Part shown: piece by piece, positions 1-37,610 of the stretch
Position numbering within the stretch: the stretch's first letter is position 1
Layout of the letters: the number at the start of each line of letters is the position of its first letter
NCBI GenBank assembly: GCA_020853795.1
Contig: JADYYF010000160.1
Span: forward strand, 1-37,610
Length of the DNA stretch: 37,610 bases
Origin: Candidatus Zixiibacteriota bacterium
Lineage (GTDB): Bacteria; Zixibacteria; MSB-5A5; CAIYYT01
Direction: 5' to 3'
Made by a program: the position numbers and the translations under genes
Notes under the pieces: generated by a model
The model's database searches: none
Told to the model about the DNA's origin: nothing
The model's input: the letters and a program-made list of their open reading frames with translations, nothing else

Positions 1-228
1 AAAGAGGGCGGGGCCTTTGAATTGCGAATACCCGAGTATGACCCAAACAAGCCGGAGATCAAGGGATATCGGTCACCGGACGATGTGATCGTGGTCAAAC
101 TCGACGGCAAGAAGGCCAAGCCAAGTTTCAGCCCGACGCAGGATCAACTCAAGATCGATTTGCGGGTTGAGACGTCGCTGGATGTCAAGCTGTCGACCTG
201 GGGCAAGATCAAAGCGCTGTTCAAGTAG
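1..228 (+). CDS. 3' end of an unrecognised protein gene (5' truncated by window edge)
   Basis: The frame is open from base 1 to a TAG stop at 226-228, so only the last 75 residues of a longer protein are visible. A TTG at 22 could serve as a start, but nothing like a ribosome binding site precedes it and the frame continues upstream, so I treat it as partial. The visible part is hydrophilic, rich in Lys and Asp, with no membrane segment and no motif I recognise; it ends in a basic tail (KIKALFK). It is convergent with the minus-strand NHL gene. I cannot assign a function. Confidence 0.55.
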   Translation, partial: KEGGAFELRIPEYDPNKPEIKGYRSPDDVIVVKLDGKKAKPSFSPTQDQLKIDLRVETSLDVKLSTWGKIKALFK

Positions 229-373
229 CACAATCCGACAATTGAAACAACGATCGGGGCAGCCGGGCTAACCGTGTCAAATGATTGCGGAAACGCACGT
301 CTAGTTGCTTTGCGCGTTGAGTTGTGGCTCTTCAGACCAGTGTACGGAACCAAGATCCGCAACAACGCAGTCA

Positions 374-389
374 GCCGACTGAAGTCGGC
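374..389. repeat. Short perfect hairpin GCCGACT-GA-AGTCGGC between convergent genes
   Basis: Seven-base arms separated by two bases lie between the end of the partial gene at 228 and the stop codon of the NHL-repeat gene at 391. It could act as a weak transcription terminator for either gene, although no T-run follows on either strand. It may equally be a copy of a dispersed short palindromic element; I see it only once in this window. The rest of 229-373 holds nothing I recognise. Confidence 0.4.
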
Positions 390-390
390 G

Positions 391-2433
<2,043 letters not shown>

Positions 2434-2498
2434 GCGTGACTCTCTGGTCGCGCGGCAAGATAGCGACATGATGGCCGACGCGCTAACGAATTGAACAC

Positions 2499-3824
2499 CT
2501 ACGGTTGGGTGGAAGTTCCGGCGACGCGAAGCTGCGCAAAGACCGCCTTGGGGGCATAGACCGTCAGCGTAATGCCACGAATCGCCATGTAACTGAGCAT
2601 GGCCAGCCAGAGCGCGTGGTTGCCGAGCGCCGGTTGCGTCAGAAAGTAAATTGGAAAGAAGAAGACGACAGTGGCAATGGCCATCGAGATCAGCATCGGA
2701 AAGGTGGCGGTGGCGCCGATAAAGACGCCGTCCCAAACGAAGCAGGCGGCATTGACGATTGGCGCGGCGATTGTCCAGGCGTAGAATGCCAGCGCGGTGG
2801 CGATAACGGCTTCGTCGGACGTGAACAAATGCAGGATCGAATTTCCGAACAGCCCGTAGAGCAGCGACATGGCCACGCCGAGACTCATCCCCCAGACAAA
2901 GATGTACCGAACCGCCAGATGGAGATTCGGCTTGTCGCGTGCGCCGATAAAACGGCCCGTCAGACTTTCGGCGGCGTAGGCGAAACCATCGACGCCGTAA
3001 GCGAGAATCATCCAGAGCTGAAGCAGAATTGAGTTGGCGGCGAGGACAGTGTCGCCGTATTCAGCGCTCGTGGCAGTGAAGAAGCTGTAGGTGACGATCA
3101 GCAGCAACGTGCGCAAGAATATGTCACGGTTGACACCGAAGAAGCGGCGAATCGCCGCCAGTTCGAGGATACGCGCGCGGGTGAATCGAACCAGATAGCC
3201 GCGATAGTTCACGATGAGCAGGATCAGGGCGAGCGCCACACCGCAATATTGAGCAATCAAGGTGCCGAGCGCGACGCCGGCGACCTTCATTCCGAGCGCC
3301 TGCAAGAAGAAGATGTCGAGGCCGATGGTCAGGCAATTGACGACGATGGCGAGGATCATCGGGTAGCGGGCGTTCTGCATTCCCAGAAACCAGCCCTGGA
3401 CCGCATAGAGGATCAGCACGGCGGGCGCCGACCAGATGCGGAGATTGTAGTAGACCAGCGTCTGAGCCTCGACCTCGGCGCTCGCATTGACTTGCCCGAG
3501 CGCGATCAACCGAATCGGCCACTGGAGGAGAATCAGAAAGAGGCCGCCGGCCAGTGCCACGAGGAGCGAGCGGATCAGAATCAGGCTGCACTCGTCGCGG
3601 CGCTGCTCGCCGAAGGCCTGCGCGGTCAGGCCGGTGGTGCCCATGCGCAGGAAGCCGAAACCCCAGAAGATGAAGTTGAAGATCATAGCGCCGATGGCGA
3701 CGCCGCCGAGGTAGGCGGGGCTTTCGAGATGGCCGACGAGCGCGGTATCGACAGAGCTGAGCAGCGGGACGGAAACGTTGGTGATGATGCTGGGGAGCGC
3801 GAGGCGAAGAATCTGCTTGTTCAT
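2499..3824 (-). CDS. MATE family efflux transporter
   Basis: A 441-residue inner-membrane protein, the normal length for the multidrug and toxic compound extrusion family, with about twelve hydrophobic segments in two similar halves. The N-terminus reads MNKQILRLALPSIITNVSVPLLSSVDTALVGH when pieced together, the usual MATE opening with the D-T-A-x-V-G-H motif after TM1; a related 'GxxNAxLD-like' loop is replaced by VNCLTIGLDIFFL in the middle. It would export cationic compounds in exchange for H+ or Na+; the substrate cannot be read from sequence. The reading frame is open further upstream to 3911, but that would overlap the dockerin gene, so ATG 3824 is chosen; no clear ribosome binding site is visible. 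It is followed after 65 bases by the NHL lipoprotein gene. Confidence 0.9.
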   Translation of the reverse strand: MNKQILRLALPSIITNVSVPLLSSVDTALVGHLESPAYLGGVAIGAMIFNFIFWGFGFLRMGTTGLTAQAFGEQRRDECSLILIRSLLVALAGGLFLILLQWPIRLIALGQVNASAEVEAQTLVYYNLRIWSAPAVLILYAVQGWFLGMQNARYPMILAIVVNCLTIGLDIFFLQALGMKVAGVALGTLIAQYCGVALALILLIVNYRGYLVRFTRARILELAAIRRFFGVNRDIFLRTLLLIVTYSFFTATSAEYGDTVLAANSILLQLWMILAYGVDGFAYAAESLTGRFIGARDKPNLHLAVRYIFVWGMSLGVAMSLLYGLFGNSILHLFTSDEAVIATALAFYAWTIAAPIVNAACFVWDGVFIGATATFPMLISMAIATVVFFFPIYFLTQPALGNHALWLAMLSYMAIRGITLTVYAPKAVFAQLRVAGTSTQP

Positions 3825-3876
3825 CGTGCGGAGAGAATAAGTCCCCGCACGATGGACAAACAACTGAAATCCGTGA

Positions 3877-4836
3877 CTACGGGTAACAGACGGGAGGCGT
3901 GCCGCCGGCAAAGATGAAATTCACGAGGTAGACGGCGTCGGCGATATTCAGGTTGCCGCTGCCGTTGGCGTCGGTCTCCGCCAGACAATCCGGAGGGAGA
4001 AATCCGCTGAAGATGTAGGTGACCATCGCCACGATATCGCTGATCGTGACATGCCCGTCGCCGTTGTAATCGCCCGGCACATTGCAGCAGGTGGGATCGA
4101 AGACCGGTTCAACCTCACCGGCAAATGACGGCTTGGCGGCTAGGGCGAAAACCGCCTCTTCCTGTCCGACCGGAGCCTGCGCCGGGGTCAGCTTCACCCA
4201 TTCGATTGTCATCGGCCGCTCCGTTGGAAGACTGGGAATCGTCACGAAGATTCGCGCGAAGTGCTCGTACGAAAATCCGGGCGCATTCCGCAGACCGACC
4301 AAGGTGATGATCCCGTTGGCCGGATCGACGAAGTCAACGGCCACAGCGTACGGCGGGGAAGCCGCTCCGACCGGGAACACGACCGAGTCAATCGTCGGTA
4401 CCGCGCCATCGATGCGTAGTTGCAGCGGATAGCTGAATCCGATTGCTCCGGGGCCGCTGATCCGCAGGTCGATACCGAACTGGGTGTTATTGGCGGGCAC
4501 GGCGTCGGGGTGGATGATCTTGATCGTCGAATCGACAGGCGCAACGAACGGCGGCTCGGTCGGTGGACATTGCACGTTCCAGAAATCACAGATGAATGCA
4601 CACTGCCAGATGTGGGCAACGTCGCGAAAAGTCAGTTTCTGGTGCAGGTCGAAGTCGGCCTGGTCGAAATTGACCGGCGGCACGTTACCCTCATAAAGGT
4701 ACTGCATTGCCGCAACAATATCGGCCACCGTGGTCATACCGTTGCCGTCAAAATCGCCGCAGTAGTCGAACTGGGAATAAGCGCCGGGCGCAATGACGAG
4801 GAGAGACGTCAGCAGAGTCGCAAGGAAGGTTCTCAT
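3877..4836 (-). CDS. Secreted protein with dockerin-type repeats at both ends
   Basis: A 319-residue secreted protein. Residues 1-21 are a signal peptide (hydrophobic core, then AYSQ). A single dockerin-like EF-hand repeat, CGDFDGNGMTTVADIV, follows at about 26-48. The centre (about 95-240) is a beta-rich domain resembling cohesin-like or Ig-like domains that end in a C-terminal repeat. Residues about 250-315 hold a full dockerin pair: GDYNGDGHVTISDIV and DANGSGNLNIADAVYLVNFIFAGG, each with the D-x-N/D-x-D/S-G calcium loop. Function unknown; likely cell-surface or extracellular. ATG 4836 is preceded by GAGG six bases upstream and by a convincing promoter. Eight cysteines are present, which suggests disulfides outside the cytoplasm. 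Confidence 0.8.
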   Translation of the reverse strand: MRTFLATLLTSLLVIAPGAYSQFDYCGDFDGNGMTTVADIVAAMQYLYEGNVPPVNFDQADFDLHQKLTFRDVAHIWQCAFICDFWNVQCPPTEPPFVAPVDSTIKIIHPDAVPANNTQFGIDLRISGPGAIGFSYPLQLRIDGAVPTIDSVVFPVGAASPPYAVAVDFVDPANGIITLVGLRNAPGFSYEHFARIFVTIPSLPTERPMTIEWVKLTPAQAPVGQEEAVFALAAKPSFAGEVEPVFDPTCCNVPGDYNGDGHVTISDIVAMVTYIFSGFLPPDCLAETDANGSGNLNIADAVYLVNFIFAGGTPPVCYP

Positions 4837-4874
4837 GTTAACCTCGCTGGTTTTGAAGTAGCGTTGACGACGGT

Positions 4875-4903
4875 AATATAGCCGGGGCGAGCGATTTTAG
4901 CAA
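4875..4903 (-). promoter_or_regulatory. Sigma70-like promoter for the dockerin gene at 4836
   Basis: On the minus strand TTGCTA (4903-4898) is followed after 17 bases by TATATT (4880-4875), and the gene starts 38 bases downstream of the -10 box. Match and spacing are close to the bacterial consensus and the layout resembles the promoters before tRNA-Gln and the Rrf2 gene. Confidence 0.6.
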
Positions 4904-4984
4904 GAGGTGGCCGTGCCGGAGCCGGACGGGATGCGACGGAACTTCACGGATAACGAGAAGGCTGTCGCGGATATGGTGCGCAGA

Positions 4985-7315
4985 TCAAGAGCAACCAGGG
5001 ATGGGTGCTGCACCGCCGGCGAAGATAAAGTTGATCAGGTATACGGCATCATTGATGTCGGTCTGGCAACTTCCATCGGCGTCGCCCGCAGCCAACACGG
5101 GCGCAGGAGCTGGCCCGCCCGCGAAGATCCAATTAATGAGATATACTGAATCTGACATTGAGATTGCTGTACTCCCATCGGCATCACCGGGCAGGAACAC
5201 AGCGATGTTGTGGGCTTGCATGATGTCAGCGAAGTGGCCCGCGACCGGATAACCCTTTGTTCGCCAGCCGTGAATGAAATCGTAGATTGTTCGGCAGTAG
5301 TTGATAGTCGGATTATTCGGGCGCGGGTCGAAGTCCCAGAAGACATCCCAGATATAGTCGATACCGCACCAGTAGTCAGAAGAATTATAGTCATTGTTGT
5401 GGCCCCAGAGTTGGCCGCCAACATAGAAGTTGGCATCGTTCGCAGGATCATAGATATCCCACAGAGCTTCAGTGACGGCACCTTTTACGTCAGCACCGTC
5501 AAAGTAAGGGTTTTGGCAACTGGAGTCCTGTTGATCGTACCCTAAGAAATAGGGGACATCTGGGTTCGGTCTCTCTAGTTCAATGAACAACAACGTATCC
5601 TGCAATGTCCGGGTATCAATATAATCTGATGTCTGACGCATCACTCCTTGGAAGAAATTGGCCCAACCTTCAGACCAAGACAACAGCTTGGATCGTAGCA
5701 AGTTGTTAGGCCAGGCGGGTTCGAAGTAAACATGACGACCACCTGCGAGAGAATCGATGGCCGCATATTCCCACATCAACTTGTGGGAGAACTCGTGCAA
5801 GATAACGGGATCATCCCATTCATCGGGATTGTCGTATCCAGATTCCTGACCAGAAATCCATATGGCCGGCTGGCCATCGACAGAATACGCGCCAAAAAAC
5901 GAGCCCGTGAATTGGCCGGAGGCGCTATCCCCGAGGACGGGCGTCCAATCCGGACTTGGATATGGATTAACTGAGTTCATCAACTCTGCTCTTCCACGAG
6001 CGAGCGAATGCACAATTCCCCAAGCACCCGCCACAGATGGTGCTGAGATCTGAGTCCAAATACTGTCAAAGTATATTGGCTCGTGCCCGAGATTTCTAAC
6101 ATGAACTCCACGACTGTACCTATAGAGGGGATCGCCAATGTCGATATGGTGATCGGGTGTGTAGTAAACGGAAGAATAGTAGTCGTCGGCCAGCCAGAAC
6201 ACCTCGAAAGAGTCCTGAGAACACCAAAATGAGAATTCACCATCAGTGTCGGTGTAGTCATAGCTCTGCAGACCCCATGTACCGCCATCGACCACGTACA
6301 GCAAAGCGAGTGTCCCGGTCGAAGGCAAGAATGTGCCACTGCGATCTCGGAACTTGACGGTGCCATTTATGATATAGGTCTGAAGGGAAGTCGAGACAGT
6401 TAAGTGAAGGACTTCATCATTGCAGAAGAGCAGGATTCGTCCAAAGACAATACTGTCGAGTGCTTCGACGATGAGACGTTGGCGATCCAGTAGAGTGACC
6501 TTTAATCTCCCAAATCCTTGAAAACGCGCAGAATCAACACATAGAGAATCAAGTCGCAAGCTGACCCTGGCTGTCTCATCAAGTTGGAGGTGCCTGAGGT
6601 AGTGACTCTCTATCATCTGGTCGTCCCGATGGTTCCCGACGTCGTTAATAGATCCCATGTCGCGCTTCACTCCGTCTGGAGCGTTTCGTTTGCCCCGAGA
6701 CGGCATCTGCCCGATAGCGGGCTCAACCCGGCTTGATTCCGACAGGGGCCCAGTTCCCACTATTTCCCACGCCCAGGCAGAGCCCCCTTGGTCAACTGGT
6801 CCTGATTTTGTCTGCGGCGCTGGCGCTTCGGTCGTTCGTAGAACGGTTCGTTTAACTCGAGTATGATATTGAAATCTCGTTCCTCGACCGTCAAGAGCGG
6901 GAGTTCCATATCTGATTTTGGCGCTGAAGCTGTAGTTCCCTGGGACTTGCGGAGTGAAGAGAACCTCAAACTGTTCGACAATTAGCGGCTGGACCGGCTT
7001 AAGTTCTGAGCAGAATGCGGTATCTGATTGATCTGGTCCTGTGATTTCAATGAGTACACTCCACAGTGAATCAAGATGAGTGTACGGGATGGAATCAAAT
7101 GCAGCGACAACGCGGATCGGAAAGGAGGCTCCTACGGACAATCGCTGATCGGGAAACACCAGTTCCCAGTTGACAGGTGGTTCGGGCGGGGTATAGTTCA
7201 GGCCACTGCTCTGATTTGCTTTCGTCGCCGCGAAGAATAGAATTACCAAGAAGACTGATTGTCGCAGTAGCGACAAGATCGCACACGTTCTTGATGTTGA
7301 ACTCACGGATATCAT
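4985..7315 (-). CDS. Secreted zinc-metallopeptidase-like protein with C-terminal dockerin repeats
   Basis: A 776-residue exported protein. Residues about 10-33 are a signal peptide with a long hydrophobic core. The N-terminal half is beta-rich and has no family I recognise. At 507-511 the motif HEFSH (HExxH) sits in VILHEFSHKLMW, and SEGWANFF follows about 38 residues later, so His507, His511 and Glu549 are plausible zinc ligands with Glu508 catalytic, as in gluzincin peptidases. The last 65 residues carry two dockerin repeats (GDADGSTAISMSDSVYLI and GDADGSCQTDINDAVYLI) separated by a Pro/Ala linker. ATG 7315 is preceded by a strong AGGAGGTG six bases upstream. The gene appears visibly more AT-rich and less biased in codon choice than the surrounding genes, which may mean recent acquisition. 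Target unknown. Confidence 0.75.
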   Translation of the reverse strand: MISVSSTSRTCAILSLLRQSVFLVILFFAATKANQSSGLNYTPPEPPVNWELVFPDQRLSVGASFPIRVVAAFDSIPYTHLDSLWSVLIEITGPDQSDTAFCSELKPVQPLIVEQFEVLFTPQVPGNYSFSAKIRYGTPALDGRGTRFQYHTRVKRTVLRTTEAPAPQTKSGPVDQGGSAWAWEIVGTGPLSESSRVEPAIGQMPSRGKRNAPDGVKRDMGSINDVGNHRDDQMIESHYLRHLQLDETARVSLRLDSLCVDSARFQGFGRLKVTLLDRQRLIVEALDSIVFGRILLFCNDEVLHLTVSTSLQTYIINGTVKFRDRSGTFLPSTGTLALLYVVDGGTWGLQSYDYTDTDGEFSFWCSQDSFEVFWLADDYYSSVYYTPDHHIDIGDPLYRYSRGVHVRNLGHEPIYFDSIWTQISAPSVAGAWGIVHSLARGRAELMNSVNPYPSPDWTPVLGDSASGQFTGSFFGAYSVDGQPAIWISGQESGYDNPDEWDDPVILHEFSHKLMWEYAAIDSLAGGRHVYFEPAWPNNLLRSKLLSWSEGWANFFQGVMRQTSDYIDTRTLQDTLLFIELERPNPDVPYFLGYDQQDSSCQNPYFDGADVKGAVTEALWDIYDPANDANFYVGGQLWGHNNDYNSSDYWCGIDYIWDVFWDFDPRPNNPTINYCRTIYDFIHGWRTKGYPVAGHFADIMQAHNIAVFLPGDADGSTAISMSDSVYLINWIFAGGPAPAPVLAAGDADGSCQTDINDAVYLINFIFAGGAAPIPGCS

Positions 7316-7744
7316 TTAGCACCTCCTGTTTACTTTGGCCGCGACATGCCGCTTCTGAGTGCCAGTTCGTTAAAAAGGCTGAGAGCTGCAGACGCCTGAG
7401 GTCGTCTCGCAATTTCTACAATCCGGCGCCCCGATCATTCCTGGATCGCCACGAAATTGAGCAGCATGCGCAACCCGCTCGCCTTTCTAACTAACTTCGG
7501 CCTCTTGAGTCGATAGCAGCCCTGTTGGTCTTGTAGCTGTTCTTTAGGATAACACTATTGGACCGATGTATCCTTGTCTAGCAGCTTTCCACTGACTTGG
7601 CATGTCCGCGGAATTGTGTTGACGGCCCCCTTTCATCGACTTCTTCGGTCGTAATAATCGGAGTGCGACGGGTCGGTTTTCGGGGTTGACTTAAAAACGG
7701 GATTTCTTCTATCTTCCGCTCAGTTGGAAAGAGAGGTTTACTTG
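7316..7744. other. Divergent intergenic region between the peptidase gene and sdhC
   Basis: About 430 bases without a credible gene. It contains the ribosome binding site of the minus-strand peptidase gene at its left end and the sdhC promoter and ribosome binding site at its right end. Small open frames inside it lack ribosome binding sites and recognisable products. I see no tRNA, riboswitch or strong hairpin in it. Confidence 0.5.
7686..7715 (+). promoter_or_regulatory. Candidate sigma70 promoter for sdhCAB
   Basis: TTGACT at 7686-7691 and TATCTT at 7710-7715 with an 18-base spacer; the sdhC ribosome binding site GAGAGG (7731-7736) and ATG (7745) follow at proper distance. Confidence 0.55.
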
Positions 7745-8488
7745 ATGCAGTCTACAGATTTAGCAGCGAAAGCCCCTGGAATCGCTGCAGGTCTGACCTC
7801 CAGCTCGATCGGCAAGAAGCTGTTCGTCGCCGTCTCCGGCGGCGTGATGCTGCTCTTTGTGATCGGGCACATGGTCGGCAACCTGCAGTTGTTCATCGGG
7901 CAGGATCAACTTAACCGATACGCGCTTTTCCTGCAGAGCCTGGGCGAGTTGCTCTGGGTGGTGCGGATTGTCCTGATTGTGATGCTGGTGCTTCACATCT
8001 GGTTTGCAGCCAAGCTCAAGCTGGAGAACTGGGCGGCCCGGCCAACCAAATATGCCTACAACAATACCGTGCAGGCGGGGTTGGCATCGCGGACAATGAT
8101 CTGGTCGGGGCTGCTGATCGCCAGCTTCATTACCTACCACCTGCTGCATTTCACGTTTTTGACTACACATCCCGAATACCACAACCTGATGGCGACCCTG
8201 CCGGGACATCACGAGCCGGTGCACGACGTCTATTCGATGGTAATCCTCGGATTCCAACAGCCGCTGATCTCGATCTTCTACATTATAATGATGTTTCTGC
8301 TGGCCTATCATCTCAGCCACGGCATCAAGAGCATGTTTCAAACGCTGGGGATGAACAACGAGCGCTATGAGCCAAAGTTGAACGCGCTGGCGATTATACT
8401 CGCGACGATTCTCTTCCTGGGCTACGTCTCGATGCCCCTCGCAGTTTTAGCCGGTATCATCAAGCTGCCGGCGGGAGTGACCTTATGA
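7745..8488 (+). CDS. sdhC: Succinate dehydrogenase/fumarate reductase cytochrome b subunit
   Basis: A 247-residue inner-membrane protein with five hydrophobic segments, the size of the single-subunit diheme cytochrome b558 anchors (Bacillus SdhC / Wolinella FrdC type). It holds the flavoprotein and iron-sulfur subunits on the membrane and exchanges electrons with the quinone pool. Histidines lie in the expected places: GHMVGN after TM1, [15 protein letters not shown] and AYHLSHGI, the last being the usual heme-ligand motif of the family. ATG 7745 is chosen because GAGAGG lies eight bases upstream; an upstream TTG at 7724 has no such site. Its stop overlaps the sdhA start (ATGA), so the two are translationally coupled. 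First gene of sdhCAB. Confidence 0.92.
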
Positions 8489-10401
8489 CAACCCTCGATG
8501 CCAAGACCCCGTCCGGTCCGCTGGAGAAGAAGTGGGACAAGCATAAATTCGACCTGAAGCTGGTCAATCCGGCGAACAAGCGGAAATATTCGGTGATCGT
8601 CGTCGGCACCGGCCTGGCCGGCGGTTCCGCGGCAGCCTCGCTGGCCGAGCTGGGCTACAAGGTGACGGCGTTCTGCTATCAGGACAGCCCGCGGCGCGCA
8701 CACTCGATCGCGGCGCAGGGCGGAATCAACGCCGCCAAGAATTACCAGAACGACGGCGACTCGGTCTTCCGGCTGTTCTATGACACCGTCAAGGGCGGCG
8801 ATTTCCGCGCCCGCGAGGCGAATGTCTACCGGTTGGCGGAAGTCTCGGCCAATATCATCGATCAGTGCGTGGCGCAAGGCGTACCCTTTGCGCGCGAATA
8901 CGGCGGCCTGCTGGCGAACCGTTCGTTCGGCGGCGCGCAAGTGTCGCGGACGTTTTACGCCCGCGGGCAGACCGGACAGCAGTTGCTGCTAGGATGCTAC
9001 TCGGCATTGTCGCGACAGATCGGGTTGGGGAACGTCAAAATGTACCCGCGCACCGAGATGCTTGACCTGGTGCTGGTCGACGGCCACGCCAAAGGAATCG
9101 TTGTGCGCGACATGGAGACCGGCAAGGTCAGCTCGCACTCGGCGGATGCCGTGGTGCTGGCGACCGGCGGCTACAGCAATGTGTTCTTCCTGTCGACCAA
9201 CGCCACCGGCTGCAACGTGATGGCGATCTATCGCGCTTACAAACGCGGTGCGCTCTTTGCCAATCCGTGTTTCACGCAAATTCATCCGACCTGTATTCCG
9301 GTGGCTGGGGAGCACCAGTCGAAGCTCACGCTGATGTCCGAATCGCTGCGCAACGACGGACGGATCTGGGTCCCGATGGCGAAGGGGGACAAACGCGCGC
9401 CGGGCGATATTCCGGAAGCGGAGCGTGATTACTATCTTGAACGCAAGTACCCGAGCTACGGCAATCTGGCGCCGCGCGATATCGCGTCGCGGGCGGCCAA
9501 GGAAGTCTGCGACGAGGGGCGTGGTGTCGGCGAGTCTGGGCTGGGCGTGTATCTCGATTTCTCGGAGTCGATCGGCCGGCTTGGCGAGGCGACGATTGCG
9601 GATCGCTACGGCAATCTGTTCCAGATGTACGAGCGAATCACCGGCGAAAATCCCTACAAGGCGCCGATGCGTATCTTCCCCGCGCCGCACTACACGATGG
9701 GCGGGCTGTGGGTGGACTACAATCTGATGAGCAACGTCCCCGGACTGTTCGTGATCGGCGAGGCGAATTTCTCCGATCACGGCGCCAACCGGCTGGGGGC
9801 TTCCGCGCTGATGCAGGGTCTGGCGGATGGCTATTTCATTCTGCCGTATACGATCGGCGATTACTTCGCGCGTACCGGCGCCAAGAAGATTCCGACCGAT
9901 CGGCCGGAATTCAAACAGGCGGAAGCGGAAGTTGACCAGAAGACGAAGAAGCTGCTGGCGATCAAGGGCAAAAAGACCCTGATGGAGCTGCACCGCGAAC
10001 TGGGTAAGGTGATGTGGGAATACTGCGGCATGGCGCGCAACGAGACGGGGTTGAAGAAGGCACTGGAGTTGATCCCGGGCATGCGCGAGGAATTCTGGAA
10101 GAACGCCTGTGTGCTCGGTGGCGGCGAAGAGCTGAATCAATCGCTCGAACGCGCCGGCCGTGTGGCGGATTTCTTCGAATTCGCCGAGCTGATGTGCAAG
10201 GACGCCCTGATGCGCAACGAGTCGTGCGGCGGGCATTTCCGCACCGAGTATCAGACCTCGGACGGTGAAGCCGCGCGCGACGACGACAATTACATGTACG
10301 TTTCCTGCTGGGAATATGCCGGAGTGGGCAAGGAACCCAATCTCCACAAGGAACCGCTCACCTTCGAATTCGTCCAGCCCGGACAGAGGAGTTACAAGTA
10401 A
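8485..10401 (+). CDS. sdhA: Succinate dehydrogenase/fumarate reductase flavoprotein subunit
   Basis: A 638-residue catalytic subunit that interconverts succinate and fumarate on the cytoplasmic face. The FAD-binding Rossmann motif [10 protein letters not shown] is at 41-50 and the covalent-FAD histidine is expected in [10 protein letters not shown] (His73). Substrate-site motifs include QIHPTCIP, the R-x-H-Y-T-M-G-G-type segment [12 protein letters not shown], and [18 protein letters not shown] near the C-terminal FAD contact. Length and the order sdhC-A-B match the Bacteroidetes/epsilonproteobacterial type rather than the E. coli type. The start overlaps sdhC by four bases and the stop overlaps the sdhB start by one base, so expression is tightly coupled. 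Direction in vivo cannot be told from sequence. Confidence 0.96.
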
Positions 10402-11174
10402 TGAATCTGACATTGAAAGTCTGGCGGCAGAAAGACCGCCATGCGCAGGGCCGGATCGAAACCTATCAGGCCAAAGATATCAGTCCCGATACCTCGTTCC
10501 TCGAGATGCTGGATCTGGTCAACGAAGACCTGATCAAGCAGGGGCTCGAGCCGATCGCCTTCGACCACGACTGCCGCGAGGGCATTTGCGGCACCTGCTC
10601 GCTGACGATCAACGGCATCCCGCACGGCAAGGAAAAGGGCACCACCTCGTGCCAGTTGCACATGCGGCATTTCCAGGACGGCGAAACAATCTACATCGAG
10701 CCGTGGCGCGCCAAGGCGTTCCCGGTGGTGAAGGATCTGATCGTCGACCGTTCGGCGTTCGACAAGATCATGCAGGCGGGCGGGTTCATCTCGGTGAACA
10801 CTGGCGGCACGCCGGACGCCAACGCGCTGCCAGTTGCGAAAGACGCCGCCGAGCAGGCGATGGACGCGGCGGCGTGTATCGGCTGCGGCGCCTGCGTGGC
10901 GGCCTGCAAGAACGCCTCAGCGATGTTGTTCGTCTCGGCCAAGGTGGGGCAGTTTGCCTCGCTGCCGCAGGGACAAGCCGAACGCGAACGGCGCGTGCTG
11001 GCGATGGTGAATGCGATGGATGAAGCCGGCTTCGGCAATTGCACGAACTACTACGAGTGCGAAGCTGTCTGCCCGAAGGAAATCAGCGTCAAGTTCATTG
11101 CGATGATGAACCGCGAGTATATGCGTGCGCTGCGCAAACCGCCGCGGACGAAGAGCGCCGGCGGGACGGGGTAG
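10401..11174 (+). CDS. sdhB: Succinate dehydrogenase/fumarate reductase iron-sulfur subunit
   Basis: A 257-residue electron-transfer subunit linking the flavin of SdhA to the heme/quinone site of SdhC. The N-terminal plant-ferredoxin-like domain has the [2Fe-2S] ligands in CREGICGTC (Cys58, 63, 66) with a fourth at Cys84, a spacing slightly longer than in E. coli. The C-terminal domain has [11 protein letters not shown] (Cys159, 162, 165, 169) and [13 protein letters not shown] (Cys214, 220, 224) for the [4Fe-4S] and [3Fe-4S] clusters. The ATG shares its first base with the sdhA stop (TAATG). Last gene of the operon; a perfect hairpin and a nested inverted-repeat element follow. Confidence 0.95.
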
Positions 11175-11192
11175 GGAGAACGATTCCCCGTC

Positions 11193-11212
11193 ATTCCCGC
11201 GAACGCGGGAAT
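11193..11212. repeat. Perfect palindrome ATTCCCGCG-AA-CGCGGGAAT after sdhB
   Basis: Nine-base arms with a two-base loop, beginning 18 bases after the sdhB stop. The core TCATTCCCGCGAACGCGGG resembles the small palindromic repeats scattered through many bacterial genomes. It may stop transcription or stabilise the sdh message end; there is no T-run, so a classical terminator is not assured. Confidence 0.6.
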
Positions 11213-11224
11213 CCAGGCGAATTA

Positions 11225-11394
11225 GTAGGTCGGGTTCCGAATTCCGCGCGGAGTACTCTCGGGGAGAAACGAAGAGCGATCCGCGGAATGAGAAACCCGA
11301 CATTGGCGGGCAAATCAAAAGAGAATGTCGGGTTTCTCGCTTAAAGCAGCGGGCGGCACGATTGATATACAGTAGCGCTCGGAACCCGACCTAC
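11225..11394. mobile_element. MITE-like nested inverted-repeat element
   Basis: A ~170-base non-coding element bounded by perfect 16-base inverted repeats, GTAGGTCGGGTTCCGA (11225-11240) and TCGGAACCCGACCTAC (11379-11394). Inside lie a second pair, GAGAAACCCGACATT (11290-11304) and AATGTCGGGTTTCTC (11324-11338), 15 bases each, and a third, ATTCCGCG (11241-11248) against CGCGGAAT (11282-11289). The sequence GAATT flanks both ends (11219-11223 and 11395-11399) and could be a target duplication. No transposase is encoded. Inner and outer arms share the core AACCCGAC, so the element may have grown from one ancestral hairpin. Confidence 0.6.
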
Positions 11395-11420
11395 GAATTT
11401 GTCTGTCCGAATGGCCGCCC

Positions 11421-11449
11421 TTGACAACAGCGATGCAATAGTCTAAGAT
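11421..11449 (+). promoter_or_regulatory. Sigma70-like promoter for the gene at 11482
   Basis: TTGACA at 11421-11426 and TAAGAT at 11444-11449 with a 17-base spacer, 32 bases before the ATG; it begins just outside the right end of the MITE-like element. Confidence 0.6.
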
Positions 11450-11481
11450 TCCGCCGAGGTTACAGAATCACGGAGGTTAGA

Positions 11482-12255
11482 ATGGGGTGGCGACAAACGG
11501 TCGTTGGTGTGGCCGCGTTGCTGGTGCTGGCGGCTACAGCTCTTGCGGATGAGATCGAGCCGCCGGATTATCTGGCAGAATTGAAGGCCAAAAAGGACAC
11601 CACGACGATCAGGCCGCGAAGCTTCGGTGTCGTGGTTTCGGGTGAGTTGGGAGCGCCCCTTGGTGGACGAGATTTCCGAACAGAAGTCTCGCAGGTCCAA
11701 AGCGCATCCATCGGCGTCTTCTGGCGTTCGCGGCTCAATCGCACGGACTATGCCAGTTTCACCACAATTTTGACATTCCACCATGAGCGGCATACGCCCG
11801 ATCCCGAAGCGATTGTTGATCGCTATCGAGACTATTTGGGGCTGCCGCCCGATGCATTTCAATCAAGCGGCGGGCAGCGGAGGATCGACGCGGTTCTTTT
11901 GGAAGAAGCGATTGTCGCGCCGTGGATCGACAAGCTGGTGACGCCGCACATTCGGCTTGGCGGCGGAATCGGCCGCTACTACGTCAAGGATCTGGTCGTA
12001 GACTGGGACTGGCTGCGGTTCATCTATCAGGGATACGACGAGTGGATCGGCATCCTTGCCGCGGCGATCGGTGTTACCCGCGATATTGGCGCGCGCAGCT
12101 TCGTCGCACTGGAAGTCAGAGCACTCATGTTTGGCTCGCTCGATGAGCAGGAAGATTACGTTGACGTCCCGGCCGAACCCACACACCCGCCACAACGCAG
12201 CCAGACACCGGTGTCGGTTGGAGCGCACCTGACCGTCGGAATCGGCATTTTCTGA
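11482..12255 (+). CDS. Exported protein, possible outer-membrane beta-barrel, unknown function
   Basis: A 257-residue protein with a clear signal peptide (MGWRQTVVGVAALLVLAATALA, cut after ALA at about 22). The mature part alternates polar and hydrophobic residues in short Gly-rich strands (FGVVVSGELGAPLGG, IRLGGGIGRYYVKDL, VSVGAHLTVGIGIF) and ends in Phe, the usual C-terminal residue of outer-membrane barrels. The size would suit an 8-stranded OmpA/OmpW-like barrel. I recognise no specific family. GGAGG lies seven bases before the ATG and a good promoter precedes it. It appears to be a single-gene transcript. Confidence 0.65.
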   Translation: MGWRQTVVGVAALLVLAATALADEIEPPDYLAELKAKKDTTTIRPRSFGVVVSGELGAPLGGRDFRTEVSQVQSASIGVFWRSRLNRTDYASFTTILTFHHERHTPDPEAIVDRYRDYLGLPPDAFQSSGGQRRIDAVLLEEAIVAPWIDKLVTPHIRLGGGIGRYYVKDLVVDWDWLRFIYQGYDEWIGILAAAIGVTRDIGARSFVALEVRALMFGSLDEQEDYVDVPAEPTHPPQRSQTPVSVGAHLTVGIGIF

Positions 12256-12364
12256 GTACCTTGAATCTGATTCCAGATTCCGCGCGGACCTTATCCGACA
12301 GTCCACGCCTTGCCTATCCTGCCCCGGAACTCCTCACGAAATCCCCGGTTATACCAACACCAGT

Positions 12365-12393
12365 CGCCGCAAGCGAAACTGCGGGTTGCGGCG
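12365..12393. terminator. Hairpin CGCCGCAA / TTGCGGCG, possible terminator
   Basis: Eight-base arms (12365-12372, 12386-12393) with a 13-base loop, followed by TAATTTATAA, about 110 bases after the stop at 12255 and before the bacilliredoxin gene. It is a plausible but T-poor terminator. Confidence 0.35.
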
Positions 12394-12470
12394 TAATTTA
12401 TAAGCGGATCGGCGAGTAGATCAGTCGATCTTAGCGAAATCGGTGAACGAATAATTCGAGGAAATACAGA

Positions 12471-12881
12471 ATGTATCCAGAAGAACTCATTACTCCGATG
12501 CGTAAGGAACTCTCGGGCGTCGGGTTTCAGGAATGGAAGACGGCGGCGGATGTCGAAAAAGGTTTGAACGAGAAAGGCTCAGTGCTGCTCGTGTTCAACT
12601 CGGTCTGCGGCTGCGCGGCGGGCAATGCGCGCCCGGGAATCAAGCTGGCACTTAAGCACAAGAAGTTGCCGCAGCGGTTTGCCACGGTGTTTGCCGGCCA
12701 GGATGTCGAGGCCACTCAAAGCGCGCGCAAACATACGGTCGGCTATCCGCCCTCCTCGCCGTCAGTGGCGCTGTTCAAGGACGGCAAGCTGGTCTATATG
12801 ATGGAGCGGCACGATATCGAGGGGCATCATCCGCAAACGATCGCCGAGAACCTGACGCACGCGTTCGAAGCGTACCTGTAG
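12471..12881 (+). CDS. BrxA/BrxB-type bacilliredoxin (YphP/YqiW family)
   Basis: A 136-residue cytoplasmic protein, the standard length for the family once called DUF1094. It has the N-terminal MYPEELITPMRKEL segment and the diagnostic CGC active site in SVCGCAAGNARPG (Cys46, Cys48). Family members remove bacillithiol from mixed disulfides on oxidised proteins, so the presence of this gene hints that the organism makes bacillithiol or a related thiol; the biosynthetic genes are not in this window. The start is fixed by GAGG nine bases upstream and by homology of the first residues. It stands alone, with an inverted repeat downstream. Confidence 0.9.
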   Translation: MYPEELITPMRKELSGVGFQEWKTAADVEKGLNEKGSVLLVFNSVCGCAAGNARPGIKLALKHKKLPQRFATVFAGQDVEATQSARKHTVGYPPSSPSVALFKDGKLVYMMERHDIEGHHPQTIAENLTHAFEAYL

Positions 12882-12906
12882 ATCGATCTTAGATTTTCGT
12901 AATCGG

Positions 12907-12961
12907 CACCCTCACTCAAATCTCGTATCCCGACCCGGGAATCGGCGATTGAGCGGGGGTG
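12907..12961 (+). terminator. Imperfect inverted repeat after the bacilliredoxin gene
   Basis: CACCC...CTCAAATC (12907-12922) pairs imperfectly with GATTGAG...GGGTG (12947-12961), enclosing a CCCGACCCGGG stretch; TTGTTGCTT follows. Position 25 bases after the stop fits a terminator, but the stem has mismatches. Confidence 0.35.
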
Positions 12962-13221
12962 TTGTTGCTTAGACATCACAGGCAGGGCCGTGAGCCGGCA
13001 AAGCGTGCTTGTGGGCGCGTTTCATGGCCGATTGCACCGAACCGAGTTGTCCGGCCGCAAGTCACCGCCATCGTCTTGAGAAAAATTTCACGAGAAGTTA
13101 ACTTTGCCGCAACCTTTTCAGACCGAGAGAGTTTATATTACATAATTCACTACCGTCGGGTGGATTTCCAGAAGTGATTGACATTATCGGAGCGGGGCTT
13201 ACATTGTAGGTCTACATTATC
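12962..13221. other. Intergenic region before the MacAB-like operon
   Basis: No credible gene. An open frame at 12959-13177 lacks a ribosome binding site and gives an Arg-rich product typical of chance frames. The right end holds a candidate promoter for the adaptor gene; the AT-rich block at about 13080-13150 could be a regulatory region but shows no clear dyad. Confidence 0.4.
13178..13205 (+). promoter_or_regulatory. Candidate promoter for the MacAB-like operon
   Basis: TTGACA (13178-13183) and TACATT (13200-13205) with a 16-base spacer, ending 16 bases before the ATG at 13222. The implied leader is very short and only a weak AGGT precedes the start, so translation may start near the 5' end of the message. 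Confidence 0.45.
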
Positions 13222-14418
13222 ATGAGTGAGTTTAAAGCTAGTGATGCCGACCTTTCGGCGCTGAAATTGGATAAACGACACAAGACCGGTGCGCCGGGGC
13301 GTTGGCGTAAGTGGTTGCACCTGTTGTGGTTGCTGATCCCGATCGCGGGTTACCTGGTATACCGAATCGGGCTGCACGAGATCACACCGGCCACCAAAGT
13401 GCGCAGCGCGACGGCGCAAATGTTGACCGGCTCGGAAGCGCAAGCGGAGCTGGTGGCGACCGGTTATGTCGTGGCACAGGTCAAGGCGGCCGTGTCATCG
13501 AAAGCGACGGGGCGGCTGGAGGTTCTGAACGTCGAAGAGGGGGATGTAGTCAAAGCCGGCGAGGTTCTGGCGATTATCGAGAATTCCGATGTCAAAGCGG
13601 ATCTGGAGCGGATGAAGGCGAATTTGGCGATGGCGCGAGCCGATTCCACCGACGCGTACATCAAGCTCAATCGTGCCAACGGATTGATCAAGACCGGCTC
13701 GACGACTCAGGATATCGTCGACGAGATGAAGGCCAACTATGATCGTGCTAAGGCAGCGGTGGCGGTGGCGTCGGCGGGCGTGCAATACGCCGAAGTGGCG
13801 GTCGAGAACACCATCATTCGCGCGCCGTTTGACGGCACAGTGCTCTCCAAGGACGCCGATGTCGGCGAGATGGTAGCGCCGTTCTCTTCGGCGGGGTCAT
13901 CGCGCGGCGCCGTCGTCACGCTGGCGGATATGAGTTCGCTTGAGGTAGAAGCCGATGTTTCGGAATCGAATATCTACAAAGTCAACGCCGGTCAGCCGTG
14001 CGAGATCATTCTGGACGCCTATCCCGGAGTTCGGTACCCGGGGCGTGTGAAGAAGATCGTGCCAACGGCAGATCGTTCGCGCGCGACGGTCATGACGAAA
14101 ATCGCATTTACCCAGATCGATGAGAAAGTTCTGCCGGAAATGTCGGCGCGGGTGAATTTCCTGCCGGAGAAAACTGGAGGCGCGGAGAAGCCGCAGACGC
14201 CGGTGCTGGCGGTGCCGAAATCGACGATCAGCAATCGCAACGGGCGCTCGGTCGTATTCAAGATCATCGGGCAAAACGTTCAGGAAGTTGCCGTGACAAT
14301 CGGGCGCGAACTGGGAACGTTTACCGAGATCCTATCCGGCCTGGTGCCGGGAGATCAAGTGGTTGTATCGCCGCCGGGGGCGCTGAAGTCGGGCGACAAA
14401 ATCGAATTATCGCAATAG
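13222..14418 (+). CDS. Periplasmic adaptor (membrane fusion) protein, MacA/HlyD type
   Basis: A 398-residue protein anchored by one N-terminal membrane helix (about 31-49, after a basic stretch RWRKW). The order is that of RND/MacA-type adaptors: a biotinyl-lipoyl half-motif (GRLEVLNVEEGDVVKAGEVL, about 95-115), an alpha-helical hairpin rich in Ala/Glu/Lys (about 120-190), the second half-motif (IIRAPFDGTVLSKDADVGE), then beta-barrel and membrane-proximal domains. It would link the inner-membrane ABC permeases encoded downstream to an outer-membrane channel. No outer-membrane TolC-like gene is in the operon. The following ATPase gene starts 22 bases later behind AAGGAAG. Confidence 0.88.
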   Translation: MSEFKASDADLSALKLDKRHKTGAPGRWRKWLHLLWLLIPIAGYLVYRIGLHEITPATKVRSATAQMLTGSEAQAELVATGYVVAQVKAAVSSKATGRLEVLNVEEGDVVKAGEVLAIIENSDVKADLERMKANLAMARADSTDAYIKLNRANGLIKTGSTTQDIVDEMKANYDRAKAAVAVASAGVQYAEVAVENTIIRAPFDGTVLSKDADVGEMVAPFSSAGSSRGAVVTLADMSSLEVEADVSESNIYKVNAGQPCEIILDAYPGVRYPGRVKKIVPTADRSRATVMTKIAFTQIDEKVLPEMSARVNFLPEKTGGAEKPQTPVLAVPKSTISNRNGRSVVFKIIGQNVQEVAVTIGRELGTFTEILSGLVPGDQVVVSPPGALKSGDKIELSQ

Positions 14419-14440
14419 GACAATAGAACAAAGGAAGAGC

Positions 14441-15115
14441 ATGACCGAGACTTTAGTCCAGGTGCGCAATGTCTCCAAGTCGTATTACCGCGATTCGCTG
14501 GAGATTCCGGTATTGCGCAACATCAGTTTTGACATCCCGGCCGGGCAGTTTCTGGCTTTGATGGGTCCCTCGGGATCCGGCAAGACAACCCTGCTCAATT
14601 TGATTTCCGGTATTGACCAACCGACCGCCGGCGATCTGATGGTCGCGGGGGAAAACATCGCCCGACTGAGCCAGGGACAGTTGGCCAAGTGGCGCTCGCA
14701 GCATATTGGCTTGGTGTTTCAGTTCTACAACCTGCTGCCGGTGTTGACGGCGTACGAAAATGTTGAGCTGCCCCTGCTGCTGTACAAACTTTCCAAAGCC
14801 GACCGCCGCAAGCGCGTCGAAACGGCGCTCTCGATTGTCGGTCTCGGCGACCGCATGGATCACTACCCGCGACAGTTGTCGGGCGGTCAGGAACAACGCG
14901 TAGCCATTGCGCGCGCCATTGTCGCCGATCCGACGTTGCTGCTGGCCGACGAACCGACCGGTGATTTGGACAAGGCCTCGGCGGAAGAGATCATGACCCT
15001 GCTGACGCGGCTGAACAAGGAGTTCAACAAGACCATCATCATGGTGACGCACGATCCCCGCGCGGCGGACAAGGCCTCGTTGATCCGAAACCTCGACAAA
15101 GGCGAGCTGGCGTAA
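14441..15115 (+). CDS. ABC transporter ATP-binding protein, MacB/LolD type
   Basis: A 224-residue ATPase that powers the adjacent permeases. Walker A GPSGSGKTT is at 42-50, the signature LSGGQEQR at 146-153, Walker B LLLADEPTGDLD at 166-177 and the switch histidine in MVTHDPRA. The ENVELPLLL segment before the signature is characteristic of the MacB/LolD/FtsE group, which drives mechanotransmission rather than classical import. The ATG is preceded by AAGGAAG; the stop lies four bases before the first permease gene. Confidence 0.94.
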   Translation: MTETLVQVRNVSKSYYRDSLEIPVLRNISFDIPAGQFLALMGPSGSGKTTLLNLISGIDQPTAGDLMVAGENIARLSQGQLAKWRSQHIGLVFQFYNLLPVLTAYENVELPLLLYKLSKADRRKRVETALSIVGLGDRMDHYPRQLSGGQEQRVAIARAIVADPTLLLADEPTGDLDKASAEEIMTLLTRLNKEFNKTIIMVTHDPRAADKASLIRNLDKGELA

Positions 15116-15119
15116 CGAT

Positions 15120-16274
15120 ATGCTGATGAAATTGATTCTTCGTAACGCGCTCCGCCACAAGCTGCGTACGATTCTGACCATTTTGGGTCTGGCCGTTGCG
15201 GTGATGGCGTTCGGGCTGATTCGCACGGTGATCGATGCCTGGCACGCAGGTGTCGAAGCCGCAGCGCCGGATCGGCTCATTACCCGGCATGCCGTGTCGA
15301 TCGTGATGACCCTGCCGCTCTCGTATCGCGATCAGCTGCTCAAGGTTGACGGCGTTAAAGATGTGACCTACGCCAACTGGTTTGGCGGCATCTATGTCGA
15401 CCCGGACAACTTCTTCGCGCAGTTTGCAGTAGACAAGGACAGCTACTTCCGCATTTTCCCGGAATTTCAGATTTCCGCCGAGGCCAAGCAGGCGTTTGAC
15501 GCAAATATCCGCGCGGTCATCGTCGGTCAAAAACTGGCGGATCGGTTTGGCTGGAAAGTCGGCGACCGCGTAACTCTGATCGGCACGATCTATCCCGGTG
15601 ACTGGGACTTTGATGTCGTCGGGATTTATAAGGGGCGCGACGAGACAATTGACGAGTCGGCGTGGTTTATGCGCTGGGACTATCTCGACGAACGGGTCAA
15701 GCAGGAGTTCCCCGGGCGCTCCGGCGAGATCGGCTGGTACGCACTGCAGTTGGCTGACCCCAATCGCGCCGCGGAGATTTCGGCGGCGGTTGATGCGCAT
15801 TTCAAGAATTCCTCGTTTGAAACGCTGACCGAGACCGAGAAGGCCTTTGCGATGTCGTTCGTGCAAATGTCGAGCGCCATTCTCGTGCTGATGACAGTGA
15901 TGTCGTGGCTGATCATCGGCGTGATCATGATGGTTCTGATCAACACGATGGTGATGACGGCGCGCGAGCGGATCACCGAGCACGCGTTTATGAAGTCCAT
16001 GGGCTTCCAGAACTACCATCTTTTTGGCCTGATCACGGGCGAATCGCTGGTGATCTCGGCCCTGGGCGCCGGACTCGGATTAATCCTGCTGGCGATGATG
16101 GTCAATGTCATGAAAGCCGGCCTGAGCGCCTGGTTCCCGATCTTCACCGTCCAGCCGTTGACCTGGATTTTGGTCGTGGTGATTGCGGTGGCGATCGGAT
16201 TGGTGGCGGCAATCTTCCCGGTACAAAAGGCGCTGCGCATGCGGATTATCGACGGCCTGCGCGTCGTGGATTGA
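15120..16274 (+). CDS. ABC transporter permease, FtsX/MacB type (first)
   Basis: A 384-residue permease with the MacB plan: one N-terminal membrane helix (about 15-33), a ~230-residue periplasmic domain (MacB-PCD like, with YANWFGGIY and VVGIYKGRDE), then three C-terminal helices with the FtsX segment INTMVMTARERITEHAFMKSMG, matching the usual ERxxExxxxxxxG coupling motif. It pairs with the second permease at 16284. Both depend on the ATPase at 14441. Substrate unknown; relatives export peptides, lipoproteins or macrolides. A second in-frame ATG six bases downstream is an alternative start. Confidence 0.9.
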   Translation: MLMKLILRNALRHKLRTILTILGLAVAVMAFGLIRTVIDAWHAGVEAAAPDRLITRHAVSIVMTLPLSYRDQLLKVDGVKDVTYANWFGGIYVDPDNFFAQFAVDKDSYFRIFPEFQISAEAKQAFDANIRAVIVGQKLADRFGWKVGDRVTLIGTIYPGDWDFDVVGIYKGRDETIDESAWFMRWDYLDERVKQEFPGRSGEIGWYALQLADPNRAAEISAAVDAHFKNSSFETLTETEKAFAMSFVQMSSAILVLMTVMSWLIIGVIMMVLINTMVMTARERITEHAFMKSMGFQNYHLFGLITGESLVISALGAGLGLILLAMMVNVMKAGLSAWFPIFTVQPLTWILVVVIAVAIGLVAAIFPVQKALRMRIIDGLRVVD

Positions 16275-16283
16275 TGAGGTGCA

Positions 16284-17453
16284 ATGATGATTCCTCCGAG
16301 TTATACGATAAGAAATCTAGTCAATCATAAGATCACCTCGGCATTGACGGTCCTGGGTGTGACGCTGGTGGTGTTTGTGTTCACCGCCGTTTTGATGCTC
16401 GCGCACGGGCTGCTTGAGACGTTAGTGACAACCGGGGCTGACGACAATATTGTCGTGATCCGCAAGGCCTCGCAGACCGAGGTCACCTCGATCGTTTCGG
16501 GCGAGCAGGCCGACATCGTGTCAACCTTCCCCGAAATCAAGCAGGACAGCGAAGGCAAGGCTGAGTGCACGCGCGAGATGTACGCGATCATCAGCCTGGC
16601 GAAACGCAGCGAGGAGGGAACTTCCAACATCGCGGTACGCGGTGTCACCGAGAAGTCTCTGACGCTGCGGCCCGACGTGAAGATCATTGAAGGCCGGATG
16701 TTCCGGCCGGGTACGGCGGAAATCATCGCCGGCAAGTCGGTGGCGCGTCGCTTCCGTGGCTGCGAGGTCGGCGAGACGGTGCGCTTCAACGCGCGCGATT
16801 GGACCGTCGTCGGCGTGTTCGACGCCGCCGGCACGGCGTTCGACTCCGAAATCTGGGGGGATATCGCGCAAATGCAGGATGTGTTCCGGCGCGGCGACTA
16901 CGTCTCCTCAATCACGATGAAGCTGAACGATCCGTCGCAATTGGCGGCGGTGCAGTCGCGGATCGAGGGTGATCCGCGGTTGCCCTTGGAGGCCAAGGCG
17001 GAGAAGGAGTACTACAAAGCGCAATCCAAGGCGACGACCGAGTTCATCACGCTGGTGGGAATCTTGATCTGCGTGATCTTCTCCTTCGGCGCTGTTGTTG
17101 GCGCGATGATTACGATGTACGCCGCCGTGGCGAATCGCACCAAAGAGATCGGCACGCTGCGCGCGCTGGGCTTCAGCCGCCTGAGCATCCTGTTCACATT
17201 CTTGTTTGAGGCAGTACTGATCAGTCTGATCGGCGGCGTGCTCGGGTTGGCGGCGGCCAGTTTCCTGAAATTCGTGCAGGTGTCGACGGTCAATTTCAAC
17301 ACGTTTACGGAGTTGGCCTTCAATTTCAGCCTCAATCTCCCGACGGCGATCGCGGCCCTGATTTTTGCGCTCGCGATGGGCTTTATCGGCGGTTTCCTGC
17401 CGGCGGTCCGCGCTTCGCGACTCAAGATCGTTGACTCGCTGCGCACAACTTAG
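16284..17453 (+). CDS. ABC transporter permease, FtsX/MacB type (second)
   Basis: A 389-residue permease with the same plan as its neighbour: N-terminal helix (about 18-40), large periplasmic domain and three C-terminal helices, with ANRTKEIGTLRALGFS as the FtsX coupling segment. The two permeases differ clearly in sequence, so the transporter is probably a heterodimer, unlike the homodimeric MacB of E. coli, where the ATPase is also fused. GAGGT lies just before the ATG with short spacing. It ends the operon; the tRNA-Gln promoter follows within 60 bases. Confidence 0.9.
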   Translation: MMIPPSYTIRNLVNHKITSALTVLGVTLVVFVFTAVLMLAHGLLETLVTTGADDNIVVIRKASQTEVTSIVSGEQADIVSTFPEIKQDSEGKAECTREMYAIISLAKRSEEGTSNIAVRGVTEKSLTLRPDVKIIEGRMFRPGTAEIIAGKSVARRFRGCEVGETVRFNARDWTVVGVFDAAGTAFDSEIWGDIAQMQDVFRRGDYVSSITMKLNDPSQLAAVQSRIEGDPRLPLEAKAEKEYYKAQSKATTEFITLVGILICVIFSFGAVVGAMITMYAAVANRTKEIGTLRALGFSRLSILFTFLFEAVLISLIGGVLGLAAASFLKFVQVSTVNFNTFTELAFNFSLNLPTAIAALIFALAMGFIGGFLPAVRASRLKIVDSLRTT

Positions 17454-17511
17454 TCGGGCGACGCCGAAATCGGGAGGGAGAACACCGAGCGGCCTGGCGA
17501 CATTAAAGCTG

Positions 17512-17540
17512 TTGACAGGCCGAGGGGCTGCCGATATATT
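17512..17540 (+). promoter_or_regulatory. Promoter of tRNA-Gln
   Basis: TTGACA (17512-17517), a 17-base spacer and TATATT (17535-17540): near-consensus, 17 bases before the mature tRNA start. It serves as a local reference for the vegetative promoter of this organism. Confidence 0.8.
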
Positions 17541-17557
17541 CTGCAGACAAGTTCGCC

Positions 17558-17628
17558 TGGGACATGGTGAAATGGTATCACAGCTGACTCTGGATCAGTT
17601 ATTCGGGGTTCGAATCCCTGTGTCCCAG
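17558..17628 (+). tRNA. tRNA-Gln (anticodon CUG)
   Basis: Folds as a full cloverleaf of 71 bases: acceptor TGGGACA/TGTCCCA, D arm GTG...CAC, anticodon stem GCTGA/TCAGT with loop CTCTGGA (anticodon CTG, reads CAG), a four-base variable loop, and T arm CGGGG-TTCGAAT-CCCTG. The first acceptor pair is the weak U-A pair typical of tRNA-Gln. The discriminator is G at 17628 and CCA is not encoded (CTTT follows). Confidence 0.93.
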
Positions 17629-17689
17629 CTTTAGAACCCGTCGCCGCATCCCCCCATGTGAATTTTTTCGCAAAAATGCAAAGATTTGC

Positions 17690-17744
17690 TTGACAAAAGG
17701 CAAATCGGACTATATTTACAGATTACAGAGTCCGATATCTTGTA
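17690..17744 (+). promoter_or_regulatory. Promoter and operator of the Rrf2-type regulator
   Basis: TTGACA at 17690-17695 with a -10 box TATTTA (17713-17718, 17-base spacer) or TATATT (17711-17716). Just downstream is ACAGAGTCCGATATCTTGTA (17725-17744), repeated with one change before the cytochrome-nosZ genes. An inverted pair ATCGGAC (17704-17710) and GTCCGAT (17730-17736) also brackets the -10 box. Placement over the transcription start suggests autorepression by the Rrf2 protein; this is inference. Confidence 0.65.
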
Positions 17745-17756
17745 TTGGAGATGTTG

Positions 17757-18188
17757 ATGTTATCCAAGAGCTGTGTTTATGCGATTCGAGCGGCGTTGCT
17801 GGTTTCGGTCAAGAGCTACCGGCAGGACAAGCACTTTGTGCCGATCCGTGAACTGGCCGAGGAACTCGATTTGTCCTTTCACTTCCTCACCAAGATTCTC
17901 CAATATCTGACCGAAGCCAAGATCATGGAATCGTTCCGGGGACCGAACGGCGGCGTCGGACTGGCGCGACCGGCGGCGGAGATCTCTCTGCTGGACATCA
18001 TCAGCGCCATTGACGGCACGGACATGTTTTCGAGCTGTGTGCTCGGCCTGCCCGGTTGCGGTGAGAACACACCATGTCCGCTGCACGAGCAATGGGCCCG
18101 CAAGCGGGAAGAGCTGCGGCGGTTTTTTGAACGCTCCAACCTGGCCGGACTGTCGCGGAACGTCATCGCGGAAAAACTCCGCAACTAA
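17757..18188 (+). CDS. Rrf2-family transcriptional regulator with Fe-S cluster cysteines
   Basis: A 143-residue winged-helix regulator. The N-terminal MLSKSCVYAIRAALLV and the recognition segment FHFLTKILQYLTEAKIMESFRGPNGG (split here: FHFLTKILQYL, then RGPNGGVGLA) are characteristic of Rrf2. Three cysteines at 94, 101 and 107 (C-x6-C-x5-C) match the [2Fe-2S]/[4Fe-4S] ligand triplet of NsrR, IscR and RsrR. Given its position before cytochrome c and nosZ it may sense NO or redox state and control N2O respiration. I chose ATG 17757 because GGAG is six bases upstream; ATG 17751 and TTG 17745 are in-frame alternatives. A near-identical operator precedes both this gene and the next. Confidence 0.9.
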   Translation: MLSKSCVYAIRAALLVSVKSYRQDKHFVPIRELAEELDLSFHFLTKILQYLTEAKIMESFRGPNGGVGLARPAAEISLLDIISAIDGTDMFSSCVLGLPGCGENTPCPLHEQWARKREELRRFFERSNLAGLSRNVIAEKLRN

Positions 18189-18228
18189 GCCGGAGAGGCG
18201 GCCGAAACGATGTTTTGGTGCACCATTG

Positions 18229-18254
18229 CAGACAACAGACTCCGATATCTTGTA
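18229..18254 (+). promoter_or_regulatory. Second copy of the putative Rrf2 operator
   Basis: ACAGACTCCGATATCTTGTA at 18235-18254 matches the site before the Rrf2 gene at 19 of 20 bases; with six more bases upstream (CAGAnn) the match is 23 of 26. It lies 81 bases before the cytochrome c start. A promoter of the usual form is not obvious here, so the site may overlap a weak or activator-dependent promoter. Confidence 0.65.
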
Positions 18255-18334
18255 CATGAGAACCACATTTGGCGGATAATCAGGCCGACCGTTGTGTCCT
18301 CCGCGACGCGCGGTGGTCAGAAAGGATTAAACAG

Positions 18335-18829
18335 ATGTTTCAACGAATTGCGGTAATTGCTCTGGTACTGGCGGCAATTGGCATAACGGCCTATGTCGTC
18401 GGTTGCGCCGGTAAGCCGGAGACCGACGCCGAGCGCCTGGCCCGGTGGACGGCGGGTAACTTCACCAGCTTCGAACTCCAAAACGGCATCGGACCGATCA
18501 AGGAAAAGCTGGAGGTGGGGCCGGTTAATGCCAGCCGGGCGGCTCGCGGCGAAGAGCTGTTTACCCAGAAGTGTGCAACTTGCCACCAGTTAGACGGCAA
18601 GAAGACCGGGCCGGCGTTGCGCGAAATCACCAAGCGCCGCTCACCGGAGTACGTTTTGAATCAAATTCTAAATCCCGATCAAATGGGCAAGCTGCACCCG
18701 GACGGTAAGCAGATGGTTGCGCAGTACATGCAGTACATGACGATTCAGGGCATCACAATGGATGACGCGCGCGCGCTGTTGGACTTCCTGCGCAGTGAAG
18801 CTGACAAAGCACCGCAGGCGGCAAAATAA
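18335..18829 (+). CDS. Mono-heme cytochrome c lipoprotein of the nos cluster
   Basis: A 164-residue protein with signal peptide and lipobox VVGC (Cys24), then a class I cytochrome c domain: heme motif CATCHQ (Cys80, Cys83, His84), axial-ligand candidate Met117 in NPDQMGK, and a C-terminal helix (MDDARALLDFLRSE). It probably passes electrons to the CuA site of NosZ encoded next, as the NosC cytochromes do in other clade II clusters. ATG 18335 is chosen because AAAGGA lies upstream and it opens the signal peptide; the frame is open further upstream to 18269 without signal-like sequence. It sits 51 bases before nosZ, behind the putative Rrf2 operator. Confidence 0.88.
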   Translation: MFQRIAVIALVLAAIGITAYVVGCAGKPETDAERLARWTAGNFTSFELQNGIGPIKEKLEVGPVNASRAARGEELFTQKCATCHQLDGKKTGPALREITKRRSPEYVLNQILNPDQMGKLHPDGKQMVAQYMQYMTIQGITMDDARALLDFLRSEADKAPQAAK

Positions 18830-18880
18830 CCGGCGCAAGCTGGTCGCACGGGAGAAACCATGAAAGAAGGAGTTGAAACG

Positions 18881-20836
18881 ATGAGAGCAGCAAGACGGCG
18901 CGGAATGTGGTTGTTGGTTATGGCCATTGCGGCCACCGCACTGCTCAACGGTTGTTCGCTGCAAGAGGAAAACGCCACAGCATCGCCGGCAGCACAGAAG
19001 GTCTATATCGCTCCCGGCAGCTACGACGAATTTTACGCATTTATGTCGGGCGGATTCTCCGGGCAGGTGAGCGTCTACGGGCTGCCCTCGGGGCGCTTGC
19101 TACGCGTGATCCCGGTTTTTTCGCAGAATCCGGAGAACGCGTACGGCTATTCCGAAGAGACGAAAGCGATGCTCGAAACCACGCACGGTTTCGTTCCGTG
19201 GGACGATGCACATCACCCGAAGCTGTCGCAGACCAACGGGGTCGCGGACGGCCGCTGGCTCTTCATCAACGGCAACAACACGCCGCGAATTGCCCGGCTG
19301 AACCTGGCTACGTTTGAAACCGACGAAATCCTGGAAATTCCGAACAGCGCCGGCAATCACGCCTCGCCGTTCCTGACGGAAAACACGGAGTATGTAGTCG
19401 CAGCGGTGCGCTTCAGCCTGCCGATCCCGCAGAAGGATGTGCCGATCGCATCCTACAAAGAGAATTTCCGCGGGTCATTTTCGTTCATCAAAGTTGACCC
19501 GCAGAGCGGACACATGGCCATCGCGTTCCAGATCCTGATGCCGGGTCTGAACTACGACCTGGCGCATGCCGGCAAAGGGCCGTCGCACGGCTGGTCGTTC
19601 TTCACCAGTTACAACTCGGAGCAGGCGAATACGCTGCTTGAAGTTAACGCCTCCCAGAACGACAAGGACTACATTGCCGCGGTCAACTGGAAGATGGCGG
19701 AGGAACTGATTGCTTCCGGCGCCGGCGAGGAGATGGCGGGAGAATACTGCCACAACTACCTCGGTGCCGATCGGATTGCACGCTCGGAAAAGCTCAACGG
19801 CACCAAAGTCCTCCGGCCGCAGGACCATCCGGGACTGGTGTATTTTATCCCGACGCCGAAATCGCCGCACGGTTGCGATATCGATCCGTCGGGTGAGTAT
19901 ATTGTTGCCGGCGGCAAGCTGGCGACGGTGATCCCGGTGCATTCGTTTTCGAAAATGCTGAAGGCGATCGAGGCGAAAGACTTCGACGGTGAACTTGACG
20001 GCATCCCGATCCTGAAATACGACGCGGTGCTGGCCGGCGAAGTGCAGAATCCGGGGCTCGGTCCGCTGCATACGGAGTTTGACGGCAAGGGCTACGCCTA
20101 CACGTCGATGTTTGTGTCGTCGGAAATCGTCAAGTGGAAGCTGGGCAGCTGGGAAGTGGTTGATCGGATGCCGGTTTATTATTCGATCGGGCACCTGCTG
20201 ATCCCCGGCGGCGACAGCCGCCGACCTTGGGGCAAGTATGTCATTGCTCTCAACAAAATCACGAAGGATCGCTACCTCCCCACCGGCCCGGAGATCACGC
20301 AGTCGGCGCAGCTGATCGACATCACCGGCGAGAAGATGCAGATGTTGCTCGACTTCCCGACGGTCGGCGAGCCGCACTACGCCCAAGCGATTCCGGCGGA
20401 TCTCATCACGAAGAATTCGGTCAAGTACTTCTCGATGCAAGAGAACACGCACCCGTATGCCGCCAAGTCCGAAAGCGAGGCCCGCGTCGAACGCAACGGT
20501 ACGGATGTGCACGTCTACCTGACCACGATTCGTACCCACTTCGTGCCGGATAACATCGAGGGGATACAGGTCGGCGACAAAGTCTACTTTCACGTCACCA
20601 ACCTCGAACAGGATTGGGATGTGCCGCACGGATTCGCCATGATCGGCGCGCAGACGACCGAACTGCTGGTCATGCCGGGCGAGACTCGCACGATCATCTG
20701 GGAGCCGAAGCGGGTCGGCGTTTTCCCCTTCTACTGCACCGATTTCTGCTCTGCTCTACATCAGGAGATGGAGGGGTGGATTCGAGTATCGCCGAAGGGC
20801 AGCAATGTCCCGCTGAAATTCGGGACCGGAGTGTAA
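18881..20836 (+). CDS. nosZ: Nitrous oxide reductase, clade II type
   Basis: The terminal reductase of denitrification, N2O + 2H+ + 2e- to N2 + H2O, outside the inner membrane. The N-terminal seven-bladed propeller carries the CuZ ligands, including the double histidine in DDAHHPKLSQT and single histidines in GPSHGW, SPHGCD, GPLHTEF and GEPHYAQ. The C-terminal cupredoxin domain has the CuA motif CTDFCSALHQEM (Cys619, Cys623, His627, Met630) with a further His in DVPHGFAM. The signal peptide lacks a twin-arginine RRxFL motif and ends in the lipobox LLNGC (Cys25), so a Sec-exported lipoprotein is predicted, as in clade II enzymes. ATG 18881 has AAGGAG eight bases upstream; ATG 18860, 21 bases earlier with GGAGAA, is a real alternative but would add two acidic residues to the signal peptide. 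Confidence 0.96.
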   Translation: MRAARRRGMWLLVMAIAATALLNGCSLQEENATASPAAQKVYIAPGSYDEFYAFMSGGFSGQVSVYGLPSGRLLRVIPVFSQNPENAYGYSEETKAMLETTHGFVPWDDAHHPKLSQTNGVADGRWLFINGNNTPRIARLNLATFETDEILEIPNSAGNHASPFLTENTEYVVAAVRFSLPIPQKDVPIASYKENFRGSFSFIKVDPQSGHMAIAFQILMPGLNYDLAHAGKGPSHGWSFFTSYNSEQANTLLEVNASQNDKDYIAAVNWKMAEELIASGAGEEMAGEYCHNYLGADRIARSEKLNGTKVLRPQDHPGLVYFIPTPKSPHGCDIDPSGEYIVAGGKLATVIPVHSFSKMLKAIEAKDFDGELDGIPILKYDAVLAGEVQNPGLGPLHTEFDGKGYAYTSMFVSSEIVKWKLGSWEVVDRMPVYYSIGHLLIPGGDSRRPWGKYVIALNKITKDRYLPTGPEITQSAQLIDITGEKMQMLLDFPTVGEPHYAQAIPADLITKNSVKYFSMQENTHPYAAKSESEARVERNGTDVHVYLTTIRTHFVPDNIEGIQVGDKVYFHVTNLEQDWDVPHGFAMIGAQTTELLVMPGETRTIIWEPKRVGVFPFYCTDFCSALHQEMEGWIRVSPKGSNVPLKFGTGV

Positions 20837-20896
20837 CGTGAAAGGCGGCCGACCGTGGCAACGCTGGTTGCCGCGGCCGGCCAAACCAGAGGTCAG

Positions 20897-21958
20897 ATGA
20901 GCAAGACTTCCCGCGCGATCCTGTTGGTGGCTGCCCTGATGTTGTCGGCAACCTACTTTCTGCCGCTGTGGCAGATTCAACTGAAGGCGCCGCAGTACCC
21001 GGAGGGGCTGGGTATCCAGATCTGGATCAATAAAATGACCGGGATCAACGAGGGTGACCTCAACAAGATCAACAACCTGAACCACTATATCGGGATGAAG
21101 ACGATTCAACCTGACTCGATCAAAGAACTGCAGATCATGCCGTGGGTGATGCGTGGAGTGATGATCCTCGGCATCGCGCTGGCACTGGTGGCGCGACCGA
21201 GATATCTGTGGATCTGGCTGGCGGTCTTTGCCGTCGTTGCGATCGCGGGTCTGGTGGACTATTACATCTGGGGGTACGATTATGGGCATAATCTGGATCA
21301 AGCCAAAGCGATCATCAAGGTTCCCGGGATGAGTTATCAGCCGCCGCTGATCGGCTCGAAGAAGTTGCTCAACTTCACGGCGATTTCGCTGCCGGGTTCC
21401 GGCGGTGTCGTGGCGATGGTATCATTCCTGATCTGGGCGGCGGTGACGTGGCGGCTCTGGCGGCAACGGGTAAACTCGGACCGTCGGCAAAGCAAGCCGG
21501 TGCTGGCCCCGATTGCGGCAGCCACATTGCTGACCCTGACTCTGCTTGGATGCACCGGCTCTCAGCCGCGGCCGATCAACTACGGCAGCGACGAATGTGC
21601 CTACTGCAAGATGACCATCGTCGAACCTGGCTACGGCTCGGCGTTGATGACCGCGAAAGGCCGGCAACTGAATTTCGACTCGATCGAATGCCTCGTCGCC
21701 TATCGTCTGAAGAATCAGACACAGGATCAAAACGGATGGACGAACTGGGTGTCGGCCGTTGACGCGCCGGGCACGCTGTATTCGCAGGACAAGGTTCATC
21801 TCGTTCACTCCGGGGAGATTCGCAGCCCGATGGGGGCAGGACTGGCGGCATTTACCAGTACCGAGGCGGCGGATGCCGCGTCCAGTGAAGCACATGGCCG
21901 CCGACTTGACTGGACCGACCTGGAGTCGCTGATTCGCCAGGAGTGGTCGATTGAGTAA
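20897..21958 (+). CDS. NosB-like membrane domain fused to NosL copper chaperone
   Basis: A 353-residue protein in two parts. Residues 1-190 form a membrane domain with about four helices (6-24, 85-101, 105-122, 168-187) and a conserved-looking extracytoplasmic loop; its position directly after nosZ matches NosB, a membrane protein of unknown function in clade II clusters. Residues 200-353 are a NosL domain: a hydrophobic stretch ending in LTLLGC (Cys219, a lipobox-like relic), then DECAYCKM (Cys234, Cys237, Met239), the Cu(I)-binding signature of NosL, and NFDSIECLVAY. NosL delivers copper for CuZ assembly. The frame is unbroken and I see no internal ribosome binding site. ATG 20897 follows AGAGGT. 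The stop overlaps the nosD start region by eight bases. Confidence 0.85.
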   Translation: MSKTSRAILLVAALMLSATYFLPLWQIQLKAPQYPEGLGIQIWINKMTGINEGDLNKINNLNHYIGMKTIQPDSIKELQIMPWVMRGVMILGIALALVARPRYLWIWLAVFAVVAIAGLVDYYIWGYDYGHNLDQAKAIIKVPGMSYQPPLIGSKKLLNFTAISLPGSGGVVAMVSFLIWAAVTWRLWRQRVNSDRRQSKPVLAPIAAATLLTLTLLGCTGSQPRPINYGSDECAYCKMTIVEPGYGSALMTAKGRQLNFDSIECLVAYRLKNQTQDQNGWTNWVSAVDAPGTLYSQDKVHLVHSGEIRSPMGAGLAAFTSTEAADAASSEAHGRRLDWTDLESLIRQEWSIE

Positions 21959-23234
21959 GAGTGACAATCGTTTCCGGCGCCGCAACTGGCGTTGCTTCGA
22001 GATGCGGGTGGTTGCTGCCGGTCTGGCACTGCTGGTCAATTCAGCTTGCCTGTACGCGAAGACCATTGTCGTCGGTGCGGGCTATGAGCATGCCACGATT
22101 TCTGCCGCACTTGGCAGCGCCGCGGCCGGCGACACGGTTGTGATCACAACCGGATTATACCGCGAGCACGACTTGCTCGTGGATCGCAAGTTGACAGTAC
22201 TTGGCCACGGCGAAGCCATCCTGGACGGCGAACTGCGCCATGCCATTATGACCGTGAAGAGCGACAGCGTGGTTGTCCGCGGACTCCATTTTGTCAACGC
22301 CGGGGTCAGCTTTGTCAAAGACAACGCAGCGCTGCGATTCGAACAGGTCATTGGCGGCATCATCGACAGTTGTCGCTTCGACGACAATTTCTTCGGCATC
22401 TATCTGGCCGACTCGCGCCAGTGCCGGATCAGCAACAACGTCTTGCAGGCCAGCCAGGAGCGCGAATCGCATTCGGGCAACGGTATCCATCTGTGGAAAA
22501 GCCGGGACATCGCCATCTACGGAAATACGATTGTCGGCCATCGGGACGGCATCTATCTGGAGTTTGTCCGGCATTCAGAAATTCAGGGAAATCAGAGCCG
22601 GCTCAACCGGCGCTATGGGCTGCACTTCATGTATTCGGACAGTTGCACGTATACGGGGAACACTTTCCGTGAAAACGGAGCCGGAGTTGCGGTCATGTAC
22701 ACAAAAGGGGTTTCAATGCTTAACAACGAATTCGCCGACAATTGGGGAGCGGCTTCCTACGGACTTCTGCTGAAGGACATCGCCGACAGTCGCATTGCCG
22801 GCAACCGCTTCCTGCGCAATACCGTCGGCATTTTCAACGAAGGCTCGACGCGGATCGTGGTCGAGAAAAATGAATTTCGCGAAAACGGCTGGGCGTTGAA
22901 GATCATGGCCAATTGTGTGGACAACAACTTCACGGGCAACAATTTCATCGCCAACGCCTTTCAGGTTGCCACCAACGGCCGCCGCTCGTACAGCACTTTT
23001 GCCGGGAACTACTGGAGCAACTACGAAGGTTACGATCTTGACCGCGACGGCATCGGCGATATCCCGTTTCGGCCGGTGAGTCTCTATTCGCTGCTGGTGG
23101 AGCGGATGCCGGGGAGTCTGATCCTCTTGCGCAGTCTGCTGACCGACGTGCTCGATCTTGCCGAACGCGTCCTGCCGTCGCTGACGCCGGAGACGTTCAT
23201 CGATGCCGAGCCGCACATGAGGATGATTCTATGA
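21951..23234 (+). CDS. nosD: Nitrous oxide reductase maturation protein NosD
   Basis: A 427-residue exported protein of the right-handed parallel beta-helix (CASH/PbH1) type. Residues 1-37 are a basic stretch plus signal peptide (LALLVNSACLYA). The body consists of ~22-residue helical turns with asparagine ladders (GNTIVGHRDGIYLE, YTGNTFRENGAGVAVMY, IAGNRFLRNTVGIFNEG). The C-terminus contains the family signature NYWSNYEGYDLDRDGIGDIPFRP. NosD works with NosF and NosY to supply sulfur and copper for the CuZ centre. The start is TTG 21951, with AGGAG eight bases upstream and overlap with the preceding gene; ATG 22002 would also keep a signal peptide but lacks a site. Confidence 0.95.
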   Translation: MSKSDNRFRRRNWRCFEMRVVAAGLALLVNSACLYAKTIVVGAGYEHATISAALGSAAAGDTVVITTGLYREHDLLVDRKLTVLGHGEAILDGELRHAIMTVKSDSVVVRGLHFVNAGVSFVKDNAALRFEQVIGGIIDSCRFDDNFFGIYLADSRQCRISNNVLQASQERESHSGNGIHLWKSRDIAIYGNTIVGHRDGIYLEFVRHSEIQGNQSRLNRRYGLHFMYSDSCTYTGNTFRENGAGVAVMYTKGVSMLNNEFADNWGAASYGLLLKDIADSRIAGNRFLRNTVGIFNEGSTRIVVEKNEFRENGWALKIMANCVDNNFTGNNFIANAFQVATNGRRSYSTFAGNYWSNYEGYDLDRDGIGDIPFRPVSLYSLLVERMPGSLILLRSLLTDVLDLAERVLPSLTPETFIDAEPHMRMIL

Positions 23235-23968
23235 TTGATATTGCGGGAGTGGGCAAACGCTTCGGCGCGACGACAGCACTGCGGGACGTGACCCTGACCA
23301 TTCCCGATGGCCGTATCACCGCCGTGATCGGTCCGAACGGCTCGGGCAAGACGACGCTCATCAAGTGCCTGTTGGGCCTGGTCACGCCGACTTCCGGGAC
23401 AATCACCATCAACGGCGTCAGGGTCAACGGCGACGCCGAATACCGCCGTCAAATCGGATATATGCCGCAGATCGCGCGGTTTCCGGACAATCTGCGAGTC
23501 GGGGAAGTGTTGGACCTGGTGCGTCGCATCCGGCGAGCACCGGTCGACGCGTCTTCTGACCTCTTCGCGAGCTTTGGACTGGATAAGGAAAAGAATAAAA
23601 AGGTCTCGTGGCTGTCCGGCGGTACGCGCCAGAAACTGAGTGCAGTGCTGGCCACGATGTTTCAGCCGGCGATTCAGATTTTTGACGAACCTACGGCCGG
23701 ACTCGACCCGCTGGCACGCGAAGTCCTGCGCGAACAACTGCGGCGCAACGGCGTCGACGGCCGGACCGTTATCATCACCTCGCACTTCTTCAGCGAGGTC
23801 GAGGCGCTGGCAGACGATATCGCCTTCCTCTGTGACGGATCGCTGCGGTTTGCCGGTTCGCTGACCTCCCTGCGTAAGCTGACGGGCGAGGAGCGGCTTG
23901 ACAATGCAATTGCACGCTTGATGCAGGGAATCCCCGGCGGCAATTCAGTGGAAAGGCTCGCGTTATGA
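23231..23968 (+). CDS. nosF: ABC transporter ATPase NosF
   Basis: A 245-residue ATPase that powers the NosDFY maturation machine for the CuZ site. Walker A GPNGSGKT at 34-41, signature LSGGTRQK at 128-135, Walker B IQIFDEP at 148-154 with TAGLDP, and the switch His in ITSHFFSEVE. The MPQIARFPDNL Q-loop segment is typical of NosF. It overlaps nosD by four bases (ATGA) and nosY by four bases, so the three are translated as a unit. Confidence 0.95.
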   Translation: MIDIAGVGKRFGATTALRDVTLTIPDGRITAVIGPNGSGKTTLIKCLLGLVTPTSGTITINGVRVNGDAEYRRQIGYMPQIARFPDNLRVGEVLDLVRRIRRAPVDASSDLFASFGLDKEKNKKVSWLSGGTRQKLSAVLATMFQPAIQIFDEPTAGLDPLAREVLREQLRRNGVDGRTVIITSHFFSEVEALADDIAFLCDGSLRFAGSLTSLRKLTGEERLDNAIARLMQGIPGGNSVERLAL

Positions 23969-24756
23969 AGCTGGTTCGTACAATCGCCTTGTTATCGGCG
24001 CGCGATGTCCTGCGCAGTCGCTGGGGTGTTGTCTTCCTGCTGTTCTTCCTGGCTGCCACCGAGGGGATGCTCCAGATCAGCGGACAAGTTGCCAAGAGCC
24101 TGCTCAATCTCATCAATCTCTCGATCCTGCTGTTACCGTTGATCTCGGTGATCTTCGGCACGATCTATTTCTACAATTCGCGCGAATTCGTCGAATTGCT
24201 GCTGACTCAACCCGTGCGACGCGGCGTTGTGCTCTCCGGGATGTTCATGGGACTGACGGCGTCGTTGGCCCTGTGTTACTGGATCGGGACGACGATTCCA
24301 TTTGTCTTCCACGGTTTGCTTTTCGGTGAGACCGCTCTGACTTTAGGGATGCTGCTGGCTGTTGGCGCTCTGCTTATCCTGAGTTTCGTCGGCCTGGCGT
24401 TCCTGACTGCCGTCTACTTCGACGACCGCGGCAAGGGTATCGGAATCGCGATGTTGAGTTGGCTGACCTTAGCCGTGGTGTTCGACGGCATCCTGTTGCT
24501 GATCGTGTATCAGTTCTCCGAGTATCCGATCGAGCGTCTGCTGCTGGCTCTGACGCTGCTGAATCCGATCGATCTCGGGCGTATCGCCTTGATCCTGCGC
24601 ACCGATTTTGCCGCGCTGATGGGACATTCCGGTGCGCTGTTTCGCGATTTCTTCGGTGCCGGCTGGGGGACGGCGGTGAGCATCGCCTCGCTGTTGCTGT
24701 GGAGTACGCTTCCGTTCCTGCTGAGCCTGCGGCGCTTTCAGAGAAAAGACTTCTGA
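23965..24756 (+). CDS. nosY: ABC-2 type permease NosY
   Basis: A 263-residue inner-membrane protein with six hydrophobic segments and the ABC-2 permease layout; FYNSREFVELLLTQPVRRG after the second helix is the characteristic cytoplasmic segment. It forms the membrane channel of the NosDFY complex. Its ATG lies within the nosF stop overlap. It closes the nos operon; no nosR or nosX (apbE-like) gene is visible, as expected for clade II clusters. Confidence 0.93.
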   Translation: MKLVRTIALLSARDVLRSRWGVVFLLFFLAATEGMLQISGQVAKSLLNLINLSILLLPLISVIFGTIYFYNSREFVELLLTQPVRRGVVLSGMFMGLTASLALCYWIGTTIPFVFHGLLFGETALTLGMLLAVGALLILSFVGLAFLTAVYFDDRGKGIGIAMLSWLTLAVVFDGILLLIVYQFSEYPIERLLLALTLLNPIDLGRIALILRTDFAALMGHSGALFRDFFGAGWGTAVSIASLLLWSTLPFLLSLRRFQRKDF

Positions 24757-24775
24757 TTCCGATTTGCCTCCGATC

Positions 24776-24800
24776 GTTCCAGTTTACTTCCGACTGGAAC
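24776..24800. terminator. Hairpin GTTCCAGT / ACTGGAAC downstream of nosY
   Basis: Eight-base perfect arms (24776-24783, 24793-24800) with a nine-base loop, 20 bases after the nosY stop. No T-run follows on the plus strand, so it may act with the neighbouring hairpin in the 118-base gap between convergent operons. Confidence 0.4.
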
Positions 24801-24806
24801 AAAAAC

Positions 24807-24837
24807 GGGTCCTTGCCGATGACTGCGGCAAGGACCC
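24807..24837 (-). terminator. Rho-independent terminator for the ExbB-ExbD-TonB-like operon
   Basis: A strong stem, GGGTCCTTGCC (24807-24817) against GGCAAGGACCC (24827-24837), with a nine-base loop. Read on the minus strand it is followed by GTTTTTG, the U-tract of a classical terminator, 37 bases after the last gene of the minus-strand operon. It would also block read-through from nosY. Confidence 0.8.
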
Positions 24838-24874
24838 ATTGTGTTTCGAACGTGGCTTAAGCGCCTGAGCTGCG

Positions 24875-25969
24875 TCAGTTCTTCTTGTCTTTTCGCTGCG
24901 GCGCGGCCGCCGGAGACTCGACTAACTCAATCTTGTTGTAGACGAAATCCTTGCTGCTGTCAAGAATGATCTGATCAAAGGCGGCCTTGTTGAACAGCTC
25001 ACTGTCGCGCTCAAGGTAGTTGGCGCCGAACTCCTCCTTGGGAATGATCAGCTTGTTGGCGTATCGATCCACCAGCTTGTACGGTGGCTTGACACTGAAG
25101 CTGTAGCGGCCGTATTCGACGTTGTTGAAGTCGAAGACCCGACCCTCATCCAGACGAATCAGCTCGAACTCGGAAGCCGAGAGCGTGTCGTAGCGAATTC
25201 CCGACTCCGAGTAAATCGTCGCGACCGGCACGAAGTTGAAGCTGTAGTTGGTCGTGAAGTAGATAAACTGCGACGAATCGGCGCCGGCGGTGAATTCCTT
25301 CGGGAAGAGATAGCTCTTCTTGTCAAAGATTTGATATTCACCGGGCGGGAGATAGAAATAGAAGAACTCGCGCGGTTCTTTGAGCCGGCGGTTGAGATAA
25401 CGCTCGGCGGTGTGGACAACGTACTTCTCTTCATCGCTGAGAAAGCCCTGGCGCAGGCGTAATTCGACCGGGTTGTCGAGCAGCTTCTTCTGCGGCACCA
25501 GTTCGTTGAAGGCGTTGCAGGTCGCGAACTTGTACATCCACTCTTTCTCGATGAACTGCAATTGCTCGCGATAGGACATGTCGCTGGCCGTGTCGATATA
25601 GGCGCGGTACGATGGCAACAGCGTCTCCAGCTCGGTGCGTCCCCACCAGACCCAGGAGGGGCTGTTCAGGCCATAATGCAGCACGATGAAGCGGGCGTAG
25701 GAAGAGCCCAGCAACTGGTCGAGCAACTCGCTCTTGACCGGCTCGTAGAACCAGATCGTCCATTGACGTTCGATATTCTGCACCGCCATGTCGGAAAGGA
25801 AAAGGCGATCGGCGTCGCCGGTAAGCGTCTTCGACGCTTCAAGGATCTCCTGCATGTCGTCGTTGAGATCGGTCATCTCCAGCGTCGTGGCCGCGCTCAC
25901 GGCAGTCATGGCGGCCAGCAGGCCGGCAACGATCAGCAGAGTGCGCAGGCGATATATGATGGCAGTCAT
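24875..25969 (-). CDS. Exported protein of unknown function, last gene of ExbBD/TonB-like operon
   Basis: A 364-residue protein with a signal peptide cut after VSA (about 26). The mature part starts with alpha-helical sequence (about 30-180, Trp- and Tyr-rich: QWTIWFYEP, SPSWVWWGRTELETLLPSYR), then a beta-rich second half (REFFYFYLPPGEYQIFDKK, YGRYSFSVKPPYKLVDRY) and ends in a charged KDKKN tail. I recognise no family; a GWxTD-domain assignment was considered but the key motif is absent. A very good AGGAGG lies seven bases before ATG 25969, and the gap to the preceding gene is 15 bases. The operon suggests a periplasmic role linked to a proton-motive-force-driven complex. Confidence 0.7.
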   Translation of the reverse strand: MTAIIYRLRTLLIVAGLLAAMTAVSAATTLEMTDLNDDMQEILEASKTLTGDADRLFLSDMAVQNIERQWTIWFYEPVKSELLDQLLGSSYARFIVLHYGLNSPSWVWWGRTELETLLPSYRAYIDTASDMSYREQLQFIEKEWMYKFATCNAFNELVPQKKLLDNPVELRLRQGFLSDEEKYVVHTAERYLNRRLKEPREFFYFYLPPGEYQIFDKKSYLFPKEFTAGADSSQFIYFTTNYSFNFVPVATIYSESGIRYDTLSASEFELIRLDEGRVFDFNNVEYGRYSFSVKPPYKLVDRYANKLIIPKEEFGANYLERDSELFNKAAFDQIILDSSKDFVYNKIELVESPAAAPQRKDKKN

Positions 25970-25984
25970 TGCGATTCCTCCTGG

Positions 25985-27139
25985 CTATTCGGACGTGCCT
26001 AATTGACTTGCGGGTTCGATCAGCGCCTGGAAGCCCTTGAGTTGTTGGAAGAGCTCGTCGGCGCTGGTAAAGCGGGCGGCATCTTGCAGGGCCCGAATCG
26101 ACTTCTCACCCCAGAATACCGCTTCCTTGGAAACACTTTCGATCTTGCCCCGATCGAGCGAACCGAGGTCGACCAGATACTTGGCGCTGGTCAGAATCTC
26201 AGGATAGCGCCCGGCGTTGTAGAGGTACTCGGCATAGGTGGGCAGGAATGCAACCGCCGTCGCCACGTAGATTTCGCTGTTGTAGTTGCGGGCGTAGAAT
26301 CCCTCCGGTGGATTCTGCAGGGTCTTCATCAAGTCAAGGCAGCGGCGGAAGTAGTTCCACGCCATGTCGTTTTCGTGGCTCGCATTAGTCTCGGCCAGCA
26401 GGAAGTAGGCAATGGTCTGTCCGTAAGTCGATTTCAGCGTATCGCTGGCGATAGCGGCATAATAGCTGACCATCCGCCGCAGCGAGTCCTTGACGGCATT
26501 TTCCTGCTTCATCCCGATAAACTGGTCGTTGACCCACACCGCCTTGGTTAAATTCGCCACGCCGAAGAGATTCGGATATTCCGGCTCGAGCATGTCATTG
26601 ACGCTCGCAACGTAGCTGTTCTCGCGGTCGTAGAGATTCTCGCGATTGGCGCGGCGCAGGATATTCTTGACGATCGGTGCGAAGGAATTGGAGCTGGGGC
26701 AGAAAGTCGCCGCCATCAAGATATCCTTGAGCAGGAAGGCGGTATTTCCCGGCAGGCTTGAAGTCTGCAGTTGTCCCGGCTCGAGCTTGTAGTAAGCATC
26801 AAGATAGCGGGTATAGAGCTGCAGCAGCAGACCGCGCAGCTTCTCCTGCATATCCGCGTTCTGCGGATCCTGCTTGAGTTCTTCCAGGGCCAGGAGGAAC
26901 TGGATCTCGGCGTTATAATAGTAGCTTTGGAAACGCAAAGCGTCGGAGGCATCCAGTTCGATCTTGATGGCGTTGCGCGCCAGGGTCAGGTCGTTGGGGT
27001 TGCCGCTCTGGTAATAGGAATCGAGGTAGTCGAGATACCCCTTTTCCTTTTGCGGCGTCGCGCCGGCGGCCAAAGCCGTCGACAGCAACACGAACAGCGC
27101 GACCAGAACCAGGGTCGCCGCGTGCCGATGTTTCTGCAT
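25985..27139 (-). CDS. Exported alpha-helical repeat protein of unknown function
   Basis: A 384-residue protein with a clear signal peptide (LVLVALFVLLSTALAAGA, cut near residue 25). The rest is almost entirely helical with paired-helix periodicity and many Tyr/Ala/Leu positions (YYYNAEIQFLLALEEL, YLLAET-like and AEYLYNAGRYPEILTSAKYL), as in TPR or SusD-like scaffolds, but no canonical TPR consensus is evident. Likely a periplasmic or outer-membrane-associated scaffold that works with the neighbouring exported protein. ATG 27139 is chosen because GAGGTGA lies six bases upstream; a GTG at 27148 in the same frame overlaps that site. Gap to the TonB-like gene is 22 bases. Confidence 0.7.
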   Translation of the reverse strand: MQKHRHAATLVLVALFVLLSTALAAGATPQKEKGYLDYLDSYYQSGNPNDLTLARNAIKIELDASDALRFQSYYYNAEIQFLLALEELKQDPQNADMQEKLRGLLLQLYTRYLDAYYKLEPGQLQTSSLPGNTAFLLKDILMAATFCPSSNSFAPIVKNILRRANRENLYDRENSYVASVNDMLEPEYPNLFGVANLTKAVWVNDQFIGMKQENAVKDSLRRMVSYYAAIASDTLKSTYGQTIAYFLLAETNASHENDMAWNYFRRCLDLMKTLQNPPEGFYARNYNSEIYVATAVAFLPTYAEYLYNAGRYPEILTSAKYLVDLGSLDRGKIESVSKEAVFWGEKSIRALQDAARFTSADELFQQLKGFQALIEPASQLGTSE

Positions 27140-27161
27140 AAATCTCACCTCGTATTAAGAG

Positions 27162-28145
27162 CTACAATTTCTTGAGACAGTCGTCGTAACCAAGCAAGGC
27201 ACACAGCTTGCGAGTGACGTCCTCCAAAAGCGACTCGGCGTCGTCGCTCCCGGCCCACTGGCCCGGCATCGAGACGAAATCGAGATTGGAGATATTGCCC
27301 AGCGCACCGGCGTTGACCGGGAAACGCACCCAGCGGCCGCTGTAGCGAAATTCAAAATTCTCACTGCCGCCGCGATTGATGCGCAGCCAGTCGCTGGAAT
27401 TGCGTTTTTCCTGGTCGTCGATCCCCGCGTGGGTAAACATGGTGCGCACGCACAGGCGCAGACAGACATTGACCATTTGATAATGATAGGGATCAAGCTT
27501 GACGCGCGAGAGACCGCCCTCCGCCAGCGTGCGCTGCTCGCTGTTGCCCGCAGTCCGCACCACCTCTTCCGTGCGCTCGGTGAGTTCACCGACGCTGGAA
27601 CGGCGCGCTGTTTCCGACCCGTAGTTGCGCTGCTCGACGTTTTCCATTGCCGGCATGACCGGAGTTCTTACCGCCGGCGCAGAACGGGCTATTGCCGTTT
27701 CCTTCTGGGCCTCACGTTGCAGGTCGTTTTTCTCGGCGCGATTCTTCAGCTTTTCTTGCGGACGAATATCCTGAACCCGGCTGTCCGGAACGGAGCGCAG
27801 GCGCTCGACCGGTCGCGGCTCTTCCGGTTTCGGCTCCGGCTTTGGCTTTGGCTTTACCTGCGGCTTGGGCACTTCCGGCTCGGGGATCTCGAAGATAAAC
27901 TTGGTCTCGGCCGGATTGAGCTCATCAGTCGGCAGCGTCTGCGCCAGCTCGACCGACCCGAGATACGTAACCAAGAGTAACGAAAACAGTCCAAGGCCGA
28001 CGAGCACGGCCATCAAGTTGACGAACCCGCGGCGGCCGAACGCGGCAAAGCGTCCCTCGGGGTCGGCACCGGCATGGCCCAACGCCCGGGCGACGATACA
28101 TTCGTGCTCGAGTTCGGCGTCGTCGCGATCGAAGTAAGCTTGCAT
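27162..28145 (-). CDS. TonB-like energy transducer with an unusual C-terminal domain
   Basis: A 327-residue protein with cytoplasmic N-terminus (1-40), one membrane helix (41-63), a Pro/Glu/Lys-rich rod (about 87-112, with KPKPKPEPKPEEPRP), a charged helical linker and a C-terminal domain (about 215-327). The plan and its place after ExbB and ExbD genes identify it as a TonB/TolA-like protein that would carry proton-motive force to an outer-membrane or periplasmic partner. The C-terminal domain does not show the TonB YP...A...GxV pattern; it has four cysteines (228, 232, 315, 323) that could form disulfides. GAGGAG precedes the ATG; the gap from exbD is 26 bases. Confidence 0.75.
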   Translation of the reverse strand: MQAYFDRDDAELEHECIVARALGHAGADPEGRFAAFGRRGFVNLMAVLVGLGLFSLLLVTYLGSVELAQTLPTDELNPAETKFIFEIPEPEVPKPQVKPKPKPEPKPEEPRPVERLRSVPDSRVQDIRPQEKLKNRAEKNDLQREAQKETAIARSAPAVRTPVMPAMENVEQRNYGSETARRSSVGELTERTEEVVRTAGNSEQRTLAEGGLSRVKLDPYHYQMVNVCLRLCVRTMFTHAGIDDQEKRNSSDWLRINRGGSENFEFRYSGRWVRFPVNAGALGNISNLDFVSMPGQWAGSDDAESLLEDVTRKLCALLGYDDCLKKL

Positions 28146-28171
28146 CAGTTCTCCTCAGATCAACGCGGCGA

Positions 28172-28660
28172 TTACTCGACTTCAGCCCGGTAGACCAGGT
28201 TGCACGGATACTGCAGACTCTGGCAACTGGCGACGGCCAGCGCCACCAGCCCATAGTAAGAATGCGCCCCGCTGAAGACGTCCACGCTGGCGGAATCGGC
28301 GCCGATGGCGCGTTCGCCCAGGAATCGGGTGATCTGGTCGTGCACGAACGTATAACCGCCGCTTTCCTGCAGCAGGCGGTTGTCGACCGAGACAAACAGC
28401 GTTTCCGGCGGATCGGCCAAATTGTAGATCAGCGCCATCCGGCTGGAGTCAACCTGCCGGTCTTGATCGTACACCTCGATGCGAAACGGGGTCTGCGATT
28501 CGGCCGCCTGCGCCGAGGCCTGTTTGAACGGCACTTCGATGCGTTCCACCTGGGTTGAACCGTTGCCGACGATGATGAAGAAGAAGAGCATGATGAACGC
28601 CAGGTCGGAGGCGCTCACGATGAACGGCGCCATGTTGCGCTTATTTCTACGAGCGGACAC
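28172..28660 (-). CDS. ExbD/TolR-family protein
   Basis: A 162-residue protein with a short basic cytoplasmic tail (SARRNKRN), one membrane helix (about 16-33) and a periplasmic domain. The helix contains Asp19 in SASDLAFIMLFFFIIV, aligning with the essential proton-pathway aspartate of ExbD/TolR. It forms the motor with the ExbB-like protein. I place the start at GTG 28660 because AAGGAG lies eight bases upstream and the basic tail is then complete; this overlaps the exbB stop by 14 bases. ATG 28633 would be an internal alternative. The periplasmic part is divergent, with a Cys pair near the end (SCQSLQYPCN). Confidence 0.82.
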   Translation of the reverse strand: MSARRNKRNMAPFIVSASDLAFIMLFFFIIVGNGSTQVERIEVPFKQASAQAAESQTPFRIEVYDQDRQVDSSRMALIYNLADPPETLFVSVDNRLLQESGGYTFVHDQITRFLGERAIGADSASVDVFSGAHSYYGLVALAVASCQSLQYPCNLVYRAEVE

Positions 28661-29597
28661 CGGCGTGCTCCTTGCTGTGCGCCAGCACGGCCTCAGTCTC
28701 GTGGATTTGCTGCGGAATTTGCAGCGATTCGACGATTTCGCAGACCGCGACGGCACGCACTACCATCTGATGGTGAATTTGGTCAATCACCCGGCGTGAG
28801 AAATAGGCGGCCGCAATCGCGGTGCCGAGGTTCAGCAGACCCCACAAGCTCGTGATGATCGCAACCTTCAAACCGACCGCGAATTCCAGCGAGTGCGACA
28901 GATTCGCCGCGCTCTGGCCCTGGCTGAAAATGTACAAGAAGCCGATGAGCGTGCCGAAGAAACCGGCGGCCGGCGAGGCCGTCGCAATGCTGTCGTACAT
29001 GCTCATCTCGTCCATGCTTTCAGTGATGCGATCGATGCGATTGCGGAAGTGCAGGTAGAGATGGTCGTAGCGCCCGGAAGCATTGGTCACCATCACCGAG
29101 TCCTTCAGGATGCGCCAGAATCGAGTTTGGCGGTGGTTCTGCTTCAACGTATAGTGATAGAAGTCGTCCCAAGTTTGGAACTTCTGATGCAGGAAATGCT
29201 CCAGCTCGGCATCGTCGGGATAGTACTGCTTCCGGCGCGCGGACGAGATCATGAAAATGACGAAGCGTACGACGGCGGCCAAACCGAGCGCAGCCAGAGC
29301 AAAGTAGGTCAGCAGCACGATCGTCGGGTAATTGGCTTGCATGAAGTTGGCCAGGTCGAATCCGACCGGATCAGTGGTGACCGACAAGGCGAACTCCTGG
29401 CGCTGTTCGTCAGCGACGCCCTGCTGTGCCTGTTGTTGCAACGACGTCTGAATCTTGGTGACGGCGTTCGCGTGTATGCGCCAGATGACCAGACCGGCAA
29501 TCAGCAGGACCACAACGGTCGCCAGCGCCGACACCAGATAATTGCCGCGCTTGTAGACCGGATCGGAATATTCTTGATCTTGTTTCGAGTCTGCCAT
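28647..29597 (-). CDS. ExbB/TolQ/MotA-family proton channel protein
   Basis: A 316-residue inner-membrane protein with hydrophobic segments at about 21-40, 92-118, 216-240 and 255-280. The last two contain the family hallmark ATASPAAGFFGTLIGFLYIF and AIITSLWGLLNLGTAIAAAYF, which line the proton channel. The large region between segments 2 and 3 is the cytoplasmic domain. One helix more than the three of E. coli ExbB is present at the N-terminus. ATG 29597 follows GGAGGAG at good spacing; the frame is open up to 29651 without one. First gene of a five-gene operon. Confidence 0.88.
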   Translation of the reverse strand: MADSKQDQEYSDPVYKRGNYLVSALATVVVLLIAGLVIWRIHANAVTKIQTSLQQQAQQGVADEQRQEFALSVTTDPVGFDLANFMQANYPTIVLLTYFALAALGLAAVVRFVIFMISSARRKQYYPDDAELEHFLHQKFQTWDDFYHYTLKQNHRQTRFWRILKDSVMVTNASGRYDHLYLHFRNRIDRITESMDEMSMYDSIATASPAAGFFGTLIGFLYIFSQGQSAANLSHSLEFAVGLKVAIITSLWGLLNLGTAIAAAYFSRRVIDQIHHQMVVRAVAVCEIVESLQIPQQIHETEAVLAHSKEHAGVRS

Positions 29598-29974
29598 CAA
29601 CTCCTCCGCTGTTCGCTCTCGGTTCACGCCCGATCCGGCAAGTACCGTCAAGTCTTCAGGCGATGCGCCGGTGAAGGATAGCCACGCCCCGGCTCATCGC
29701 AATGTCTGACGACTGGATCGGAACGATTTCAACGATGTTATCCAGTGACTTACACGCGCCGAATAAATGATAACGCCCCCGGTAGACGCGCTCTTACTGT
29801 TCTATTTATCGCCTGTGGGGTGGTGTTTCTTTAGGAATAGTTGAACACGATTCGGCGGTAAAGCGCTGAACTGTTCAAATCGTGCACAACTGGGGGGGAA
29901 CCCCCTTCGCGCGACCACGCACGTCCATTTTCTATCACACCAACGGGGGTCACGGACAGAAGTTCGCGGGGAAA
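29598..29974. other. Intergenic region between the oxidoreductase operon and the exbB operon
   Basis: About 375 bases without a credible gene. It contains the inverted repeat at 29839-29891, a G-run/C-run palindrome (GGGGG-GAA-CCCCC, about 29894-29906) and presumably the exbB promoter, which I could not pick out with confidence. It most likely separates two transcription units read in the same direction. Confidence 0.45.
29839..29891. repeat. Inverted repeat, possible terminator of the cytochrome operon
   Basis: AGTTGAACACGATT (29839-29852) and AATCGTGCACAACT (29878-29891) pair at 12 of 14 positions around a 25-base loop, about 85 bases downstream (minus strand) of the oxidoreductase stop at 29975. 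It could end the cytochrome-barrel-oxidoreductase transcript or bind a regulator of exbB. Confidence 0.4.
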
Positions 29975-31318
29975 CTAACGCGGACGGTGTTCGATAACCG
30001 GATCGGCAATTGCAGCTTGCTGTTCCCCGCCGAAACGGATGCCGATTTGCTGGAGCATCTCAAATGGCGGCACACCGCCGATGAACACGAAGATGTAGTC
30101 GTTGACGATCTGCACCATACCGGAGGGGGTCTTCAGCGACACCGCGGTCGCTGCGACTTCCGTCACCTGCGACTCGAAGATCGGCTTAATGCGGCCTTCG
30201 CGGATTAAGGCATTGACGCGGTCTTCGTTCTTTTTCTTGACCCGGAAGAAGCCGTTCTTGCGGTAGGAAATGCTCACGCGATTGCCGGATTGCTGTGCCA
30301 GGCCGACCGCCGCTTCGATGGCGCTGTCACCGCCGCCGACCACCAGTAGGTCAAGTCCGTGGTAGGACTGCGCGTCGATCAGTTGATACATGACCTTGGG
30401 CAGTTCTTCGCCGGGGACTTCGAGCTTGCGCGGCGTGCCGCGGCGGCCAAGCGCCAACACGACATTGCGCGCGTGATACCGGTCGTGATTGGTGGCAACC
30501 TCAAAGGCGGCGTCGGGCTGGAGCGCGATCGATTGCAGCCGCTCACCCGAGTGAACTTGCACTCCGTATTTCTGCACAATCTCCTGCCACATGCCCATCA
30601 GATACTCCTTCGTGTATTCGTCCTTGTCGAGCCGACCGTAAAGGGGAATGTCGATGGGCTGGGTCATAACGAGCTTGCGGCGGGGATAATGCAGGATGGT
30701 GCCGCCGACCTCCTTTTCGTCGATCACGAGATAATTCAGACGGTGTTCGATCGCAGTCAATGCGGCGGAGAGCCCGGCCGGACCGGCGCCGACGATCAGC
30801 ACATCGAGAAGGCGATCATGACGACTGGTGCCGATGCGCCGCGCGATTTCCGAAACGACCTTCTGGCCCTGCGCAATGGCGTTGCGAATCAGCGAGATAC
30901 CACCCAATTCGCCGGCAATGAAGATGCCCGGGACGGTTGTCTCGTTGTTCTCGTTGAGGATCGGGATATCGGGTCGTGAGCGTACGTCGCCGAGTCCGAC
31001 CTTAAGCGCGCCGACCGGGCAGGCCAGTTCGCAATAGCCGTGGCCGACGCAGCGCTCGCCGTTGATGATTGTTGCGGTGCCCCAGACGACGCCGATAACA
31101 TCGCCCTCGGGACAGGCGGCTGCGCACGAGCCGCAGCCAATGCACAAGGCGGCGTTGATCATCGGGTACTGCGCCTTGGGACGATCAATGCCAAGCGCGC
31201 GAGCTTCCACTTTGCGCTGCTCCGATTGAGCGAGAGTGCGGCGGAATTGGCGATAGTAGATATAGAATACTGCCGCTCCGAGAAGGATCACGGTCGACCA
31301 AATGATGACAGTTTCCAT
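29975..31318 (-). CDS. Membrane-anchored ferredoxin/FAD-NAD(P) oxidoreductase
   Basis: A 447-residue protein: N-terminal membrane helix (4-22), a basic linker, a two-cluster ferredoxin domain, then a thioredoxin-reductase-like FAD/NAD(P) fold. First cluster CIGCGSCAAACP (Cys59, 62, 65, 69) is canonical; the second, CVGHGYCELACP, has His93 in place of the second Cys (Cys90, 96, 100 remain). GAGPAG (177-182) is the FAD Rossmann loop and LLVVGGGDSAIEAA the NAD(P) one. The redox CxxC of thioredoxin reductase is missing, so it should pass electrons to another protein rather than a disulfide. The segment PGIFIAGELGG (130-140), normally C-terminal, precedes the Rossmann loop. As last gene after two cytochromes and a barrel, it may join NAD(P)H or ferredoxin to that chain. 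Starts 18 bases after the barrel gene. Confidence 0.82.
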   Translation of the reverse strand: METVIIWSTVILLGAAVFYIYYRQFRRTLAQSEQRKVEARALGIDRPKAQYPMINAALCIGCGSCAAACPEGDVIGVVWGTATIINGERCVGHGYCELACPVGALKVGLGDVRSRPDIPILNENNETTVPGIFIAGELGGISLIRNAIAQGQKVVSEIARRIGTSRHDRLLDVLIVGAGPAGLSAALTAIEHRLNYLVIDEKEVGGTILHYPRRKLVMTQPIDIPLYGRLDKDEYTKEYLMGMWQEIVQKYGVQVHSGERLQSIALQPDAAFEVATNHDRYHARNVVLALGRRGTPRKLEVPGEELPKVMYQLIDAQSYHGLDLLVVGGGDSAIEAAVGLAQQSGNRVSISYRKNGFFRVKKKNEDRVNALIREGRIKPIFESQVTEVAATAVSLKTPSGMVQIVNDYIFVFIGGVPPFEMLQQIGIRFGGEQQAAIADPVIEHRPR

Positions 31319-31336
31319 TGACGGTTGCAGCTCCCG

Positions 31337-33028
31337 CTAAAATCGATATCCGAGTTCCGTGCGCAGACCAAGACCGTCGGTGTCGTCGCCGCGCTCCAGG
31401 CGACCGGATCCGCTCAGGAACAGATGGCGAACAATACCGGCGTAGAGAGCGATTTCCCAGGCGCGATTGCGGCGGGAACGATCATCGCCGAAGCGATAGC
31501 GATATTCGGAGTAGCCGAGATCGAAGGTGCTGCCGCTGCGGAAGTTCTGGCTCAGTCGAGCGCCATAGCTTTGACCGTCATTGACCGGGCCATCGAAGCC
31601 GGAGTAGATTAGATTCAGGCTGATCGTCCTGATTGCAAAGCCGGTTTTCGTGAGCGACATCGAATAGGAGGTCGTGGCCGTGGCTTCATCGGAGCGCTTG
31701 CGATACCCTGAGTTTAGATACAGCGAGATCCCCGCGGGCAGTCGCAGATTGAGCTGGCCCCGCACACCGCTGCGCAGTTGATCGTCGAACAGACTGTCGG
31801 CAACGGTTCGATTTTCATACGACCAGTAGTTGCGGCGATTGTCGTAGCTGATCCCGAGCGCAACGCTGCGGCTGGCCCGGTAACGCACGGTGGCGTAAAA
31901 ATTGGAGAGCACCAAGGAGCTGTTGTCCTTGCTGCGGCGCCAGCCGCGATTGACGTCGACTTCGGCGATATGCGATAGCGTCCAGCGTGAACTGAACATC
32001 GCCAATCCCTGCAAGTAAAGCAGCTCGCGGCTGGTAGTGCCGGAATGATACTCGCCGGAAAGCGCAAGGGTCTGCTCGAAGTACCCCGTCTGGCGGTTGC
32101 CGTGGGCAACCGTCACATAGCCGCCATACTTCTGCAAGCTGGCAGCTTGGGCCTGATACTGCCAACGCGGACGCATCCCGCCGAGGATCCCGAGACGCAC
32201 CGATGCAGACAAGCGGCGTTCCAGGAGGGCGCCGTCGATATAACCCGCTCCGGAAAGACGGCGCGGCAAGATTCGTCCCATCTGGAGGACCAGGGCAGCA
32301 TCCTCGGTACCGTAAGTGAGCGAAAGTTCGTGGATGCGATTGCTCCAGTCCTCGGCGGGCGCCGACCCGGCATAGGCGCGAGTGCGGTTGTCGTACTCGC
32401 CACGCGTGCGCATCGTCAACTGCAACGCTTTGCCGCCCAGTTGGCGCACTTGTAGATTCAGCCTCATCGTCGCCTGCGCGAAGTCGAGATTATTGGGGGA
32501 CTGGTCGGACCAGGAGTAGAACTGAACCGATGCGGTTCCCGCTGCCCGCGATCTTGCCGGTGGCTTCTTGTCCGCCCCGGCCCCGGTCGACTGAACGACC
32601 GCCGGAGCGTGGAGCGTGTCGACTGCCGCGCCGGAAGAGTCAGACGAGTTTTCGCTTTGCGGAGCGCGCTCGGATAGCAGCGCCAGGTCATTCGCATAGA
32701 TCTGACCGAGGCGCTCGACGATGGCGCAGGAAGCAGAGCTGTTGCTGACGTATCGGATTTCCAACACGGCGATTACGCTGTCGCCGCGGGTAATCATCAG
32801 GCGATCACCCTTGCGCAGTCCGTCCGCTCGGCCGCCGTCGAGGTAGACATTCTCCGCGGAAAGATACTTCACAACGAAGTCGCGCAGGGACGGATCGGGT
32901 GGGGCACTTGTCTGGGCTGCCAGCGACAGCCCGAATCCCAGCACCAGCACCACGGCAGCCACCAGGCGCGCGGAGAATTTCGCAAGCCGCCGGGCTGGAT
33001 TTCGGAAGAACAGCGACGCCGGGTGCAT
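31337..33028 (-). CDS. Outer-membrane beta-barrel-like protein of the multiheme cytochrome operon
   Basis: A 563-residue exported protein. Residues 1-39 are a signal peptide (VAAVVLVLGFGLSLAAQ). About 50-110 is a small beta-rich domain (ENVYLDGGRADGLRKGDRLMITRGD), similar in pattern to FlgT-type or SH3-like periplasmic modules. A low-complexity Ser/Pro/Ala linker follows, then about 380 residues of alternating strands with aromatic girdles (LYLNSGYRKRSD, RTELGYRF), ending in Phe as outer-membrane barrels do. Sixteen or more strands seem possible. Its ATG overlaps the stop of the giant cytochrome gene by one base (TGATG), so the two are made together; it is a candidate pore for a porin-cytochrome conduit. 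ATG 33028 is chosen over an upstream extension because it opens the signal peptide. Confidence 0.75.
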   Translation of the reverse strand: MHPASLFFRNPARRLAKFSARLVAAVVLVLGFGLSLAAQTSAPPDPSLRDFVVKYLSAENVYLDGGRADGLRKGDRLMITRGDSVIAVLEIRYVSNSSASCAIVERLGQIYANDLALLSERAPQSENSSDSSGAAVDTLHAPAVVQSTGAGADKKPPARSRAAGTASVQFYSWSDQSPNNLDFAQATMRLNLQVRQLGGKALQLTMRTRGEYDNRTRAYAGSAPAEDWSNRIHELSLTYGTEDAALVLQMGRILPRRLSGAGYIDGALLERRLSASVRLGILGGMRPRWQYQAQAASLQKYGGYVTVAHGNRQTGYFEQTLALSGEYHSGTTSRELLYLQGLAMFSSRWTLSHIAEVDVNRGWRRSKDNSSLVLSNFYATVRYRASRSVALGISYDNRRNYWSYENRTVADSLFDDQLRSGVRGQLNLRLPAGISLYLNSGYRKRSDEATATTSYSMSLTKTGFAIRTISLNLIYSGFDGPVNDGQSYGARLSQNFRSGSTFDLGYSEYRYRFGDDRSRRNRAWEIALYAGIVRHLFLSGSGRLERGDDTDGLGLRTELGYRF

Positions 33029-36000
33029 CAGTTGTTTCCGTCCGGGTGGCAGTTGAGACAAGCGTTGCTGTTGTACTGATACCCCGAGACTTCGTGATGT
33101 TTGTTGTTCATATCGGTCTGGTTGTGCTCGTGGCAGAAGATGCACTCGAAGACGGCATAGTTGGCGGTATTCACATGGCAATCGCTGCACACGTCCCACT
33201 TGTCTTTATGCTTTCCCGAATAGATCGGGAAGTACTGAGAGTCATGGTTCCAGTTGGCAGGAGTCCAGGCCGTGGTTGTATGGCACGCTTGACACTCAGT
33301 CGGGAACAGCGCCGCGGCGTGGTTCGGATTCGTGGTGCTGTTATAAGCAGTCTGATGGCAGCTATAACAGTTGGTCGGCGTACCCACATAACCGCCGGAG
33401 TGACAGGCGATACACTGCAACAACGCGTGGGCACCAGTCAGCGGAAACGCCGTGGTGCTGTGGTCGAATGAAGCCGGTGACCAGGCCGTGGTCGTATGAC
33501 ACTCGGTGCAGACATGGCTGAAATTGTTCTGCACGTGATTCGGATCGGTGACGGAATTGAAATCACCGGAGTGGCAGTCGTAACACCCAGACGGTGTGCT
33601 GACGTAGCCGCTGGCATGGCAGGCGATACACTGCAAGGATGTGTGCGCCCCAGTCAACGGGAATGTCGTGGTGCTGTGGTCGAACGAAGCCGGCGACCAG
33701 GCCGTGGTCGTATGACACTCGGTGCAAACATGGCTGAAGTTGTTCTGCAAGTGACTCGGATCGGTGACGGAACTGAAATCACCGGAGTGGCAGTCGTAAC
33801 ACGCCGACGGCGTAGTGACGTAGCCGCTGGCATGGCAGGCAATACACTGCAGTGATGTGTGTGCGCCGGTCAACGGAAATCCCGTCGTCGCGTGATTAAA
33901 CGTCGACGGCTGCCAGGCCGTCGTGTTGTGACAATTCACGCAATTGTGGTCGAAGTTGTTCTGCGCGTGATTCGGGTCCGTCGTCGAATTGAAATCGCCG
34001 CTGTGGCAATCGTAACAAGCTGTTGGTGTGCTGACGTAGCCGCTCGCATGGCAGGCGATACACTGCAGTGATGTGTGTGCGCCGGTCAACGGAAAAGCCG
34101 TCGTCGCGTGATTAAACGTCGACGGCTGCCAGGCCGTCGTATTGTGACAATTCACGCAATTGTGGTCGAAGTTGTTCTGCGCGTGATTCGGGTTAGTCGT
34201 GGAACTGAAATCGCCGCTGTGACACGAGTAGCAATCGCTGCTGGTACTGGAATATCCGGTAGCATGGCACGTTATACATGCCAGTCCCGCATGACCGCCG
34301 GTCAGCAAGAAGCCGGTTGTCGCATGATTAAAGGTTGACGGCGACCAGGCAGTAGTATTGTGGCACTGCAGGCAATTTTGATCGAAGTTATTGGTGTCAT
34401 GATCCGGATCGTTTGCTGAGGCAAAATCCGTTTGGTGACAGCCAATGCAGGTCGTCGCAGTTCCGGAATATGTCAAGGTATGGCAGGACTGGCAATCCAG
34501 CGGGACATGCGCGCCGGTCAACGAATAGCCGGTGCTCGCGTGATCCCAATTGGCGGGGTTCCAGGTCGTTGTCGTATGGCAGGTCTGGCATTCAGTGTCG
34601 AATCCCGCCTGCGCATGGCGCGGATTCACCTCGGAATCGTAGGCCTGCTGGTGACAAGCAATGCACGCGGTCGCCGTGTTGACGTAACCGCTGGAATGAC
34701 AGGCAATGCACTGCAGGCTCGTGTGCGCTCCGGTTAAGGGGAACTCGGTTGTACCATGGTCGAAGCTGGACGGGGTCCAAGCCGTTGTCGTGTGACAGCG
34801 CAGGCAGTCGTGATCGAAATTCTGCAATGCGTGATTCGGCTCGGTGACGGTGTTGAAATCCGTTTGATGACATGAGAAGCAGTCATTCGGGGTTGACACA
34901 TATCCGATCGCATGACAAGAAATGCAATTGACGCTTGCATGCGCCCCCGTCAGCGGGAATGCCGTCGCCGCATGGTCAAAGCTGCTTGGCGACCAAGCGC
35001 CGGTCGTGTGACAGGAAGAGCAGTCATGATCAAAATTGTTGTCGACGTGACTGGGATCAACTGCGGCGGCAAAGTCCCCCTGATGACATGAGTAACAGTC
35101 CGTCGGCGTGCCGGTATAGCCGGTGGCATGACAACTAATGCACGCCAGCGACGCGTGGGCGCCGGTCAGTGCAAATTCGGTCTGGCTATGATCGAATGTT
35201 GACGGCTCCCAGGCCGCAGTGGAGTGACAGGTGCCGCAGTCGTGGTCAAAATTGTTCTGGGCGTGATTGGGATCGAGCGCAGCGCCAAAGTCAGCCGCGT
35301 GACAAGAATAACAGAGCGGCGAAGTGTCGGTGTAGCCGCTTGTATGGCAGTTCAGGCACGCCAGCGTTGCGTGGGCGCCGGTCAGCAAGAATCCGGTGAC
35401 GGCGTGGTCGAATCCGCGCGGTTCGGCAGGTGTCCACGATTCGGTCGAATGGCACTGTTGGCACTCGTGCGGGAAGCCGTTGGTGACGTGATTGGGATCG
35501 GTTACGCCCGCAAAACTCTGGGCATGACAGGAATAGCAGTCGGAGGAGGTGTTCGCGTAGCCGCCGGCATGGCAGCTGGCGCACTCGAGTCCGGCGTGTC
35601 CGCCGGTCAGCAAGAACCCAGTGTTCGCATGATCAAAATTCACCGGCGACCAGCCGCTGGTCGTATGGCACTGCGTGCAATCGTGGCTGAAGTTGTTTGC
35701 TGCGTGATTCGGATCACTGACACCGGCAAAATTGTCGCTGTGGCAGGAGTAGCAGTCACCGGCAGTGTTGGCATAGCCGGCAGCGTGGCAACTGACACAA
35801 TCGAGCGATCGATGCGCGCCCGTTAGGGCAAAGTCCGTCTGGTTGTGGTCAAAGGTTGAGGGCTCCCAGGCGGTCGTCGTGTGGCAACCGGTGCAATTGT
35901 GATCGAAGTTGTTGGCGTCGTGATCGGGATTGTCGGCTTCGGCAAAATCGCCGCCATGGCAGGAGAAACAGTCGGTGGAAGTGTTGCTGTAGCCGTTGCC

Positions 36001-36876
36001 ATGACACTTGGCACATTCAATACCGGCATGGCCGCCCGTCAGGGGGAATGCCGTCAGGTCGTGGTTGAATGTCGCCGGCGACCAGGCGACGCTGTTGTGA
36101 CAGACGGTGCAATTGTGGTCGAAGCTGGCTTGCTCGTGATCCGGATCAGGTGCGGATTGGAAATCGCCGGCGTGGCAAGCGAAGCACTCGTTGACCGTAC
36201 CGGCAAACTGCGTGGCATGACAGGCAATGCATTCGAGGCCGGCATGGCCGCCCTCGAGCCGGAACTCGGGCGGATGATCGTAACGGGCGCCGCGCCAGGT
36301 GTTCGCCGCGAGACTGTGGCAAGTTTCGCAATCGAGCGGGAAGGCTGCCAACTCATGGTCGGGATTGTCGGTCGAGCGAAAATCGTCGTCGTGACAGCCG
36401 GCGCATTCGGTCGGCGTGCCGGCAAAATCATCGCGTAGTTGGTTGACGTGACAGGCATTGCAGTCGGCGATCGCGTGCACGCCGGTCAGGGTGAAGCCAA
36501 GTGCGGCGTGCTGGTCGAAAAGCTCGCGGCGATTCTCCCAGCTTTCGGAAGTATGACAACTTTGACATTGATCGCCCAACTTGCCGCGATGAATGTCGCT
36601 GTGGCAATCGGCACAGCGGTCCTTGGTTTCAGCGAATTTGAGATCCTTGTGACAGGAAATGCAGGCAGTCTGTCTGTGGGCACCGATCAATGGAAACCCG
36701 GTGTCGTCGTGATCGAAGCTGCCGTCCGACCTCATCTCTGTCCAGGAGGTGGACGTATGGCACGCCTCGCAGGCCAGATCGATGTCGCCATGCGGGTTGC
36801 GCGAGCCGCCCAGCGACAATACCAACATCAGGCCCATTCCGACGATCGCGATGACGAAGATTGACAACTTCTTCAC
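33028..36876 (-). CDS. Giant multiheme cytochrome c, 52 CxxCH motifs in a tandem repeat
   Basis: A 1282-residue exported cytochrome. The first ~23 residues are an uncleaved or cleavable signal (MKKLSIFVIAIVGMGLML). I count 52 CxxCH heme sites. From about residue 250 on the protein is a ~72-residue repeat with three hemes each: CTECHTTTAWSPASFDH, FPLTGAHTSLQCIACH, GYVSTPSGCYDCHSGDF, then DPNHxxNNFxH. Extra conserved His in FDH, TGAH, PNH and FxH could be the sixth ligands for bis-His hemes. The C-terminal copies are nearly identical in DNA. Start is GTG 36876, overlapping the upstream cytochrome stop (GTGA). It should act as a long electron wire in the periplasm or at the cell surface. No lipobox, S-layer or anchor motif is evident. 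Confidence 0.93.
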   Translation of the reverse strand: MKKLSIFVIAIVGMGLMLVLSLGGSRNPHGDIDLACEACHTSTSWTEMRSDGSFDHDDTGFPLIGAHRQTACISCHKDLKFAETKDRCADCHSDIHRGKLGDQCQSCHTSESWENRRELFDQHAALGFTLTGVHAIADCNACHVNQLRDDFAGTPTECAGCHDDDFRSTDNPDHELAAFPLDCETCHSLAANTWRGARYDHPPEFRLEGGHAGLECIACHATQFAGTVNECFACHAGDFQSAPDPDHEQASFDHNCTVCHNSVAWSPATFNHDLTAFPLTGGHAGIECAKCHGNGYSNTSTDCFSCHGGDFAEADNPDHDANNFDHNCTGCHTTTAWEPSTFDHNQTDFALTGAHRSLDCVSCHAAGYANTAGDCYSCHSDNFAGVSDPNHAANNFSHDCTQCHTTSGWSPVNFDHANTGFLLTGGHAGLECASCHAGGYANTSSDCYSCHAQSFAGVTDPNHVTNGFPHECQQCHSTESWTPAEPRGFDHAVTGFLLTGAHATLACLNCHTSGYTDTSPLCYSCHAADFGAALDPNHAQNNFDHDCGTCHSTAAWEPSTFDHSQTEFALTGAHASLACISCHATGYTGTPTDCYSCHQGDFAAAVDPSHVDNNFDHDCSSCHTTGAWSPSSFDHAATAFPLTGAHASVNCISCHAIGYVSTPNDCFSCHQTDFNTVTEPNHALQNFDHDCLRCHTTTAWTPSSFDHGTTEFPLTGAHTSLQCIACHSSGYVNTATACIACHQQAYDSEVNPRHAQAGFDTECQTCHTTTTWNPANWDHASTGYSLTGAHVPLDCQSCHTLTYSGTATTCIGCHQTDFASANDPDHDTNNFDQNCLQCHNTTAWSPSTFNHATTGFLLTGGHAGLACITCHATGYSSTSSDCYSCHSGDFSSTTNPNHAQNNFDHNCVNCHNTTAWQPSTFNHATTAFPLTGAHTSLQCIACHASGYVSTPTACYDCHSGDFNSTTDPNHAQNNFDHNCVNCHNTTAWQPSTFNHATTGFPLTGAHTSLQCIACHASGYVTTPSACYDCHSGDFSSVTDPSHLQNNFSHVCTECHTTTAWSPASFDHSTTTFPLTGAHTSLQCIACHASGYVSTPSGCYDCHSGDFNSVTDPNHVQNNFSHVCTECHTTTAWSPASFDHSTTAFPLTGAHALLQCIACHSGGYVGTPTNCYSCHQTAYNSTTNPNHAAALFPTECQACHTTTAWTPANWNHDSQYFPIYSGKHKDKWDVCSDCHVNTANYAVFECIFCHEHNQTDMNNKHHEVSGYQYNSNACLNCHPDGNN
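33400..36150 (-). repeat. 216-base coding tandem repeat within the giant cytochrome gene
   Basis: The sequence GACGTAGCCGCTGGCATGGC occurs at 33601 and 33817, and a two-base variant at 34033, each exactly 216 bases apart; weaker copies continue to about 36150. The period equals 72 codons and three heme motifs. Copies nearest the 3' end of the gene (33400-34300) are almost identical while those toward the 5' end have diverged, which points to recent expansion at the 3' end. Bounds are approximate. Confidence 0.85.
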
Positions 36877-37610
36877 GGTTGCGTCCGATTTTGCAGTAGT
36901 TCAGAGTCGTGACAAGACTTGCACGCAGTGCTTAATGGCTTATATCGGACTACCAGGGTCGAATCTGTAGATTCACTTTTGTGGCAGCCGCGACAGGGAA
37001 CCTTAAGATGGGCGCCTTCCAGTTTATATGCAGAGTCGCGGTTGTGGTCGAAATTAATGTCCGACCAGTGTGTAGAAAAGTGACAGCGCGCACAATCGGT
37101 TGGCGGCTTGGCGCTTGCCGCTGCAAATTGCCCGCGGTGTGCATCCTGATGACAGTCGGCACAAGCGAAGTTAGCGAGCACAAACTTCATCGCGGCCGGA
37201 TCGAATTTCTTTGGATCGCTGGAATGGCATTGGCGGCAGGGAGTTGTCGCATGCTTGCCGACCAGAGGAAACTTGGTCTGCGTGTGATCAAACGCGACCT
37301 GCCCCCAGCTCTCGACTCGGTGACAGCTCTCGCAGGTGCTAGCAGTGGACAGCTGCTTCTGGCTGCCCTTGTGCGGGTCGCCGTGGCATGCCTCGCAGGC
37401 GGTTGATGCAAACGCGAAGCGATATTCGGGCTTCGCGGTTTGCCTGGTCTTCGCAGTATGACAGCCGTCGCAGGGCACGGCCAAGTGCGCTCCGGCGAGC
37501 GGATATTGCGATTGCTGATGCTGTTCGATTGTGAACTTGGCCGGGCGGAAGCCTGCGACGCTGTGGCACTCTTCGCAAGCGCCCTGTGCAGGTCTATCGG
37601 CGAATTGCCC
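36873..37610 (-). CDS. Multiheme cytochrome c (5' end beyond the window)
   Basis: The frame is open to the window edge, so the N-terminus is missing. The visible 245 residues carry nine CxxCH motifs (CEECH, CDGCH, CEACH, CESCH, CRQCH, CADCH, CARCH, CRGCH, CKSCH) and the same accessory pattern as the giant cytochrome (FDHTQTKFPLVGKH, FDHNRDSAYKLEGAH), so the two belong to one cytochrome c3/c7-like repeat family. A TTG inside the frame at 37484 is not a credible start because heme sequence continues upstream. The stop overlaps the GTG start of the giant cytochrome by four bases, showing one operon. It probably hands electrons to the larger protein. Confidence 0.9.
   Translation of the reverse strand, partial: GQFADRPAQGACEECHSVAGFRPAKFTIEQHQQSQYPLAGAHLAVPCDGCHTAKTRQTAKPEYRFAFASTACEACHGDPHKGSQKQLSTASTCESCHRVESWGQVAFDHTQTKFPLVGKHATTPCRQCHSSDPKKFDPAAMKFVLANFACADCHQDAHRGQFAAASAKPPTDCARCHFSTHWSDINFDHNRDSAYKLEGAHLKVPCRGCHKSESTDSTLVVRYKPLSTACKSCHDSELLQNRTQP

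Follow-up and report, generated by a model that had tools for sequence, protein, structure and literature searches.

A 52-heme repeat cytochrome from Candidatus Zixiibacteriota, putative outward wire of a PCC3-like porin-cytochrome conduit

Porin-cytochrome conduits of the PCC3 kind were proposed in 2017 (He et al., PMC5566968) and have been published in Proteobacteria. They comprise a porin, an extracellular cytochrome with a median of 34 and up to 85 hemes, a periplasmic cytochrome with a median of 21 hemes, both with 22-39 residues per heme, and an inner-membrane protein of approximately 300 amino acids containing five helices, SGxxG and two WX3HX13H motifs (PMC5566968). The extracellular cytochromes are rich in T, S, A and G and possess heme-bearing repeats, and the PCC3 cytochromes were regarded as long enough for spanning the envelope (PMC5566968). 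In Gallionellaceae, the outer cytochromes contain 10-35 and the periplasmic ones 21-27 hemes, and they were modelled as long, mostly linear molecules (PMC10734462). Porin-cytochrome operons of Zixibacteria were flagged earlier by FeGenie (PMC7005843). Two large cytochromes beside an outer-membrane barrel, as in the locus studied here, also occur in a Burkholderiales cluster, where cytochromes with 24 and 49 hemes (22-23 residues per heme) precede a porin. According to the available text on this cluster, CxxCH domains were inserted and deleted in the 49-heme protein beside the porin; the porin was placed in an OmbB-like family, unlike here, and a fixed 72-residue unit is not described in that text (PMC7399161). 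Very many hemes per chain are furthermore known from ANME archaeal cytochromes (up to 86, PMC9012536), likewise proposed as outward conduits. Compared by description, these differ from the protein presented here by S-layer and other domains, an archaeal envelope and the lack of a barrel.

The window, i.e. the whole analysed stretch of 37,610 nucleotides, is identical with a complete contig. On its minus strand, the ORF at positions 33028-36876 starts with GTG and encodes a cytochrome of 1282 amino acids with 52 CxxCH motifs, while the other five frames across this region contained only 0 to 1 CxxCH each and many stops. Every Cys of the protein resides within a CxxCH. Out of 117 His, 65 lie outside of these motifs. 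The chain has approximately 24.7 residues per heme and is composed of 38% T+S+A+G and 2% K+R, giving a net charge of about -100. Its predicted Sec-type signal sequence, read from the sequence, covers about residues 1-25 (VKKLSIFVIAIVGMGLMLVLSLGG; 36802-36876, minus strand). It is followed by NPHG, which is conserved among the homologues. Neither a lipobox nor an outer-membrane secretion signal was identified in the protein sequence.

Judged by motif spacing and by comparison with homologues, the mature protein consists of an N-terminal cap with seven hemes (36313-36801), an array of 14 three-heme units of 72 residues (33280-36312) and a C-terminal cap with three hemes, which contains WNHD, SGxH and a third His (33031-33279; all minus strand). 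The hemes are spaced 36-16-16-35-19-25-33 in the N-terminal cap, the last figure leading into the array, and 35-15-28 in the C-terminal cap, 35 being the step from the array. Within the units the spacing is 15-25 and between them 32, apart from a single 35 in front of unit 5, which harbors a 3-residue insertion. The three-heme period is exact in 12 units and nearly so in two. Thus, a recount affirmed both the 52 motifs in 1282 residues and the 72-residue repeat which the preliminary description had reported, and placed 14 units between the caps. Its remark that 52 ranks among the higher counts for one polypeptide is true insofar as the number is high, but it is not exceptional, as relatives contain 55, 67 and 73 hemes and the published maxima per chain are 85 (PMC5566968) and 86 (PMC9012536).

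Ligand statistics were obtained from 103 canonical units of the 52-heme protein and its relatives. In addition to the three CxxCH, each unit contains three His conserved in 100% of the cases (103/103), which are located at -16 (F[DN]H), -5 (GAH) and +31 (P[ND]H) relative to the first heme Cys. A fourth position, FxH, had been counted among the conserved ones together with FDH, TGAH and PNH; it is occupied by His in only 46% of the 103 units and is dispensable. The caps follow the same rule, with seven invariant extra His for seven hemes at the N-terminus and three for three at the C-terminus. The candidate distal ligands hence add up to 7 + 42 + 3 = 52 for 52 hemes, in agreement with the earlier proposal of one extra His for each heme. 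Because of this 1:1 conservation, all 52 hemes are probably bis-His ligated.

The Pfam family Cytochrome_C7 matched the 52-heme protein with E=7.6e-51. Tandem three-heme modules on one chain are also the building principle of GSU1996, a Geobacter dodecaheme cytochrome made of four triheme c7-type domains, whose hemes are in close contact (edge distances 3-5 angstroms). GSU1996 is a periplasmic protein with one His-Met heme per domain, whereas the protein presented here apparently uses His ligands throughout, combines 14 units with two caps and is encoded in an outer-membrane operon. PDB sequence searches with the 52-heme protein and with profiles of its unit and of the barrel revealed no real relative, and there was no sequence match to GSU1996. 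An AlphaFold2 model of five units, which was based on an alignment of 19 in-phase rows, had low confidence (pLDDT 52.9, pTM 0.26), and no structural match was obtained by Foldseek with this low-confidence model. The PDB searches did not match the 52-heme protein to the solved filament cytochromes OmcS, OmcE and OmcZ either. This argues against a subunit polymerising end to end like these proteins, an idea which may be derived from the export of a multiheme chain and from the two conserved caps, since the latter could be end-to-end joints. Moreover, a covalent array makes polymerisation needless, and a chain of variable length contrasts with the fixed size of filament monomers. We regard a filament subunit as highly unlikely.

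The 52-heme gene is tightly clustered with its neighbours, all of which lie on the minus strand. Upstream, the TGA of a partner cytochrome gene overlaps its GTG start (GTGA). The contig ends inside this gene, so that only the C-terminal part with nine CxxCH (36873-37610) is present in the window; it aligns to residues 363-597 of a 20-heme relative with 50% identity. Intact relatives contain 20 hemes. The remainder of the gene was sought in the assembly of the source genome and not found. Downstream, the likely ATG of an outer-membrane beta-barrel gene (31337-33028) shares one base with the stop codon of the 52-heme gene. Its product has about 22 predicted strands, a small N-terminal beta domain and the C-terminal sequence GYRF. 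It is followed by an oxidoreductase (29975-31318), which has a membrane anchor at its N-terminus and combines two Fe-S sites of the ferredoxin type with an FAD/NAD(P) domain (YpdA-like). The second ferredoxin site of this protein reads CxxHxxCxxxCP, a His replacing a Cys, and the same was seen in the Emticicia homologue. Beside the operon, the window contains ExbB/ExbD-like genes along with genes for three proteins without a clear family (24875-29651, minus strand); none of the examined relatives had this block beside the operon.

In the relatives, a gene for an inner-membrane protein adjoins and precedes the 20-heme gene, a position that would fall past the contig end in our window. Two HX13H pairs and SGxxG were found in the proteins of all 21 loci as well as in that of a plasmid described below, and a simple hydropathy scan of the same set revealed five hydrophobic segments in most of them. 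Most also exhibited WX3HX13H, the first W being absent in five.

The locus and its relatives thus resemble PCC3 by their described features, which include a barrel, one large cytochrome of variable size (16-73 hemes; 24.7 residues per heme in the window), another one with mostly 20 hemes and a five-helix inner-membrane protein bearing the PCC3 signature. The T+S+A+G content of the long chain and its 72-residue units also agree with the PCC3 outer cytochromes. Furthermore, the acidic, T/S/A/G-rich chain and the basic partner (net charge +18 versus about -100) fit the split into an outer and a periplasmic cytochrome. The locus differs by its conserved Fe-S/FAD oxidoreductase, which is additional here, by its barrel, since the published porins have more strands (up to 42 predicted), and by its hosts. 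New are the strict unit, the different unit repeated by a sister clade, and the hosts themselves, namely Zixibacteria, an Acidobacteria MAG and a plasmid of a Bacteroidota isolate. Membership in the Mtr family (MtrAB / PioAB / MtoAB) was rejected. The barrel had neither a Pfam match of the MtrB/PioB type nor a PDB sequence match, and Foldseek with the barrel model (pLDDT 69, about 22 strands) retrieved outer-membrane proteins in general, MtrB appearing at rank 39 and scoring no better than general porins.

Among 133 Zixibacteria genomes, 33 encoded homologues of the barrel, and the same gene set was present in the Acidobacteria MAG and on the Bacteroidota plasmid. The order of the cytochrome, barrel and oxidoreductase genes is kept in most intact loci; in the sister clade, the oxidoreductase is located on the opposite side, and the Acidobacteria MAG has the barrel ahead of the cytochromes. 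A search for homologues with the 72-residue period, as suggested previously, was successful. Including the protein of the window, the long chains have 16, 19, 22, 28, 43, 52, 55, 67 or 73 hemes, the number changing by whole units. Intact partners in the clade of the window possess exactly 20 hemes and the partner is nearly constant across the relatives, as in Gallionellaceae PCC3, where the long cytochrome varies as well (PMC10734462). In Zixibacteria RBG_16_53_22, a 10-heme copy consisting of the N- and C-terminal caps with zero units directly follows a 43-heme gene (L062:4417-5244).

These lengths bear on the role of the protein, which had been proposed to span the periplasm. A rod bridging the inner and outer membrane, the 20-heme partner being in or outside the barrel, would be compatible with a Sec-type signal that lacks a lipobox and with the envelope-spanning length noted for PCC3 cytochromes (PMC5566968). 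However, a length range of about 4.5-fold (16 to 73 hemes) with unchanged partners is unexpected for a compartment of fixed width, so that this role was not supported as stated. Since its length is constant while that of the long chain is not, the 20-heme partner is the better candidate for spanning the periplasm. With 12 hemes over about 12 nm, GSU1996 rises by about 1 nm for each heme. Provided that the rise of the 52-heme chain is similar, it would reach about 50 nm. This would exceed the usual periplasm, which favours an outward wire, and we deem the periplasmic rod unlikely. Alternatively, the protein might be an electron capacitor that holds charge in the periplasm when an acceptor is absent, its length determining capacity and not reach. 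GSU1996 and large cytochromes have been suggested to act in this way, and as capacity scales with the number of units, length would be free to drift. On the other hand, storage requires neither a conserved operon with a barrel nor caps at both ends, which suggest a directed path, and we consider the capacitor quite unlikely.

We favour, with a probability of about 60%, that the 52-heme protein is the outward-facing long cytochrome of a PCC3-like porin-cytochrome conduit and acts as a single-molecule wire, a reading that appears more likely than the rod or the capacitor. The conduit is suggested by the signal sequence, the 52 heme sites, the conserved extra His for each heme and the tight gene cluster; the regular multiheme chain of the preliminary description thereby stands, now within an electron-conduit operon and with a 1:1 complement of His ligands. 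The term wire is based on the likeness to GSU1996 and to AlphaFold models of PCC3 (PMC10734462). Electrons would pass between the cytoplasm or the quinone pool and an inner-membrane pair composed of the Fe-S/FAD protein and the five-helix protein, putatively of b-type. The constant 20-heme cytochrome may carry them across the periplasm to the barrel, through which they would gain access to the variable 52-heme chain extending outwards. How far this chain reaches would depend on its count of 72-residue units, which tandem duplication and loss would alter. If the wire reading is true, length is encoded by the count of near-identical units, which would make it possible to study, in a single protein family, how heme number affects reach, rate and storage.

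The preliminary description had also considered that the repeat number might be an artefact of assembly. The draft assembly is split into 215 contigs, this contig stops inside the next cytochrome gene, and two close relatives have contig breaks in or at the barrel. Yet, the units are only 43-84% identical in DNA, mostly 50-65%, and because the longest exact repeat within the gene is just 52 bp, an artefact is very unlikely. In addition, colinear arrays are present in two independent assemblies of one genus, one with 19 units (67 hemes) and the other with 21 (73 hemes), two units having been inserted or lost. A 40-heme homologue is encoded by the completely sequenced plasmid pEMTOL02 of Emticicia oligotrophica DSM 17448, and the longest exact repeat of this gene is 109 bp. 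On these grounds misassembly was rejected, its chance being close to nil.

How the arrays change was also visible from comparisons of single units. In the 19- and 21-unit arrays of the same genus, each unit best fits its positional counterpart. Between distant relatives, the units at the two ends of the array tend to pair with those in the corresponding position, while those in the middle often pair with adjacent units of their own chain. The latter finding is consistent with growth of the array by tandem duplication. The sister clade, whose monophyly is supported at 0.999 in a tree of the barrels, has instead multiplied a unit of the C-terminal cap type (34-15-26), whose three extra His are 90-100% conserved. 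At somewhat less than even odds, we propose a length-tunable single-chain wire whose fixed caps dock to the conduit while 0 to about 21 units are freely adjusted during evolution. In this view, two lineages have each multiplied a unit of their own, and the entire operon is able to move on a plasmid.

In the Bacteroidota isolate E. oligotrophica DSM 17448, the whole module together with ccsA resides on pEMTOL02 (L126, NC_018749.1, 76432-97350). It encodes the inner-membrane protein, the Fe-S/FAD oxidoreductase, cytochromes with 23 and 40 hemes, and the barrel; the locus tag of the 40-heme homologue is EMTOL_RS21105 and that of the barrel EMTOL_RS21110. In the 40-heme homologue, two His of the central units are displaced by a residue or two where the spacing differs. 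As this strain is named and deposited and its plasmid is complete, it offers a bench-testable system; otherwise, the operon was found here only in draft genomes. Other plasmid matches to the 20-heme and inner-membrane proteins had short cytochromes as neighbours and were not counted as PCC3, since neither a long array nor an annotated barrel accompanied them. No match was obtained in the phage collection searched.

The source genome contains two further adjacent cytochromes on contig C52 (L121:3-3145) with at least 14 and at least 26 hemes, respectively. Their regular spacing of 21-28 residues represents a repeat type unlike the 72-residue unit. Elsewhere in the window, a Sec-dependent nitrous-oxide reductase gene (nosZ) is preceded by a c-type cytochrome gene and followed by nosD and ABC-transporter-like genes (18269-24756, plus strand), and the protein encoded at positions 3877-4836 (minus strand) carries a type I dockerin domain at its C-terminus.
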